DNA of 64,000 bases from Alteromonas naphthalenivorans. GTDB taxonomy: Bacteria; Pseudomonadota; Gammaproteobacteria; Enterobacterales; Alteromonadaceae. Location of the stretch: positions 2,852,001 through 2,916,000 of the forward strand of contig NC_015554.1 of assembly GCF_000213655.1 (NCBI RefSeq). Direction: 5' to 3'. Positions 1-64,000 of the stretch are shown one piece after another. Below the pieces are notes generated by a model, which had not been told where the DNA came from, made no database searches, and worked only from the letters and a program-made list of their open reading frames with translations. Position numbers and translations under genes: made by a program. The first letter of the stretch is position 1. Each line of letters starts with the position of its first letter.

Positions 1-1340
1 TTTCGGTTTTGAATTACTAAGTGGCCATTATGCGCATCCGTTATTTCTCGGCATAGCGCTAACCCTAATCCACTCCCATTAGCTTTAGTGGAATAAAAAG
101 GAACCAGCGCATTCGTCATCACGCTATCCGTCATGCCTTTTCCGCTATCGAGTACTTCAATAATAACTTGAGAAGCCGTTTGTTTAATGACGAGCTCCAC
201 ATCCTGTGGGTCGCCTCCCGACTCATGGGCATTTTTAAGTAAGTTAATTAATAGCTGCTCTAATTGGACTGCATCGGCTTTCACCTCAACAGCCTCTTGC
301 ATGGTTAACTTAAAGTCACATTGATTGCTGAGTTGCGCCGTTATTTTATCCCAATCAATTGTTGCTAAAACTGGTGGAGGCAATTTTGCAAATCTTCCAT
401 ACCCTTGAACAAATTGGTTTAAGTGGGCGATACGTTCTTCAATAGTATGGAACACACGCACCAGACGGGCATCACCATTTTGTTGGCCTACAATTTGGCC
501 GCTATGTAATAGGCTAGAAATAGGCCCCAAGGAATTATTGAGCTCGTGACTAATTACTCTTATTACCTTTTTCCACACCGATACTTCTTGTCGGTTAAGC
601 TCTCGCGTCATTTGCTTAAGAATATACAGTCGGTGAGTTTGGTTATTTAATAAAAACGTTCCTGTAGACATATGCCATGTTTGAATGCCGCTAGCCCCCT
701 GAGGCAAAGTGAATAGCCCTTCTCGATTTTCTAGCAAAACATCTTTTAGCGTGTCTGGTTTATTGTTAAGTAAAGTGCCGAGGGTGTAACCTTCCAAGCT
801 TCTGGTACCCGAACTGCTAGCACCCAACCTACTGGCGCCCAACTTATTTGCACCAGCGCCATTTTCCTCAGAGCCAGTATCCTCCATCCTAGTTGTTGGA
901 TGGAAGAACTCGCAGGCTTGGCGGTTACTTAGCACCACATGCTTCTGATCGTTCACTAATAATAAAACGTCAGGTGAACTATGCAGCACTTTATCTAGCA
1001 TTAGCTCTCGTTGATACAACCACTGCTTTTCTCGGCGAAGGGTTTCTGCGGTATCGTTATAAAGCTGGAATAAGGTTTTAAACTCGTCGCTTGTTTTACA
1101 AGCCAGTGTTGACGAAAACTCACCGTCTTTAAAATTGAGCAAACCTATTTTAAGCGCCTCTAATTGTTTGTTTATTGGCGCTGTACAGACTTTGACTGCA
1201 AGTGCACATAAGCATAAAGACACAAGGACAAGCAAAGCTTTTTGAACAACCGACAGGTCGCTTACATACAACATAGGCGCCATACCTATTGCTGTGGCAC
1301 AAAGCGCAGCGACCCGAAGCTTATTTTTAATTAACCTCAC
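1..1340 (-). CDS. Sensor histidine kinase, partial (C-terminus beyond window)
   Basis: Membrane sensor kinase, probably the partner of the adjacent NtrC-type regulator. I translated it from the sequence: an open frame runs from GTG at 1340 to the window edge. The GTG overlaps the regulator's TGA stop (GTGA). Two hydrophobic N-terminal segments (about residues 8-22 and 27-43) are followed by a PAS-like region, the H-box ISHELNN with phospho-acceptor His at about residue 265, an N-box (LLINLLKNAHESGG), a G1 box (DSGKGM) and a G2 box (GSGLGL). The gene is cut shortly after G2, so only the last residues are missing. A small Gly/Ala/Ser insert with a repeated LGAS unit lies in the PAS-like part. 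The family is NtrY-like; the ligand is unknown. Confidence 0.85.
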   Translation of the reverse strand, partial: MRLIKNKLRVAALCATAIGMAPMLYVSDLSVVQKALLVLVSLCLCALAVKVCTAPINKQLEALKIGLLNFKDGEFSSTLACKTSDEFKTLFQLYNDTAETLRREKQWLYQRELMLDKVLHSSPDVLLLVNDQKHVVLSNRQACEFFHPTTRMEDTGSEENGAGANKLGASRLGASSSGTRSLEGYTLGTLLNNKPDTLKDVLLENREGLFTLPQGASGIQTWHMSTGTFLLNNQTHRLYILKQMTRELNRQEVSVWKKVIRVISHELNNSLGPISSLLHSGQIVGQQNGDARLVRVFHTIEERIAHLNQFVQGYGRFAKLPPPVLATIDWDKITAQLSNQCDFKLTMQEAVEVKADAVQLEQLLINLLKNAHESGGDPQDVELVIKQTASQVIIEVLDSGKGMTDSVMTNALVPFYSTKANGSGLGLALCREITDAHNGHLVIQNR

Positions 1341-2680
1341 GATTTATAATCAATTCCATATTTATCTAGCCGGCGGTAAAGCGCTTGTCTGGATAACCCT
1401 AAGTACCTTGCCACTTTAGATATAGTGCCGTTAAATTCTGTAAGCGCCGCCTCAATCTCTGATTTGCTCGGCTCTTTTCCCCCTTTTCGCTCTGTATTCA
1501 CCTCACCGCTAATAGAGGGTAAACCGAAGTCATCAGCATCCAGCGTACCATCTGGATGTAATATACTGACTCGTCGACATACATTTTCAAGCTCACGCAC
1601 ATTTCCTGGCCACGCATAGGCTTGTAGCGCCTGCTGCCCAGTGAGGCTAATATCTCGACCTGGTAAAAAATGCTTTGCTAAGGCCAACACATCATCTCCT
1701 CGCTCATTAAGGGGCGGCACATTAATTTCGATGACATTGAGGCGATAAAACAAATCCTCGCGAAATGCGCCGTTTGCGATGTCGCGAGTTAAATCAGAAT
1801 TGGTGGCCGATATTATCCTTACGTCTGTTTTTTGTGTTTTCACCGACCCTAGCTTTTCAAATTCACCCGTTTGCAATACGCGCAATAATTTGACCTGGCC
1901 TGACAGCGGCAAATTGCCGATTTCATCTAAAAACAAGGTTCCTTGGTGGGCGGCTTCAAAACGGCCAATTCGCGTTTTGTTAGCGCTGGTAAACGCGCCG
2001 GTTTCTGCGCCAAAGAGCTCTGCTTCAATAAGCTCTTGAGGAAGGGCGCCCGCGTTTACCTTCACAAATGCTGACTGATTAAGGGGTGATTGAGATTGAA
2101 TGAGTTCTGCAATCTTTTCCTTTCCGCTTCCATTAGGCCCAGTGATGAGTACCGGTACATCAGATTTAGCCACCTGCACCGACATATCTACTACCCGCTG
2201 CATGGCTGCGCTTTCGTACACCAACCCAATACTTACGGCTGCTTGGCGGGTATTGTCAAAATTTGCCGCTTGTTGCTTCAACACTCTATTTTGGCTGGCG
2301 GCTTGCCCTAGCGCCACGAGGTTTTTAATGGTGGTAATAAGCTTACTATCATCCCACGGCTTTGGAATGTAGTCAGCTGCGCCTGCTTTTACCAACTCTA
2401 CCGCTTGTTCTAGCTCTGTCCACGCCGTGATGAGAATAATGGGTAATAGCGGATTTAACTGACGCAGCGCGAAGAAGAGCTCGCGCCCTTCCTCGCCTGA
2501 GGTTGTGTCTGCACTGAAGTTCATATCTTGCAACACTAGCCCGATAGCTTGGTAATTGACTATCTGCAGCGCCGCTTTTGGCGTTGTGGCTGTCACCACT
2601 TCGTAACCATGAATTTCTAGCAATAGTGATAACGCCTCTAATACAGCGGCGTTGTCATCAACAATTAAGACTTTGGTCAT
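1337..2680 (-). CDS. Sigma-54-dependent response regulator, NtrC family
   Basis: Phosphorylation-controlled enhancer-binding activator of sigma-54 promoters. The receiver domain (residues 1-120) has the acidic pair DD near the N-terminus, phospho-acceptor D52, T in LITAW and K in IPKPW. The AAA+ domain follows, with Walker A GPNGSGKE, Walker B GTLFLDEIG and the loop motif GAFTSA where GAFTGA is usual. The C-terminal Fis-type helix-turn-helix includes SRQALYRRL. The start was set at ATG 2680 (MTKVLIVDD); a longer frame exists but its extra 27 residues are not receiver-like. It is the penultimate gene of the efflux operon and probably activates that operon's promoter, as a feedback loop. Confidence 0.9.
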   Translation of the reverse strand: MTKVLIVDDNAAVLEALSLLLEIHGYEVVTATTPKAALQIVNYQAIGLVLQDMNFSADTTSGEEGRELFFALRQLNPLLPIILITAWTELEQAVELVKAGAADYIPKPWDDSKLITTIKNLVALGQAASQNRVLKQQAANFDNTRQAAVSIGLVYESAAMQRVVDMSVQVAKSDVPVLITGPNGSGKEKIAELIQSQSPLNQSAFVKVNAGALPQELIEAELFGAETGAFTSANKTRIGRFEAAHQGTLFLDEIGNLPLSGQVKLLRVLQTGEFEKLGSVKTQKTDVRIISATNSDLTRDIANGAFREDLFYRLNVIEINVPPLNERGDDVLALAKHFLPGRDISLTGQQALQAYAWPGNVRELENVCRRVSILHPDGTLDADDFGLPSISGEVNTERKGGKEPSKSEIEAALTEFNGTISKVARYLGLSRQALYRRLDKYGIDYKS

Positions 2681-2702
2681 GTCTACACTTCTTAAATACG
2701 AC

Positions 2703-3911
2703 TTATATACTGCGAGTAGCAATACTGGGTGAAATATTAGCGGCTCGCATGGCGGGAACAATAACGGCCAGTAGGCTCATTACAAAAATGAACACGGCAG
2801 TACCCACAATGAACTCGGGTTCTAATGATGAAATAGAGTAGGATTTCATCATTACATCACCTAAAACCACTGCCGCTAATCCCCCTATCACTAAACCCGC
2901 TATACAGACCATGGTATTTTCGACTAAAAAATACCTTACGATAGCAGACTTTCTTGCCCCTAGCGCTCGGCGGGTACCAATTTGTTTTGTGCGTTTGCTA
3001 ATGTTGAATTGCGTAAGCCCAAATATGCCAAGTGCAGTCACCAGTAGAAGAATAACAACAAGTACAATCAACATACGCATCATGAGCACATCGGTGGCGT
3101 CATAGTTTTCTTTGGTTTTATCTAACCCGTCCACATTAATAATGACCCGCTTATCGTAAACGTCCAACATTTTCTGTTCAATATTCGCCATGATGTTAGC
3201 TCGTTCAGTTTTATCCGTACGAACTAGAATATGTTGATAATTTTGGACATCCATAAACGGCACAATAGCAGTGGTTTTATCTCGCATACCATTAGGCCAA
3301 GGGCTTTTCATTGTTCCCACTATTCCGATAATTTCAAGGGGTCTATTTTTAAGATAAACCGTTTCTCCCAGCGCACCACCATCGGAAAATAATGCATCAG
3401 CAAGGGCTTGAGAAACAATAATTGTGTTGGGGCCGTTACCGGTGAAGTCATTGCCAACAATAACCTCTTCTGGCCTAAAATTTCGCCCTTCAAGCAGTTT
3501 TATACCGAAGGTATTTAAACCATGTTCGTCCATATAATAGTAAGGCACGCTGATAGATTTAGACTGCTCAGGAGAAGGCTTTAATGCCACTGATGAAGAT
3601 GATCCACCGCCTGACAAGGGTACCGCTTGAATCAAACTGGCGTCAATTACGCCAGGGAGGCTTCGAATCATTGTTTCATCGAGTTCTGCTTGTTGGCTGA
3701 GGGAGCGGTCTTTCCCGAATGTCATGACCGACAAGCTAAAGATTTCCTTTTCTGGGAACCCTGTATCTTCGCGAAGATACGAAACATGATCATTAATCAT
3801 AAATGCAGCATTGCTAACAATCGCCATGGTAAGCGCTATTTGAAGTAACAGAAGCACGGCGCCAATTTTGGAACGGCGTATTGCATTGAAGATAGGTTTA
3901 ATGTCTAACAT
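2703..3911 (-). CDS. ABC transporter permease, MacB/FtsX type (second)
   Basis: Inner-membrane permease of an efflux ABC system. The 402 residues have the MacB topology: one N-terminal membrane helix (about 17-37), a large periplasmic domain (about 40-270), then three C-terminal helices. The cytoplasmic sequence SKRTKQIGTRRALGARKSAI is the coupling-helix region typical of MacB/FtsX permeases. It lies 10 bases downstream of a second, different permease and upstream of the regulator gene. Two distinct permeases with a separate ATPase suggest a heterodimer. Substrate unknown; peptide or lipopeptide antibiotics are typical for regulated systems of this kind (inference). Confidence 0.85.
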   Translation of the reverse strand: MLDIKPIFNAIRRSKIGAVLLLLQIALTMAIVSNAAFMINDHVSYLREDTGFPEKEIFSLSVMTFGKDRSLSQQAELDETMIRSLPGVIDASLIQAVPLSGGGSSSSVALKPSPEQSKSISVPYYYMDEHGLNTFGIKLLEGRNFRPEEVIVGNDFTGNGPNTIIVSQALADALFSDGGALGETVYLKNRPLEIIGIVGTMKSPWPNGMRDKTTAIVPFMDVQNYQHILVRTDKTERANIMANIEQKMLDVYDKRVIINVDGLDKTKENYDATDVLMMRMLIVLVVILLLVTALGIFGLTQFNISKRTKQIGTRRALGARKSAIVRYFLVENTMVCIAGLVIGGLAAVVLGDVMMKSYSISSLEPEFIVGTAVFIFVMSLLAVIVPAMRAANISPSIATRSI

Positions 3912-3921
3912 AGCCTGCTCC

Positions 3922-5235
3922 TTATTGGCTTTTTAAGTAGATAGCGGGTTGTGTTCTGCACACCAACCAAGCTGGGTACAATCCAGCCAAGAAACTGGCC
4001 ACAAGGGCGATAATTGGCGCAGCGAGTAACATTGAGACATCCATAGTTGCTAGGGCATCATAATAGCTGTTGGTCACCCGAATTCCCCATAACCCAATTT
4101 GCGCAATCACAATTCCTAACAAGCCACCGGCTAGCCCAATCACCGACACTTCGACAATATGCTGGGCAAATATATGACGTTTACTGGCACCGAGTGCCCT
4201 CCGGACACCCACCTCTGGCGCCCGCTTTAAAAACTTCGCCAGCAGCAACCCTAAAATGTTGGACACACACACTAATAGAAACATAAAACTCAACCCCACC
4301 AGAATACGATTGTCTTCAGATACCACTGAGTTGTACTCCAGCCATTCCGTCACGTTTCGAAGCTTGTATTCCAACGTTTCTCGGTTGAAGCGGCCTTTTT
4401 CTCTTTGCTCTTCCATGAAAGTCATAAGAAAATTGGCGAATTGTTGCTTCTCTGCTTCCGTATTCAACTGAACCCAAAATTGAATCCACACATGTTCTGA
4501 ATGCATTAAATCTTGATAGTTCTTAATTCCCTCATGCTTCCACCCGTTTAAGTTTCCCCAGGTGGTAATTTCTTCCAGCGCGCCAATAGCGAAAGGAATA
4601 TAGAGCTGTTCAGAGGAGTTAAACGCACCGTTGTTCACGTCATAATACTTCACATGGTGGTCCCAATTGGCTGAGACACCCACAATTCGGTAACTGTTAT
4701 TATCAAGGTAAATATGTTGGCCAACCGAGTCTTTACCTGCAAATAAACGGTTATTAATTTTTTCTGATATCACCACTACATATTCATGGGTGTCTTGTGA
4801 GTGTAAAGACCAAGGTGCGCCATAAATAAAAGGTCGGTCGAAGATAGAAAAGAACTCTCTATTCACCATTCGCGCGGGCTCCATGGTAGGTTTAACGTCG
4901 GGCGAATTTAGGTGTACAGAGAAGCCACTTCTAAAACTAGGTGACTTGGGGACTGAAATGTCTGCGTTGTACAGATTAACGGCATCTTGATAAGTAAGTT
5001 GATACGGCAGGTTGTCAGATGAATGCCACTCACGACCATCGTCCATAATATTTAGCTGAGGATAATAAATCGCGCTGCTTTTGTGGGGAATGGGGTCCAT
5101 CGACATCATGTGATAAACTGACAGACTGGTCATAGTAAGCCCTATACCAATGGCAATGGCAAACACCATTAAAAAGCTAATGACGGGCGTGCGTTTTATG
5201 CTTCGCCAACTTAAATCAATATAGTGGAGAAACAT
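3922..5235 (-). CDS. ABC transporter permease, MacB/FtsX type (first)
   Basis: First of two MacB-like permeases in the efflux operon (437 residues). An N-terminal helix (VISFLMVFAIAIGIGL, about 18-40) precedes a long periplasmic domain and three C-terminal membrane segments. The cytoplasmic motif PEVGVRRALGASKRHI is the family's conserved coupling segment. I prefer ATG 5235 (MFLHYIDLSW), which has AGGAGTG just upstream, over a start seven codons earlier inside the ATPase gene end. The ATPase stop codon and this start are one base apart, indicating translational coupling. Confidence 0.85.
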   Translation of the reverse strand: MFLHYIDLSWRSIKRTPVISFLMVFAIAIGIGLTMTSLSVYHMMSMDPIPHKSSAIYYPQLNIMDDGREWHSSDNLPYQLTYQDAVNLYNADISVPKSPSFRSGFSVHLNSPDVKPTMEPARMVNREFFSIFDRPFIYGAPWSLHSQDTHEYVVVISEKINNRLFAGKDSVGQHIYLDNNSYRIVGVSANWDHHVKYYDVNNGAFNSSEQLYIPFAIGALEEITTWGNLNGWKHEGIKNYQDLMHSEHVWIQFWVQLNTEAEKQQFANFLMTFMEEQREKGRFNRETLEYKLRNVTEWLEYNSVVSEDNRILVGLSFMFLLVCVSNILGLLLAKFLKRAPEVGVRRALGASKRHIFAQHIVEVSVIGLAGGLLGIVIAQIGLWGIRVTNSYYDALATMDVSMLLAAPIIALVASFLAGLYPAWLVCRTQPAIYLKSQ

Positions 5236-5236
5236 A

Positions 5237-5971
5237 TTACACTCCTGACGCAACAACGGTTTTATTGTCGAGGGTGGCTGCTAAAGACGGCTTACCCTGA
5301 TATAAGGTAAAGTCGGCTAACTGCCCATCTACGACTTGAATATTCCGAGGCGCTCGGCGCGCTAATTCGGCATCATGGGTTACCATTACAATCGTGGCGC
5401 CATTTTTGTTTATCTCTTCAAGTAGCTCCATAACTTGGCGGGCCATCAGGCTGTCCAGATTTCCCGTAGGTTCATCGGCAAGTAAGAAACGAGGCTTGCC
5501 CGCAAGAGCTCGTGCGATTGCAACACGTTGCTGTTGCCCGCCAGACAACTGTTGCGGTAAATGTTTAGCTCGGCTGGCCAAACCAACTTGCTCTAAACAT
5601 TGTTCAATTCTTACTTTACGCTCTTTTGCGGCAATGCCCCGATAACGCAGGGGCACTTCGACATTTTCATATAAATTCAAATCAGGTATTAGATTGAAAC
5701 CCTGAAATATATAACCAATTTTTTGGTTTCTTAAGTCGGCAGTTTGATTATCTGACAATCCACCGATATCCACGCCATCTAAGGTATATTGGCCTGATGT
5801 GAACGGTTCCAGCAAACCAGCAATGTTTAAAAATGTTGTTTTCCCAGAGCCAGAAGGCCCTGTTACCGCAATAAACTCGCCTTCATTTACGGTTAGCGAA
5901 AAATCTCTTAGCGCATGAGTTTGTACACTGTTCGTCTGATATATTTTGCTTACGTTGTTCATGGTTAACAT
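5237..5971 (-). CDS. ABC transporter ATP-binding protein, LolD/MacB type
   Basis: Cytoplasmic ATPase driving the two permeases. The 244 residues contain Walker A GPSGSGKTT, Q-loop (FQGFNLIP), signature LSGGQQQRVAIARAL, Walker B FLLADEPTGNLD and the switch His in VTHD, so all catalytic motifs are present. PTGNLDS is characteristic of the MacB/LolD/FtsE subfamily. ATG 5971 has AAGGA about nine bases upstream. The permease domain is not fused, unlike E. coli MacB. Confidence 0.93.
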   Translation of the reverse strand: MLTMNNVSKIYQTNSVQTHALRDFSLTVNEGEFIAVTGPSGSGKTTFLNIAGLLEPFTSGQYTLDGVDIGGLSDNQTADLRNQKIGYIFQGFNLIPDLNLYENVEVPLRYRGIAAKERKVRIEQCLEQVGLASRAKHLPQQLSGGQQQRVAIARALAGKPRFLLADEPTGNLDSLMARQVMELLEEINKNGATIVMVTHDAELARRAPRNIQVVDGQLADFTLYQGKPSLAATLDNKTVVASGV

Positions 5972-5989
5972 TGCTATTTATCCTTTTTA

Positions 5990-7246
5990 TTAGCGCAGAA
6001 GTACTGTAGACGCTTGATTAAACTGTTCGTAATTTGAAACTATTATTTGATCACCCTCTTCCAGGCCGCTGAGAATTTCGACTTCTCGGATGCTAGTTGC
6101 GCCAATCTGAATGTCTATTCGCTCGGCCAGATCACCGGTAACTAAATAGGCCGTTGCGCCTCCTGCTTGAAGAAAACTCCCACGTTCTACCTTGAGTACA
6201 TCACTTTTGTTCTCTAACAATATTCGTGCTGACACCTGCTGATTTTGACGAATTGATTGCACGCTGTTTTCAGGGAAGCGTACCCTTGCAATAACTTGCC
6301 TATCGACAACTTCTGGGGATATTGAAGCCAGTGTGCCAATCACTTTTTGGACACCCACTTTTAATTCAACACTCATCCCTAACCCCAACTCATTTGCGTA
6401 GCTTTCAGCAACATTTAGCTCAGCTTCATAAGCCGTTAAATCTACCAATTTCATTAATGGCTCATTTTTGGCCACAAGCGCATTCGGCTGAATCAGTACA
6501 TTCCCCACGACACCAGACACGCTGGCTTTAATAGTTAAATCGGCAAGTTGGCGGGTAAGGTCATCAACAACTAGAGCTTGCCTGGCGACCTTCTCTTTCG
6601 TGGTCTTAAGCTCAAAGGCTAACGTGTCTGTTGCTAGTTCAATTTCACTAATGGCGTGCTTATAAGTCACTTGTGCTTTGGCTAAATTATCTAGCGCCTC
6701 TTCTAAATCTATCTGGCTTATGAGGTGATCTTTAATTGACAATTTTGCTCTTTTTTCTTCTCGCTGGGCGGCAACCAATTCTACGTTAGCAATATCAGCT
6801 TGTTTGTTTAATAACAGTGCCTGTCTACGTACATCAAGCTCTTGCCTAGCAAGATCACTTTTCAAGCTTGCTAGCGCGGATTGCTCTTGCTTCATAGTAT
6901 TCTGCAGTTCGGGAGAATCGACTATTGCTACAATATCCCCTTTTTCTACCGAGTCTCCGGGCTTTACTTTTAAAAGTACATAGCCCTGCTCAGGGCTATA
7001 CAATTGCGGGGCATTTGAAGCGATTATTCTGCCAGTGGTGACGATATCCCTAATCAGTTCGCCTTTTGTTACTACACTGAATTTTAGCGAATCACGACTG
7101 CTAGATAGACCGGCGGTTGAGCTAGAAAAAAGAAAAAAATATCCGAAGACACCCACTATTAAGAGTATAGCTAAGACACCCACCCATTTTTTTCGCGACG
7201 GCTGCGTTACAACAACGGTATCCTGACTACTAGTATCCTGAATCAT
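5990..7246 (-). CDS. Periplasmic adaptor subunit (HlyD/MacA family) of efflux system
   Basis: Membrane-fusion protein linking the ABC permeases to an outer-membrane channel. The 418 residues have a short cytoplasmic tail, one membrane anchor (about 20-42), lipoyl-like halves (a barrel-sandwich hybrid, the second half near ASVSGVVGNVL), an alpha-helical hairpin rich in Gln/Lys/Glu (about 110-230), and a beta-barrel and membrane-proximal end. No TolC-type gene is in the window, so the outer-membrane channel must be elsewhere. GAGG lies before ATG 7246, which overlaps the stop of a small upstream frame as ATGA. Probable second gene of the operon. Confidence 0.88.
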   Translation of the reverse strand: MIQDTSSQDTVVVTQPSRKKWVGVLAILLIVGVFGYFFLFSSSTAGLSSSRDSLKFSVVTKGELIRDIVTTGRIIASNAPQLYSPEQGYVLLKVKPGDSVEKGDIVAIVDSPELQNTMKQEQSALASLKSDLARQELDVRRQALLLNKQADIANVELVAAQREEKRAKLSIKDHLISQIDLEEALDNLAKAQVTYKHAISEIELATDTLAFELKTTKEKVARQALVVDDLTRQLADLTIKASVSGVVGNVLIQPNALVAKNEPLMKLVDLTAYEAELNVAESYANELGLGMSVELKVGVQKVIGTLASISPEVVDRQVIARVRFPENSVQSIRQNQQVSARILLENKSDVLKVERGSFLQAGGATAYLVTGDLAERIDIQIGATSIREVEILSGLEEGDQIIVSNYEQFNQASTVLLR

Positions 7247-7347
7247 AAGACATCCTCATGACTTACTGACTCAAAATTAGCGAGCAACACTACAATAATA
7301 AAAATAACAATAGGTAGGCTGATAAAGTGAAAAAGCAACATATTCAT
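7243..7347 (-). CDS. Possible 34-residue membrane peptide at head of efflux operon
   Basis: I read a small frame from ATG 7347 (or ATG 7341) to TGA at 7243-7245. It encodes 34 residues with a single strongly hydrophobic segment (LPIVIFIIVVLLA) and an acidic/polar tail. Its stop overlaps the adaptor start as ATGA, the usual layout of translationally coupled genes, and it begins about 20 bases after the start site predicted from the sigma-54-like promoter. No good Shine-Dalgarno sequence precedes it, which lowers confidence. It may be a small subunit, a leader peptide, or chance. Confidence 0.45.
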   Translation of the reverse strand: MNMLLFHFISLPIVIFIIVVLLANFESVSHEDVL

Positions 7348-7377
7348 CTAGTTTCTGTTAGGAGTGTAAACTAGTAC

Positions 7378-7394
7378 TACGAATAACGTGCCAA
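7378..7394 (-). promoter_or_regulatory. Candidate sigma-54 promoter (-24/-12) of efflux operon
   Basis: On the minus strand TTGGCACG (7394-7387) matches the -24 consensus perfectly. At the correct spacing the -12 box reads TCGTA instead of TTGCA, so it is degenerate. The element lies about 30 bases before the small ORF and 130 before the adaptor gene, in an operon that encodes an NtrC-type activator. The context supports it more than the -12 box does. Confidence 0.4.
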
Positions 7395-7441
7395 AAGTTA
7401 ACTGAATGATTAATAATGACTTTATTAGATAAACGGTTATT

Positions 7442-7490
7442 AAAGTGTCCGAACGGACACTTTTTTCTGTCCGGTTATACTGTGCGGACG
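7442..7490. promoter_or_regulatory. Palindromic putative activator sites (TGTCCG/CGGACA)
   Basis: A perfect inverted repeat with arms AAAGTGTCC and GGACACTTT around GAAC occupies 7442-7463. Two further half-sites, TGTCCG (7468-7473) and CGGAC (7485-7489), follow. The block lies roughly 50-95 bases upstream of the candidate -24 box, the usual distance for enhancer sites of NtrC-type regulators. I read it as the binding region for the operon's own response regulator. The first palindrome, followed by T6 on the plus strand, could alternatively be a terminator for the convergent-flowing transposase transcript. Confidence 0.5.
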
Positions 7491-7608
7491 GGTTGGTTAA
7501 ATGTGGCGTTTAATATCAGAAGAATTACTGAGGTTACTAAAAAACAGGCATTAACTCCCTCAGTACTTATTGATTTGAATTACATAAGTTGGGATAGCGA
7601 ATTCAAGT

Positions 7609-8556
7609 TCAGCAGGCTAATTGAGGGCTCAATCCAGTTTTTCGTTTTACCAGTGCCAAGCTTATCTTACTGGAGAAGTTACTCTCAATAGAGCTTACAA
7701 CGGCTGACCAATCTGTTTGTGTTAAACCAGTACGGGATAAAATAGGCTCGCAATTTCGCGGGATCGCTCCTTTGATGTTACTTCTTAGCTGTCTACCGGT
7801 TTGATCGACTAACTGCAAATAATCATCTAACCGAAAAGGTAAGCCTTTTACCTTACTATCTTGTGAATCACCAATAAATGGAAGTAACTCTTGGGGTTGT
7901 TTATTCTTTTTCGCCTTTGCTATACGACGCTTCACACTGGTATACATGGACTTTTCAGGCGTATTCGCATTACTAGCTCTAATGGGGTTTAAGTCAACAT
8001 AGGCCATACAGGCCAATAACGCTGATTCATCTAGTAAAGCCTGAGACTTAAACCTCCCTTCCCAAAAGCGCCCTGTGCATTCATCCTCCTTGTTTGCTTT
8101 TCTCGCAATAAACTCATTAAGAAGCCGCATGAACCAACTGATATCGTATAAACGCTTTCTATACATCTCCACACAAGATAGTACCGTTTTCACTTGCGCT
8201 TCAGAGAGGCCAGGCCTCTGTTCTTTATTCATAAATTGACGAGTGAGCAAAGTTCCATTGTGAAGAGTATGCCACCGACTCAGAACTTCCTCAGGGCTCA
8301 TTGCAAGCGCATGCCCCTTATCAACACGCAATACAGTATGGGTATGGTTGCTCATTACTGCATAAGCGCAAACATCGATTGCAAAAACACTTGCGAGCTT
8401 AAGCAGCCGATTCTCAACCCATTGCCTTCTGTGCTCGTAGCTTCTTCCGCTAAACTTGTCTTTACCGCATAGAAATGCTCTTCGCACACAACGAGAAACG
8501 CAATGATAGTAAGGAGTGTCTTCTAAACATATTAGTGACTTACGAGGACGCGGCAT
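7609..8556 (-). CDS. REP-associated tyrosine transposase (RAYT-type, IS200-like fold)
   Basis: Y1-type single-strand transposase/HUH nuclease. The 315 residues have an N-terminal PRKSLICLEDTPYYHCVSRC motif, the HUH motif NHTHTV in the first third, and the catalytic-Tyr region MAYVDLNPIRA near the middle, followed by a basic C-terminal extension. No IS200/IS605 ends or accessory TnpB are seen, so it looks like a resident RAYT-type gene rather than a complete insertion sequence. It sits alone between the efflux operon and a lipoprotein gene. A cluster of short GACACCCA-containing repeats lies directly upstream (8720-8803). Confidence 0.82.
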   Translation of the reverse strand: MPRPRKSLICLEDTPYYHCVSRCVRRAFLCGKDKFSGRSYEHRRQWVENRLLKLASVFAIDVCAYAVMSNHTHTVLRVDKGHALAMSPEEVLSRWHTLHNGTLLTRQFMNKEQRPGLSEAQVKTVLSCVEMYRKRLYDISWFMRLLNEFIARKANKEDECTGRFWEGRFKSQALLDESALLACMAYVDLNPIRASNANTPEKSMYTSVKRRIAKAKKNKQPQELLPFIGDSQDSKVKGLPFRLDDYLQLVDQTGRQLRSNIKGAIPRNCEPILSRTGLTQTDWSAVVSSIESNFSSKISLALVKRKTGLSPQLAC

Positions 8557-8719
8557 GCTTAAATTTTGGTGTGGATATTTGATGCTTATAGTGGATTAAT
8601 ACGCAAGAAAGAAAAACCGAACCTTGGGATAGTTTTTCTACCTGCTTCGGGTTAATTGATTAAGTTTCGCCTTATGTGGGTTTCTTCTCACCCCTTTCTC
8701 GCCGAGTGAACCAAAAAAC

Positions 8720-8803
8720 TTGGACACCCATTAATGTCCAAGATTTGGAAATCTGTGAGTGTCCAAATTTATTAAGTGGGTGTCTATGTTGAAAATGGGT
8801 GTC
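8720..8803. repeat. Cluster of GACACCCA words with a small inverted repeat
   Basis: Upstream of the RAYT gene, TTGGACA and TGTCCAA (8720-8726 and 8735-8741) form a perfect 7-bp inverted repeat, with GACACCCA at 8723-8730. Reverse copies TGGGTGTC follow at 8777-8784 and 8796-8803. The same octamer recurs 15 more times in the window. The cluster could be the recognition element of the neighbouring transposase. Confidence 0.55.
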
Positions 8804-8810
8804 TGCATTT

Positions 8811-9449
8811 CTAGCTAAACAACTTCATGAACCAGCCTTTGCTTAGCTCTTCTTCGCAGGTTTTAAGCTGGGTTGCGTAGCGTAATGATCGTGCTTTTAC
8901 TTTAGATGCAACCTTCTTCAGCCAAGGTTTGCGGTCGTAACTTCTACGTTTATAGCCACCCCAGCCTTCATGGTAATTCAAGTATTGGGCGTAAGCATCC
9001 CACTTCGAAATACCATTCACCTTTTGAGACTTATAGATAAACCAGCCCATGAAGTCGATAGCATCTTCGAAATCGTCGCGGTCAGCGCCGCTGTTGTCGG
9101 TTTCGCGCATATAGTCAGCCCATGTGGGTGTCTTAGCTTGCGAATAGCCATAAGCGGAGCTTACTCTGCCCCAAGGGACTAAGCCGAAAAATACGTAATC
9201 ACGGGGAGGCAAGGCATCGTGGCGAAAGGAGCTTTCTTGATACATCATCGCCATAGGCACATGAATTGGCACACCCCATTTATCACGCGCGTCGGCTGCT
9301 GCATCGTACCAATCATCTTTCTCAAAGAAGATTTCGCACAAATTACTGCTGTCTTTCGGTGGTGTTGTAGCGCATCCAGCGATAAACAGCGGAAAAAGCA
9401 CGACCAAACTTGATAAAAAAATGCACAACGGTTTGAACTTTTGATGCAT
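8811..9449 (-). CDS. Lytic transglycosylase-like (SLT) lipoprotein
   Basis: Predicted outer-membrane or periplasmic lipoprotein that probably cleaves peptidoglycan glycan strands. The signal peptide ends in a lipobox (FIAGC, Cys about residue 26). The SLT-type core has the catalytic Glu in MMYQESSF, the motif SSAYGYSQAKTPTW and the YLNYHEGWGGY segment typical of the fold. Length 212. Transcribed alone on the minus strand after gshA and separated from it by a strong hairpin. Confidence 0.8.
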   Translation of the reverse strand: MHQKFKPLCIFLSSLVVLFPLFIAGCATTPPKDSSNLCEIFFEKDDWYDAAADARDKWGVPIHVPMAMMYQESSFRHDALPPRDYVFFGLVPWGRVSSAYGYSQAKTPTWADYMRETDNSGADRDDFEDAIDFMGWFIYKSQKVNGISKWDAYAQYLNYHEGWGGYKRRSYDRKPWLKKVASKVKARSLRYATQLKTCEEELSKGWFMKLFS

Positions 9450-9500
9450 AGCTTGTCTTAACTTATGTTCTAGTAAAATGTGTGTTTCCCTGGAACCTTC

Positions 9501-9531
9501 AACGCCTGATTTCTATCAGGCGTTTTTTTTT
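9501..9531 (+). terminator. Rho-independent terminator-like hairpin between gshA and SLT lipoprotein
   Basis: AACGCCTGAT (9501-9510) and ATCAGGCGTT (9515-9524) form a perfect 10-bp stem with a TTCT loop, followed by a run of T on the plus strand. No plus-strand gene ends here. The flanking A/T symmetry may let it stop the minus-strand gshA transcript, which ends two bases away. Confidence 0.65.
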
Positions 9532-9532
9532 G

Positions 9533-11134
9533 CTAACGGTTCGTTGAATTTGCTAGCGGCTCGTTAAAATAATCACGAATAAAGCTATCGAAGTCTTTGG
9601 TATCTGCAGCTTCCACATCGGCTTGCGCAGCTAACGACGTCTCAGCAGCCTCTTTAAACATAGCTTGTGTAGTTTGCTGATAAGCGAACCCTTTCATTTC
9701 CTCTTGATAACGTGCAGCTAACTCTAGGCCGTAAACACCATTATCTTTGTCATGCTTAAGTAATTCCTCTAAAAGCACGCCTGAAGGAGTTAGCGCAGGG
9801 TTTGCAACTTTCTTCGACTCTGCGGCAACCGCGTCACTATATCGTGTTGTGTCATTTGCCAAGTCGAGTATCTCTGCCACTTGCTCAAACTCGTCAAACA
9901 ATGATGAAGCCCACGCCGTTAATGTTGTTTCCTCATTATCGCGAACAAGCGCCAAATTAGGTTTTCGCCCTTCTAATACCACGCTATTCATGTTGTCTTT
10001 AGCTTCATTCAACTGCGCTTCGTCTAACTCCGCACTAGGCTTCAATAAACAGGTCAACAAGAACACATCAAGAAAATCAAATTGGGTTTGGCTAATACCA
10101 ATTGGCGAAAAGGGATTTACATCTAACGCACGCACTTCAATGTAGCTGATGCCACGTTTTACCAGGGCATCGGTAGGCTTTTCCATCGATTGCGTAGGTT
10201 GCTTGGGGCGTATCGGCGAATACAGCTCGTTCTCAATCTGTAAAATATTACGGCTGAGCTGCTGATAGTTACCACCGTCGCCCGCAGCAAAGCTACTAAA
10301 ACGATTTGACGGCGTATCCATAGCACCACGAAGCAACCGAACATAGTTATCTAACTGGTTATAGCAAATTTTAAGCGATGACTGCTCAGCACTGGTATAT
10401 CCCAAGTCACTCATTCTTAGTGACGTAGCATACGGCATGTAATACGTGCCTTTGCCGACTTTTTCAAACGGTAATGCGTGTTCTTTTCCTTTCAAAAACG
10501 AACCACACAACGCAGGTGAGGCGCCATATAAAAAAGGGATTATCCAGCAATAGCGACGATAGTTTCTAATCAATGAGAAATAATCGGCTGATGTCTGATC
10601 TTGGCTATGCTCAGTACCATTAAGCTCAGCCCATTGCTTCCAGAAATCATCAGAGAAAGAAAAGTTAAAATGCACACCAGCAATCGCCTGCATCATACTG
10701 CCGTAGCGGTTTTTTAACCCAATTCGATATACTCGCTTCATCTTGCCAATATTTGACTCACCAAAATAAGCAATAGGAATATGCGCTTCATCTTCGATAA
10801 AACACGGCATACTAAGCGGCCAAATTTGCTCATCGCCAATATTATCAATGGTGTATTTATGAACATCTTGTAACTGTGTAATAGATTTAGCGGCGCTACT
10901 TTCAGGCGGCGTAATAAACTCTAACAACGACTCGGAAAAGTCTGTGGTTATCGTGTCGTGCGTTAATGCTGAACCTAACGCTTTGGGATGAGGCTCTTGC
11001 GACAGAGCACCGTTTGGCTTAATTCGTAACGCTTCACGCTCAACACCGCGCTTTATTTGCGTGAGTGCCAATAAAAATTCAGGTGATTTAAGCGCAGCCA
11101 AACGCTCGTTGAAACACGTTGAGTTTACAGTCAA
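9533..11134 (-). CDS. gshA: Glutamate-cysteine ligase
   Basis: First enzyme of glutathione synthesis, joining glutamate and cysteine with ATP in the cytoplasm. The 533-residue length matches E. coli-type GshA (about 518). Recognisable family segments are IKRGVEREALRI near the N-terminus, TDFSESLLEFITPP, PLSMPCFI and YGSMMQAIAGVHFN. The start is TTG at 11134 with AAGGA eight bases upstream. No in-frame ATG is available, and E. coli gshA also starts with TTG. Apparently monocistronic. No gshB is in the window. Confidence 0.95.
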   Translation of the reverse strand: MTVNSTCFNERLAALKSPEFLLALTQIKRGVEREALRIKPNGALSQEPHPKALGSALTHDTITTDFSESLLEFITPPESSAAKSITQLQDVHKYTIDNIGDEQIWPLSMPCFIEDEAHIPIAYFGESNIGKMKRVYRIGLKNRYGSMMQAIAGVHFNFSFSDDFWKQWAELNGTEHSQDQTSADYFSLIRNYRRYCWIIPFLYGASPALCGSFLKGKEHALPFEKVGKGTYYMPYATSLRMSDLGYTSAEQSSLKICYNQLDNYVRLLRGAMDTPSNRFSSFAAGDGGNYQQLSRNILQIENELYSPIRPKQPTQSMEKPTDALVKRGISYIEVRALDVNPFSPIGISQTQFDFLDVFLLTCLLKPSAELDEAQLNEAKDNMNSVVLEGRKPNLALVRDNEETTLTAWASSLFDEFEQVAEILDLANDTTRYSDAVAAESKKVANPALTPSGVLLEELLKHDKDNGVYGLELAARYQEEMKGFAYQQTTQAMFKEAAETSLAAQADVEAADTKDFDSFIRDYFNEPLANSTNR

Positions 11135-11225
11135 TGTTCATATCCTTGGATGAGTTGTTCCCCACAAAATGGGGAACAACGTATTAAATTCAAGTCAATA
11201 TTACCAATGACTTGCTATCAGATAC

Positions 11226-14063
11226 TCAGTTTATCTTTTCTCTACTATTGGTATCTACCGATAATTCGATGATCGGCATATTTAACGACTCCAGTTGCTC
11301 AAGAATCGCATTTTTATCGCCAACAACGATAACTTGTAGCGCATCTGTCGATAAATACTGCTTAGCCAGTGCGTTAATTTCATCTTTGCTAATGCTATTA
11401 ATTATCTCAATTTGCTCTGTTCTGTAGCCTTTTTCAAGGCCATAGCTTTGCAATTGACGAAGAAAGCGCGCCTTACTATTCGGGGTTTCAAACTCTAACG
11501 CATCGCTCAACGTAAACGCATTGCGCATAAATTGAATTTCTTCGTCCGTCGCCCCCTTGTCGATATACTGATTTATTTCGTTAAAGACTTCAGTAATACC
11601 TTGGGCTGTGTTCGCAGCAGTAAGATCGGTTCCAACTTCAAACCAGCCAAGGGTTTTGCCTCCCATAAACGCACTATTCGCGCCATAGGTAATGCCTTTA
11701 TCTTCGCGCAAATTCAGATTTATGCGGCTATTAAAGCCGCCGCCTAGCGGGAAGTTCACTAAACGAGATTTAAAGTAATCGCCTGTGGCATCGAAAGGTA
11801 AGCTGCGTTTAACGATATAAACAACAGATTGAACCGCACTAGGACTATCTATTAAAAAGACCTGATTCTTATTGTAGGTAGGGAACGCATCATAATCTTC
11901 AAAGGTGTAAGACTCACCTTCCCATTGCGCTACAAAATCTAATGCATTTACTACTGCATCAGGACTCATATTGCCAACAACGACGGCACTCGCTTTGCTC
12001 GGTGAATAGTACTGATTATAAAACTGCTTCACATCGTCAAGTGTGATGGACTGAACGGTTTCAATGGTACCTTCATCAGGAAGACTTACACGATTGTCTG
12101 CACCAAATAATACTAAATCTCGTGCACGTCGAGCCAAACTAGACGGGGTTTTCGCTTGCTGCTGCAAACCTTGTAGCACCCGCTCTTTCATTCGAATGAA
12201 ATCATTTTGTGCAAAAGCAGGGTTGAAGAACTTCTCTTTAAGTAGTGCCAAGGTTGGCATTACGTTTTTAGTTAATGTAGACACATATACCTGAGAGTAT
12301 CGACCTGCCGCACTAAAACGAATTGAGCTACCTAACTTAGCAAGTTCGTTCGCTAATTCTTCATTCGTGTAGTTTTGAGTAGATTCATTCATCATTAACG
12401 CGGTGAGATATGCTGTACCCGCTTTACCCTCAGCGTCTAACAACATCCCGCCATCCATGCTAAGGGTTAATGTGACAGTGGGTGTCTCACTCATAGTCAC
12501 CCCCATTACATTTACGCCATTGCTGAGTTCACGCTCCCAATAATCCGGAACCGTGACCACAGGCGCTTCACCTGCTTTAGGCTGCACGGTTCTATCGAAA
12601 CTAGACGGTGAGGACGTATATTCGTGATTATCAGGCTCAGTTTCAGGCAATGTTCTAACGGGGCGCTCAAAAGTTGGTTCTGCCGCTTGAAGTTGAGGCT
12701 GACCTTTAGGCACAATACTCAACACCACACTATTGGCGTCTTTAATATATTTTTTATACACACGCATCACGTCTTCAGCGGTCACAGAATTATATCGTGC
12801 GATATCTTCAGACACTAAATCTGGCGTTTGATAAAAAGTTTCATTAGCCGCAAGCGCAGTCACTTTGCCAGCTACGCTTTGTAAGCCAAAAACAGTCGAT
12901 GCTTCAATACTGCCTTTGGTGCGCGCTAAATCGTCAGGCTTAACACCGCGGGTTTCAAATTCGGTTAATGTAGCTTCTATTACCTTATGAAGCTCATCAA
13001 GTGACTGCACTTTGGCTGGATTAGCCAAAGCAATTAGTTGAAATTCACAGGCCAGCTCACGGCACGGGTGTGACACAACAGCTTGGACAGCCATGCCTTC
13101 TTTTACTAAATTTTTATAAAATAAAGACGTTTTACCGCCGCCTAGAATATCAGATAGCACATCTAATGGTGCTTCATCAGGGTGGCGTGCATAAACGGTT
13201 GGGAAAGTAATTTGTAGTAACGGTAAGTGAACCTTATCTTCTAACGTCATATAACAAGTTTCAGATAGGGTCACAGGCTGAGGCTCAGGATCTTTTACTT
13301 CAGGCCCTTTAGGAATATCACCAAAATATTGGGCTATTAATGCTTTGGTTTTTGTCGCATCTATATCACCGCCTATGGTTAACACGGCATTATTTGGCCC
13401 ATACCAGCGTTTGAAAAAGGCTTTAAGGTCGTTTACGTTAACCCGATCTAAGTCTTCAACGTAACCAATGGTCATCCAGGAATAGGGGTGCCCTTCTGGA
13501 TACATAGCCTCGCCGTTTAGCTCGTGTCTTAGACCATAAGGCTGGTTATCTACTCGCTGAGCACGCTCATTCTTAACCGTTTCACGTTGGTTTTCGAACT
13601 TAGCCTGGTTTACCGCTTCAAGCAAATACCCCATGCGGTCTGATTCAAGCCACAACACTTTTTCAAGCTGGTTAGCAGGCACAGTTTCGTAGTAATTTGT
13701 TCTGTCGGTATTTGTCGAACCGTTCAAACTACCACCGGCTTCGGTGATCACTTTAAAATGCTGTTCATCTGCTACATGCTTTGAGCCTTGAAACATCATA
13801 TGCTCGAAAAAGTGTGCAAAACCAGATTTACCCACTTCTTCACGCGCAGAGCCTACGTGATAAGTCACATCTACATGAACGAGGGGATCTGAATGGTCTT
13901 CGTGAAGAATAACCGTTAATCCATTACTGAGCGTGTACTTTTCGTAGGGGATAGTAACTGCGGAGCTATCGGCGGGGGTATCTACTTTTGCCCGTTGGCA
14001 TCCGTTAAGTACGCTAATAGCAAAAACTGCAACAATAAGGCGAAACGCCAAACTTCCTGACAT
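11226..14063 (-). CDS. M16 family zinc peptidase lipoprotein (insulinase/PqqL-like)
   Basis: Large (945-residue) periplasmic zinc protease. The signal peptide has a lipobox-like end (VLNGC, Cys about 22). The N-terminal M16 half carries the inverted zinc motif HFFEH (about residue 88) with the downstream Glu in KNERAQR. The second, non-catalytic M16 half starts at about 500 and contains the R/Y region (GITYGA) usual in such pairs. ATG 14063 has AAGGATCC upstream. Found alone; substrates of this subgroup are largely unknown. Confidence 0.88.
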   Translation of the reverse strand: MSGSLAFRLIVAVFAISVLNGCQRAKVDTPADSSAVTIPYEKYTLSNGLTVILHEDHSDPLVHVDVTYHVGSAREEVGKSGFAHFFEHMMFQGSKHVADEQHFKVITEAGGSLNGSTNTDRTNYYETVPANQLEKVLWLESDRMGYLLEAVNQAKFENQRETVKNERAQRVDNQPYGLRHELNGEAMYPEGHPYSWMTIGYVEDLDRVNVNDLKAFFKRWYGPNNAVLTIGGDIDATKTKALIAQYFGDIPKGPEVKDPEPQPVTLSETCYMTLEDKVHLPLLQITFPTVYARHPDEAPLDVLSDILGGGKTSLFYKNLVKEGMAVQAVVSHPCRELACEFQLIALANPAKVQSLDELHKVIEATLTEFETRGVKPDDLARTKGSIEASTVFGLQSVAGKVTALAANETFYQTPDLVSEDIARYNSVTAEDVMRVYKKYIKDANSVVLSIVPKGQPQLQAAEPTFERPVRTLPETEPDNHEYTSSPSSFDRTVQPKAGEAPVVTVPDYWERELSNGVNVMGVTMSETPTVTLTLSMDGGMLLDAEGKAGTAYLTALMMNESTQNYTNEELANELAKLGSSIRFSAAGRYSQVYVSTLTKNVMPTLALLKEKFFNPAFAQNDFIRMKERVLQGLQQQAKTPSSLARRARDLVLFGADNRVSLPDEGTIETVQSITLDDVKQFYNQYYSPSKASAVVVGNMSPDAVVNALDFVAQWEGESYTFEDYDAFPTYNKNQVFLIDSPSAVQSVVYIVKRSLPFDATGDYFKSRLVNFPLGGGFNSRINLNLREDKGITYGANSAFMGGKTLGWFEVGTDLTAANTAQGITEVFNEINQYIDKGATDEEIQFMRNAFTLSDALEFETPNSKARFLRQLQSYGLEKGYRTEQIEIINSISKDEINALAKQYLSTDALQVIVVGDKNAILEQLESLNMPIIELSVDTNSREKIN

Positions 14064-14293
14064 GCTGGATCCTTCTAGGTGGCCTCGCTTTTGTAATACA
14101 TTTAACTCGCATCACACTAGCGTCTATAATAATACAACCGTTGAGACAATGGCCTGGGGCATACGTTTCATCGAAGACTACCAGACTTTTTAACGCTTTA
14201 CTTGCTCTGACTTGCTATCATTGTATTAATTTGTAAAATTCTGAAATACACTGGCATAGAACACAGTATAAAAACGTAGTTAAAGGAACTTAT

Positions 14294-14851
14294 ATGGATC
14301 AGCCCGCAACAGTCTTAGATTTTGAATTTGGCATGTCTCAACTAAGTGGTAATAAAACACTGTTGTTAACCTTATTAAATAAGTTTTCAGATGAATATCG
14401 CTCAGCAAACGATGATTTACAGCAATTAGTGAAAGAAGGGAATTTCGACGAGGCATACTCTTTAATCCATACGCTAAAAGGTGTGGCAGGTAACTTAGGC
14501 TTATTTGCTTTGCATCATGCCAGTAAACCCGTTGAAGCAAGCGTTAGAAATGACAAATGCCTTCCTGATGACTACGCCAGTTTTTCTGCTCTTGTTGATG
14601 AAACCATAGCGGCTGTAGATGCACTATCTGCAACCCCTGTCCCCGCCGCGCCTGAAGCAAATAGCGCAGTTGCTACACAAGCTCGTGAGCAATTTATGGC
14701 CGCATTAAAAGCCAGTGAATTCATTTCCCAATCGACACTTGATGAGTGGCTAAGCGTGCTTTCACTTTCTGCTGACACGAAGCAAGGAATTGAAGACGCG
14801 GTAGACGAACTAGACTACGACGAAGCCATCGCCCTGCTTGAAAAAGCCTAA
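14294..14851 (+). CDS. HPt (histidine phosphotransfer) domain protein
   Basis: Stand-alone phosphotransfer protein relaying phosphate between a hybrid kinase and a response regulator. The HPt four-helix core covers about residues 10-110, with phospho-acceptor His about 59 in IHTLKGVAGNLG. A Pro/Ala linker (about 115-130) leads to an acidic helical tail of about 55 residues. AAAGGA precedes ATG 14294. It abuts the Rlu gene (stop TAA directly followed by GTG), so the two are cotranscribed. No cognate hybrid kinase is adjacent. Confidence 0.88.
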   Translation: MDQPATVLDFEFGMSQLSGNKTLLLTLLNKFSDEYRSANDDLQQLVKEGNFDEAYSLIHTLKGVAGNLGLFALHHASKPVEASVRNDKCLPDDYASFSALVDETIAAVDALSATPVPAAPEANSAVATQAREQFMAALKASEFISQSTLDEWLSVLSLSADTKQGIEDAVDELDYDEAIALLEKA

Positions 14852-15688
14852 GTGAACGAAATACCTATTTTAGTTGACGATGAAGATGTGCTTATCGTCA
14901 ACAAGCCTTCCGGCATCGCCATGCATGACTGTGCTAATACTGTCAATATTGCAAATACCCAGAGTACTGGAACTGCTGAGAACATTAGCGCCGGTGAAGG
15001 CGCTGACGCCTGCGGTCTCAATAACATAGGTAGTAAAATAGATAGTAAAATAGACACCCATGCATTTGGTATTGTCACCCTACTTCGAGAACAAACCGGT
15101 TATAGCCAACTTCACCTTTGTCATCGCTTAGATACCGGCACCTCTGGCTGTCTGTGCTTAGCCAAAAATGCCCAAACAGCAGCGCTTATTGGTGATGCCT
15201 TTGCATCCCGTCAGGTTAGTAAATACTACCTAGCCATTAGTGCCGACAAGCCGAAAAAGAAACAAGGTTCTATTGTAGGCGATATGAAAAACCGTCGCGG
15301 CGGCCAATTCATGCTTCTTAAAAGCAAAGATAACCCTGCAGTCACCCAGTTTTTTAGTCAATCAGCCAAACCTGGCTATCGCGGATTTATCGTAAAACCG
15401 CTTACAGGAAAAACCCATCAAATTCGAGTCGCCCTTAAGAGTGTGGGCGCAGCGATACTTGGTGACACACTTTATAGCGGTGCACCATCCGACAGATTAC
15501 ATTTACATGCCGGCTGGCTACGCATTCCCCTTCCCTCTCGCACTATTTCAGTGAAAGCGCCGATACTCTCTGGTGATTTATTTACTGATAGCGAAGTAAA
15601 GCGTTGGCTTACTGAATTACCTGAGCCAGATACCTTCAATTGGCCTGCGATTGCCTCTTCTTTACTACAGCTAGTTAGCAAAACCTAA
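14852..15688 (+). CDS. RluA-family RNA pseudouridine synthase
   Basis: Isomerises uridine to pseudouridine in rRNA or tRNA; target not predictable. The catalytic motif HRLDTGTSG has Asp at about residue 94, and the C-terminal signature KPLTGKTHQIRVAL and ILGDTLY are intact. There is no S4 domain. The start is GTG 14852, immediately after the HPt stop. After the N-terminal NKPSGIAMH motif there is an unusual Asn/Ser/Gly/Asp-rich insert of about 35 residues (about 27-62), including a duplicated SKID unit. Length 278. Confidence 0.87.
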   Translation: MNEIPILVDDEDVLIVNKPSGIAMHDCANTVNIANTQSTGTAENISAGEGADACGLNNIGSKIDSKIDTHAFGIVTLLREQTGYSQLHLCHRLDTGTSGCLCLAKNAQTAALIGDAFASRQVSKYYLAISADKPKKKQGSIVGDMKNRRGGQFMLLKSKDNPAVTQFFSQSAKPGYRGFIVKPLTGKTHQIRVALKSVGAAILGDTLYSGAPSDRLHLHAGWLRIPLPSRTISVKAPILSGDLFTDSEVKRWLTELPEPDTFNWPAIASSLLQLVSKT

Positions 15689-15693
15689 AGCTT

Positions 15694-16770
15694 ATGAAAG
15701 GTCAAAAAGCCAAGCAAGGTGCGAAAGGAACAGAAAACCTATTGGGTAAGAGCAAGTCGCAGGCACAAGGCAAATTTAAGGCTGAGCAGCTCGAAATAAA
15801 AAAAATCCACATTGCGGGCAGTGGCGCTATTGGTTCTTTACTTGCTGGGGCTGCAGAAAAACAAGGCTTACCTTACGGGCTTTACCCAAGAAACCCAGTG
15901 TTTCAAGTTAACAAAGCGAGTATAGAGAAACCTGAATTTGAGCCCGCTAAAACTGAGACACCCACACCCTATTTTGTAGAATGGACTGACGGCACCGAAT
16001 ACCCCATTAGGCAAATCAACAGTAACAAGCCACATCTTTCGCCTAGCGATATGTTGGTATTGCCATTAAAAGTGCACCACTTGAAAACCGCGCTTACTCA
16101 ATGGCTGCCACTTATCGATAAGCGTACCCCTGTTGTGCTTCTACACAATGGTATGGGTGGGTATGAAATAGCAAAATCTATATTGCCAGCCCAGCAACCA
16201 TTGCTGCTTGCTACCACCAGCCATGGGGCAATGAAGCGCACGTCAACTCAGGTTATTTACACCGGTGTGGGCAACACCCAAATTGGTATTGCTCCCCATT
16301 TGGTTTCACACAAACAACTCACTATGCCTGAGTGGGCGAAAAGTGTGTGTCACACTTTACATGCGCTACTTCCACCAGTGCGTTATCAAACTGACATCAT
16401 GAAAGCGTTGTGGGCCAAGCTTGCTATTAATGTGGTGATAAACCCGCTAACTGCGCTGAATAATATAACCAATAGCCATATTGCTGGTGAGCAGTTTGCT
16501 AATGAACGCAAAACACTTTGTGAAGAGTTTGCTCAAGTGGCAAACGCATGTGGGCAGTCTTTTGATGCGATTGAAATTGAACAGCAGGTAATTAAAGTTG
16601 CTGGCCTTACCGCCAGCAATTACTCCAGTATGCATCAAGATGTGAAGAACCAAAGGCAAACCGAAATTGAAGCCATTAATGGCTACATTGTTAATATGGC
16701 ACAAAAAAAGGGTATTGAAGTTCCCCTCAATACCCTTCTTACAAAACAAATCACTGCACGTTTAACATAA
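15694..16770 (+). CDS. panE: Ketopantoate reductase-like protein (PanE/ApbA family)
   Basis: Probable NADPH-dependent 2-dehydropantoate 2-reductase (pantothenate pathway). The Rossmann motif GSGAIGSLLAG sits at about residues 42-52, and the catalytic Lys and Asn of the C-terminal domain lie in ALWAKLAINVVINPLTALNN. The protein carries a basic Lys/Gln/Gly-rich N-terminal extension of about 37 residues before the usual start of the fold, and no better in-frame start is visible. It follows the Rlu gene by five bases, in one operon with the HPt gene. Broader family roles remain possible. Confidence 0.8.
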   Translation: MKGQKAKQGAKGTENLLGKSKSQAQGKFKAEQLEIKKIHIAGSGAIGSLLAGAAEKQGLPYGLYPRNPVFQVNKASIEKPEFEPAKTETPTPYFVEWTDGTEYPIRQINSNKPHLSPSDMLVLPLKVHHLKTALTQWLPLIDKRTPVVLLHNGMGGYEIAKSILPAQQPLLLATTSHGAMKRTSTQVIYTGVGNTQIGIAPHLVSHKQLTMPEWAKSVCHTLHALLPPVRYQTDIMKALWAKLAINVVINPLTALNNITNSHIAGEQFANERKTLCEEFAQVANACGQSFDAIEIEQQVIKVAGLTASNYSSMHQDVKNQRQTEIEAINGYIVNMAQKKGIEVPLNTLLTKQITARLT

Positions 16771-16859
16771 GCGCTGCGAGCTGTTTTATAATTTATAACG
16801 CAGTTTTTTATAACGCTGTTTTATATAAAGTAACTAACGCATAACGTTATTTACGCAGC

Positions 16860-18416
16860 TTATTCTTCTTCGGCGCCTTTAGACACTTCAGGTTTCATAT
16901 GCGGGAATAAAATCACGTCTTTAATCGTTGGGCTGTCAGTAAATAGCATGGCCAAACGGTCAATACCAATACCTTCACCGGCCGTAGGCGGCAAACCATA
17001 CTCTAACGCACGAATATAATCTTCGTCGTAGTGCATCGCTTCATCATCACCTGCATCTTTCTCTTCAACTTGCTTAGAGAAACGCTTAGCTTGATCTTCA
17101 GAGTCGTTTAACTCGCTGAAACCGTTGGCTAGCTCACGGCCGCCAACGAAGAATTCAAACCTGTCGGTAATGAATGGGTTTTCATCGTTACGACGAGCAA
17201 GTGGCGATACTTCCCACGGATATTCGGTAATAAACGTTGGCTGTTCAAGCTTCTCTTCCGCAGTGGCTTCGAAGATTTCACATAAGTATTTACCAGCACC
17301 CCAAATACCATCAACTTCAGGCTCTTTAATATGCAACTGTTTCGCCATGGCTTTAAGTGCATCAAGGTTCGCTTCTGGGTCGCGAATAGCGGCTTCATTA
17401 GCTTCTGGCCAGTATTTCAAAATGGCGTTGCCCATGCTTAAGCGCTCAAACGGCTTACCAAAGTCATACTGTACTTCTGAAACCACGTTTCCGTCGGTAT
17501 CTTTGGTGGTGTTAGTAATAATACTAGAACCTAAAATATCTTCGGCAAGAGTACGCAACATGTCTTCTGTTAGGTTCATCAGGTCGTTGAAATCAGCATA
17601 GGCCTGATAAAATTCCAACATGGTGAACTCTGGGTTATGACGTGTTGAAAGCCCTTCGTTACGGAAGTTACGGTTAATTTCGAACACGCGCTCGAAACCA
17701 CCTACTACCAAGCGCTTCAAATAAAGCTCTGGGGCAATACGTAAGTACATATCAATGTCTAACGCATTATGGTGTGTAACAAACGGCTTCGCAGTTGCAC
17801 CACCTGGAATCACCTGCAGCATAGGCGTTTCTACTTCAAGGAAGTCGCGCTGAGTAAGGTAGTTACGAATACCATTTACAATCTTACTTCTGATCATAAA
17901 GGTTTTTCGCGTTTGTTCGCTGGTAATAAGGTCAACGTAACGCTGACGATATTTGGTTTCTTGGTCGCTTAGGCCATGGAACTTTTCTGGTAGAGGGCGC
18001 AGCGCTTTTGTTAGCAATGCATACTTTTCCGTGTTCACATATAAGTCGCCTTTACCCGACTTATGCAAAACACCAGCAACACCAATAATGTCACCAATAT
18101 CTAACGCACCGTACTGCGCTTTAAGGGCTTTTTGGGTGTCTTTATCAGCGTAAGCTTGAATGCGACCAGTCATGTCTTGAAGCAACATAAACGGGCCACG
18201 CTTAGCCATAATACGGCCAGCAATGCTTACTTTATTACCCTGCTCTTGCAAGGTTTCTTTATCTAATTCACCGAACTTGCCTTGAAGTTCGTCAGCATAG
18301 TTTTCACGACGGAAGCTGTTTGGGAAGCCATTTGCACGGCACTCCTCACGAATTGCGCTTAGTTTTGCTCGGCGCTCAGCAATTAATTTATTTTCGTCGG
18401 TTTGTTGGTCAGTCAT
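16860..18416 (-). CDS. lysS: Lysyl-tRNA synthetase, class II
   Basis: Charges tRNA-Lys. The 518 residues contain an N-terminal OB-fold anticodon-binding domain (about 60-160) and a class II catalytic core with motif 2 [20 protein letters not shown] and motif 3 [10 protein letters not shown]. It ends in the conserved FPHMKPE. The gene lies 25 bases downstream of prfB on the same strand, the classic prfB-lysS pair also found in E. coli. Confidence 0.97.
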
Positions 18417-18441
18417 AACCTATTCACTTTCGTTGTTCGGA

Positions 18442-19540
18442 TTACAGCCCTGATTTAAGGCTGGCTTCGATAAATTTATCCAGACCACCATCTAGCACGG
18501 CCTGAGTGTTGCGTGTTTCCACGCCTGTACGCAAATCTTTAATGCGAGAGTCGTCTAGTACGTATGAACGAATTTGACTTCCCCACCCGATATCTGACTT
18601 GCTGTCTTCCATCGCTTGTTTCTCGGCGTTTTGCTTTTGAAGCTCATACTCGTAGAGTTTAGCTTTCAGCTGCTTCATCGCCTGATCTTTATTCTTGTGC
18701 TGCGAGCGGTCGTTTTGGCACTGCACTACAATACCTGTAGGTTCATGGGTAATACGCACCGCGGAATCTGTTCTGTTTACGTGTTGACCACCCGCGCCAG
18801 ATGCGCGGTAAGTATCAATACGTAAATCTGAAGGGTCTATATCAATATCGATATCGTCATCCACTTCAGGGTAAACAAACGCTGATGAAAATGACGTATG
18901 ACGGCGGTTACCTGAGTCAAATGGTGACTTACGCACTAAGCGATGCACACCCGTTTCGGTACGTAACCAACCAAAAGCGTACTCACCCGCAATACGCAAG
19001 GTAGCACTTTTAATACCCGCTACGTCGCCATCAGACACTTCAATAAGTTCGGTCTTAAAGCCGTGGGCTTCACCCCAACGAAGGTACATGCGAAGGAGCA
19101 TATTCGCCCAGTCTTGCGCTTCTGTACCGCCAGAGCCAGATTGAATATCAATATAACAATCGTTGGCATCGTTAGGCTGGGAAAACATACGGCGAAACTC
19201 AAGCTTTTCAAGTTGCTCCAGCAGGCCTTCTAGTTCTTTGTTGGCCTCATCGAAAGTTTCTTCATCTTCTGCTTCAACGGCGAGTTCAAGCAAACCTTCA
19301 ACGTCTTCGGTGCCCTGCTCAAGGTTGTGAATCGTTTCTACAACCAGCTCTAAGGCCACCTTTTCTTTGCCTAACGCTTGTGCGCGTTCCGGCTCGTTCC
19401 AAACCTCGGAGCTTTCAAGCTCTCGGTTAACTTCTTCTAAGCGCTCTGACTTCGCATCAAAGTCAAAGATACCCCCTAAGCGCGTCGGTGCGCTCGCGGA
19501 TATCTTTTATCGCATTGGTAACGGGGTTTACTTCAAACAT
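18442..19540 (-). CDS. prfB: Peptide chain release factor 2 with programmed +1 frameshift
   Basis: RF2 recognises UAA/UGA stop codons and triggers peptide release. The gene starts at ATG 19540 (MFEVNPV). Codon 25 is CTT, followed by an in-frame TGA; skipping one T at 19465 continues into the 340-residue main frame, giving 365 residues, the normal RF2 length. The main frame contains the SPF recognition tripeptide (KSPFDSG) and the GGQ motif (GAGGQHVNR). The interruption is autoregulatory, not a mutation. lysS follows. Confidence 0.97.
19462..19477 (-). promoter_or_regulatory. RF2 programmed frameshift signal
   Basis: On the minus strand the site reads AGGGGG-TAT-CTT-TGA-C: an internal Shine-Dalgarno-like AGGGGG (19477-19472), one spacer codon, the slippery CTT and the poorly read TGA C. 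This is the same arrangement as in E. coli prfB. Low RF2 lets the ribosome slip +1 and make more RF2. Confidence 0.96.
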
Positions 19541-19836
19541 AGTCCGCTTATCAACTGTAAAATAAGACCGCGGATAGTACCGAATTTGGACGAAATTTGA
19601 TAGGGGCTTTGAGAAATAAAACAGTCGCCTGAGCAGGTTTATTTAGCGACTTGGTAAGAATTTCATTAACCCGATAATGGGTGTCATATCTAAAAAAACA
19701 AATTCCAGAGTCCTATAAGATGAAGAGCATGGTTAGGACAAAGGCAAAATCTAGAATAAAAAGTTAAAAGTGTACGAACCTAGTGAGTGTATTTGTCGTC
19801 TTTAATAATTAATACACACTGTTATAGTGACATCGA

Positions 19837-20052
19837 ATGAAAATGTGCTGCCATACTAACAACAAAATCAATACTTATCGTTACAATACTAGCCCCAAAA
19901 GCCGCGCCAAGATTAGTAACAGTACTAGTAAGAAAACGGCTACCAAACGACATGGACTCTGTACTTTTTCAAGTGATGTATTACGTGCCCTACTGGATTT
20001 TTTGAGGGCCTTATTGAAAGGACTTATTGAATTAATTTTGCGGTATTTATGA
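19837..20052 (+). CDS. Hypothetical 71-residue ORF coupled to ECF sigma gene
   Basis: An open frame of 71 codons with a basic Lys/Ser/Thr/Asn-rich N-terminal half and an amphipathic C-terminal helix (SDVLRALLDFLRALLKGLIE region). Its TGA overlaps the sigma factor ATG (ATGA). The sigma gene has no good Shine-Dalgarno of its own, so translation of this frame could feed it. A TATAGT -10-like box at 19823-19828 would make its message almost leaderless. Not recognised; it could be chance. Confidence 0.35.
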   Translation: MKMCCHTNNKINTYRYNTSPKSRAKISNSTSKKTATKRHGLCTFSSDVLRALLDFLRALLKGLIELILRYL

Positions 20053-20606
20053 GCAAATCTACAGCGTTAACTTTAGACATGATTAACCTGCTTGTACTGC
20101 AAGCAAAGCATGGTGATGACCGTGCATTTAATATGCTCTACACGCACTTTTTCATACCTATGAAGCGCTTTGCGTTTGTGCGGGTTAACGACACTATGTT
20201 AGCCGAAGATCTTGTACAAAATGTGTGGTTAAAAATCAGTAAGAGAATTAAAACGCTTGACGATATCACCCTGTTTAGAAGCTGGTTATTCAAAGCACTG
20301 AAGTGGGAAATTTCTGACTGGGTGAAAAGCAGTAAAAATAAAATATTAGCAAATAGCGCTCATGAAGACGCTAGCGACTCTCAAGTAGCAGACCAAGCTT
20401 TGGACATGGGCCAGCTTATGCCAATACTAGCAGGCTTGCCTGCATCTGAAGCTGACGTAGTAGAGCTTCATTACTTAAATGGGCTTTCAGTTCAGGAAAC
20501 CGCGCTTGCGCTGGATGTTCCAGAAGGAACCGTTAAATCACGGTTATCACGCGCAAGAGAAACGCTTCGCACTTCTATATACGAGGAATCTAACTATGAA
20601 CTTTGA
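20049..20606 (+). CDS. ECF-type RNA polymerase sigma factor
   Basis: Sigma-70 family group 4 factor of 185 residues. Region 2 covers about residues 10-85 (DDRAFNMLYTHFF, AEDLVQNVWLKI, TLFRSWLF) and region 4 about 120-175 (LPASEADVVELHYLNGLSVQETALALDVPEGTVKSRLSRAR). ATG 20049 overlaps the stop of the preceding small frame. It is followed, with an 11-base overlap, by a small membrane protein gene, the usual place of an anti-sigma factor or cognate regulator. Regulon unknown. Confidence 0.88.
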   Translation: MSKSTALTLDMINLLVLQAKHGDDRAFNMLYTHFFIPMKRFAFVRVNDTMLAEDLVQNVWLKISKRIKTLDDITLFRSWLFKALKWEISDWVKSSKNKILANSAHEDASDSQVADQALDMGQLMPILAGLPASEADVVELHYLNGLSVQETALALDVPEGTVKSRLSRARETLRTSIYEESNYEL

Positions 20607-20943
20607 ACAAAAGCTAAAACAAGATCTTAATAAGCAATCAGAAGAACTTGACTCATTAATGAGTGAAAACAAAAGTTTAGGCGGTTACCTTAAACTAGGT
20701 TTCAGTAGCAACATGGGCTGGATGATGAAAGCAGCTTACGGCTTAGGTGTACTATTTTCTATTGCTCTTTTTTACACTGGCTATCAGTTTTTTACGGTTC
20801 ACCAGAATGAGCAAGTATTCTGGGGGGTATTATTAATACTGAGCTTTCAGGCACAAATTGCGACCAAACTATGGATTTACATGCAAACCAACAGAATGTA
20901 TATCTCAAAAGAATTGCGCTTGCTTGCCGCGCGTAATTCATGA
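20596..20943 (+). CDS. Small membrane protein, possible regulator of the ECF sigma factor
   Basis: 115 residues starting at ATG 20596, inside the end of the sigma gene. The N-terminal 40 residues are charged and cytoplasmic-looking (FEQKLKQDLNKQSEELDSLM), followed by two membrane helices (about 52-72 and 80-100). The layout resembles DUF6768-type proteins encoded after ECF factors. A role as an anti-sigma protein is inferred from position and topology only; no zinc-binding anti-sigma motif is present. Confidence 0.65.
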   Translation: MNFEQKLKQDLNKQSEELDSLMSENKSLGGYLKLGFSSNMGWMMKAAYGLGVLFSIALFYTGYQFFTVHQNEQVFWGVLLILSFQAQIATKLWIYMQTNRMYISKELRLLAARNS

Positions 20944-21033
20944 GTTAGTAGCCAGCAATGAACCTGCTCGCTACGCTTTTAAAATGTCGTAAACCCTCTT
21001 TTTAAAAGCTAACTATTTTTTCGAACGATCAGT

Positions 21034-21471
21034 TCAGATGCTGTCTGGCTTTCTCGCTTTTTGAAAACCTACCCAGCCAGCCATTGCGCTTGCGCTGGTT
21101 AAGAAGGTGCCCCACGCCCAATCCACCACGGTTATAAACAGCGTAAAGCCTTCAACAATACTGTAGTTGGTTAGGTTATAAGCACCATAACTGGCGAGCC
21201 CAAGCAGCGCTCCATCAATACCTGCGTAGTAAAGTGGTTTATCTCTGTTCGCCACTACGGCTAATACAAAGACGACAAAACCATACATTAAATAGAACAC
21301 CACCCAAGGCCAGGTAATATAGTTTTCCCGCAGTAAGGTCGCCATTTCAGTGGTATACCAATCTCGGGCTATCCAACCTAGCCATAATGCATCTAACACA
21401 CCAAAGCACAATAAAATAGCCAGTATCGACAGCAAAATACTGGAAGAAAACGTAATAATTTTTTGTAGCAT
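21034..21471 (-). CDS. DUF2177-type membrane protein
   Basis: 145 residues with four predicted membrane segments. Family-typical parts are LDALWLGWIARDWY near the N-terminus, GALLGLASYGAYNLTNYS in the middle and VDWAWGTFLTSASA near the end. I prefer the ATG at 21471 (MLQKIITF); an upstream ATG at 21486 would add five residues. Function of the family unknown. It stands alone, convergent with the ECF pair. Confidence 0.75.
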   Translation of the reverse strand: MLQKIITFSSSILLSILAILLCFGVLDALWLGWIARDWYTTEMATLLRENYITWPWVVFYLMYGFVVFVLAVVANRDKPLYYAGIDGALLGLASYGAYNLTNYSIVEGFTLFITVVDWAWGTFLTSASAMAGWVGFQKARKPDSI

Positions 21472-21564
21472 GAACTCACGTTCCATTCATAAACAAGCGT
21501 AGTTTTTCAGTGTGTCATGTCTATGAATAAAATAGCAATATGAAAAATTGGTGCCCTCACAACC

Positions 21565-22191
21565 CTAGTTCAATCTTACCGCTAGATAGCTAACTTTCCC
21601 TTCAGATGATTGGGGAAGAAAATATAAACCACCGTACAAAAAGTATTGAGTGCCATGTACTTTTACTGGCTGCGCATCTTCGGGAAGGACATCATAGCGC
21701 TTGCCTGCTTCATACTCGTTGGTTTCTGCTCGCGGCCACTCAACAGGAGCCTTCACTACGATATACTCACCATCTATGCGCTTGTAGTACACCCCCTCTA
21801 CGACATAGTAAGTTTCCCCATCGACAAAAATAGTATCAGGGTGGTCAGGCAGGGTGTGAATGATGACACCAGGGGGTGGAAGCACTACCGTAAAATCGCC
21901 CCCCATTTTGCGATAATACACACCATTTCTATATCGATAGTCTATGCCTCGATGGCGGATAAAGGCAGCGTCTTTAGGTAAGTGCTTCACCCTATGCCCC
22001 GGCTCATATCGCGGAGATGCAAGCACGGCGACAGCAACCCCTGCCGCAATGCCAGCGCCGATACTTAGTGCGGCATTTCCACCGTGAAAGCCGCCACGAG
22101 CACCACCTCCATGCAGCGGCACCGCACACGCGCTTAGCAAAGTGATTGAGCAAATAATGGGTATTAAGCGTAATTTCATAAGTAGTTTCAT
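21565..22191 (-). CDS. DUF6515-like lipoprotein
   Basis: 208-residue predicted lipoprotein (lipobox LLSAC, Cys about 22), then a Gly/His-rich stretch (LHGGGARGGFHGG) and a short hydrophobic Ala/Gly segment. The body has three repeats of a Tyr/Val-rich unit (YRYRNGVYYRKMGGDF, YYVVEGVYYKRIDGEY, QYFLYGGLYFLP), which looks like tandem small beta modules. GGGAG precedes ATG 22191. Function unknown; the cell envelope is the likely location. Confidence 0.7.
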   Translation of the reverse strand: MKLLMKLRLIPIICSITLLSACAVPLHGGGARGGFHGGNAALSIGAGIAAGVAVAVLASPRYEPGHRVKHLPKDAAFIRHRGIDYRYRNGVYYRKMGGDFTVVLPPPGVIIHTLPDHPDTIFVDGETYYVVEGVYYKRIDGEYIVVKAPVEWPRAETNEYEAGKRYDVLPEDAQPVKVHGTQYFLYGGLYFLPQSSEGKVSYLAVRLN

Positions 22192-22318
22192 AAAGTATTA
22201 CTCCCAACAAATTAAGAGTACGGCGACTATGCCGTGCACTTAGTTATATGGGGGTATAGACCAACACAAGAACAGAACCACTTATGCCTTTACCTAACAT
22301 TTACAAGGCTTACACCAT

Positions 22319-22939
22319 TTACTCACTCGTCCCCGACATAGCGATATCTACTGCACTTTTCCCCATGGTTTGTTCACCTACATACTGAGGATCGAAAGCC
22401 GTTCTAGAGAATATCTTTCTGACTAAGGGCTCAAAGTGTGAGAGTGGTTTAGTTGGGTAATCAGGGTCGAATGACGACTGATCCCACTTTTCACAAAAAT
22501 CCACACAAGCTTGATACCAAGGGTGATCTTTTAAATAGTCGCGCTCATTCGGATCGCCCCCTAAAAAGTGGGCGTAGTACACGTTTTGAAATAACCCATG
22601 CTGGTTGATAATCCAAGTTACTTCGGGGCGTACGTAGGGGCGCAAAATTGAAGCCGCGTATTGTGAGTGATTGTGCGGCGCTAAGTCATCACCAAGATCA
22701 TGGATAAGTGCCGCGACTATCATTTCCTCATCGGCACCATCGGCTTCAGCACGAGTTGCTGATTGTAGTGAGTGTCCAAGCCGTGAAACCTGATAACCCG
22801 ATAAGGTGTTCTCTAAATTTTTAAGCGCTTCCAATATTCTATCGGGCAAGCCTTTCGCGTATTCATCTTCATGTTTGGTAAGAAACAAATACTCTTCTTT
22901 TGTTCCGTCTTTCATTTGGCGAAATTGAACAGTTTCCAT
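22319..22939 (-). CDS. tmpB: HD-domain diiron oxygenase of PhnZ/TmpB type (C-P bond cleavage)
   Basis: 206-residue HD-fold protein resembling PhnZ and TmpB, which oxidatively cleave the carbon-phosphorus bond of 1-hydroxyphosphonates and release phosphate. Visible metal-ligand candidates are H56 (SRLGHSLQ), H80-D81 (LIHDLGD), H91 (PHNHSQ), H114 (NQHG) and a later Asp (WDQSSFDPD). It lies three bases downstream of a gamma-butyrobetaine hydroxylase-like gene, the arrangement described for tmpA-tmpB. If correct, the product would be glycine betaine plus phosphate from 2-trimethylaminoethylphosphonate. Substrate identity is inferred. Confidence 0.72.
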   Translation of the reverse strand: METVQFRQMKDGTKEEYLFLTKHEDEYAKGLPDRILEALKNLENTLSGYQVSRLGHSLQSATRAEADGADEEMIVAALIHDLGDDLAPHNHSQYAASILRPYVRPEVTWIINQHGLFQNVYYAHFLGGDPNERDYLKDHPWYQACVDFCEKWDQSSFDPDYPTKPLSHFEPLVRKIFSRTAFDPQYVGEQTMGKSAVDIAMSGTSE

Positions 22940-22942
22940 TTC

Positions 22943-24151
22943 TTAACCTCTCATTTCTGCTGTTTCTGCTGTAGCCTTGCTATTAACTATTTTAAACTCA
23001 CCGTTCGTATTTTCTGCTTCGAGTTCATCCTGGATGCGAATAGAGCTTTGCTTTCTTTTAAGCGCATTGTAACGGCCTTTCGGCGCATCAATATCAATAT
23101 AAGCGCCTTGCAGGTGACGTCGCCCCTCGCTCGGGTCGAACCCGGTGCGCCCATGTAATACGCGGGTGTTGTGGAACATCTGCAATTGCCCCGGCTCTAA
23201 TCTGAAGCGCCATTCGTATTCAGGCGAACATAACAACTGCCCCAAACGTTTACGGGCTCGATGAAATATAATCATGTCTTCATCTTGTAACAGCGGCAAA
23301 TAGTCCAAGCGAGGGCTGTATGCGATACCCGTAATTCTGCCACTAGGGTCAGACTCAATCATGGTACGTCTTTCTATCAAATCAACATCGTTGTCGTAAT
23401 AACGGTAACGAACAGGTACCTTGCAAAGCAGGGCGAAACCTTCCGGATCTTCCTTTTTCAGCTGTTCTAAAACTGACAAGCTATCGACCAACGTCGACAA
23501 TCCTTCGGTAGTCTGATTTTCTAAACAATGCAGAAGTTGAATACCCGGCATGGGGTTACGGTAAGGGTTGTCAGTATGCGGCCCTAACGGCACAGAGCGA
23601 TAGGCAAGATCGTTCGAATTTGGACGGGTAAATACCTCGAAGTACTTACCAAAGTTAGTTTCCCTTACATGCCCAAATAAATTTGCTACTTCTAATACCG
23701 CGTCGGATTCAGTAGGCACGTTATCAACAATTAATACGCCGTAGGTTAAAAATATTTCTATTCCTTTAATTAAACCCTCTTGTGATTTCAATGTAGCTAA
23801 ATCAATATGAAACAATGACTTGTCTACATCGCTTTTCCACGCTATATCGTTAGGCGCACCGTCCCAAACATCGAAGTCGGCAGCGAACTCATTCAAATCG
23901 TACTCACCTGAATACCCGTCACTAAACGTAAGGTTAGCTAGGGTATTGTGCTTCTTTTCTACCTTGGTCAGCGACACATTTTCATCTAGCTGATGTGGGT
24001 CAAAAAAGCGCTGTTTGGTGGTTTTATCAAGATTTTCAGAATCTTGGCAACGCTCTCGAAGCCACAATGCGGGTAAAGGATAGTGTTGTCCATTTACAAT
24101 CGCTGACACGGAAGCATTCGCTTCGTTGATAACATAGTCTATTTGCTGCAC
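22943..24151 (-). CDS. tmpA: 2OG/Fe(II) hydroxylase of gamma-butyrobetaine hydroxylase family (TmpA-like)
   Basis: 402 residues: an N-terminal DUF971-like domain (about 1-95, with LWLRERC) and a TauD/GBBH catalytic domain. Iron ligands are H192 and D194 (GPHTDNPYRNP) and a distal His in LHGRTGF; the 2OG-binding Arg is probably in GRRHLQGAY. GBBH enzymes hydroxylate trimethylammonium compounds, and TmpA does so on 2-trimethylaminoethylphosphonate at C1. Pairing with a PhnZ/TmpB-like gene three bases downstream favours the phosphonate role over carnitine synthesis. A divergent LysR gene is the likely regulator. Confidence 0.75.
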   Translation of the reverse strand: MQQIDYVINEANASVSAIVNGQHYPLPALWLRERCQDSENLDKTTKQRFFDPHQLDENVSLTKVEKKHNTLANLTFSDGYSGEYDLNEFAADFDVWDGAPNDIAWKSDVDKSLFHIDLATLKSQEGLIKGIEIFLTYGVLIVDNVPTESDAVLEVANLFGHVRETNFGKYFEVFTRPNSNDLAYRSVPLGPHTDNPYRNPMPGIQLLHCLENQTTEGLSTLVDSLSVLEQLKKEDPEGFALLCKVPVRYRYYDNDVDLIERRTMIESDPSGRITGIAYSPRLDYLPLLQDEDMIIFHRARKRLGQLLCSPEYEWRFRLEPGQLQMFHNTRVLHGRTGFDPSEGRRHLQGAYIDIDAPKGRYNALKRKQSSIRIQDELEAENTNGEFKIVNSKATAETAEMRG

Positions 24152-24247
24152 GAGAATCTCCCTTAAAAATCAATAAGATAAGTATCAAGTAATCGTGGTT
24201 TATATTACAGTAGCAAAGCCTTATAGCTAACATGCAAATTAGTAATA

Positions 24248-25156
24248 ATGAAAGAATCTGAGTTACCTACCCTTAACGGCTTATTGTGTTTTGAAGCGAC
24301 GGTAAGACATGGCTCTATGACATTAGCAGCGGAAGATCTTGGTATTACACAGCCATTGGTATCCCAAAGAATTCGCGCCCTGGAAGATGTGGTAGGTGGT
24401 ATTTTAATTGACCGTAGTAAGAAACCCGTTACCCCTACCGTTGAAGGGCTTAAGTATTACAACGAGTTAAGAGGCTCTACATCATCTATTCTGCGTGCTA
24501 CTGATAATGCTCGTAAAGATTTTCGCGATACAAAAACAAAGATATCTATTAGTGCCTATTTTGGCTTTGCGTTTCACTGGATAATGCCTAGGCTACAACG
24601 TTTACAACAAGCCTTTCCTGATTGTCTTTTTGAAATCCAACCCACTAATAGCTTAAGCGACCTAACCACTGCACATGCAGATATATTATTTCACTTCTCA
24701 TCAAAAATTGGTAAATACCAGTTTGAAAAGATGTTAATTCCCGAAGTGGTTTTCCCGGTTTGCTCACCGAATTTCGCTATTAAACATGGTTTAAAGGCCG
24801 GCCAAATGCTTAGTGACCTTAGAAATCTTCCTCTACTGCATAAAGATGTAGATGATTCTAGGTGGTTAAATTGGCAACGCTGGGCACAAGCGTTAAATGT
24901 GAAGCCTTCTTCTAGTCCAATTTTATTTCGTTACAACAATTACCCCCTTATTGTTGAAGCGGCAATTGGCGGCCATGGTCTCTGTTTAGGATGGGAAGGG
25001 TTAATAAACCCTTTTATAGAAGATGGTAAACTTGTTGAGTTAGGGCCGCGATTAAAATCTGAAACTCGGGGATATCAGATTTGTTCAGACCAATACGCTA
25101 ACTTTGCAATAGGTAATGTGATCAAGTGGTTTATTAATGAAGTAGAGCAAGACTAA
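24248..25156 (+). CDS. LysR-family transcriptional regulator (divergent to tmpA)
   Basis: 302 residues with an N-terminal winged helix (GSMTLAAEDLGITQPLVSQRIRALE) and a periplasmic-binding-like effector domain of the GcvA type. It is divergent from the tmpA-like gene across about 95 bases, the standard layout for a LysR activator and its target. The effector may be the phosphonate or betaine compound handled by the operon (inference). Confidence 0.88.
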   Translation: MKESELPTLNGLLCFEATVRHGSMTLAAEDLGITQPLVSQRIRALEDVVGGILIDRSKKPVTPTVEGLKYYNELRGSTSSILRATDNARKDFRDTKTKISISAYFGFAFHWIMPRLQRLQQAFPDCLFEIQPTNSLSDLTTAHADILFHFSSKIGKYQFEKMLIPEVVFPVCSPNFAIKHGLKAGQMLSDLRNLPLLHKDVDDSRWLNWQRWAQALNVKPSSSPILFRYNNYPLIVEAAIGGHGLCLGWEGLINPFIEDGKLVELGPRLKSETRGYQICSDQYANFAIGNVIKWFINEVEQD

Positions 25157-25165
25157 ATTACAAAA

Positions 25166-25224
25166 GGCTAGATTGAGAAAAAATAGAGGCGACGATTTGA
25201 CGCCCCCTCTCCTGAGCACTAGCC
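25166..25224. terminator. Possible bidirectional terminator structure
   Basis: Between convergent genes. Outer arms GGCTAG (25166-25171) and CTAGCC (25219-25224) enclose an inner GAGGCG/CGCC pairing. Read on the minus strand, TATTTTTTC follows the inner hairpin. Weak but correctly placed for the FMN reductase transcript. Confidence 0.35.
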
Positions 25225-25229
25225 CTACC

Positions 25230-25811
25230 TTATAGAACCTGTGCGGTCATTTTCATCGTTAATTCAGCGGTTTGTTTACCCAAGTTTTTAAGTTGTTTGA
25301 TGGTTTTCTCGTCGGTTACTACGCCATTGTTATCCATTAAGGTATTCACTTTGGCTACAGCAAGTTGTGCTGGTAACACCGTAACGCCTATGTTTGCCAA
25401 TAACATGCGTAAAACCACTAATACTCTCATTCCGCCCAAACCGCCGGCAGATGCAGCCATAATCCCTGCCGTCTTGCCTTTAAAAGCCTGCATGGGTTTA
25501 TCACCTTCTTCCATGCGAGTAGCCCAATCTATGGCATTTTTAAGTAGTGCAGGATAACTCGAATTGTACTCTGGAGAAGCAATTAAGAAACCATCATGTT
25601 CAGTTAACAGCTGCTTGAAGGCTCTTGCATTTTCTGGCACGCCAGACACTTTCTCTTCATCTTCATTAAACAGAGGCATTGGATAATCGGCTAGATTAAC
25701 CACTGTTACTTTGGCGCCCGACCCCCGAGCTCCTTCAGCTGCAACCGTGAGTATCGCTTGATTAAAAGAGCCGTTCCGTGTGCTTCCAGCAAAAGCGAGT
25801 AGCTTCGTCAT
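25230..25811 (-). CDS. NADPH-dependent FMN reductase (ChrR/YieF-like)
   Basis: Flavodoxin-fold oxidoreductase of 193 residues. The FMN phosphate loop is GSTRNGSFNQ near the N-terminus and the isoalloxazine-contact segment is SPEYNSSYPALLKNAIDW (about 80-97). Such enzymes reduce quinones, chromate or flavins with NAD(P)H. Transcribed alone. The substrate cannot be told from sequence. Confidence 0.85.
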   Translation of the reverse strand: MTKLLAFAGSTRNGSFNQAILTVAAEGARGSGAKVTVVNLADYPMPLFNEDEEKVSGVPENARAFKQLLTEHDGFLIASPEYNSSYPALLKNAIDWATRMEEGDKPMQAFKGKTAGIMAASAGGLGGMRVLVVLRMLLANIGVTVLPAQLAVAKVNTLMDNNGVVTDEKTIKQLKNLGKQTAELTMKMTAQVL

Positions 25812-26159
25812 AATATAAATTCCTGTATTGGTGTCATTACAAATTTAACGTGCCGTTGCGGATACATTACTACATTATTGAACATAAAAATGCGAAGGGC
25901 GGGCCTATTAATTAAACGTTACTGTAAAATAGTTCCCTACTCTATTAGTAAACAAGTCGTGACGCATTCAATAAAATTTAGTTAAAGCAACACGTTAATC
26001 ATAGTTAACGCTTTTATAGTATTATTACTATACTTACCCCAGTTGCCAGTGCGCTTGCAATACAACCAAAGATAACGCACGGTTTGCTATGTTTATACAC
26101 TACGATAAATCTTACATTTTTCGTAGTCACCTTCGTAAAATGGATTTATAAAAAATTAC
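25812..26159. other. Divergent intergenic region with two inverted repeats
   Basis: No gene seen. TATAGTA (26015-26021) and TACTATA (26026-26032) form a perfect 7-bp inverted repeat with a 4-base centre, a possible operator. ACTACGA (26099-26105) and TCGTAGT (26121-26127) form a second one just before the GGDEF/EAL gene, possibly a hairpin in its leader. Confidence 0.4.
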
Positions 26160-29100
26160 ATGGCGTATCTTTTTCAAACACTGCAGTCGAGAATAATTCT
26201 TCTCATCATTATGGTTGCCCTACCAGGGTTGATTGGTGTTTTTTACGACTCATACGTTGAAAGAGAGCGCGCTGTAGAAGCTGCCATAAGCCAATCGGTT
26301 AATACCGCCCAAGCCACTTCAAAATTCCAATCTGCGCTTATTGATAAAACACGTATTTTTCTGCAAAACCTTGCCAGCTTCGATGCGGTTAAAAATCCAA
26401 ACTCCCAAGCATGCAGTGCATTTCTTGCCGATGTACTTAAGGTAAATAGTAACTATATTAACCTCGGCGTACCACGGGCAGATGGCGAACTACTGTGTAA
26501 CGCCCACCCCATAAAAACCCCCGTAAATGTCTTCGATCGCGCTTACATTCAAGAGGCGCTAGCTACTCGTGAATTTTCGATAGGTGAATTTCAAATAGAC
26601 CGAGCAACTAACCTTACCAGTGTGAATTTTGCCTATCCGGTAATGAACACTACAAACGATTCTGTGGTGGCGTTAGTGGTAGCGGTTATCTCACTAGAAT
26701 GGTGGAGTGAAGCACTCTCTGAGTCCCATTTACCTGATAATACCGTGGCTTACATTACCGATAGCGAGAATAAAATTGTTGCCGCATATCCAACGAACAA
26801 TAGCCTCTTAGGGACCCCATTAAACACCTCCAGCGCTGCAATAGATAGTTCCAATACTGCAACTAATTCCAGCGCCTTTGTTAGCAATGCCCCCTATCAA
26901 CGGGTTTATGTAAAACGCCCATTATTTGAAGATGGCAAGCAAATCAATATCACGGTGGGCATTCCTCTTAAACAAACCCTTGAAGCCATTAATAAACGAT
27001 TGATTAAAACGGCGGGAATTTTGACCGCGATAGTCATACTACTTGTAGGTGTCTCAGTATGGGGGGTGCGAAGAAATGTACTGAAACCAATACGCACTTT
27101 ACTTCAATCTACTAAAGCTCTTGCTGAGGGCAAAGAGGTAAGCGACGCGCCGATGCATGGTAGTGTTGAGTTGGTTAAACTACAGCAACGCTTCACTTCG
27201 ATGGCAAAAACACGGCTTGAGGCAGAAAAACGACTCATCGATAGCCAAGCTTCCTTGCTGGAAAGTAAAAATATATTAGCAAGTCATATCGAAAATACGC
27301 CTTTAGGGTGCATAGCCTGGGATCCTCAGCTTATCTGTACCGATTGGAATAAATCGGCAGAATTTATTTTTGGCTATAAAAAAGAAGAAGCGATTGGTAA
27401 ACATGCTTCGGAGCTCATTATCCCCCCTGAACTTCAAACGGAAATAGACAACGGATTCGCTCAACTGCTTAAGAAAAAGGCGCCAAAGCGAAAAATAAAT
27501 AAAAACGTTACCAAACTAGGTCACCCCATAATCTGCGAATGGTATAGCACCCCTATTTTTGACCTAGCTGGCAACGTGATAAGCGTAACTTCGTTAGTTC
27601 AGGACATAACTAAGAACAAGCATCTAGAAGAAAAACTAAAACTATCAGCAAGTGTGTTTTCTCACGCAAGAGAAGGCATATTCATTACAGATAGCAACGC
27701 AAACATTATAGATGTGAACAAAACCTTCGTTGATATAACAGGCTATGAGCGAAACGAAGTGTTAGGCAAAAAGCCCAATATGTTTAAGTCAGGAAAACAA
27801 TCTCCAGAGTTTTACCATCACCTATGGGCATCTATTCTCAACAAAGGTTACTGGGCAGGAGAAATTTGGAACAAACGTAAAAATCATGAAGTTTATGCCC
27901 AACTATTAACCGTTAGCGCAGTTAATGATGATGAAGGCAATGTTAAAAATTACATCGCAATATTTAGCGACATTTCTGAAGCCAAAGAGCAGCAATACAA
28001 ACTAGAGCACATGGCACATTATGATGTATTAACTAATTTACCCAACCGCTCGTTGCTTGCCGAGCGGCTAGATAGAGCCCTGTCTCAATGTAAATCTGAT
28101 AAAGGGTTTGTGGCAGTAGCACTACTCGATTTAGATGGCTTTAAAGAAATAAATGATAACTTCGGTCATAGTGTGGGCGACGAACTTCTTGTGATCTTGG
28201 CTCATCGTTTAAAAGGAACATTGCGAGAAACTGACACTATTTCACGCTTTGGGGGTGACGAGTTTGTGACGGTATTGGCAAACTTAAAGCAACCTCAAGA
28301 TTTTGTTGCCATCATTAAGAATATGCTAAGAGTTGCATCAGAACCGGTAAAAATTGGTGAGAGCCAGCTTAAAGTATCTGCCAGTATCGGGGTAACGCTT
28401 TACCCTGCAGATAACACTGATGCTGACCAGCTTATCCGCCACGCCGACCAAGCGATGTATTTAGCAAAACAGAAAGGTAAAAATTGCTATCACTTATTTG
28501 ATATAGAGTCTGAGGACGCCATAAAAGCACGTCATGAAATACTCCAGAGCATAACCACAGCCCTACACAACAGAGAGTTCGTACTTTACTATCAACCGAA
28601 AGTGAATATGCGCACCGGAGAAATTATTGGCGCAGAGGCCCTTATTCGTTGGAAACACCCCGTTGAAGGCATACTCTCCCCTGCAGCCTTTTTACCGTTT
28701 ATTGAAAATCATCAGCTCAGTATAGATATTGGTGAATGGGTTATCGAAGAATCATTGCAGCAATTTAGTCGCTGGAATAAATTAGGGGTTCATATTCCCA
28801 TTAGTGTGAATATTTCTGCGTTGCAGATTCAGCAAAGAAACTTTCCTATTCGCTTAGCTCGTCTGTTGTCTAAAGTACCCAATGTTCCCCCTGAAGCGTT
28901 TCAGTTAGAAGTATTAGAAACCAGTAAGCTAGGTGATATTAAAAAAGTCGCGGAAATTATGGATGATTGCGTAAAGCTAGGGGTCACGTTCGCCATTGAT
29001 GACTTTGGAACAGGTTATTCCTCTCTCACTTACTTAAGGCGATTGCCGGCAAAGGTCATCAAGGTAGACCAAACCTTTGTACGTGATATGTTAATCGACC

Positions 29101-29348
29101 CAGAAGATAGAACTATTGTAGTGGGGGTTATCGCCCTAGCTAAATCGTTTAATCGCAGTGTTATTGCTGAAGGGGTAGAAACTATTGCCCATGGCACATC
29201 GTTGCTAAATTTAGGCTGCGAGCTAGCACAAGGGTTCGGTATAGCTCGGCCTATGCCCGCCACAGACATGCCTGATTGGATAGCGCACTGGTCCACTAAA
29301 ACCGAGTGGAAATCTCCTACCCCACAGCTTCTCGACAACGAGGCATAA
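26160..29348 (+). CDS. Membrane PAS-PAS-GGDEF-EAL cyclic-di-GMP protein
   Basis: 1062-residue inner-membrane sensor that can make and break c-di-GMP. Order: N-terminal membrane helix (about 10-28), periplasmic cache-like sensor (about 30-275), second helix (about 279-300), HAMP (about 300-355), two PAS domains (about 370-490 and 495-615), GGDEF (about 625-785) and EAL (about 800-1050). The GGDEF motif is intact at about residue 697 and is preceded by the inhibitory-site motif RETD five residues upstream. The EAL domain keeps EALIRW, FAIDDFGTGYSSL, a Lys in VIKVDQ and AEGVET, so both activities are plausible. Monocistronic. Confidence 0.92.
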   Translation: MAYLFQTLQSRIILLIIMVALPGLIGVFYDSYVERERAVEAAISQSVNTAQATSKFQSALIDKTRIFLQNLASFDAVKNPNSQACSAFLADVLKVNSNYINLGVPRADGELLCNAHPIKTPVNVFDRAYIQEALATREFSIGEFQIDRATNLTSVNFAYPVMNTTNDSVVALVVAVISLEWWSEALSESHLPDNTVAYITDSENKIVAAYPTNNSLLGTPLNTSSAAIDSSNTATNSSAFVSNAPYQRVYVKRPLFEDGKQINITVGIPLKQTLEAINKRLIKTAGILTAIVILLVGVSVWGVRRNVLKPIRTLLQSTKALAEGKEVSDAPMHGSVELVKLQQRFTSMAKTRLEAEKRLIDSQASLLESKNILASHIENTPLGCIAWDPQLICTDWNKSAEFIFGYKKEEAIGKHASELIIPPELQTEIDNGFAQLLKKKAPKRKINKNVTKLGHPIICEWYSTPIFDLAGNVISVTSLVQDITKNKHLEEKLKLSASVFSHAREGIFITDSNANIIDVNKTFVDITGYERNEVLGKKPNMFKSGKQSPEFYHHLWASILNKGYWAGEIWNKRKNHEVYAQLLTVSAVNDDEGNVKNYIAIFSDISEAKEQQYKLEHMAHYDVLTNLPNRSLLAERLDRALSQCKSDKGFVAVALLDLDGFKEINDNFGHSVGDELLVILAHRLKGTLRETDTISRFGGDEFVTVLANLKQPQDFVAIIKNMLRVASEPVKIGESQLKVSASIGVTLYPADNTDADQLIRHADQAMYLAKQKGKNCYHLFDIESEDAIKARHEILQSITTALHNREFVLYYQPKVNMRTGEIIGAEALIRWKHPVEGILSPAAFLPFIENHQLSIDIGEWVIEESLQQFSRWNKLGVHIPISVNISALQIQQRNFPIRLARLLSKVPNVPPEAFQLEVLETSKLGDIKKVAEIMDDCVKLGVTFAIDDFGTGYSSLTYLRRLPAKVIKVDQTFVRDMLIDPEDRTIVVGVIALAKSFNRSVIAEGVETIAHGTSLLNLGCELAQGFGIARPMPATDMPDWIAHWSTKTEWKSPTPQLLDNEA

Positions 29349-29377
29349 AAAAAGCCGACACGAGTGTCAGCTTTTTT
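29348..29377. terminator. Bidirectional terminator between GGDEF/EAL gene and argS
   Basis: AAAAAAGC, a C-A mismatch, then GACAC and GTGTC with a GA loop, then GCTTTTTT. A-tract and T-tract flank the stem, so it can work for both convergent transcripts. It begins at the last base of the plus-strand gene. Confidence 0.8.
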
Positions 29378-29453
29378 AAGTAACAACATAGGCATTGCAT
29401 GCTGAACATGTGCATTGGCAAATATTCGGCCGATAACGCTTATGCTATCTGAA

Positions 29454-31184
29454 TTACATTTTTTCCAATGTTTCGATACCAAGCAAGTTCAAGCCTTGGC
29501 TTAACGTGCTTGCCACAAGTGCTGATAAGGCCAGACGGCTGTCTCGTACTTTCAGTTCAATGCCGTCTTTTAGCATTGGGCAGGCTTCGTAGAAGCTCAT
29601 GAAGGCGCTAGCTAGTTCGTACAAGTAAGTACACAACACATGAGGCGTGGCATCACGTGATACCAAGCCCACCACTTCTTCAAACTGCAATAACAGTACC
29701 GACAAAGCGTGTTCTTGTTTTTCAACAATATTGATATCTACTGGCATGGTTTCAATAGCAACACCTGCTTTTCTGAATAAGCTTTTAACCCGCGTGTAAG
29801 CGTATTGCAAATACGGGGCAGTATTACCTTCGAAGCTCAACATGGTGTCCCAGTTAAACATATAGTCAGTGGTACGGTTTTTACTTAAATCGGCATATTT
29901 TACTGCGCCGATACCTACTTTACGGGCAACTTCCGCTAATTCGTCTGCTGATAAGTCGTTGTCACGTTCGGCAATCAATTTACCTGCACGTTCTACTGCT
30001 TCATCTAATAATTCAACCAGTTTAACCGTACCGCCGGTACGGGTTTTAAACGGCTTACCATCACTGCCCAACATCATGCCAAATGGGCAGTGTTCGTAGG
30101 TTTGTGCCTCTTCCATGAATCCCGCTTTACGACCTACTATTTCGGTTTGCTTGAAATGTAGCGCTTGGCGAGCATCAGTAAGAATAAGCGTTCTGTCGGC
30201 GTTTAACGTACCACTACGGTAGCGCATGGCGGCCAGGTCTGTGGTGGCATATAAATATCCGCCACCGGATTTTTGTACAATATAAACCGCAGGATTGCCT
30301 TCTTTGTCAGCCAACTCAGGAATAAATACTACTTGAGCGCCTTGGTCTTCTACTGCTATACCTTTTTCTTTTAACTCGCTTATCACGTTAGCTAAATCGT
30401 GGTTATAGGCAGACTCACCCATAATATCAGCACGGGTTAAGCTTACGTTTAATTTCTTATAAACGTCTTCAGAGTGTGCAATAGACACATCAATGAATTT
30501 TTCCCATAAGCTCAGGCATTTTTCATCACCGCCTTGAAGCTTAACCACGTATTCACGGGCACGATCGGCAAAGCCTTCTTCGTCATCAAAACGCACTTTG
30601 GCTTCACGGTAAAAGTCTTCTAAATCGGATAACGCCGTTTCAGCAACTTCTTGTTCCAGTTTGTCTGACAAATGCGCCAACAACATACCAAACTGCGTCC
30701 CCCAATCACCCATGTGATTTTGGCGAATGACTTTATGACCTAAGAACTCCAACACTTTAACTACAGCGTCACCAATAATGGTGGTACGTAAGTGCCCTAC
30801 GTGCATTTCTTTGGCTAGGTTTGGAGAAGAGTAATCGACCACAACGGTTTGCTCTGGCGATTTTGCTACGCCAATGCGTGGGTCGTGTAGCGCTAGCTCA
30901 CACTGATTTGCCAGCCACTCGTTGTTCAAATGAACATTGATAAAGCCAGGGCCAGCCACTTCTAGTTTACTGGCTACATCGTCAAGTTTTACAATCTCAA
31001 CAATCTTTTCTGCAATATCGCGAGGCTTTTGTCTAAGTTGTTTCGCCAACGCCATTGCGCCATTGAATTGATATTCACCAAATTCAGGACGAGCACTGCG
31101 CGATACTGGAATAGGTGCGTTTTCAACACCCATTGTTTCTAAAGCTTCACTAAATCGATTAATTAATAATGCATGTATATTCAT
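29454..31184 (-). CDS. argS: Arginyl-tRNA synthetase
   Basis: Class I synthetase charging tRNA-Arg, 576 residues as in E. coli. The HIGH-type motif is HVGHL in SSPNLAKEMHVGHLRTT, and the N-terminal Add-1 domain and C-terminal DALR anticodon domain (YAYTRVKSLFRKAG onwards) are recognisable. As in most ArgRS, a canonical KMSKS is absent. It lies 14 bases downstream of prfC. Confidence 0.97.
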   Translation of the reverse strand: MNIHALLINRFSEALETMGVENAPIPVSRSARPEFGEYQFNGAMALAKQLRQKPRDIAEKIVEIVKLDDVASKLEVAGPGFINVHLNNEWLANQCELALHDPRIGVAKSPEQTVVVDYSSPNLAKEMHVGHLRTTIIGDAVVKVLEFLGHKVIRQNHMGDWGTQFGMLLAHLSDKLEQEVAETALSDLEDFYREAKVRFDDEEGFADRAREYVVKLQGGDEKCLSLWEKFIDVSIAHSEDVYKKLNVSLTRADIMGESAYNHDLANVISELKEKGIAVEDQGAQVVFIPELADKEGNPAVYIVQKSGGGYLYATTDLAAMRYRSGTLNADRTLILTDARQALHFKQTEIVGRKAGFMEEAQTYEHCPFGMMLGSDGKPFKTRTGGTVKLVELLDEAVERAGKLIAERDNDLSADELAEVARKVGIGAVKYADLSKNRTTDYMFNWDTMLSFEGNTAPYLQYAYTRVKSLFRKAGVAIETMPVDINIVEKQEHALSVLLLQFEEVVGLVSRDATPHVLCTYLYELASAFMSFYEACPMLKDGIELKVRDSRLALSALVASTLSQGLNLLGIETLEKM

Positions 31185-31198
31185 AGTTGTTCTTTATC

Positions 31199-32788
31199 TT
31201 AATTTTCGCGCGTGTTTTTAAATTCGATGTCTGGAAAACGTTCTTGAGACAGCTGTAAGTTCACTCTAGTAGGTGCGATATAGGTAAGATTATCGCCACC
31301 ATCTAGTGCAAGGTTTTGCTCACCCTTGCGGCGGAACTCATCCAGCTTTTTCTCGTCTTTACAGTACACCCATCGGGCTGTATTTACGTTAATGTGCTCG
31401 TACAACGCATCAACATTGTATTCTGCCTTCAAGCGGGCGACGACCACATCAAACTGAAGCACACCTACCGCACCTACAATTAGGTCATTATTGGCAAGTG
31501 GCCTAAATACCTGTACTGCACCTTCTTCAGAAAGCTGAATAAGGCCTTTAAGCAATTGCTTCTGTTTTAGCGGATCTCGCAATCGAATGCGCTTAAATAA
31601 TTCTGGTGCGAAGTTAGGAATACCACTGAAGCGATAGTTATCGCCTGAGGTGAAGGTATCGCCAATTCGAATGGTACCGTGGTTATGCAGGCCAATAATA
31701 TCTCCCGCATACGCCTCTTCAAGCAAGGCTCTATCACCGGCCAAAAAGGTTAATGCATCAGAAATACGCACGTCTTTACCAAGTCGTGAGTGGCGCATTT
31801 TCATGCCCTTCTCGTACTTGCCAGACACAATACGGCAAAACGCGATACGGTCACGGTGCTTAGGATCCATGTTCGCCTGTATTTTGAATACAAAACCACT
31901 GAACTTGGTATCTGTCGATTCAACGGGGCTTTCGTCGGTCTCACGGCCTTGGGGCGCAGGTGCCCATTCAACCATGCCATCAAGCATATGATCGACACCA
32001 AAGTTACCCAATGCGGTACCGAAAAAGACTGGCGTAAGCTGGCCGTCTAAAAAGAGCTCTTTATCAAAGTCATTTGATGCACCGCGCACAAGCTCTAGCT
32101 CGTCACGTAAAGTTTCAGCTAGGTCGCTGCCAATGGCATCTTCAAGTTCAGGGTTATCTAGCCCTTTTAAGATACGAACTTCTTGAATAGTGTGCCCATG
32201 GCCACTTTGATACAAAATGGTTTCATCACGATAAAGGTGATAAACCCCTTTAAAGCTTTTACCGCAACCGATTGGCCAGGTAATAGGTGCGCAGAGAATA
32301 TCGAGTTCGCTCTCAACTTCATCCATCACTTCTAGTGGATCGCGAATATCGCGGTCAAGCTTGTTCATAAAGGTCAGGATAGGTGTGTCACGTAAACGAG
32401 TGACTTCCATCAACTTACGGGTTCTATCCTCTACCCCTTTCGCGGCATCGATAACCATTAAGCAAGAATCTACTGCGGTAAGTGTACGGTAGGTATCTTC
32501 CGAGAAATCTTCGTGTCCAGGCGTATCAAGTAAGTTAACCAGATGATCGTTGTAAGGAAATTGCATTACAGAGGTAGTTACAGATATACCACGCTCTTTT
32601 TCCATCTCCATCCAATCTGATTTAGCATGTTGGCCAGACTTTTTACCTTTTACCGTACCTGCAGTTTGCAGTGCGTTTCCGAACAACAGTACTTTTTCAG
32701 TAATGGTGGTTTTACCCGCATCTGGATGCGAGATAATAGCGAACGTTCTTCGCTTATTGATTTCGTTAAGAAAATCGGCATTTGCCAT
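31199..32788 (-). CDS. prfC: Peptide chain release factor 3
   Basis: GTPase that recycles RF1/RF2 from the ribosome. The 529 residues contain G1 SHPDAGKTT, the Thr of switch I in [10 protein letters not shown]3 DTPGHEDF and G4 NKLD, then the RF3-specific domains. Full length with no anomalies. Upstream of argS on the same strand. Confidence 0.97.
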
Positions 32789-32950
32789 GTATCTAAATTC
32801 CTATTTTGTACAACTATTTGTACAAAAAATAAAGTTAACTCTACGCCCTGATCATCAAGCAGATTGCCATAGCCTACACCCAGCAAAACCTTCCATCAAA
32901 GCATTGAAAAATTTGAGCGCTATTCTAGCAAAATAACTAAGTACTATAAA

Positions 32951-33379
32951 TCAAACACTCAGTACTTCTTTAAGCTTATCTAATGCTAGCTTATGTTTTT
33001 CATCTGGCATTTGGGCCAGATTAATCTGTTTCCACTTAATGGCCGGAAGTTCACTTACATCGTCTAGATTAAGTAATCCCCAATTCGGCTCTCGGTTCTT
33101 AAACGATAATAAAAAACCTTTTTCACTATTGGTCAGCCCCTGGTGAATCAGCGCTACCAAACGCTCTCTCACGGCCACCAGCTCCTTAAGCGGTACATCC
33201 GTCTCGCTCATATTTGCAAATTCACCGGCATAAAGATCAACCGATAAGCGCGGAAACTCTCTGACAAAGAGATTGATCGCCGTACCGCCTTTAAGCGCAA
33301 AGCATTCTTGTTTAGCGACAAATGGCAACACTTGCATCAATAACTGCACTTGCTTGTAATAAATACTGTTCCTATCCAT
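32951..33379 (-). pseudogene. abiEii: AbiEii-type toxin with in-frame internal deletion
   Basis: 142 residues against roughly 280-300 for full AbiEii-like nucleotidyltransferase toxins. The N-terminus keeps the first nucleotidyltransferase motif (ALKGGTAINLF) and reads up to LSVD. There the usual D-x-D metal-binding segment should follow, but the sequence jumps directly to a typical C-terminal region (LKELVAVRERLV, FKNREPNWGLL, DKHKLA-like end). The catalytic Asp pair and the middle of the protein are missing, so enzymatic activity is very unlikely. The frame is preserved. The gene starts two bases after the antitoxin stop. Confidence 0.8.
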
Positions 33380-33381
33380 AG

Positions 33382-34221
33382 CTAACTTTCGCTTTCCGTT
33401 GCCATATGTGACGGCACAGTGATCAAATAATCTGTATCCAGCTTTCCGCTTTTAGCCACAACACGCTTACCTGAACCTAAATCGTAGCTAGTTTCGCCTA
33501 GCTTCTTAAACCAAGGATAATTCTGACGTTTAGCCAACCAAAAAAACAAGCGTTTTACCTTTACACTTTTGCAAGCTTTTAAAAGTGTATCGAGTTTTCT
33601 GGGTGATAAATTCACTAGCCCCTGCATTATCTCATCAGCATGTTCAAAACTTACGGCATTGGGCAAATCCACCAGCAGTTCCAATAACGCTTTTTCAGGA
33701 CATGAAAAATATACAGGGGGAAGTTCGGCGCCCCATTCATGCAGCCTGATAAAACTTTTATCTTTTGTCAGCCATTCTGGCCATAAGGTATTAGTACTAT
33801 GCCCCTCACAGACAACGGGCAACGACAAACGCCCCAGCCATGATGGCAACTTGCCTTGTGCATATAGATGTATATGTGGCGTGCTGCCTAACGAAAGATA
33901 CTGCGACAACCCCGACAAAGACAATGCCGACAATCCGCCGACGATGACTGAAGGTAGATTATCCGAGTGGTGCATATTCATACGCTGCATTGAGGCGACC
34001 ACTCCTTCCCAGCTCAATGAGCGGGAATACTGGCTATATACGCCAGTAGCCAGTAATAATAAAGTTTCTGTTTTCACTGCGTTATCGATGGCATGGGTAT
34101 TTAAGCCTTGTTCAGCCAGCCACTTTTTAGTAGCCAGCATGCCATAAGGTAGAAGTGCTTTAAGAGACTGTTTGTAAGCCCCTTTTGCTACATCATCATG
34201 TGAAGTAGTGCTATCAACCAA
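33382..34221 (-). CDS. abiEi: AbiEi-type antitoxin (type IV TA system)
   Basis: 279 residues: an N-terminal winged-helix part and a larger C-terminal domain (with PEKALLELLVDLP and NLSPRKLDTLLKACKSVKVKRLFFWLA) typical of AbiEi antitoxins. These repress their own promoter and counter the AbiEii nucleotidyltransferase. The start is TTG at 34221 with AGAGGG eight bases upstream. It is the first gene of the locus and looks intact, while its toxin partner is deleted. Two palindromic operators lie just upstream. Confidence 0.82.
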   Translation of the reverse strand: MVDSTTSHDDVAKGAYKQSLKALLPYGMLATKKWLAEQGLNTHAIDNAVKTETLLLLATGVYSQYSRSLSWEGVVASMQRMNMHHSDNLPSVIVGGLSALSLSGLSQYLSLGSTPHIHLYAQGKLPSWLGRLSLPVVCEGHSTNTLWPEWLTKDKSFIRLHEWGAELPPVYFSCPEKALLELLVDLPNAVSFEHADEIMQGLVNLSPRKLDTLLKACKSVKVKRLFFWLAKRQNYPWFKKLGETSYDLGSGKRVVAKSGKLDTDYLITVPSHMATESES

Positions 34222-34254
34222 GCGGACAACCCTCTAGTTTACTATTAGCTTTAC

Positions 34255-34350
34255 TTACGGCGCTAATCGCCGTAAAAAACAACATACATAAACTAACATA
34301 ATAAATAGCGGTTTACTATTATTAACTTTTACGGCGTATAGCGCCGTAAA
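34255..34350. promoter_or_regulatory. Paired operator palindromes of the AbiE locus
   Basis: Two near-identical dyads: TTACGGCG/CGCCGTAA with spacer CTAAT (34255-34275) and TTTACGGCG/CGCCGTAAA with spacer TATAG (34328-34350). Their centres are 74 bases apart, about seven helical turns. AbiEi antitoxins are known to bind inverted repeats in their promoter cooperatively, so these are the probable autorepression sites. Confidence 0.75.
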
Positions 34351-34857
34351 TTAATCGAAATATAAACCGGTATCATTTGAAACAAAAGTGCTTTCAGTAT
34401 TAACAATACCGATATCCAGCATTATTTACACTTTTAGCGCTCAGCTTGACGACAGCGGAGACAAGACATGCGAAGTATGAGCCATGTAGGCTGCATGGCG
34501 TAACAGCCACAATAATTGTCTTCAATCGCTTTTTACGCATCGCAAGACGTAATGCCCAGCCTGTGATAATTCATTGCGCGTGAAACCATTGAATTTTTGC
34601 TTTAACTAGGGCGTGTAGTGCAGATTGTTTTGGTTGTTAAAAACAGTAATAATACCAAAATACTTTTGTCGTTATTGATAATGTACTGTGTAAACTATGG
34701 TATTAATGACCGCGATGAGTAGGTGTTGATGAATACTCGGGCGCTTATAATCCAACCGTGGACTGGCAGGCCTCTTAACACGCCCTCTCGTATATTAGCC
34801 TTGAAAGCTTTAGTCTTTCAAACTTGAGCTTCTAAAATAGTAAATAGACTGAAACCT
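34351..34857. other. Intergenic region between AbiE operators and LysR pseudogene
   Basis: About 500 bases without a supportable gene. A short GCCATG/CATGGC dyad is visible near 34480-34500. The promoter of the LysR pseudogene must lie at the right end. I see no RNA gene I can name. Confidence 0.3.
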
Positions 34858-35535
34858 ATGCCTGTTAATGCCAAAACCGAAGATATCGAAGCCTTTGTTG
34901 CTGTTGTAGATACTGGCAGCTTTTCTCGCGCATCTGAATTGCTCGGTCAGCAAGTGGCTAAAGTGTCTCGCGCTGTGGGACGTTTAGAAGGTGTACTTGA
35001 TGTCACCCTACTCAATCGTACCACCCGCCGATTAGAGCTAACCGAAGAAGGGCTAGTCTATTTACAGTACGCCCGTGATAGTTTGAATTTGTTGGAAAGA
35101 GGCGAAGAAGCGCTACGTTTGCTAAATCAAAAGCCTTCTGGATTATTAAGAGTAGACGCTGCAAGCCCATTCGTTCTGCATCAGATAACCCCGTTGATTG
35201 GCGAGTTTCGCGAAGCGTACCCAGAAATAAAACTCGATATCACCAGTCACGACAATATTATAGATTTGCTTGAACACAAAACCGACATTGCCATTCGAAT
35301 CGGTGACCTTAGCGATTCTAACCTACATGCAAAAACCTTGGGGCGAAGCGCGCTTCATATAGTGGCAAGTCCAGAATACCTCGCTAGCTCGAACGTTGAT
35401 GTTGCGCTGTCTTCATTGGGCAAACATCGACTCATTGGGTTTTCCAGTAGCGCAAGCTTGAACCGATGGCCTTTATCAGAAGAGGTTAAACTCAACTTCG
35501 ACTTAAAGGCATCTAGTGGGGAAACCATCAGGCAA

Positions 35536-35545
35536 CTATGCTTGG
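35536..35545. repeat. Target-site duplication, left copy
   Basis: CTATGCTTGG directly before the left end of the insertion sequence, repeated exactly at 36798-36807. Confidence 0.93.
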
Positions 35546-36797
35546 CAGGGTGAGATCGTGAATATTTATTGACCAGTTGGCGGAAACTAAACGATCAGTT
35601 TGACGATCCGGTTTAGTCGTGATCTTATACTCTCTTTTTGGGGAGTAAAACCATGTATATCGAAGCCTTCACCACCCACTTTGGGGAATTATCTGACACG
35701 CGTCAATCAGCAAAAGTGACCTATCCACTTGAGGATATTTTGTTTATCACCTTGTGTGGTGTCGTCGCTGGAGCCGAAGGGTGGAGCGATATCCGGGACT
35801 ATGCCGACGGTCATATTGGCTGGTTCCAACAACATGGTTACTTGCGCGATGGCGTCCCCGTTGATGACACTATTGCCCGTACCATTTCGCGTATCGACCC
35901 AGAGCAGTTTAGAGTTTGCTTTATCAACTGGATGCAGGCTGTACATGAAAGCACCGAAGGACAATTGATTGCGATTGACGGTAAAACGCTGCGAAGCTCC
36001 TACCAGCGCGGTGACCGCCAATCAACGATACACATGGTCAACGCGTTTGCCTGCACCAATAAAGTCGTTTTAGGTCAGGTTAAAACCTCAGAGAAGTCGA
36101 ACGAAATTACAGCGATCCCTGAGCTTATTCAGTTACTTGATGTTCAGGACACCTTGGTATCAATTGATGCTATGGGCTGCCAGACCAGCATCGCAGAGCA
36201 AATAGTCGAGCAAGGTGGTGATTACCTGTTCACACTCAAAAGCAATCAGGGCAAGCTCTGTAAAGCAGTCGAGGATGCGTTTACTGAGACACGGGAAGCA
36301 CCACTTGGTGGCTTAACCTTCGAGCAAAAGCGGGGTCGCATAGAAGCCCGGACATACCATGTGTTAAGTGCTGATGACGTGAGCAAAGCGTTCCCGCAAT
36401 GGCCTGAGTTAAAGACGCTTGGCATGAGCATGAGCTTCCGCCAACAACAAGGCAAAGCACCTGAACTGACATATCGCTACCATATCAGCTCCGCACCATT
36501 AAGTGAGAAGCAACTAGCCGAAGCAGTACGTTCTCACTGGGCTGTAGAGAACAGCTTGCATTGGGTACTGGATGTCAGCATGGGTGAAGACGACTGCCAG
36601 ATACACCAGAATCACGGTGCCGAAAACTGGTCGATGCTACGCCATTTAGCGCTAAACATGTTGCGGGCAGAGTCATCAAAAGGCAGCATACCCGCCAAGC
36701 AAAAACGGGCTTGGATGAAAGCCAGCTATCTGGAAGCTGTGCTAACTGCGGGTTTTAGTGGCATGATTAATTAGTGAGCACTCATGCGGTTGCCCTG
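35546..36797 (+). mobile_element. ISAs1-family insertion sequence, 1252 bp
   Basis: Ends are CAGGG at the left and CCCTG at the right, with imperfect inverted repeats (12 of the first 21 positions match). It is flanked by a perfect 10-bp duplication, typical of ISAs1 elements. It contains one intact transposase gene whose stop lies about 20 bases from the right end. The element looks complete and possibly active. Confidence 0.92.
35653..36774 (+). CDS. ISAs1-family DDE transposase
   Basis: 373 residues from ATG 35653 (preceded by GGGGAG). Typical order: N-terminal DDE_Tnp_1-associated segment (PLEDILFITLCGVVAGAEGW), catalytic Asp in AIDGKTLR, second Asp in SIDAMGCQ, and the C-terminal HWAVENSLHWVLDV segment with the Glu. 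All key motifs are intact. Confidence 0.95.
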   Translation: MYIEAFTTHFGELSDTRQSAKVTYPLEDILFITLCGVVAGAEGWSDIRDYADGHIGWFQQHGYLRDGVPVDDTIARTISRIDPEQFRVCFINWMQAVHESTEGQLIAIDGKTLRSSYQRGDRQSTIHMVNAFACTNKVVLGQVKTSEKSNEITAIPELIQLLDVQDTLVSIDAMGCQTSIAEQIVEQGGDYLFTLKSNQGKLCKAVEDAFTETREAPLGGLTFEQKRGRIEARTYHVLSADDVSKAFPQWPELKTLGMSMSFRQQQGKAPELTYRYHISSAPLSEKQLAEAVRSHWAVENSLHWVLDVSMGEDDCQIHQNHGAENWSMLRHLALNMLRAESSKGSIPAKQKRAWMKASYLEAVLTAGFSGMIN

Positions 36798-36807
36798 CTA
36801 TGCTTGG
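36798..36807. repeat. Target-site duplication, right copy
   Basis: CTATGCTTGG directly after the CCCTG right end, identical to 35536-35545. Confidence 0.93.
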
Positions 36808-37069
36808 CAGGCCAAGGCATTGCTCTGCTGTCGCACTTTATGGTGGCAAATGATTTAAAAAACGGAAAACTTATCAGCGTATTAGGCGAGCACTTACTTA
36901 CGCCAAACAACCGAGAACCCGTACAAGCGGTGTACTACCGAAACAGTTCAGTATCCTCACGTATCTCGGCTTTCTTAGATTTTATACAATCACGCCTCAC
37001 GCTATAGCGACTTCGTTCTAGTACAGGTATAACAGAGCACCAGCTTATTTGTTCGCCCTGTTTACCTAT

Positions 37070-37997
37070 TTATTTAGTTTGCCCGGGCACCTTTGATATC
37101 AATTTTTTTAATGCCGACTTTGGCAACGCATTGAGGGTCAGCGCACAAAGCATAACGCTGGCGCCAACAATCACCATTGGCAGCAAAGTTTCACCGAGTA
37201 GAATCACCGAGCTGACGTAGCCAATAATAGGCGTTAATGTGCTAATAAGTACTATGCGTTCGGGAGGCAGTTTAGGCCCAGCAGAGACCATAAGACCAAA
37301 ACCTAAGCCCGTGGCAATTGGCCCAATGTAAGATAGTGACAACCAGCCTCGCCAGCCGTATTCAGAAAAATTGGGGACACCCTCGATGACACACGCAACA
37401 GCTAGCATTACCACACCGGCCAACGCGAACTGCCAAAACACCGCATCAATAACACTGCCATGCCATTTGTGAAATGATACACGCCTTATAGACACTGCCC
37501 ATAGCCCTGATGCTAACAGCATGCCAAACAAAGGTAACCAAGCTCCAGGTGCAAACAAGATCATAGCCACACCTAATGTGGATGTGCTGGTTAGTAATAA
37601 TCGTTTTGCTGTAGGACGCTGTCGATACCACAAGGTATCAATGACTAACATCCACAATGGTGTGGTGTAAATTAGAATACTCGCCGTACCTGCTGGAATA
37701 TATTGCAAACAAACCGTAATTAACCCCATAGAGCCAATAAACTGTACCACCGCTACCGTAAAGATAACCCGCGCGGTCTGGGCGTGAAAAAGTAGGTAAT
37801 CGTTTTTTGGTGATAAACACAAATAAGGCGATAACAGGTAACGCAAATAATAGCCTAAGTGCTACCATCCAATACGCACTTACGGAATCTAAGCCTAGTT
37901 TCATTGCTGGCCAACTTAAGCCTAAGCACAACACTGAAACAAACAGCATTTTAATGCCCTTGGCTTGAACGGACGGAGCTGGCAACGCAGAAGACAT
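37070..37997 (-). pseudogene. EamA/DMT-family transporter, frameshifted
   Basis: Two overlapping frames together make one ten-helix drug/metabolite transporter. The N-terminal part from 37997 reads to RPDRAG; the C-terminal part continues as VIFTVAVVQFIGSMGL and ends at 37070. Removing one G from the GGG run (plus-strand CCC at 37768-37770) restores a single frame of 308 residues, the normal EamA length. It is either a recent inactivation or a sequencing error. It is convergent with the IS-broken LysR gene. Confidence 0.85.
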
Positions 37998-38164
37998 AGT
38001 AGATACCTGTAAAATGAAAAAGCATGGGCAGTTTCACAAAAAATAAGCACAGTAAGTGAAATTTTACTGAGGCGCGCAATATACGGGAATTACGTTGAAC
38101 AAAAAATAAACCTTAACAACATAATTAGGTGCCTTATCGCGCATGAAGGCAAAAGCAACTAAAG

Positions 38165-38188
38165 CTATGGCTATGGCTATGGCTATGG
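38165..38188. repeat. Four tandem copies of CTATGG
   Basis: A perfect hexamer array ending inside the last codons of the small oxygenase-like gene. On the minus strand it reads as repeated CCA-TAG, so each unit brings an in-frame stop. Length change by slippage would not alter the protein. Confidence 0.9.
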
Positions 38189-38482
38189 TAAAAGTATAGC
38201 TACCGACAAAAGCTTACGCTGTCCCTTTTGAATGGGCGTGACACTATGACTGTATAAATCGGGCCTGAAGAAATACACACGATTAAACAGGTTAAAGATA
38301 ACCTTGTCGGCGCAGAACTGCCCACCTACTTTTGGCTGCTTTAATACCACATTGAACTTATAGTATTTTCCTTCGCTAACAGGGTCGTTATGTCTCATTA
38401 CCCGATGACCTTCAGGATAGGTCACCAGATTAATTGCAAACCGTTTGAACCGCACAATCTCACGATTGATAACCTTTGGCAT
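38183..38482 (-). CDS. Very small 2OG-Fe(II) oxygenase-like protein
   Basis: 99 residues with the spacing of a minimal double-stranded beta-helix oxygenase: a proximal H-x-D (HND at about 30), then FNVVLKQPKVGGQF, and a distal His and Arg in SHSVTPIQKGQRKLLSVAI. This is the HxD...H...R pattern of 2OG/Fe(II) enzymes but at about half the usual length, so it may be a degenerate or specialised member. The C-terminus runs into a hexamer repeat. Stands alone. Confidence 0.55.
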   Translation of the reverse strand: MPKVINREIVRFKRFAINLVTYPEGHRVMRHNDPVSEGKYYKFNVVLKQPKVGGQFCADKVIFNLFNRVYFFRPDLYSHSVTPIQKGQRKLLSVAILLP

Positions 38483-38647
38483 TTATCCTCATTAGTTAGT
38501 TTTCAACAAAGTAAACATTGGAAGGTATTATCTCAAAGAACAGGTGTGGAACGTAAGTGAACGGGTAGATCGAGAAGGTATAACTTGTGCGATTGTGTGT
38601 TCAGTTTAACGTGTTCTGTTTAGCACTTTTTGTTTAGCATGTTCGGT

Positions 38648-39106
38648 TTAGAATGAAGCCTTCATTATTTTGGCGTCTTCTTTGCCCTTAGCCGTTTGGT
38701 AATAGCCTTTTCTTACTTCGATATGTTCAAAACCAGCATTTTCGTAAAGGTTAATTGCCCCAACATTACTGGCTCGAACTTCTAACCACATGGACGACAT
38801 TTTGTTTTGCTGAGCGTGTTGTTTTACATAGTCCACTAACGTCCGCCCTATCCCTTCTTGGCGGTGACGCTTGTCTACCGCAATATCCATTAAAGTAGCT
38901 TCATCAACCACTTCAAGTACCAGTGCGTAACCCACTACTTGATCGTCTTTTATGGCAAGGACACCGAAATAAGGAGCCGTTGTGCAATCAGCAAACGTGT
39001 CATATGACCAAGGTTTGAATTGGGACGCTTCGTGAATACCGTAGGCTTGCGCTAATGCGCCAGCACTACTTGAATCTGAAACTAATTGGATATGCAAAAT
39101 AGACAA
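38648..39106 (-). CDS. rimI: Ribosomal protein bS18 alanine N-acetyltransferase
   Basis: GNAT-fold acetyltransferase of 152 residues. The acetyl-CoA loop is RHRQEGIGRTL, followed by LEVRASNVGAINLYENAGFEHIEVRKGYY, which is characteristic of RimI. It lies 14 bases downstream of the holD-like gene, the same neighbour pair as in E. coli. Confidence 0.92.
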   Translation of the reverse strand: MSILHIQLVSDSSSAGALAQAYGIHEASQFKPWSYDTFADCTTAPYFGVLAIKDDQVVGYALVLEVVDEATLMDIAVDKRHRQEGIGRTLVDYVKQHAQQNKMSSMWLEVRASNVGAINLYENAGFEHIEVRKGYYQTAKGKEDAKIMKASF

Positions 39107-39120
39107 CCGAGTTAGGGAAT

Positions 39121-39780
39121 TTAACGCGCTTCAGGCGAACTTGTATTGTTGGATAAAGCACAAAGCATTTTCCACAGCTGCTTTTGCATTCCCGCGTTAA
39201 GCAAGTGAGGCGCTGATGGTAAAACGATGCCATCGTGCGTTACTGCTACAGCTTGCCCTATCTTTACCTGAGTGCTGGTAAAGGAGAGTTGAAGATACGC
39301 TAGCGCAACATCTAAATCTTGTAGCCACTGTTTACCCTGTAATCGCTGCACCTGGGTTAATTCAACTATAGCAGGTGTGCTACTTGGAGCAGGATTGGAT
39401 GAAAAGTTCGGCGAATGATTCGATGATGGAGTAGGCTCAGATTTAAACTGCCCTTGGCTTGCACTGCTAGCTATCGATTGCGGCGCCGATGACGGTGAAC
39501 CACTGGCGTTCTGGCCAGCAGATTTAGTTTGGCCAGAGGCTTTGGGAGAATCTGATGATACCTGCGCACGAAGTTGTGCCAACCGACTTTGCTTTTCTTC
39601 ATTAGAAGGCATAGCTGCAGAATGGTTATTAGTCGTTACAAAAGAAGCACTGGCAGAGCGCTTATTAGCAACATCAGCCGCAACTGAGTGCGAGTCTTCA
39701 TCTTGCAGCGATGACTGGCTCACCCATACCGGGATCCCCATTTCTTGCAACACAGCACGCTGAAAAGTAGAAAGCGACAT
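39121..39780 (-). CDS. holD: DNA polymerase III psi subunit-like protein
   Basis: 219 residues from ATG 39780 (GAGG upstream). The N-terminal STFQRAVLQEMGIPVW resembles the clamp-loader-contacting segment of HolD and the C-terminus has a psi-like fold (LPSAPHLLNAGMQKQLWKMLCAL). Between them is a long Ser/Ala/Pro/Gln-rich linker (about 25-125). HolD is about 137 residues in E. coli; the extra length is the linker. Gene order holD-rimI supports the call. Confidence 0.8.
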   Translation of the reverse strand: MSLSTFQRAVLQEMGIPVWVSQSSLQDEDSHSVAADVANKRSASASFVTTNNHSAAMPSNEEKQSRLAQLRAQVSSDSPKASGQTKSAGQNASGSPSSAPQSIASSASQGQFKSEPTPSSNHSPNFSSNPAPSSTPAIVELTQVQRLQGKQWLQDLDVALAYLQLSFTSTQVKIGQAVAVTHDGIVLPSAPHLLNAGMQKQLWKMLCALSNNTSSPEAR

Positions 39781-39856
39781 AAAATCCAACCTCGTTTAAT
39801 TGCTTAACATTGTATATTAACGAGAACAAAAAAGGTAACGAGAATAAAAGGTAACG

Positions 39857-39861
39857 ACAGT
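39857..39861. repeat. Target-site duplication ACAGT, left copy
   Basis: Five bases before the left inverted repeat, repeated at 43073-43077 after the right one. Five-base duplications are typical of Tn3-family elements. Confidence 0.9.
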
Positions 39862-39936
39862 GGGGTTCTAGGGATTTTCCCCTCTAAAAAGACATAATCC
39901 TCTGTAGACCACACCAATAAATGGCTGCGGAGGTGG
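39862..39936 (+). repeat. Left terminal inverted repeat, 75 bp
   Basis: Starts GGGGTTCTAGGGATTTTCCC and ends GGAGGTGG. It is an exact reverse complement of 42998-43072, and similarity continues a few bases inward after one mismatch. Confidence 0.95.
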
Positions 39937-40000
39937 GTTACTACTTATAAGTGTGGCAAATTAGGTAAATATCGTACATTTAATACGGAACAGCCCTGAT

Positions 40001-42978
40001 ATGGCCATCAAAAACGAAATTACTATTCTCACGAGAGCAGAACAGGCAGATCTTTTTTCCCCACCCATTTTTTCAATCGAAGAACAACGTCTGTACTTTT
40101 CTCTGAACGATGCGGAATTGGCAGTTTTTCGGTCAATTCGTCTCAGAGCTCATAGATGTTACTTTGTCGCGATTTTGGGATACTTCAAATCAAAGCCCGT
40201 CATCCTAGATATCGCTTACTCGCAGGTTTCTAAGGATTTAATGTTCATCAGTAAAGAGCTGCTTGGCGGCAAGGGGCTCAGACCATTCACTCCCTCACAA
40301 AACAAAAAGATCGACTCTACGCAAAAGTATTAGACCTTGCTGGTTATCACAAATGGGACGAAAGTCAGCACTTCAATTCTCTTTTCGACCACCTTGTTCA
40401 GGTGGGCAATGCCTGGCTGGAGCCGCGTTACCTCTTTGATACTGCTATTGAATTCCTAACCAGTCACAGCATTGCTATCCCTAGGTACACCGTACTCCAG
40501 AGACTGATAAGCAGAGCGATGCAGCAGGTCAGAAAAGACCTGGCGCACCAACTTAATCAACTCACCAGTCCTGAACTTCACGTCTTTCTGGACAGCATAA
40601 CAGCCATTGATGACGGACTAAGCCTGAACCAGCTCAGAGGCGGTGCAAAAAGTCTGACCGTACCTGAACTTAAAAAAGAGCTTGCCCTTTATCATCAGTT
40701 AGCGCCATGGCGCACGCAAATCAATGGCGTTATCGATGGGCTTAATCTGTCTCTTAAAAATCGACAACACTTCGGTGAGCTCATCAACTATTACGGTAGT
40801 AAACTCAAACGATTCAAACGCGCACAGCAGCATCTATGGTTGCTATGTCACCTGACAGAGCGGATACAACTGGCACTGGAACGGTTAACTGATGGGTTCA
40901 TTTACCATATCCGCAAGCAACAAGAAGCTGCCAACACCTTTGCACAACAAGCAGTGTTCCTGTCCTGGCAGTCAGCCGCGGACAATGTCACGAAAGCGGC
41001 AGAGTTACTGCATCTGTTTGTGGATGAGAACATTGATGATAATCAACCCTTCTCAGTAGTCAGACAACAGGCATTGAAGGTCATGAATGACAGGGATATC
41101 CAGACCCTCTGCCTTTACCTGAAAAAACAGAAACGGACCGTGGAAGAGTACCAGTGGCAACATTACGATGAACAATGCAATCTCCTGGAGCAACTGTTAA
41201 GGCAGGTGTTCTTGTGCCTTGAATGTGAGGCCGGTAAAGGCTCAGAAGCCGTCGTCGCCCAACTTCAACAGATGCAGACGGAAATCGCATTCGGTGGACC
41301 ACTGAAGACGATGGATACGTCGCTCATCCCGAAAAAGCACCTCCCATGGTTGGTTAAACAGGATAACGTTAACCCGCAACGTTACGAATGGCTGCTCTAC
41401 CGGCAGTTAACCTCACGACTGAATGGACGCATTTATTTGCCAAATGTTACCAAATACCGCGCACTGGAAGACGACCTGATCCCCCAGACATCGCAGGATA
41501 CCTTGCTGGCCTCATCAACACTGGACAGACTAAAACAGCCCGCAGAGTTATTGTTACAGGAGAAACAACACCGGCTGGAAAGTGCACTCAAAGACGTTGC
41601 TCTCCATATTGATGAGGGAGACAATCGAAATGTGATCATGAAAAATCGTACCGGTACCCGCTGGCGTCTGCCGACCAAAAGCGCTACATCTCTGGTCAAC
41701 AATCCCTTTTTTAAGCGAATGCAACCGGTCGGTATCGCGGATGTACTGCGGTATGTAGAGCGCGAAACCGGGTTCATGAAATGTCTGACTCATGTACTTC
41801 CGATACAAAAACAAGGGTTCACTCATCAGGATGATTTACTGGCCATTCTGATTGCCAACGCCACTCACCGTGGTGTGTATGGCATGGCGCAGATCTCCGA
41901 TCGAAGCTATGAACACCTGAGTACGGTGCAGGCCAACTATATCCGGCCTGAAACGCTGCATGACGCCAGCGACGTGATCAATAATGCGGTTGCAGCGCTA
42001 CCCATCTTCCGCCACTACCATATTCAGGAGGACCAGCTGCATGTCAGTGCGGATGGTCAGAAATTCGAAACCCATCTGGAAACCTTTAAAACCCGGTACT
42101 CCTCTAAGTATTTCGGCACCAACAAAGGGATCACGGCCATGACACTGGTGGCCAACCACAGCGCCCTCAATGCTCGGATCATCGGTTCCAACGAGCACGA
42201 ATCACACTATATTTATGACCTGTTACAATCCAACAGCAGTGAAATCAAACCTGACGTACTCTCGACAGATACACACGGTGTCAATCATGTTAACTTCGCC
42301 TTACTGGATCTATGCGGTTACAGTTTTGCACCGCGATACGCGCAGTTCAGTAGTGTCATCAATGATCTGTTTGACGTAACTGAAAATGAACACGGCGGCA
42401 CCAACCTTGCCCTGAAAAAGCCCATCAGGACGAATGTCATCGAAACGGGATGGCAGGATATTAGGCGCATTGTTCTGTCACTTCAGACAAAGCGAACGAC
42501 ACAGGCAATGCTGGTAAGAAAGTTGTCTGGTTATCCTTCGGGGCACCCGACATTACAGGCGCTGACGGAGTATAATCGACTGGTCAAAGCGCAATATTTA
42601 CTGGATTACATAGACAATGCCAGTTTGCGGCAGTACGTTCAGCGTGCCCTTAACCGGGGAGAAGCGTGGCACTTCCTGAGACGGGCTATTGCGTCGGTGA
42701 ATGGCGATCAGTTCCGAGGCAAAAACGAGAGTGAAATCGCTATCTGGAATGAATGTGCAAGATTGCTTGCCAACGCGATCATCTACTTCAACTCCGCGAT
42801 ACTGAGTCATCTGCTGGGACACTTTGAAGCGAGAGGAGATGAAGAGAAAGCGGGTATCACTCGTGCTGTTTCGCCCGTTGCGTGGCAAAATATCAACTTA
42901 AGCGGAACGTATAACTTCACTAATACTGGGAAATTGCCCAATATTGGCGAAATAACAAGGCCGATAGTGGATGATTAG
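40001..42978 (+). pseudogene. tnpA: Tn3-family transposase TnpA, frameshifted
   Basis: The first frame (40001-40333, DUF4158-type N-terminus) ends at TAG. The remainder continues in the -1 frame as DRLYAKVLDLAGYHKW and reads to 42978. Restoring one A in the A5 run near 40307-40311 would give one protein of about 992 residues, close to IS1071 TnpA. The DDE region is present: VSADGQKF, LSTDTHGVNHVNFALLDLCG, and the C-terminal NECARLLANAIIYFNSAILSHLL and SPVAWQNINLSGTYNF. Everything else appears intact. Confidence 0.88.
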
Positions 42979-42997
42979 GCTCCAAGCTGAAAGTAAA

Positions 42998-43072
42998 CCA
43001 CCTCCGCAGCCATTTATTGGTGTGGTCTACAGAGGATTATGTCTTTTTAGAGGGGAAAATCCCTAGAACCCC
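42998..43072 (-). repeat. Right terminal inverted repeat, 75 bp
   Basis: Exact reverse complement of the left repeat, ending AGAACCCC at 43072. Confidence 0.95.
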
Positions 43073-43077
43073 ACAGT
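43073..43077. repeat. Target-site duplication ACAGT, right copy
   Basis: Directly follows the right inverted repeat and matches 39857-39861. Confidence 0.9.
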
Positions 43078-43193
43078 AGAAGTGGAAACCAGAATAAAAA
43101 TGGCAGATACGGAATGATTAACTTGCTGAATTTAACTTAGCTTGAGAATAGCAAATGATGATAAAGATGAATTTAAAAAACATGAAGGGAAAG

Positions 43194-43270
43194 TGGCAGG
43201 GGTGGAGGGACTCGAACCCCCAACCATCGGTTTTGGAGACCGCTGTTCTACCAATTCGAACTACACCCCT
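43194..43270 (-). tRNA. tRNA-Trp (anticodon CCA)
   Basis: Cloverleaf readable on the minus strand: acceptor AGGGGTG/CACCCCT, D-stem GTTC/GAAC, anticodon loop CTCCAAA with CCA, T-loop TTCGAGT and an encoded CCA 3' end. 77 bases. It stands alone between the Tn3-family element (about 120 bases away) and the thiamine operon. Confidence 0.96.
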
Positions 43271-43385
43271 AGCGCGCTGTGCATTATACGGATGACATTA
43301 AAAAGGTAAAGCATTTTTCTACTACCTTATGCACTACCGCTTATTAAACAAACAAAGCGCTGTTAAAACAAACAAAAAGCGTACT

Positions 43386-44177
43386 TTAGCCAGCAGTTTG
43401 CTTGTTAGCCTCAAGGGCTGCCTGCCACAAATCGTTAGTCACGTTAACGATTTCCATGTGTAGCTGAACTTGCGATAAGACCTCACTTTCATCTTTACCG
43501 ACTTCTTTTGCATAGGCGATGGCTAATGCCTGTGTTTGTATTTCGCTCATTGCGTTTATCTTTGCACACCCTGCTACATCGAAATAACGATTACCCATGG
43601 CGGAGTACTCCCAATCAACAATGAAAGGCGTGGAATCACGTACCACATGATGAGCAAGTAAGTCGTTGTGACACAGTACATAGTCGTCTGTGTTGCCTTC
43701 ACTTTTCACTAAGCTTGCGCGAAGTTGAATCGCCTGGTCGAAAAGCGTATCTCCCTCTTTTAAACCAGCGGCATGCATGTAGTGCAACCAACGAGAAAAT
43801 AAGTTGAGTGGTCTAGCGGTGATAGGCAGCCTATGCACACGGGCAAGTACTGATGCTAACGCTTCGGGTGAACGAATACTGGGATGAGGATCGGCTTCTT
43901 CTTCCCATTGCTCTACCCAAATTAATTCATCATCGCTTAACCAAACAGGCTCTGGTGCAATGCCTCGCTCTGCAAGTTGCTGTTGCAATACAAATTGATG
44001 GAATCTGTCGATGCCGCTGAAAGCATCTTCTCCCACCCATTTAACCGCAAACCCACGCGTACCGTCTTTCAAATGATATACCTGATTCACCAAGCCTGCA
44101 GGGTGACGTTCCACTGTGGCCGAATCAGATAAATTAAGTGCTTCTTTCAAAAGCGGAATGATAGTTTCCGGTTTCAT
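43386..44177 (-). CDS. Aminoglycoside phosphotransferase-fold kinase, probable thiamine kinase
   Basis: 263 residues from ATG 44177. The choline/thiamine-kinase-like fold shows the catalytic HND (LCHNDLLAHH) and the metal-binding DWE (IVDWEYSAMGNRYFDVA). At the position five after the catalytic Asp, where Asn is usual, there is His. It is the last gene of a TPP-riboswitch operon with a thiamine transporter, so thiamine phosphorylation after uptake is the likely role. It overlaps the permease gene by 44 bases. Confidence 0.75.
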   Translation of the reverse strand: MKPETIIPLLKEALNLSDSATVERHPAGLVNQVYHLKDGTRGFAVKWVGEDAFSGIDRFHQFVLQQQLAERGIAPEPVWLSDDELIWVEQWEEEADPHPSIRSPEALASVLARVHRLPITARPLNLFSRWLHYMHAAGLKEGDTLFDQAIQLRASLVKSEGNTDDYVLCHNDLLAHHVVRDSTPFIVDWEYSAMGNRYFDVAGCAKINAMSEIQTQALAIAYAKEVGKDESEVLSQVQLHMEIVNVTNDLWQAALEANKQTAG

Positions 44178-44778
44178 CTTGCCTATTCCACTGCGCTTGC
44201 CATTGTAGATACCCAAAAATCGAGAATCCTACGTATCCAAGGAACAAGCATGCTGATAATGCCATCCCCACTTGAAAATATAAAAAGGCGGAGGCCAAAT
44301 TAATAAAAAACCAGTAAATCCAATTTTGTAGAACTTTGTGTGCCACCATGAAAGTGGTAACTATACTTAACAGTTGGATACTCGCATCTAGCAATAAATG
44401 ATCACTGTTAAATTGGGCGGTCACTAATTTAGACAATCCCCACGCACAGCATAACAGCACCGGGACTATCGTTAGATGTATCCACAGCGGCCATGAACGT
44501 ACCGGCTTCTCGGTGCCCTCGTCTCCCCCTTTTGACCACTGATAATAACCATAGCCCGCCATTATCATATAGAAAAAATTCAGCATGGACTGAAACGGCA
44601 ACGTCACCTGCCAAAACAGCCAGGTATAAATAGCCGTGCTGGCGAAGGCGCAAAGCCAACACCAGCTATTCTGTTTAGCCGCAAGCAACACATAGGCAAT
44701 GGCAAGCACTACTGCTAGCCATTCCAATTTTGATGTAGCTGCTATCTGCGACAAAAACTCAGTAAAAAATGCACTCAT
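44134..44778 (-). CDS. pnuT: PnuC-family permease, probable thiamine transporter PnuT
   Basis: 214 residues, about seven membrane helices. The PnuC-family W-x-x-W-x-x-x-N motif is present in NWIYWFFINL. PnuC relatives import vitamins by facilitated diffusion and trap them by phosphorylation. PnuT members are defined by TPP-riboswitch control, which applies here. The ATG overlaps the preceding stop (ATGA), and a kinase gene follows, which fits metabolic trapping of thiamine. Confidence 0.85.
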   Translation of the reverse strand: MSAFFTEFLSQIAATSKLEWLAVVLAIAYVLLAAKQNSWCWLCAFASTAIYTWLFWQVTLPFQSMLNFFYMIMAGYGYYQWSKGGDEGTEKPVRSWPLWIHLTIVPVLLCCAWGLSKLVTAQFNSDHLLLDASIQLLSIVTTFMVAHKVLQNWIYWFFINLASAFLYFQVGMALSACLFLGYVGFSIFGYLQWQAQWNRQDETGNYHSAFERST

Positions 44779-45053
44779 GCTTCAGCTTTTCTGGCTTGCT
44801 TATTAGCCTGCATGGCATCGTAGTTTAGAAATTTCGCCACAAAAATAGCCTGCCCGACTTCTTCGTGAGTTCGCTGCATTTCCTTACCAAGAATAGTCAT
44901 CACATGCCCGTAATCACCGGATACTTGCGTACTGGTGGAAGTCGTTAACACGCCAATATTGCCGTAGCTATTTAAGCGATCGATAAATTGCTGAATGGGC
45001 TCAATGTATTCCCCTACTAGTGGGTATAGCGATAGCTCAACCATGACTTGCAT
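44775..45053 (-). CDS. Thiamine-binding protein (YkoF/MTH1187-like, PF01910-type)
   Basis: 92 residues with the ferredoxin-like pattern of the thiamine-binding family: VELSLYPLVGEYIEPIQQFIDRLN, then TSTSTQVSGDYGHVMTIL. No signal peptide, so it is probably cytoplasmic. Located between the TonB receptor and the PnuT-like gene, and coupled to the latter by ATGA overlap. Confidence 0.8.
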   Translation of the reverse strand: MQVMVELSLYPLVGEYIEPIQQFIDRLNSYGNIGVLTTSTSTQVSGDYGHVMTILGKEMQRTHEEVGQAIFVAKFLNYDAMQANKQARKAEA

Positions 45054-45062
45054 AGCGTACTC

Positions 45063-47162
45063 CTAGAATTCGTATTTAACGGTAACGCCGAACTGGCGGC
45101 CATTACCTAATTGATAGTAAGGTTCTGCAAACGCATACTCATCACGAGGATCGTTACTGAATCCACCAAAACCTCTGGTGTAATACTCATTGTCGAAGGC
45201 ATTTTTAACCCACACGCTAGTTTGCCAATCATTGGAAAACCATACAATTTCACTGTTCACTAACGTGGTCGAAGGGGCCTCTACGTCATGCCCATCAGAA
45301 AAGCGATAACTGTCTTTAAAGTCGATATCAATACGCCAGAGCACATCATCAGTGATAGATAACTCACTAAATAAGTTAGCCGTATATTTAGGTGCTTGTG
45401 CTTGGCGCTGTTCTTCAATCACAGTGCCGTCGGTCAGCGTATAATCTTCAAAGGTAGCATCTAGGTAACCTAAACTCATGTTCATGGTCCAGTTTGCATC
45501 TACCAGCCAACTTAACTCTAGCTCAGCACCTTTGTTAGTGCCTATATCAGCGTTGTCTATAATGTCGATAAAATCAGGTGTGCCGTCTTCTCGAATTTGA
45601 ACATCAAAATTACTCACTTGCGTATCGTCCCTATCCATATAGAAAAGGGCGGCTCGCATGGTAAGTTCTGGTATTAGCAAAGGTCCTTTAACACCAAGCT
45701 CATAATTCCAGTTGTATTCTTCATCAAAGAATCGCTGATCATCTGATACTCGTTCGTCAGGGTTGTACCCTGCCCCTTTGTAACCGCGAGAAATACTGGC
45801 GTAGTAAAAGTGGTTCCGAGCGGTGTACTGCAATGCCACTTTCCCGCCTGTCATCGTAGTATCATGACTACTTTCAAGGCCATTGTTATCTGAGTAGTCA
45901 AAACCATAATTTTCTACACGTAACCCTGCCACTAACGTTAGGCTATTGGTAAGCGTAGATTCAGTCTGTAAATATACTGCTTTGGTGGTAGGTTCATACA
46001 CACTGGTGAAATCACCTGAAGCATAGGTGTACTGTCGTAACAAATCTTCTTCGCTGGTTTTATAAAAAGCGCCAAGCGTCCAAGCGGTCGCGCCATCAAA
46101 TAACGCGGCACTGTCTGATGATACAAAGCGTACTTCTGCGGTTTGTGTGTCTACATCACGAAAATAAGCGTCGAATGAGGTATACCCGAAAGGGTGAAAA
46201 CCTTCATAAGTCCAATCTTCGTCATATCCATAACCGATATTGTGTGATGCATGAGTGGCGATAAGAATAAAGTCACCGCCATTAGTCGAGGTAGTAGATC
46301 TGGCACTTACCGCATGAGTTTGATGGGTGTCAAAGCCAGGCTCATCAGATAAGGTCTGATTATTATTGTCTAGAGAGAACGCATCGTACCCATTGTCGAT
46401 GTCATACCAACGATATGTCAGCGCCAAAGTACTTCTTTCGTCAATATTCCCAGCAATACTTATGCGCGCTGCGGTTTCATCGAGATTATTAGTATCATCA
46501 CGCTTTTGCTCGGTGCCATCACTATCAACCACGGTATTTTCTACAAAACCATCACTACGGTTGTGCATTAGCGCAACGCGATATCCCCAATCTTGGTTAA
46601 TATCATCACCTGTAGCAACTTCCACGCGATAACTATCTTTGTTACCAGCTCTTAATTCAACATAGTCAGCGCCTTCTGAACCTACAGGCGTGCTAGACAG
46701 CTTTACTGCACCGGCTAACGCGCCAGAACCAAATAAGGTGGCCTGTGGGCCTCGGTACACTTCTAGTTGCTGCGTATCAAAAATAAGCCCCGCTGCCGCA
46801 AGACCAGAGAAATCAAATTCGTCAACGATGAAACTAACAGAAGGATTAATAGGTTCTACAAATTGACTACGTTCACCGATACCTCGTATTTGCACAAAGC
46901 GGCCTCGTGAGGCGCCTGCGGCGAAATTCACGTTTGGCACACTGTTTAGCACACTATCAATATGGGTAGGCTGGCGACTGCTTAAGCGCTTAGCGCCCAA
47001 AATGGTAGCACTGGCACTTAGCTGATCTAATACGGTTTCGCGAAAGTCTCCGCTAACGACTATACGTTCAACGTCTTCAAGTTGTGTTTCTTGTTCAGAG
47101 GTTTGCGCATTAGCACAAAGCGATGCAGCAATTAAAGAAAGACAAAATATTGGTTTTTGCAT
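45063..47162 (-). CDS. TonB-dependent receptor under TPP riboswitch (thiamine uptake)
   Basis: 699-residue outer-membrane gated channel. Signal peptide 1-19 (ending ANAQ), TonB-box-like VERIVVSG, plug domain (about 35-150, with VQIRGIGERS and YRGPQATLFGSGALAGAV) and a 22-strand barrel ending in an aromatic residue (VTVKYEF). The TPP riboswitch directly upstream and the downstream thiamine genes identify thiamine or a derivative as the ligand. First gene of a four-gene operon. Confidence 0.9.
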   Translation of the reverse strand: MQKPIFCLSLIAASLCANAQTSEQETQLEDVERIVVSGDFRETVLDQLSASATILGAKRLSSRQPTHIDSVLNSVPNVNFAAGASRGRFVQIRGIGERSQFVEPINPSVSFIVDEFDFSGLAAAGLIFDTQQLEVYRGPQATLFGSGALAGAVKLSSTPVGSEGADYVELRAGNKDSYRVEVATGDDINQDWGYRVALMHNRSDGFVENTVVDSDGTEQKRDDTNNLDETAARISIAGNIDERSTLALTYRWYDIDNGYDAFSLDNNNQTLSDEPGFDTHQTHAVSARSTTSTNGGDFILIATHASHNIGYGYDEDWTYEGFHPFGYTSFDAYFRDVDTQTAEVRFVSSDSAALFDGATAWTLGAFYKTSEEDLLRQYTYASGDFTSVYEPTTKAVYLQTESTLTNSLTLVAGLRVENYGFDYSDNNGLESSHDTTMTGGKVALQYTARNHFYYASISRGYKGAGYNPDERVSDDQRFFDEEYNWNYELGVKGPLLIPELTMRAALFYMDRDDTQVSNFDVQIREDGTPDFIDIIDNADIGTNKGAELELSWLVDANWTMNMSLGYLDATFEDYTLTDGTVIEEQRQAQAPKYTANLFSELSITDDVLWRIDIDFKDSYRFSDGHDVEAPSTTLVNSEIVWFSNDWQTSVWVKNAFDNEYYTRGFGGFSNDPRDEYAFAEPYYQLGNGRQFGVTVKYEF

Positions 47163-47199
47163 GGGATCTCTTATTCTTTTCTAAGAAAAAAGATCCGGG
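47163..47199 (-). promoter_or_regulatory. Riboswitch expression platform: SD-sequestering hairpin
   Basis: In the RNA, GGATCT (after CCC) can pair with AGATCC just before the receptor ATG, burying the AAGAG ribosome-binding site. The overlapping CCGGATC (47198-47192) is also exactly complementary to GATCCGG inside the aptamer (47258-47252). The two pairings exclude each other. Confidence 0.6.
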
Positions 47200-47230
47200 T
47201 GTACGGCAGGTGATACGACTATGTGGTCAA

Positions 47231-47318
47231 CCATCCCTACGCCGGCATTATCCGGATCAGGTGTAAGGGTTCTCACAGTGATGATGTGAATCTCAGTCCG
47301 CGGTACGGACACCCCTTG
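47231..47318 (-). ncRNA. TPP (THI-box) riboswitch aptamer
   Basis: The minus strand carries the conserved TPP aptamer parts in order: GGGGTGTCC, ACTGAGA, ACCCTT, ACCTGATCCGG, ATAATGCCGGCGTAGGGA. Helix P3 is short (GTCCG/CGGAC). It lies about 70 bases before the TonB receptor start and would lower expression of the thiamine uptake operon when TPP is abundant. Confidence 0.96.
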
Positions 47319-47355
47319 GTATATGCATTCAGTTAGAATACCGAATACAGCGAGG

Positions 47356-47418
47356 AGTCTACCAGTTACGCCAAAACCGTCAAGATATTAAACGGTTAAC
47401 TTGGCGTAACAGTAGACT
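47356..47418. repeat. Long imperfect palindrome, 63 bp
   Basis: AGTCTACCAGTTACGCCAA at the left and TTGGCGTAACAGTAGACT at the right pair almost completely, and ACCGT/ACGGT extends the stem inward, leaving a loop of about 12 bases. It lies between the thioesterase stop and the riboswitch, both on the minus strand. There is no T-run. It could be a transcript-end structure or a small palindromic element. Confidence 0.7.
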
Positions 47419-47439
47419 TCGTATTTTGGTCTTATGACT

Positions 47440-47868
47440 TTATTTTTGTTCTTCTAATTCTAGATTGAGCTTTCGTACTTCTTCGTTAGTTTGAGACACT
47501 AACGCTTCAAGTGTTTTACCATGCGCTGCAGGTTGGCGTGATTCTGGATCAACTTTAACGAAGACGATGTCGTCAGCAAAACAAATCGTCTTTTTAGTGG
47601 CTTTATTGCGCACTAAACAACTTACGGTAATCGACGTTCTACCAACCGCCTTGGTTTCAAGACCAAACTCAACAATATCCCCTTGCAGTGCAGGCGACTC
47701 AAAACTAATTTCCCCTATATGTTTGGTGACCAAACAATTGGTTTCTAATTGACAAATTGCCCAAATAGCAGCCTCTTCATCAATCCACTCAAGCGCACGG
47801 CCACCAAATAAAGAGTTGGCATAATTTAAGTCGTTTGGCATCACTAGACGCCGAGAAAGAAAGCGCAT
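47440..47868 (-). CDS. Acyl-CoA thioesterase, YciA-like hotdog fold
   Basis: 142 residues from ATG 47868 (AAGGAA upstream). The hotdog helix and Asn/Asp region is NYANSLFGGRALEWIDEEAA, followed by FESPALQGDIVEFGLETKAVGRTSI. Hydrolyses acyl-CoA thioesters; chain-length preference not predictable. Divergent from tmcA by about 70 bases. Confidence 0.85.
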   Translation of the reverse strand: MRFLSRRLVMPNDLNYANSLFGGRALEWIDEEAAIWAICQLETNCLVTKHIGEISFESPALQGDIVEFGLETKAVGRTSITVSCLVRNKATKKTICFADDIVFVKVDPESRQPAAHGKTLEALVSQTNEEVRKLNLELEEQK

Positions 47869-47936
47869 TCGAATTCCTTTAGATAAGTAGTTACTATAAG
47901 CACAGAAAGTCTTAATTATACCGAAAAAACACATCT

Positions 47937-50315
47937 ATGGCGCCACCGGAATTAACTCAATGGTTGTTTAACCCTTTTTATTCGCAAGCACGAGATACCG
48001 AGCATCGACGTCTACTCGTGCTTACTGGCGATTATGAATGGGTTAACCAGCGTTTAACGTCTCTTTTGAGCGATATTCCCCCTTCACTTATCGTTAAAGA
48101 AATAGGCGGGGAGACCTCACTCCTTCGTAAACATCTGCTAGGTAATGAATGCGATATTGGGGTGGTACACTCACATCAAGGGTTTAATCCGGGAAATATG
48201 ATGGCCATTGCAGGCACTATTCGTTGGGGTGGGTGTCTCATTTTATGCTGCCCTGCGTTAGCCTCTTGGCATTTACACGCCAAACATACTCATCTATCTC
48301 ACGGGTTTAAAGCAACCCAAAGCCTTTATATAAAAAGGCTTGTCGCAATAATAAAAAGCAATGCAGACGTAGCTGTATGGGATGGTAACCATCGCCATAT
48401 CCCCGATTTAGTGGGGAGCGATGCGCCTGATTCATCAAACAATGTAAACCCGATTGAACCCGAAGGCTCGATTTATCCGAGAGTCTCAAAAAATGCACAA
48501 GCAACTCAGCCACTAGGTGATGATGAAACCCGCAAACCACAGTTTAAATCACTGGATCAACAGCTGGCATTTGACTGCCTAACAAATAGGTGGTCGCAAG
48601 ATATTCGTAAAGCTGTCATCACAGCGCCTAGGGGCAGAGGAAAGTCTGCGCTGGTAGGGCTGTTTGTTGCTTCAAGACTGAATAAAGGCGAGAAAGTAGC
48701 TATCACAAGCGCCATTCGTGACAACACTACCACCCTTTTCAAGCATATTCGCCTAGGCATGGGTTTACTTAATTCAGAGGACAAAGACCAAGCAGGTCAG
48801 TCTAGTGACTGCACTGCTAATCCCCCTGATAGTAATGACACTGAGCCAGACGCGGCTAAATCGGCCACTAAAGAGAATTTTAGTATTAAGAAAGGCGGTA
48901 GCGCACAGTGGCTTGCACCAGATAACCCCACGCTTATTAATGGTGACTTTGACTTACTTATTATTGATGAAGCAGCATCCTTCCCCTTGCCTGTTCTTAA
49001 GTTGTTAATTGGTGCTCATGATAACTATGTGATCACCACGACATTGCAGGGATACGAAGGGAGTGGGCAAGGCTTTATGCAACGCATGCTACCTGCTTTT
49101 GAAACTGAAGGCGCTGTACACCTTTCATTGCGCACACCGCTGCGCTGGCCTAAGCACGATAAGCTAGAAAACCTGATACATAATATTTGCTTATTTGAAG
49201 GTACAGAATCATTAAATACTGTCAGTGATGCACCGCGGCAAGTATTACAAGAAGTATCGCGGCAAGCACCGCAAGAAGTACCAAGAGAAGTACCGATAGA
49301 AGTACCGCATAAACCATCGACAAATAAATGTAGCAATGACTACAGGATGGGTTTGGTGTCTGCATTATCAGAACACCAATTACAGAGTGTTATGCAACTG
49401 TTGGCCACTGCCCACTATCAGACCACACCCGATGACTTCATGCGGCTCTGTGACAGCCCAGATATCATATTGTTCACCGAATGGAATGCAAGTCGTTTAA
49501 CCGCAGCTGCAGTAATAAATTGTGAAGGCGGCGAGGTTTTAGCTGATGTACAAAAAGGGATTGCAGATGGTTCCCGCCGGCCTAAAGGACATTTAGGTGC
49601 GCAAAGGCTTACGCTACTCACGGCCCATCCGGAGACTGCAGCTTATCGTTATTGGCGAATAAACCGCATAGCAGTAGCTCCTTATCTTCAAGGCCAAGGT
49701 ATAGGTACAGGCCTTATACGCTTTATTAAATCGCAAGCCCTTTCACAAGACATTGATGCACTGACAAGCTCCTATGGCACCTCTTATAAGCTTAATAAGT
49801 TTTGGCAACAATGCGGATTCAAACTTGTGGATATGGGTGAAAAACCTAACAAAGCAAGTGGAGAGACTAGTGCGTTGGTGGTAAAAGCCATATCTGAACG
49901 CTATCGGCCGCAACAAGAAATACTATCTTGCTTGTTTGCCTATAGCCAAAAAAACGAAAGCGTACTTTTGAGTGCCTTACCGGATATCGTAAGAAAAACG
50001 CTAATGAAAAAGCTACAGCATTTTGTGAATGCTACTAGGCCGCTAAACCAAGTTGGTTTTGCGATAAACGCGCTGGCCGCTGAGCTATCTGTATCTAATA
50101 AGTATATTAGCAATGCTGAAAAGTCTACGAAGATGCCAACTAAGATGTGTAAGAATGAAACTGAAGCAGTTACACCTCAACTTCTTTTATTACTTGGCTC
50201 ATCCCCCCTCCCCACTAATCAGCTTATTCAGCTGTTAAACGTAAGTGGTCGTAAGGCATTAACCGACGCACTAAGAAAAAAAGTACGCTATTTGTTGTCC
50301 TGTGTAATGACCTGA
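47937..50315 (+). CDS. tmcA: tRNA(Met) cytidine acetyltransferase
   Basis: Acetylates C34 of elongator tRNA-Met. The 792 residues comprise an N-terminal DUF1726 domain, a helicase-like RecD-type module with Walker A APRGRGKSA and DEAA-box IIDEAASFPLPVL, a GNAT domain with RINRIAVAPYLQGQGIGTGL and a C-terminal tRNA-binding tail. E. coli TmcA is about 670 residues; the extra length lies in Asp/Ser/Asn-rich and Glu/Val/Pro-rich inserts, including a degenerate repeat (PREVPIEVPHK) at 49233-49315. Confidence 0.92.
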   Translation: MAPPELTQWLFNPFYSQARDTEHRRLLVLTGDYEWVNQRLTSLLSDIPPSLIVKEIGGETSLLRKHLLGNECDIGVVHSHQGFNPGNMMAIAGTIRWGGCLILCCPALASWHLHAKHTHLSHGFKATQSLYIKRLVAIIKSNADVAVWDGNHRHIPDLVGSDAPDSSNNVNPIEPEGSIYPRVSKNAQATQPLGDDETRKPQFKSLDQQLAFDCLTNRWSQDIRKAVITAPRGRGKSALVGLFVASRLNKGEKVAITSAIRDNTTTLFKHIRLGMGLLNSEDKDQAGQSSDCTANPPDSNDTEPDAAKSATKENFSIKKGGSAQWLAPDNPTLINGDFDLLIIDEAASFPLPVLKLLIGAHDNYVITTTLQGYEGSGQGFMQRMLPAFETEGAVHLSLRTPLRWPKHDKLENLIHNICLFEGTESLNTVSDAPRQVLQEVSRQAPQEVPREVPIEVPHKPSTNKCSNDYRMGLVSALSEHQLQSVMQLLATAHYQTTPDDFMRLCDSPDIILFTEWNASRLTAAAVINCEGGEVLADVQKGIADGSRRPKGHLGAQRLTLLTAHPETAAYRYWRINRIAVAPYLQGQGIGTGLIRFIKSQALSQDIDALTSSYGTSYKLNKFWQQCGFKLVDMGEKPNKASGETSALVVKAISERYRPQQEILSCLFAYSQKNESVLLSALPDIVRKTLMKKLQHFVNATRPLNQVGFAINALAAELSVSNKYISNAEKSTKMPTKMCKNETEAVTPQLLLLLGSSPLPTNQLIQLLNVSGRKALTDALRKKVRYLLSCVMT

Positions 50316-50349
50316 GGCATTAATTGTTTTAAGCAAACTAAACGAAAAA

Positions 50350-50373
50350 AAAGGCCTCCATACGGAGGCCTTT
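50350..50373. terminator. Bidirectional terminator between tmcA and TonB operon
   Basis: AAAGGCCTCC and GGAGGCCTTT form a strong GC stem with an ATAC loop centre. Flanking A8 gives a T8 run for the minus-strand TPR gene, and the plus side has TTTCTATTT for tmcA. Confidence 0.9.
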
Positions 50374-50392
50374 CTATTTATCGATATAACTA

Positions 50393-51664
50393 CTAAATGT
50401 TAATACCGCGGTTCTTAGCCTTCTCTTTAATGTAAGGCTCCCAAGCCGCCGCATTACGACGTAGTGAGCGATCTTTCTTCGCTTCTTGAATGTGCTTATA
50501 AGCTTCTCTGAAGTCGCCTGCGTAGAAGTTCGCTTCCATTAGGGTGAAGTGAACTTTGCCAGGATTTTCAACGCCGCGCTCTAATGCATTGTTTAATGCT
50601 TTAATCGCGCCTTTGTAATCTTCAGCAACTAACAACAAGGTACCTTGCTTTCTGTAATGCTCAGGATCTGAACTTTTCGCGGCAGCCTTAGCGTAAAGCG
50701 AAGCTGCTTTGTCATAGTTTTTCGCCTGGTGATATGCGTTAGCAATACTCGCTAGCATATCGGCATCTTCATCAAGTAAACCAGATTTAACGTGTTTTTC
50801 CAAAATTTGAGCAGCTTTAAAAGGCATGCCGTTGGTTTGGAACAACTGAGATAACGTTTTAATCTCATTTACTTTCTTAAGGTAACCTTGAATGTAAGCC
50901 ATTTCGAACGTAGACAAACCTTTCTCGAAGTCTTCTACTGAAAGATAGAAGAAACCAAGCTGAGTCCACCAACGCGGCTCCTCAGGGAAGTTGCGAACAA
51001 GTTCTTCTGCAACTGCCACTGTTTGAGGAAACATCTTACGTTCGTAATATGACGTTAGCTTTAACACATAAGGGTTTTTATTTGGCTTATCATACAAAGC
51101 AATTGCTCTGTCAGCTGGCTCAATCATCTTATCCAATTGGCCTGCTTCATAATAAGCTTGCGCTAAACGGGTATAAACGTCCGCATCTTCTTTACACGTA
51201 AAGTCCATCCACGCGTTATACCATTTAATCGCATCAGTATATTTGTTCTCTTGCATGTTCAAATCACCTAATAACTTAAGTGTTTGAGAATGCTCGAGAT
51301 CATTCAATACTTTCGGTTCTACAGACTGGTTCAAATAACCAAGTGCTTTAGAGCCTTTACCTTCTTGTGCAGCTAATAAGTTACCAATAAAGCGATTTAC
51401 ATACGCCGCATCGAAGTCTTCAGAAGGGTCAATTTCATATAGAATGTTTAACGCTTCATCAACTTGATCTTCGTTGTAAAATTCAAACGCTTTTTGAACT
51501 TTTTTACCTGTACGCTCGCCTACTAAGGTTGTTTTTGGCTTTTCGTAACCAGGACACATTACAGGTGAAGACTGTGCTAGTGCCGCTGGCGCAGTAAATA
51601 CTGCACCGGCACCAAGCACTAAAGCAAATGCAGACATTTTGAATTTATTTTTCATCATGATCAT
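50393..51664 (-). CDS. TPR protein of TonB2-type system
   Basis: 423 residues with a signal peptide (ending ALAQ, about 31) and TPR-like repeats through the rest (for example AAYVNRFIGNLLAAQEGKGSKALGYLN and DADMLASIANAYHQAKNYDKAASLYAKAA). Periplasmic. Last gene of the operon. Its start overlaps the tonB stop (ATGA), with GGAG upstream. Such TPR proteins accompany TonB2/TtpC systems; the exact role is not established. Confidence 0.85.
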   Translation of the reverse strand: MIMMKNKFKMSAFALVLGAGAVFTAPAALAQSSPVMCPGYEKPKTTLVGERTGKKVQKAFEFYNEDQVDEALNILYEIDPSEDFDAAYVNRFIGNLLAAQEGKGSKALGYLNQSVEPKVLNDLEHSQTLKLLGDLNMQENKYTDAIKWYNAWMDFTCKEDADVYTRLAQAYYEAGQLDKMIEPADRAIALYDKPNKNPYVLKLTSYYERKMFPQTVAVAEELVRNFPEEPRWWTQLGFFYLSVEDFEKGLSTFEMAYIQGYLKKVNEIKTLSQLFQTNGMPFKAAQILEKHVKSGLLDEDADMLASIANAYHQAKNYDKAASLYAKAAAKSSDPEHYRKQGTLLLVAEDYKGAIKALNNALERGVENPGKVHFTLMEANFYAGDFREAYKHIQEAKKDRSLRRNAAAWEPYIKEKAKNRGINI

Positions 51665-52272
51665 TGCTCCAGTTTAAAGTCTAGCTGTACGAACATGCCA
51701 GTTTGCTTAACAGCTTTGCCGTCAACAATCTTAGGCTTGTATTTCCACTTACGTAATGCACGTCGTGCCTCACGGTCGAATACACGCTTAGGTTCAGCTT
51801 CAATTACTTCGATGTCGTCTACACCACCAATTTCATTGATAGTGAAAGACAATCTTACCCAACCTTCACGGCCATCACGGGCTGCATCAGGCGGATATTT
51901 CGGATCGATACGAACGATTGGAGTAGCATCGCCATCACGCTGCATAGCGCCAACACCACCAATGTTTACACCAACACCACCCGTATCAATAGCTGGGATT
52001 GCTAGGCTAAAGCCATCTGCATCCGGTTCAGCTGCTTCTGGCTCAACAAGCTCCATTTTAGGAGGCTGTTGAGGCGGAGGTGGAGGTGGAGGCGGAACAC
52101 GTTGACGCGTTTGCGTCTGATCGTCTGGTTCCTGCATCACAATATCGATTACCGGTGCTTCAGGTACTTCGTCCGCAGGTCTGGCTGAGTTTTCAATCAA
52201 CTTAGCCATAAGTACGAACAGGGCAAATGCAACACCAGCACCTAAGAATATAGATACAATTATACGTAACAT
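51661..52272 (-). CDS. tonB: TonB energy transducer
   Basis: 203 residues: an N-terminal membrane anchor (about 4-24), a short proline-rich periplasmic spacer with a run of eight Pro, and a C-terminal TonB domain (about 110-203) with PKYPPDAARDGREGWVRLSFTI and ALRKWKYKP. The short spacer is typical of TonB2-type proteins. It delivers proton-motive energy to outer-membrane receptors such as the two in this window. Confidence 0.93.
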   Translation of the reverse strand: MLRIIVSIFLGAGVAFALFVLMAKLIENSARPADEVPEAPVIDIVMQEPDDQTQTRQRVPPPPPPPPQQPPKMELVEPEAAEPDADGFSLAIPAIDTGGVGVNIGGVGAMQRDGDATPIVRIDPKYPPDAARDGREGWVRLSFTINEIGGVDDIEVIEAEPKRVFDREARRALRKWKYKPKIVDGKAVKQTGMFVQLDFKLEQ

Positions 52273-52273
52273 C

Positions 52274-52672
52274 TTAACCCCTTGCCGCTACCGAAACACG
52301 ATTAACGCCTGCAGCTTTAACCTGATCCATAATTTCTACTACTAAACCATGCTTGGCTTTAACATCAGCCTGAATGATTACGTAGTCAGTTGGCTGCTCG
52401 GTAAGCAGTCGTTCAATATTCGCTCTAACGCTGTCCGGCGCTACTTCACGTTTATCTAACCAAACGCTTCCATCTTCTGTTACCGCTATGAAAATGTTTG
52501 CGTTCTTGTGAAGAACCGCCTGGCTCGCGTCGGGCTTATTAACTTCAATCCCTGCTTCTTTAACGAAAACAGTGGTAACGATAAAGAAGATCAGCATGAT
52601 AAACACGATATCCAACATGGGTGTCATGTCAATCTGTGCGTCTTCTTCCTCGATTCTGACTTTTCGAGCCAT
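52274..52672 (-). CDS. exbD: Biopolymer transport protein ExbD
   Basis: 132 residues, one N-terminal membrane helix (about 18-38) with the conserved Asp in MTPMLDIVFIMLIFFIVTT that carries protons, and a periplasmic domain. It lies between exbB and tonB with spacing of a few bases. Confidence 0.95.
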   Translation of the reverse strand: MARKVRIEEEDAQIDMTPMLDIVFIMLIFFIVTTVFVKEAGIEVNKPDASQAVLHKNANIFIAVTEDGSVWLDKREVAPDSVRANIERLLTEQPTDYVIIQADVKAKHGLVVEIMDQVKAAGVNRVSVAARG

Positions 52673-52683
52673 AATATCTCTCT

Positions 52684-53208
52684 CTAATGATGTGGCAGGC
52701 TATCAACTAACCCTTCGCGTGCCAGCTTCACTTTCGCTTCAAGACGAGAACTGATGAACAGTCCAGAAAGCGCGGCTACCATTCCCGCCATAGTCGGGAC
52801 TGTTGCCATGGAGATACCAGCTGCCATTAAACGTGCATTGCTGGTGCCTTGTGTCGCCATCGTCTCGAAAACACCGATCATACCGGTTACTGTTCCCAGT
52901 AGCCCGATTAACGGACACATTGCAATAATGGTGCGAATAATCAGCATTCTAGCGTTCAGATCATCTGACGCCTGAGAAATCCACGCGTCACGGATTCTAT
53001 GCGCATACCAAGATGTGGTATCTGCTCGGGCATCCCAATTTTTGATGATGTTTTTCTTCACCGTTGGGAAGACCGAGGTTAAATACCAATAACGCTCAAT
53101 CATTAAAACCCACATGAGAAAGAGCGCGGCAGCAACGAAATAAAGCACGTCACCGCCGGTAGCGATAAAATCCCTGACCGATTCAACTAATCCAATCAGG
53201 TAATTCAT
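52684..53208 (-). CDS. exbB: ExbB/TolQ-family proton channel subunit
   Basis: 174 residues with three membrane helices; the conserved MotA/TolQ/ExbB core is IAMCPLIGLLGTVTGMIGVFE and AAGISMATVPTMAGMVAALSGLF. Pairs with ExbD. Second ExbB-like protein of the operon; the longer one precedes it with a one-base gap. Confidence 0.95.
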   Translation of the reverse strand: MNYLIGLVESVRDFIATGGDVLYFVAAALFLMWVLMIERYWYLTSVFPTVKKNIIKNWDARADTTSWYAHRIRDAWISQASDDLNARMLIIRTIIAMCPLIGLLGTVTGMIGVFETMATQGTSNARLMAAGISMATVPTMAGMVAALSGLFISSRLEAKVKLAREGLVDSLPHH

Positions 53209-53209
53209 A

Positions 53210-54574
53210 TTACGCTTTCTCCGACTCTGAATGAGCTGCTACGATACCCGCAGTTTGCTCATCAAGAATGTGGATGATTGATTTGCTACGTGAAGCTACG
53301 ATGCTGTGAGTAAGAATCAGTGGCAACGCCGCGATAATACCTTGAGCCGTAGTTACAAGCGCCATAGAGATACTGCCAGCCATCATACGAGGGTCGCCTG
53401 TACCGAACAATGTGATTGCTTGGAACGTTGCGATCATACCAAGTACCGTACCAAGTAGACCTAGTAACGGAGCGATTGCAGCAAAGATCTTGATTACGTT
53501 GATGCCGCTTTCGATACGTGGAAGTTCACGTAGGATAGCTTCATCAAGTTTAAGTTCTAAGTTTTCAGCATCAGCAGCTTTGTTCTCTTGATAAACCTTC
53601 AAGATGCGACCTAGTGGGTTGCCATCTGAAGGGTTACCTGGGTTTTTAAGCTGTGAACGCATTTTACCAGCAACTACGGTAAGCGTAATTAGCTTGTAAA
53701 GACCGATAAGTAGACCAATCGCTAGCATTACAGTGATTGTGTAACCTACTACACCACCCGCATGATAACGCTCAGACATTGTTGCTTTTTGCTTCAACAG
53801 ACCAAGGATTGCACCTTGAGAAGGGTCAGCATAAAAAGGAACCATACCTGAAGTCGCTGCGATTAAATCGTCAGCTGAACCTACAAAGCGGCTATCTGGT
53901 TGGCGACCTAGAGGCTGAACGATTTCGTTTTCAGCATCATAAGTTAGGTAGCCGTCTTCACCTACAAGGTTGAAAGTACCGATACGAACAACTTCTTGCT
54001 GTGAAGAACCGCCGTCAAGGTTTACAACTTCTGTAGTGAAACGAACTGTTTCGCCACCTTCAGTCATTTCTTTCTGAAGAGCAAACCATAGGTCTTCTAG
54101 TTCTTGAATGTTAGGAAGACCTTTAGAATCTTCTGCCATTCCAGCTAGGAACTCACCACGGCCTGGGAATTGAGCACTAACGATTGATGTAGCAACACGG
54201 CCATAAGCTTCTGAAGAAGCTTGACGAACCACACCGAACATCTCACCAAGTGTACCAGTTGCCTGGTCAAGCTCAGCGGCTTTTTCGTTAAGCGTTACTT
54301 CGTTGTCAGAGAATTGTTGTTGAAGACGGTCACCACGACCCTGTTCAGCTTTCAATTCAGATTCTGCTTTACGAAGAAGCGCTTGCTTGTCTGCACGAGC
54401 AGATTGGAACTCTGCTTCACGCTGTTTGTTGATACGTGTTTCAGAAACACGGTTATCCTGAACTTGGTCTAAAAGTTCTTTAAGGCTCTTTGCTTCCTGA
54501 GCCTGAGCTCCGGTTGCTACAACCGCAAGAGTGGCAGCGGTTAAAAGAGATTTGAATACTGGTTTCATTAACAA
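53210..54574 (-). CDS. TtpC-like MotA/TolQ/ExbB protein with long periplasmic domain
   Basis: 454 residues: a signal peptide (ending AQAQ, about 26), a coiled-coil-rich periplasmic part (about 28-110, Gln/Glu/Lys-rich), a further periplasmic domain, then a C-terminal ExbB-like membrane module with PLLGLLGTVLGMIATFQAIT and SMALVTTAQGIIAALPLIL. This is the architecture of Vibrio TtpC, which is needed for TonB2-dependent uptake. Confidence 0.88.
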   Translation of the reverse strand: MLMKPVFKSLLTAATLAVVATGAQAQEAKSLKELLDQVQDNRVSETRINKQREAEFQSARADKQALLRKAESELKAEQGRGDRLQQQFSDNEVTLNEKAAELDQATGTLGEMFGVVRQASSEAYGRVATSIVSAQFPGRGEFLAGMAEDSKGLPNIQELEDLWFALQKEMTEGGETVRFTTEVVNLDGGSSQQEVVRIGTFNLVGEDGYLTYDAENEIVQPLGRQPDSRFVGSADDLIAATSGMVPFYADPSQGAILGLLKQKATMSERYHAGGVVGYTITVMLAIGLLIGLYKLITLTVVAGKMRSQLKNPGNPSDGNPLGRILKVYQENKAADAENLELKLDEAILRELPRIESGINVIKIFAAIAPLLGLLGTVLGMIATFQAITLFGTGDPRMMAGSISMALVTTAQGIIAALPLILTHSIVASRSKSIIHILDEQTAGIVAAHSESEKA

Positions 54575-55354
54575 TTACTCCGCTGCACTAATTGGTAGTT
54601 TGATCAGATCCGCAGGAATGACGTTATTAGCCATTTTAACTGCGTCAACAACTGATGACAGATATTCGTCGCCAAGTTGTTCCCAAGCGCGGCTTTCATT
54701 GTTCCATGCCCAAGCGTTTTCTTGGTCAAGAGACAATGCTACTAGTGCAGTGCGACCTAGGTTAAAGAAGTCAACCGTCACCTCAGTGCCGTTGCTATCA
54801 ATAGTACCTTGGTAAGAGTTAATCTTAGTGCCGTACTCAACTTCAACCAAGTATGCTTCGATTACTTGGCGGAACTGTTCTGAAACAGTTACGTTAGAGT
54901 TAGACATAACATCACGTAAACGCTGAACACGCTCTAGACGCTCGTCTAAGTGAATAGGACGATCAAGTTTGATGAATTTCTCAAGACTATCGATCATGCG
55001 GAACATAAGAGGAACGATGCCCTGCTTAGTTTGTTCAATGCTGTCAATTTGACGTTGCAAAGAATCAATACCACGTTGTTGATCTGCTACAAGACTCGCA
55101 ATGTAGTCATTGTATATTTTGAGGTTTTCTGTCTCATCTACTGTTTGACGGTACTCAACCAGTAATTCTTGAGACTGTTCAAACAACGTGTTGATTTTTT
55201 CCTGAGATTTCGCTGCAGCTGCGTGGATTTTCGCTTCTTCTTTATGAAGGTCTTCAAGCGTATCTGCAGAGACTGCACTACCTGTTAGTGCGAAAGCACC
55301 GATAACAGTAGAAGCAATAAGAGTTCTCTTGCTCATTTTGGACATAGTTCCCAA
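54575..55354 (-). CDS. DUF3450 periplasmic coiled-coil protein
   Basis: 259 residues with a signal peptide (ending VSAD, about 30) and a long helical region (LHKEEAKIHAAAAKSQEKINTLFEQ and on to about 140), then a mixed domain with a conserved aromatic segment (ALSLDQENAWAWN). DUF3450 genes habitually precede ttpC-exbBD-tonB clusters in marine gammaproteobacteria. First gene of this operon and directly abuts ttpC. No clear Fur box was seen in the promoter region. Confidence 0.85.
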   Translation of the reverse strand: MGTMSKMSKRTLIASTVIGAFALTGSAVSADTLEDLHKEEAKIHAAAAKSQEKINTLFEQSQELLVEYRQTVDETENLKIYNDYIASLVADQQRGIDSLQRQIDSIEQTKQGIVPLMFRMIDSLEKFIKLDRPIHLDERLERVQRLRDVMSNSNVTVSEQFRQVIEAYLVEVEYGTKINSYQGTIDSNGTEVTVDFFNLGRTALVALSLDQENAWAWNNESRAWEQLGDEYLSSVVDAVKMANNVIPADLIKLPISAAE

Positions 55355-55652
55355 CCAAATTTCTTATTTGAATCCTCGCCGATAAAGGAAAACCGTTCGG
55401 GCAAGGGGCGTATTAAACTTTCACAATTATGTTTTAGGAATGTAGCACGGACCTTAGCTTCCAGTACTACGAACGTATTATACTCACACGGATTACAGCA
55501 CTGAGTCAAGTAACACCCTGTTTACACCAAGTAGATTTTTTATCATCTGTTTAATATACGTTCGAATTCTCCTGCAGAATTCATTCCAACGTACAAATAA
55601 CTGGCAAATACACGGTTATTTTTTTGTTTACGAGCAAAGATAAACCCCGCTT
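55355..55652. other. Upstream region of TonB operon
   Basis: About 300 AT-rich bases with no gene seen. It must hold the promoter of the DUF3450-TonB operon; I could not identify boxes or a Fur site with confidence. Confidence 0.3.
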
Positions 55653-55862
55653 TTACCTTGCTTTAATCCAACCTGTCAGGGCATATCGAGGCTGTTTGGC
55701 AAATGGAGTGACATAAGTCACACTATGAATGTGTTTTACATCAAATAAGCTCAAAGTGTTAAATTCAGGTGACCAAGATTCGGTCGTTGTACCATCTGGT
55801 TCAAAGTATTGAAGCAAACCTCCCCAATCAGGGTGCCATTTTGGTGCAAGGTTTATGACATT
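55653..55862 (-). pseudogene. C-terminal remnant of a prolyl-hydroxylase-like 2OG oxygenase
   Basis: A minus-strand frame without a start encodes about 69 residues matching the C-terminal half of SM-20/P4H-type oxygenases: VINLAPKWHPDWGGLLQYFE, then PEFNTLSLFDVKHIHSVTYV and FAKQPRYALTGWIKAR. It includes the distal His and 2OG-binding Arg. An in-frame TAG directly precedes it and the N-terminal half with the HxD motif is not recognisable. It lies next to four intact oxygenase-type genes. Confidence 0.75.
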
Positions 55863-56162
55863 GTCCTATCTACGCCCATTATTGACCCTTATCATTTCAC
55901 ACCCGCTTGAAAATCAACCGACCACTGCGCTTTATATGTTCGTTATAACCCTTTAAATTCTGTCGTACTTTTAGTTATCCCATTTCTGAGAATTTTTAGT
56001 TATGTGGGAGTTTTATTTAATATCACTAAAGCATAGAAACAATCTCGCACCGAGATTCAATTTTTTATCTTTTTCATTTGCGCACGATTTATTGGCGTAC
56101 GGGTTTTGATTTGGTAATAATACGGATGCCTTAAACAATAAAACAACGAATCAAAATTATTT
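55863..56162. other. Intergenic region before plus-strand oxygenase gene
   Basis: About 300 bases. Decayed upstream sequence of the oxygenase remnant may occupy the left part; the promoter of the gene at 56163 should lie at the right end. No repeat or RNA gene seen. Confidence 0.3.
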
Positions 56163-56720
56163 ATGAATCAATCACCGAAATACAATTGTCTGATTAATGA
56201 TAAGCCAATATGGGTTTTTGATAACCTTTGCACAGTAGATGAAACAAGTACTATTTTTAAAGGGTTAGAGATAAGTGCTTTTAAACGAAATGAAGTTGCT
56301 CGCCCAGATACCGCTCAGTTCCGACATTGGGCCGTCTCTCTTTCTGAAGAACAAATTAGGGGCTTAGCCGTTTATCAACGAGCTATTCTCCAAATTAGTC
56401 ATACTACAGGAAAACAGTATCGTGCTTATCGTGGATACGTTAACTATGCATCCTATGGTGATATGCTTTTTACTCACACTGATTGTTTGCCTGAAGCGGA
56501 TGAACTCACTGTGTTGGTATTCTTGTGTCCGGAGTGGAATATCGAATGGGGTGGAGAAACTTTATTTTACAACGAAGATGATGATTGTGAATTCGCGTGT
56601 ACTCCAAAACCAGGACGTACTGTCATATTTCATGGCGCGATCAAACATGTAGGCAGACCACCAAATCGAATCTGCTATACATCTAGATACACATTGGCCT
56701 TCAAATTAGAACTAGCCTGA
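56163..56720 (+). CDS. 2OG-Fe(II) oxygenase (P4H-like fold)
   Basis: 185 residues covering one catalytic domain. The iron triad is H and D in FTHTDCLP and a distal His in IKHVGRPP, with the 2OG-binding Arg in TSRYTLAF. The segment VFLCPEWNIEWGGETLFY is typical of prolyl-4-hydroxylase-like and SM-20-like enzymes. It is the only plus-strand gene of the oxygenase cluster and is convergent with the TPR-oxygenase gene (8 bases between stops). No signal peptide. Confidence 0.85.
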   Translation: MNQSPKYNCLINDKPIWVFDNLCTVDETSTIFKGLEISAFKRNEVARPDTAQFRHWAVSLSEEQIRGLAVYQRAILQISHTTGKQYRAYRGYVNYASYGDMLFTHTDCLPEADELTVLVFLCPEWNIEWGGETLFYNEDDDCEFACTPKPGRTVIFHGAIKHVGRPPNRICYTSRYTLAFKLELA

Positions 56721-56727
56721 TCTTTGG

Positions 56728-58530
56728 TTATGACTCAGGTACTATATCAAATGCGACAGTTAATCTTTGAGTATCTGAGTAAATTGGGTTAGTTCCGTGC
56801 CACATGTAAGATGGGAAAAACACAACATTTCCGGCTAAAGGCTTAATGGCGAAATCTTCTAACATTTCGACCCCCTTAATATCTGGGCGCCCGAACACCA
56901 GCCAACCGTTGCCATTTTCCCTTACTTCATCGGGCACATCAACGTAAAGTACCCCGCTCAACCACCCTTCAGAATGATAATGCGACTTGTGAAACCCCGC
57001 CTTTCTTAATCTAACCGACCAACTTCCAATAAACTGCAAGTTAGAGTGAATACGAGAGAGAAAAGGATGTTTTTTTTGCGTTGATAGAGAGCACACAAAC
57101 GACTTTGCTCTATTTTTAAGGGCAGTCTTGAGGGTTTGAATTAAATAGTGCTCACTGTCTAGTAAGTTTTCAAATGTCTGAGTGCCATTTCTCAGCGACT
57201 GCCCTATGGGATGCTTGGTACTGCTATGCAATGAATTTAGATAACCCGCCAATTCATTAATAAAGTGCATGTTTTCTTCTGAATTTTCTAATAGCGATGT
57301 GACATTCACAAAATCCTGATACTGACATAATGTTTGATATTTTGTCTCATCACCATTTGCTTTATAAGCAGTAGATAACAGTGTCCAGTAGCCTTGATTT
57401 AAAGGAGCAATTCGACATACTAATTCGAGCACGCTGATAGCTTCTTTAGCTCGGTCGAGGCTCAACAACGAATAGCTTTTTTCAATAAGTAATGGCAGTA
57501 ACTCAGCACTTTTGGTGTTAGGAAGGCTATTTATAACATCGAGCGCTTCTTGGAATTGACCTAGCCCCCTCAAAGCATTAGATAGACTAGCTACTGCTGC
57601 AATTTGAATTGACGGGTCTTGCTTCGCCACAAGCTTTTCTAACCAAAGTTTCGCTTTTTCAAAGTCATCGATCTTGAGCATTAATTCCGTATAAGCCATT
57701 ACTAAACCGGGTTGTTCGGTAGACAATACTTTCTCTAAAAGGGCAAAAGGACTATTAGCATTTTGTATCCAAGCAAAATGTGCATACTCCTTGTGAAGCG
57801 TGACATTTAAAGGATATTTTGACAACCCTTGTTCATATACTTCAAATGATTCTTTGTGGGTGCCTTTAAGCGCTAATATGGCCGCAAGATTCTGGTATAT
57901 TTCTGCACCAGCAGCTCCAGTATCCAAGGCGCGTTTGTAAAGAATGAGCGCTTCGTCTTGTTGCCCAATACTACGTTTAATGTTACCTAAATTATTGAGC
58001 GCCTTTATGTTGGACGAGTCTATTTCTAATATTTGTAGCAAATATTTTTCTGCTTCTACGTTCTGTCCTTTCTGACTCAAAATAGACGACAGCATTAACA
58101 ACAAATCCAACTTTAACGGGTGAACCTTTATTAATTCCCGTACATTTTTTTCGGCTTCGGCATAACGTTCATCAGCAAATAACGTCCTCGCCAAATTATA
58201 TTTATAGTCATAACTCTCTGGGCTTATTTTATTGGCTTTGCTAAATAACAATAGCGCCTTTTTATTCTGACCCACTTCAAGCAAGAGATTTCCGAAACTA
58301 TTCATCAAATCACACGCACTAGGAAAGCGCTTTAGCCCTTTTTCGTAAGCTTTCGTTGCTTCATTGACGAAACCCAACTTACGCAAAGCACTTGCTTGTA
58401 ACTGAGGCACAACTGCATCTACACGAAGCAGTGTTGGATTTAATTTAATCATATCCAACACCACGTTGTATTCGCGTTTATTAAACGCCTGAATGAGTTG
58501 AGGAATAATTATAGAGGGCGAGTTTTGCAT
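56728..58530 (-). CDS. TPR protein with C-terminal 2OG-Fe(II) oxygenase domain
   Basis: 600 residues: about ten TPR units (residues 1-400; for example AEKYLLQILEIDSSNIKALNNLGNI and QDEALILYKRALDTGAAGAEIYQNLA) followed by a PF13759/TIGR02466-type oxygenase domain (about 490-600). Its motifs are SHYHSEGWLSGVLYV, FPSYMWHGTNP with the distal His, and QRLTVAFDIVP with the Arg. The TPR part probably recruits a protein substrate. Its ATG lies at the stop of the Asp/Asn hydroxylase-like gene (overlap of one base). Confidence 0.88.
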   Translation of the reverse strand: MQNSPSIIIPQLIQAFNKREYNVVLDMIKLNPTLLRVDAVVPQLQASALRKLGFVNEATKAYEKGLKRFPSACDLMNSFGNLLLEVGQNKKALLLFSKANKISPESYDYKYNLARTLFADERYAEAEKNVRELIKVHPLKLDLLLMLSSILSQKGQNVEAEKYLLQILEIDSSNIKALNNLGNIKRSIGQQDEALILYKRALDTGAAGAEIYQNLAAILALKGTHKESFEVYEQGLSKYPLNVTLHKEYAHFAWIQNANSPFALLEKVLSTEQPGLVMAYTELMLKIDDFEKAKLWLEKLVAKQDPSIQIAAVASLSNALRGLGQFQEALDVINSLPNTKSAELLPLLIEKSYSLLSLDRAKEAISVLELVCRIAPLNQGYWTLLSTAYKANGDETKYQTLCQYQDFVNVTSLLENSEENMHFINELAGYLNSLHSSTKHPIGQSLRNGTQTFENLLDSEHYLIQTLKTALKNRAKSFVCSLSTQKKHPFLSRIHSNLQFIGSWSVRLRKAGFHKSHYHSEGWLSGVLYVDVPDEVRENGNGWLVFGRPDIKGVEMLEDFAIKPLAGNVVFFPSYMWHGTNPIYSDTQRLTVAFDIVPES

Positions 58531-59531
58531 TACTTATAAAGTCTCCGATCCAGTGTCGCTAAGCTGCCATATTGGGAAGACCATTTACTATATATCTCCA
58601 TTAGGGCTTTAATGTCGCTACGTTCTTCTATAGATAGATACGGATTCCATATATCTAAAATCAATACCGCTCTTTTTTCATCCGCCCCGTTTTCTGCGCT
58701 GTGTTTGTAGCTATCATCAAATAGAAGAGCTTCTTTATCTTGTGTCCAATATTGGCGCTCACCAGCGGCTTCTATGTATGATAATTCATTGACTAACAGA
58801 GGTATGTGAAGTGTCCACTTAATATTAGATATACCAAAATGCGGTGGTATTTTGGTTTTTGCATCAAGCACTGAAATAACAATCTCGGGAGCATGTTCCG
58901 GACAATCTGCTAATAAGGGGGATCTTATTATCGTTTTAATTTCATCAGGCAACGTTTCTCCAACAGGAGTCAACTTGCCACCTTTCATTAAATGCAACGA
59001 ATTCCAGCATTTCGTTAGATTACGCCATTCTTGTGTATCCGGCACTTCATCTATATCGTGTATATACTTTTCATTTACCTTTGAAACACACGATAAAAAA
59101 TATCCCTTGTGATACGAAAGTTGCTGGATAAAGTCGCGAAGATTTTCAACGGAATCTATTGATGGAAAAGGGCTAGATGGCAGTTGGGGTACAAACAGAA
59201 AACTAGGTGACTGGTGCTGCTTGTCAAAAGCTTTTTGAGACAACCCACATAGCGCACTTACTGATTCTTCAATTCTTTTCGTCGAGCATATGGATTTTGT
59301 CTTGATGATTAGATCACGACGTGCCAAGTTTGCGGCATTATGTATATGAGTCGCTTGCGACTTCGTGATGGAAAATTCTTCAGAGGGTTCTAAAAAACTT
59401 GGTGCCTGCTGATACAGACGCCTATAATCCGCAAGAGCAGTGTCGTAAAGGCCATTTTCAATCAAATTGGCAATGTTAGCGAGTATTGAGTCTATTTTGC
59501 TTTTTTTCTGATTCATAAAAGTGGGAAGCAT
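58530..59531 (-). CDS. Aspartyl/asparaginyl beta-hydroxylase-family protein
   Basis: 333 residues from ATG 59531, preceded by GGGAGG; an ATG four codons earlier is possible. A helical N-terminal part precedes an AspH-type domain (about 200-320): PEIVISVLDAKTKIPPHFG with the first His, TLHIPLLV, then ALLFDDSYKHSAENGADEKRAVLILDIWNP with the distal His and Arg. AspH enzymes use H-x-G instead of HxD, as here. No membrane helix or signal peptide seen. Cotranscribed with the TPR-oxygenase. Confidence 0.87.
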   Translation of the reverse strand: MLPTFMNQKKSKIDSILANIANLIENGLYDTALADYRRLYQQAPSFLEPSEEFSITKSQATHIHNAANLARRDLIIKTKSICSTKRIEESVSALCGLSQKAFDKQHQSPSFLFVPQLPSSPFPSIDSVENLRDFIQQLSYHKGYFLSCVSKVNEKYIHDIDEVPDTQEWRNLTKCWNSLHLMKGGKLTPVGETLPDEIKTIIRSPLLADCPEHAPEIVISVLDAKTKIPPHFGISNIKWTLHIPLLVNELSYIEAAGERQYWTQDKEALLFDDSYKHSAENGADEKRAVLILDIWNPYLSIEERSDIKALMEIYSKWSSQYGSLATLDRRLYK

Positions 59532-59565
59532 TTTGCCTCCCATCTTAAACTAAAATGACTGTCAA

Positions 59566-59838
59566 TTACATATCACCGCCACTTGTTTCTGTGCCGCGCT
59601 GCATTCGGGTCCAACCCTCTCTACCTGCCTCACGCATTTGTTCTCTTTCTTCTGCCGAATAGCAAACACGCTGCATGCGATTGGAGCCAATCTTCTTTTC
59701 CATCTTACACTTCATACCATCATCTGTAGCATTACTATCAGACTTAGCATATTGAGAAGATTCGTTACTCCTTGAGCCACATGCTCCAAGCGTTAACGCT
59801 AGACCTACAACTAGACATACCTGATTTAGCTTTTTCAT
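59566..59838 (-). CDS. Small Cys-containing lipoprotein
   Basis: 90 residues: a signal peptide with lipobox (LTLGAC, Cys about 20), a Ser/Asn/Asp-rich linker, then a compact region with two Cys around a GSNRMQ core (MKCKMEKKIGSNRMQRVCYS) and a charged Glu/Arg helix. The Cys pair could form a disulfide or bind metal or haem. It sits between two oxygenase-type genes on the same strand. Not recognised beyond a resemblance to short lipoproteins near TonB receptors. Confidence 0.75.
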   Translation of the reverse strand: MKKLNQVCLVVGLALTLGACGSRSNESSQYAKSDSNATDDGMKCKMEKKIGSNRMQRVCYSAEEREQMREAGREGWTRMQRGTETSGGDM

Positions 59839-59853
59839 CCCTATTCCCTTTTT

Positions 59854-60975
59854 TTAGTGATTGCCATATAAGAATTTACCATAATTTGTTTTATGTTCTC
59901 TAATCCATTTTGTAACTAACCATTTATTTTCTTTTTGGGTCGATTCTCCAGCATGATAACTGTTGATCAGAACATTTCCCTTGTCATCACTGTTATTGAA
60001 AACAAGCATGTTTCCTTTATTAGGAGATACCCGCATACCTAATTTGGGGAACGTGGTATTCCCCCCTTCATTGACAGTATTTAAATAAATAATTGCAGTT
60101 TTTGTTCTTTGCCCACCATCTTCGAAAGTCTTAGCATCATGTAATCTATTCAATGCATCATAATGGGGTTTGTACTCTTGGCCTGGTACATATCTAAGTA
60201 AATTCAGAACCTCACCTTCACAACAACGTGTTTTAGTTGCTTTGGCAACAAGCTTATCAATTTTTCGCGTGAGCCAGTCACAGTGCTCTGGCGAAATAAT
60301 AGCAACGTAACTGGTCCTAACTTTGTCTATTCGGCCTTGACCCGTAATAGGGTCAACCACCATGGACGGTTGTAATAATGCACTGAACTTAGTGATAAGG
60401 TAATTACACTCAAAACCCGACAACGTACTCTCAAACAAACTTATAGGAAGCTCTTCGTTTAGTGTAATCGGTAATGGCAACGGCTCGAACAGTTTACTCT
60501 CCAACCCCTGAGCTACTTTATCGTTATTTGATTCACATACTTTGCTATTTACAAATTCATCGAGTTTCAGTTGGTTGAATATATTTGGTGCAATGTTTCT
60601 TACTTTATTCGCTATAAAAGAAAACTCACTACTGCTTTGCTCTAAATAGGACAAAATAACTAAATATGCTTCAATTACCCCTTTCTGGCCCAGAGCCACT
60701 AAGCTTTTCGCTACACCATTCGATTCTGTAATTAGATCGCAAAAATAAGCTATCAATAATTTGTGATATTGAACAATTGGATTTTCAACACATGAGAGGC
60801 TTTCTAAATATTGAACGGACTCAATAGGCTTATCGTGCGATAGATAATATGCATAATCTAAAGCGGCATTTATGTCTCCTGCTTCGCCAGCTTGCTTCAG
60901 AAAACCCATTGCCAAAGAGATATCGTTCGCAGCATGTGCTTTATTTGCTTTAGCGATCAATTGTTGAATATTCAT
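59854..60975 (-). CDS. Prolyl 4-hydroxylase-like 2OG oxygenase with Sel1/TPR-like N-terminus
   Basis: 373 residues from ATG 60975; a TTG start seven codons upstream would lie in the terminator hairpin and is less likely. The N-terminal 150 residues are helical repeats (AHAANDISLAMGFLKQAGEAGDINAALDYAYYL). The catalytic P4Hc domain (about 180-365) has HYD in YKPHYDAL, the segment TAIIYLNTVNEGGNTTFPKLG, a distal His in SYHAGES, and Lys in KWLVTKWIREH for 2OG. Complete active site. Directly downstream of the TonB receptor across a terminator. Confidence 0.9.
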   Translation of the reverse strand: MNIQQLIAKANKAHAANDISLAMGFLKQAGEAGDINAALDYAYYLSHDKPIESVQYLESLSCVENPIVQYHKLLIAYFCDLITESNGVAKSLVALGQKGVIEAYLVILSYLEQSSSEFSFIANKVRNIAPNIFNQLKLDEFVNSKVCESNNDKVAQGLESKLFEPLPLPITLNEELPISLFESTLSGFECNYLITKFSALLQPSMVVDPITGQGRIDKVRTSYVAIISPEHCDWLTRKIDKLVAKATKTRCCEGEVLNLLRYVPGQEYKPHYDALNRLHDAKTFEDGGQRTKTAIIYLNTVNEGGNTTFPKLGMRVSPNKGNMLVFNNSDDKGNVLINSYHAGESTQKENKWLVTKWIREHKTNYGKFLYGNH

Positions 60976-60995
60976 AACGTATGCACCATATAGCA

Positions 60996-61019
60996 AAAAA
61001 GCCTCCGAAGAGGCTTTTT
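60996..61019 (-). terminator. Rho-independent terminator after TonB receptor gene
   Basis: AAAAAGCCTC and GAGGCTTTTT with a CGAA loop. Read on the minus strand it ends the receptor transcript; partial read-through would join it to the oxygenase genes. Confidence 0.88.
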
Positions 61020-61042
61020 AAAGATTCAAACTACACTTTAAA

Positions 61043-63847
61043 TTAGAAGTTTACATTCAAACGTGTGTAGAAGAATTGTCCAGGAATTTCATACATAGAC
61101 GGGTCAAAGCTGTTAGCAAACGTCGAGTAAGAAACCTCAGGATCTGTATCAAATAAGTTGTTAACACCTAGCGTGATACGAAGGTTATCGTTAACCGCAT
61201 AACCTAGTGACACATCGTGGTAGGCCATGTCATCTAACTCATTGTAGCTAGTTCCGCCAACTTCTAGACTTGGGTCGCTACATAATTGTTGATCTAACAC
61301 ATCACCGTCAATTGAACAAAGTTCAGTAGTATGACCGATGAAGCGAACCAACCAGTTAGCTGTAAAGTCTTCATAGCTCCACGTTACTGCTAAGTTAGTA
61401 CGAATACGTGGAACAACATCACGGTCGCCCGCTAAACCAGCATCGTTAAATTCAGCGGTTGTGTTGGTAACTGGATCGATAACGATAGTTGTACGTTCGT
61501 CAACATACGTACCATCCCAGTTTACTCGGAAATCACCGTAGTCAGTTTCGAAGTTATAAGCAACGTTATAATCGAAGCCTGAAGTAGTTTGTCCACCTAG
61601 GTTTACCGCACCGTTGAACAAGTCAACAACGTTACCGCCTGCACCACGAGTGATTAGTGAACATAAGTTCACGCCCGTTTCCGCACATGCGTTAAGAATA
61701 GTTTGCGCACCTACTGTTGAAACCGCGTTGTCTACTTCAATATCAAATACGTCAAACGTGATTGATAGGCCATCAACTTGCTCTGGAGAGTATACAAATC
61801 CGTAAGTAAAGCTTTCAGCTTCTTCCGCTTGAAGGTTAGCGTTACCACCAACAGTCGTGCGAATTTGTGAGTTCGGCTGCTCATACGTTGCTGGTATACC
61901 AGCACATCCAGGTAAGTCTGGGTTTGCTGCTGCACCGCCGTTACATGGATCGGTAAGCGGAGCAAAGCTATCACTGTTACCAGAGAACAATTCATCTAGA
62001 GATGGTGCACGGAATGCTTCAGACCACGTACCACGAATGATTAAGTCGTCGTTAACACGCCACTTCAAGCCAACTTTAGAGTTTGTAGTGTCACCGAAGT
62101 TGCTGTAGTCCGAGTAACGTGTAGCAAGTTCAAGGTCTAACTGTTCAACAAACTCAAGGTCTGAAAGAAGTGGAATAGCTAGCTCTAGATATGCTTCTTC
62201 AACGCTGAACGAACCTTCAGTTGGTTGACGTGCATTACCCGACGTTATACCTGCTGCAATAATTGCATCTGGTTGGTCGTAACCTTCTTGCCAGCGCTTT
62301 TCGTATCCAGCAGCAAATGCTAAATAACCTGCTGGTAATTCAAGTACTTCACCCGAGATGTTTGCAGAGTAACTTTCTAGCGATGTGCTCTGCTCATCTT
62401 GTGCAGTGAAAGTAATGTAATCAAGCATTTCTTGCGTGATTGTACCTTCACCAAGAGCAGTAGAACCACCAAATAGGTTTAGCGGAGTACAATCGCCAGT
62501 ACAGTTAGCTGGGTCACCGATTGCAAGCGCAACGCGGTTCATATTAAGAAGACCATCTGTTAACTGGTTTTGAGTGATATCAGCATAAGTGTAGTTTGCA
62601 TCCCAGTAGAATTCTCTGTCTGCAAATTCAAGAACACCATCAAATCCACCATTAAACTGGAATTGGTCAACGTTCTGTTTGAAGCTACGGAAGCCTGCTT
62701 CCATCATACGACGACCAAACAAGAACAATTCACGTGCATTTGGATCTGCATCTAGAACTGATTGGTCTGTAGAAATATCAACACCGTATGGGTTGTATTG
62801 GTTGTCAGCAGAAAGAGTAAAGCCTGAATCACCAAATGCCGTACCGATAAACAAAGGTGTAGGTGCTAAAGCCTGTTCTGATTTACGGTTACCGTAGAAA
62901 CCAGTTACGTTTACACTTAGGTTATCTGTTAACTCGTAACGCGCCTGAGAGTAAATATTTGTTCTTTCTTGTGGCGTAGATAGGTAGTTGAAAGGAGCAA
63001 AGTTGAATCGGCTATCTGGCTCAACCCATGGCTCTAAACCACCGGCACTATCACCTTGCTCACTAAAAGACGTTCCAGCTTGATCAAAAGTCCAAAAACG
63101 ACCTTGAGGCGGCGCAGATGAACCACCGAAACCTTCAGGCGTACCGAAAACTGGAACTGCAGAGATAGCTCGGTCACCAGCAAGTGTCGCTTCTTCTTCT
63201 ACATAACTAACGTTGAAATAAACGTTACCTTTGTCGTTCGCAGCACCAAAGCCAACATCCCACTGTTCTTTGTTACCGTCGCCTTCGTCATATTGACCGA
63301 TATAGCCAGAAGCGTGAACGCCTTCGAAATCTTGACGAGTGATGATGTTTACAACACCGGCTACTGCGTCAGAACCATAAACCGCTGAAGCACCATCTTT
63401 AAGTACTTCGATACGCTCAATGATTGATGCTGGGATGTTATTTAAATCAACTGAACCTGTTAGACCTGGAGCCCAACGCTTACCGTTTACAAGAACAAGA
63501 GTACGGTTTGAGCCGATACCACGAATGTTAATAGTAGTTGTACCATTACCACCGTTGTTGTTGTTTGTGTTGATTGCTGAACCAGCAGATGGGATAGCTT
63601 GAAGAACATCACCGATTGAAGTAATACCGAATTTTTCGATATCTACACGTGACATAACCGTTACTGGGTTAGCGCCTTCAATGTCTGTGCGACGGATACG
63701 TGAACCGGTTACTTCGATTTTTTCAACAGTATCGGCTGCTTCTTCGGCTTCTTGTGCAGCAACTGCACCAGAAAAACTTATTGTTGAAACCGCGCCGAAC
63801 GCGCAGGCCAACCTAACTGACTTAGCCAGCTTAGAATTTGTAAACAT
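61043..63847 (-). CDS. TonB-dependent receptor linked to oxygenase cluster
   Basis: 934-residue outer-membrane receptor. Signal peptide (about 1-31, ending VAAQ), TonB-box-like VEKIEVTGSRIRRTDIEG, plug domain with INIRGIGSNRTLVLVNGKRW and VLKDGASAVYGSDAVAGVVNIITR, and a large barrel ending FFYTRLNVNF. The plug is of the Asn-rich class common in Alteromonas and Caulobacter receptors for peptides or complex carbohydrates. The ligand is unknown. The downstream genes are 2OG oxygenase-like proteins instead of the usual polysaccharide enzymes. Confidence 0.93.
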   Translation of the reverse strand: MFTNSKLAKSVRLACAFGAVSTISFSGAVAAQEAEEAADTVEKIEVTGSRIRRTDIEGANPVTVMSRVDIEKFGITSIGDVLQAIPSAGSAINTNNNNGGNGTTTINIRGIGSNRTLVLVNGKRWAPGLTGSVDLNNIPASIIERIEVLKDGASAVYGSDAVAGVVNIITRQDFEGVHASGYIGQYDEGDGNKEQWDVGFGAANDKGNVYFNVSYVEEEATLAGDRAISAVPVFGTPEGFGGSSAPPQGRFWTFDQAGTSFSEQGDSAGGLEPWVEPDSRFNFAPFNYLSTPQERTNIYSQARYELTDNLSVNVTGFYGNRKSEQALAPTPLFIGTAFGDSGFTLSADNQYNPYGVDISTDQSVLDADPNARELFLFGRRMMEAGFRSFKQNVDQFQFNGGFDGVLEFADREFYWDANYTYADITQNQLTDGLLNMNRVALAIGDPANCTGDCTPLNLFGGSTALGEGTITQEMLDYITFTAQDEQSTSLESYSANISGEVLELPAGYLAFAAGYEKRWQEGYDQPDAIIAAGITSGNARQPTEGSFSVEEAYLELAIPLLSDLEFVEQLDLELATRYSDYSNFGDTTNSKVGLKWRVNDDLIIRGTWSEAFRAPSLDELFSGNSDSFAPLTDPCNGGAAANPDLPGCAGIPATYEQPNSQIRTTVGGNANLQAEEAESFTYGFVYSPEQVDGLSITFDVFDIEVDNAVSTVGAQTILNACAETGVNLCSLITRGAGGNVVDLFNGAVNLGGQTTSGFDYNVAYNFETDYGDFRVNWDGTYVDERTTIVIDPVTNTTAEFNDAGLAGDRDVVPRIRTNLAVTWSYEDFTANWLVRFIGHTTELCSIDGDVLDQQLCSDPSLEVGGTSYNELDDMAYHDVSLGYAVNDNLRITLGVNNLFDTDPEVSYSTFANSFDPSMYEIPGQFFYTRLNVNF

Positions 63848-64000
63848 GTGTTGTCTCCCTGGACCACTAAAACTTGTTTAGTGTGTATTTCTAAAATCGT
63901 TTATAACGAATTATTATTAGTAAGGTCAAAGCCTCACTAAGATAATAAACACAACAAGCGTAAACGGTCAACTGAGATCGGGAGAGGAATAATTAAAAGT
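63848..64000. other. Promoter region of TonB receptor, cut by window edge
   Basis: AT-rich leader of the receptor gene; no confident promoter or riboswitch element seen in the bases available. Confidence 0.3.

Follow-up and report, generated by a model that had tools for sequence, protein, structure and literature searches.

Why should the gene for a TonB-dependent receptor (TBDR) lie among several 2OG oxygenase genes, and what might those enzymes modify? The question is posed by a cassette of Alteromonas naphthalenivorans in the window, by which we mean the whole 64,000-nucleotide stretch of DNA analyzed here. The earlier note on this DNA had described a TBDR, a lipoprotein, and oxygenase-type genes as clustered, and every gene it named is present:

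61043..63847, minus strand: TBDR (plug and barrel), 934 aa, receptor type T0 (PF07715 E 9.6e-27, PF00593 E 5.8e-39)
59854..60996, minus strand: helical-repeat (Sel1-like) protein with a prolyl-4-hydroxylase-type (P4H) 2OG oxygenase domain (PF13640 E 1.8e-13)
59566..59838, minus strand: small two-Cys lipoprotein, 90 aa (lipobox by inspection)
58530..59543, minus strand: AspH-type protein, helical N-terminus plus Asp/Asn beta-hydroxylase domain, H-x-G variant (PF05118 E 1.9e-23)
56728..58530, minus strand: TPR plus PF13759 2OG oxygenase, 600 aa (PF13759 E 5.1e-21)
56163..56720, plus strand: FlmC-like compact 2OG oxygenase (PF13640 E 1e-9)
55659..55874, minus strand: pseudogene 3' end of a P232-type 2OG oxygenase (likeness to the intact gene of genome G029)

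The cassette and the TonB operon beside it

The receptor gene heads a tight minus-strand run that continues with the P4H-like, lipoprotein, AspH-type, and TPR-PF13759 genes, the last two sharing 1 base of overlap; beyond the run lie the FlmC-like gene, convergent with the TPR-PF13759 gene, and the oxygenase pseudogene end. Because the only PF13759 match, the only PF05118 match, and 3 of the 7 PF13640 matches of the genome (the pseudogene remnant counted among the 3) fall within about 5 kb of 4.97 Mb, the co-location of these oxygenases goes beyond chance, as had been supposed. Polysaccharide enzymes and peptidases, said to be missing, were indeed not seen in the window cassette, and a Pfam scan of ten window proteins gave no carbohydrate-active enzyme such as would mark a polysaccharide utilization/CUT locus. 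A RiPP gene cluster was considered and rejected, as the run has no protease or exporter and its sole small gene encodes the lipoprotein. The six intact genes are under purifying selection, with dN/dS values of 0.05 to 0.16 that rely on the pair with relative G077, other comparisons being mostly saturated at synonymous sites.

Adjoining the cassette is an operon that had escaped the earlier note:

54575..55354, minus strand: ttpB (DUF3450), used below as the slot anchor (PF11932 E 1.6e-86)
53210..54574, minus strand: ttpC, large ExbB-like (PF01618; named by gene order after PMC6957404)
52684..53208, minus strand: exbB (position and conservation beside ttpC; label from gene order)
52274..52672, minus strand: exbD (position and conservation; label from gene order)
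51661..52272, minus strand: tonB (PF03544 E 3.8e-19)
50393..51664, minus strand: TPR protein in the ttpD position (TPR families); last gene of the operon, as V. vulnificus ttpD is in the available text of PMC6957404

This is the gene order of a TtpC-type TonB system, with exbB, exbD, and ttpD named by position. As far as the available text of PMC6957404 goes, the Vibrio TonB2 and TonB3 systems (TtpB-TtpC-ExbB-ExbD-TonB-TtpD) have the same six genes in the same order, DUF3450 first, and the V. vulnificus TonB3 operon starts with an outer-membrane receptor gene, but that text names no oxygenase, methyltransferase, or sulfotransferase genes. The product of the window tonB gene contains a proline run, and TonB is 79 to 100% identical among T0 genomes, to which that comparison was confined.

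The P4H-like enzyme, whose relatives point to the ATG at 60975 as its probable start, resembles protein prolyl hydroxylases and is by homology a putative member of that class. It has profile matches to the protein P4Hs 5hv0 and 2jig; its AF2 model has helices at 10-142 followed by a beta core, with Foldseek matches to 2jig/3gze; and H278, D280, H348, and K358 are invariant in 7 sequences, so that the double-stranded beta-helix core with HxD...H...K that characterizes protein prolyl 4-hydroxylases is in place. The catalytic domain and these residues are common to the bacterial/algal enzymes (5hv0, 2jig, 3gze), whereas the N-terminal helical domain and the neighboring TBDR gene are additions. 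The AspH-type protein matches human AspH (5apa, E 5.4e-20) and, in Foldseek, 6yyy (349 columns, TMq 0.55). Its H235, G237, H281, and R291 are invariant in 8 sequences, giving a PF05118 domain with an HxG (two-His) iron site. Key oxygenase residues had been reported as visible throughout; this holds for the HxD/H/K of the P4H-like enzyme and the H/D/H of the FlmC-like one, but the AspH-type protein has H-x-G in place of H-x-D, like human AspH. The layout of helical N-terminus and oxygenase is also alike in the two, although inspection of the cassette protein shows neither a signal peptide nor a membrane anchor, and its helical domain is short. The Pfam scan of ten window proteins gave no EGF-like domain match. 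Profile and structure matches thus bear out, for two cassette enzymes, the protein-hydroxylase character that had been proposed.

The TPR part of the TPR-PF13759 protein matches TPR superhelices, including that of O-GlcNAc transferase. The FlmC-like protein, with H105, D107, and H162 invariant in 6 sequences, scores 134 bits against NF052475, below the curated cut-off of 240 bits, and so falls outside the FlmC family proper. The 72 codons of the remnant, interrupted by an in-frame TAG, correspond with 85% identity to residues 160-231 of a 232-aa 2OG oxygenase that is intact in G029, which agrees with its earlier description as what is left of another oxygenase. Since intact P232 genes occupy its place in G029, G027, and L029, it is probably a leftover of an earlier state of the slot. 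In the lipoprotein, C20, C44, and C59 are invariant (8 sequences) and the C-terminal half is conserved; its relatives are widespread, some with no oxygenases nearby.

A 2OG oxygenase beside a TBDR is also found in PiuA/PiuC-type pairs, in which a TBDR is accompanied by a PKHD hydroxylase in a siderophore context. There, a single enzyme is present, whereas the window cassette has several, and PKHD models are not among the matches listed for the ten window proteins.

Receptor types and enzyme sets exchanged together at one slot

A survey of 59 Alteromonas genomes, 57 of which could be anchored on a close ttpB homolog, found a TBDR at the slot in 54, belonging to 15 sequence types, with at least one recognized modifying enzyme in 47 of these 54. 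The families cluster there as well: of the PF13759 genes over cut-off in the 59 genomes, 38 of 43 are found in the roughly 6.3 kb upstream of ttpB, as are 16 of 21 PF05118 genes. Type T0, that of the window, occupies 13 of the 57 anchored slots, the window TBDR being 73 to 97% identical to the 12 others. The P4H, lipoprotein, AspH, and PF13759 genes are present in all 13, with a broken P4H gene in one genome and a split AspH gene in one. Enzyme content follows receptor type, with P4H in 13/13 T0 slots versus 0/41 others, FlmC in 11/13 versus 0/41, AspH in 13/13 versus 3/41, and methyltransferases in 0/13 versus 20/41. The co-occurrence of these families in related genomes, the lack of which had been named beforehand as refuting the proposed system, is therefore conserved in 13 of the 57 anchored Alteromonas genomes, and also in Rheinheimera baltica, where the same unit is found. 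What had been seen as a 2OG oxygenase theme stands for the association with the receptor but is too narrow, because other cassettes at the slot have methyltransferases or sulfotransferases; the theme is receptor plus tailoring enzymes. Modification would not be obligatory, given that no recognized enzyme accompanies 7 of the 54 receptors and that the set varies within type T3, where G019 and G035 have a methyltransferase only.

DNA similarity between the window and G080, which has another cassette, ends at 55597 and restarts at 63695; the comparison of operon genes across different cassettes was confined to ttpB, which is 97% identical in G080. On a ttpB tree of 53 genomes, the 15 receptor types require 30 changes, and T0 alone requires 9, at least 8 of them forced by well-supported branches. 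The types are somewhat clustered on this tree (30 changes versus 35.2 when shuffled; as low in 2/200 shuffles), so part of the association between type and enzymes reflects shared descent. TBDR type and enzyme set travel together and have been exchanged repeatedly at this one chromosomal slot beside the conserved ttpB. Labels given by inspection place a tryptophan-2,3-dioxygenase-like gene, or a small gene beside it, at the left border of 52 of 57 slots, and genes resembling leucine dehydrogenase and an Lrp regulator lie near the slot.

Relatives outside Alteromonas and away from the slot

Comparable sets precede ttpB elsewhere: TBDR, TPR-PF13759, methyltransferase, AspH, TPR-sulfotransferase-like, and two P232-like genes in other genera of the family (L114, L115, L117), and TBDR, methyltransferase, and AspH in another family (L111). 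BLAST places short PF13759-like genes beside or close to related TBDRs in L190-L195 and L207, with a Pfam check covering L190 and L193. At L203 and L204, TBDR, LP90-like lipoprotein, and ttpB occur together with no recognized oxygenase, and AspH-like genes lie away from any recognized TBDR in the FlmC-AspH pair of L110 and L113 and at L118, L120, L122-L124, and L025. Among order-wide AspH relatives (E 1e-25), a TBDR, one of them Oar-type, lies within about 8 kb at 8 of 16 non-window places, by reading of neighborhoods. Five Alteromonas PF13759 genes are off-slot. The two inspected (L128, L129) encode, like the window, a TPR-PF13759 oxygenase beside a TBDR-like gene, but they have a tryptophan-halogenase-like gene (labels by inspection) and no recognized ttpB or ttpC in 17 kb.

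PF13759 as a universal receptor partner was rejected: a TBDR was recognized within 1.5 kb of 0 of the 30 best-scoring loci of a phylum search, which are mostly stand-alone forms of about 210 aa. Among 20 hand-picked PF13759 loci outside the family with open frames of at least 400 aa (19 in other classes; G609, G669, and lower-scoring loci left out), 8 had a TBDR in a stretch of up to 15 kb.

Possible targets of the enzymes

A receptor that usually has its own set of enzymes of protein-modifying kinds suggests that these bacteria may chemically tailor such receptors or their ligands. The reading we favor, while rating it slightly below an even chance, is that the cassette enzymes act on their own receptor, or on its partner, ahead of export. 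By inspection the enzymes have no signal peptides; two resemble protein hydroxylases, and in three (P4H-like, AspH-type, TPR-PF13759) helical or TPR domains could grip a polypeptide. We infer from this that they would work in the cytoplasm, on the receptor precursor before it folds or on its lipoprotein partner. Hydroxylated Pro and Asn/Asp would then be found in regions that bind or are exposed at the surface, and would determine which ligand is chosen or how phages and toxins recognize the protein; methylation and sulfation would do the same in other cassettes, and the TtpC-type operon would energize the cassette's receptor. Arguing for receptor maturation are the tracking of receptor type by the enzyme set, the repeated type changes on the ttpB tree with the G080 similarity break at the cassette, the homology to protein P4H and human AspH, the purifying selection on six genes, and the TBDR-enzyme-ttpB sets of other genera. 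So does the lack of a recognized peptidase or inner-membrane transporter among the labeled slot genes (unlabeled genes of G018, G025, G026, G078, and G069 being outside the scan). Against it stand L203, L204, and the AspH-like genes away from TBDRs, and also the slower evolution of the receptor, which is 91% identical to that of G016 while three of the enzymes are 58 to 63% identical, a pattern not required of a closely matched pair.

Receptor columns were compared with PF13759 presence, and the best difference, 0.641, was reached by 2/300 label shuffles, relatedness not being controlled. Plug Asn136 is Asn in 18/18 receptor groups with PF13759 and in 12/22 without, and it is kept in G019 and G035, which have no PF13759 enzyme. 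A separate idea, that the lipoprotein mimics the N-terminal box of the receptor (EKIEVTGSRIRR versus the lipoprotein C-x-GS-x-C core), found no support in a position-specific score: only 3/20 sequences were equaled by 25 or fewer of 500 shuffles (best 9/500), and the window lipoprotein was equaled by 349/500.

Alternatively, the receptor may take up a peptide- or protein-derived ligand whose breakdown or detoxification would begin with hydroxylation by the cytoplasmic enzymes (elsewhere with methylation or sulfation). Such a role would suit enzymes that resemble protein hydroxylases and have TPR or helical domains; the tryptophan-2,3-dioxygenase-like border, the nearby leucine dehydrogenase-like and Lrp-like genes, and the placing of V. 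vulnificus TonB3 under Lrp in the title of a work cited in the available text of PMC6957404 also fit. The missing peptidase and transporter weigh against it, and sulfation and methylation would be odd catabolic steps; we consider it possible but unlikely. It is more doubtful still that the enzymes make or decorate an exported small molecule, such as an amino acid-derived siderophore, that the receptor takes back. Oxygenases, methyltransferases, and sulfotransferases also form a natural-product toolkit, beta-hydroxy-Asp and hydroxy-amino acids are found in siderophores, and receptor genes often lie beside siderophore pathways, but neither the window cassette nor the labeled slot genes include an NRPS, ligase, or exporter, three enzymes have helical or TPR domains, and the nearest solved relatives of two act on proteins.

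It is improbable that the enzymes act on the two-Cys lipoprotein in its own right, making it a modified peptide that is exposed on the surface and works alongside the receptor: its gene lies inside the run, is present in 13/13 T0 slots, and encodes a conserved C-terminal half, but profile matches extend to 38/394 genomes of the order, and at L203 and L204 such a gene lies next to a TBDR with no recognized oxygenase. Least probable is modification of TonB or another shared envelope protein, with incidental receptor linkage. The proline run of TonB and the adjoining operon would fit; enzyme sets, however, track receptor type, while ttpB is nearly unchanged in G080 with its different cassette, which is indirect evidence.

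Returning to receptor maturation, its extension to a general means of receptor diversification is a bolder proposal and somewhat less probable than the local one. TBDRs would be enzymatically modified (by Pro and Asn/Asp hydroxylation, and by methylation or sulfation in other alleles), and receptor and modifiers would be swapped as one cassette before a conserved TtpC-type TonB operon. No description of a receptor-plus-tailoring-enzyme slot was found in the literature covered, which stopped short of preprints and most subscription papers.

Mechanism aside, the presence of 15 receptor types at a single address among 54 genomes is notable in terms of population genetics. If the proposal is true, ligand choice by these receptors and their recognition by phages and toxins would hinge on residue modification invisible in gene sequences, substrates would be assigned to bacterial AspH-, P4H-, and PF13759-type enzymes, and marine bacteria would offer a genetic system in which the idea could be tested directly through cassette swaps that have occurred naturally.

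The receptor cassette and its enzymes

The complete 4.97-Mb source genome (G000) carries, on the minus strand, a run of genes for a TonB-dependent receptor (TBDR), a helical-repeat prolyl-4-hydroxylase-like protein (P4H), a 90-residue two-Cys lipoprotein, an Asp/Asn hydroxylase-type protein (AspH), and a TPR-fused PF13759 oxygenase, separated by 46, 15, 22, and -1 bases. A gene for a compact FlmC-like oxygenase (FlmC below) is convergent to this run at a distance of 7 bases, and about 800 bases containing a pseudogene end lead from it to the operon ttpB-ttpC-exbB-exbD-tonB-ttpD. Pfam and NCBIfam backed the gene assignments; the names exbB, exbD, and ttpD follow position and a published V. vulnificus operon description (PMC6957404). 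By inspection, signal peptides are present on the receptor and lipoprotein and absent from every enzyme.

The P4H domain resembles protein prolyl 4-hydroxylases both in profile comparison (5hv0, E 1.4e-36) and in fold (2jig and 3gze, the latter an algal P4H with a (Ser-Pro)5 peptide). Of five models, the best (mean pLDDT 81.7, against 64.6 to 72.0 for the other four) shows its N terminus as a helix array, and the P4H of locus L192, from another genome, has a weak, below-cutoff Sel1 match (E 0.0045). Profile and fold comparisons both link the AspH protein to human AspH, the fold alignment covering its repeat and oxygenase domains (TMq 0.55), and the two have the H-x-G motif in common. In the PF13759 protein, the TPR part resembles TPR superhelices, including that of O-GlcNAc transferase. 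The likely catalytic residues do not vary in alignments of 6 to 8 sequences per enzyme, and dN/dS is 0.05 to 0.16 for six cassette genes between the window and genome G077. Against genome G016, identity is 91% for the receptor, 78% for the lipoprotein and FlmC, and 58 to 63% for the P4H, AspH, and TPR-PF13759 proteins, so that the receptor type is stable and the last three enzymes are quick to diverge.

Small lipoproteins with the core C-x(5-8)-G[ST]-x(5-7)-C are widespread (L161-L189; matches in 38 of the order's 394 genomes), and the two members scanned had no Pfam match. Elsewhere in the window, inspection revealed a REP-associated (Y1) transposase-like gene (7609-8556) and an ISAs1-like transposase gene (35638-36774). 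Genes for a 402-residue gamma-butyrobetaine-dioxygenase-like protein, a 206-residue HD-domain-like protein, and a LysR-type regulator adjoin at 22319-25156, a stretch that we take to resemble the TmpA-TmpB trimethylaminoethylphosphonate pathway.

Exchange in the slot beside ttpB

A close ttpB homologue occurs in 57 of 59 Alteromonas genomes, the remaining two having a paralogue only. The stretch upstream of ttpB was taken in all 57 and its genes classed by BLAST (E 1e-3) against references assembled in this analysis. This slot holds a receptor in 54 of the 57 (G069 has other genes there, G071 a contig end, and G079 nothing), and 47 of these 54 hold at least one recognised modifying enzyme; none was recognised in 7.

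Modifying enzymes recognised in the 54 receptor-bearing slots (number of slots; Pfam check on representatives only of the methyltransferase, sulfotransferase, AspH, P232, and DUF6445 proteins)
PF13759 oxygenase: 38
Methyltransferase: 20
AspH: 16
P232 (232-residue 2OG oxygenase): 14
P4H: 13
Sulfotransferase: 12
FlmC: 11
DUF6445: 2

At 60% identity the slot receptors form 15 types. The window's type, T0, has 13 members with the common core order TBDR-P4H-lipoprotein-AspH-PF13759, followed by FlmC in 11 of the 13 and by P232 in G029 and G027; five members additionally have a sulfotransferase gene. P4H is a fragment in G011, and AspH is split in G066. Within Alteromonas, the operon beyond ttpB was viewed in T0 genomes. 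To the left of the slot (e.g., L050 and L063), tryptophan-2,3-dioxygenase-, leucine dehydrogenase-, Lrp regulator-, and maleylacetoacetate isomerase-like genes, labelled by inspection, make up an adjoining amino-acid catabolism cluster.

A ttpB tree was built for 53 genomes (G012, with ttpB in two frames, was left out). On it, the receptor types need 30 changes, the minimum being 14; shuffled labels need a mean of 35.2 and reached 30 in 2 of 200 shuffles. The types are thus somewhat clustered yet far from tracking the tree. T0 needs 9 changes, at least 8 of them forced by well-supported branches (shuffled, 11.0; equally low in 32 of 500). Receptor type differs within close pairs such as G029 (T0) and G008 (T1), both with a P232 gene beside ttpB. 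Between the window and G080 (T2), DNA similarity of 93% extends from ttpB to 55597 and does not return until 63695, inside the start of the receptor gene. Close to the 55597 breakpoint lies a remnant (55659-55874) of the end of P232, intact in G029, G027, and locus L029, with more decayed traces in G077 and G032. We interpret the remnant as a scar left when the slot's contents were replaced. In the L028 and L029 contigs, assigned to a Thalassotalea MAG, the flanking genes are 92 to 97% identical to those of Alteromonas G029; on these sequences, the contigs are probably mis-binned.

Occurrence outside Alteromonas

Rheinheimera baltica (L033) has the full set plus a TPR-sulfotransferase-like gene, with no ttpB seen in the 20.9 kb examined. 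TBDR and enzyme sets lie ahead of ttpB in other genera of the family (L114, L115, L117, and L121) and in one genome of another family (L111). An order-wide receptor search (E 1e-150) matched 30 of 394 genomes, and 20 places were viewed more widely. Short PF13759-like genes lie near the receptor at L190-L195 and L207, and G335 (L116, L192) has P4H-, sulfotransferase-, AspH-, and P232-like genes too. L203 and L204 have a similar lipoprotein and ttpB with no recognised oxygenase, L198 has ttpB alone, and L199 has sulfotransferase- and PF13759-like genes on the far side of a second TBDR; the rest of the 20 have neither ttpB nor a recognised oxygenase. Among 20 hand-picked long PF13759 loci outside the family, 8 have a TBDR nearby, including L240 (with AspH and sulfotransferase genes) and L256 (with a sulfotransferase).

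L128 and L129 present a second receptor-tailoring combination of TBDR-like, TPR-PF13759, and tryptophan-halogenase-like genes. In two small genomes (L110 and L113), a FlmC-like/AspH-like pair adjoins a ferredoxin-like gene with no TBDR recognised nearby; the two may function with no receptor encoded beside them. DUF692/bufferin-type operon-like genes near the receptor locus (L033 16183-18279; also L195 and L199, by inspection) possibly reflect simple synteny.

Proposed role of the modifying enzymes

Our favoured, if tentative, reading is that the enzymes would modify the receptor precursor, or a partner of the receptor, ahead of export; substrate, residue, and benefit alike are putative. It is favoured because the enzyme set tracks receptor type, because in the two enzyme families whose relatives have known activity those relatives act on proteins, and because no peptidase or transporter is found among the labelled slot genes. 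Weighed against the same observations, it is unlikely that the enzymes modify an imported peptide and improbable that they modify a small molecule. An argument from constancy of TonB between cassettes was dropped, since TonB was compared among T0 genomes only; this ranking did not depend on it and stands as before.

Both the TtpC system and the families of these enzymes have been described before. The literature searched, of limited coverage, yielded no description of receptor-plus-modifier cassettes as exchangeable units. The function of these cassettes is putative.
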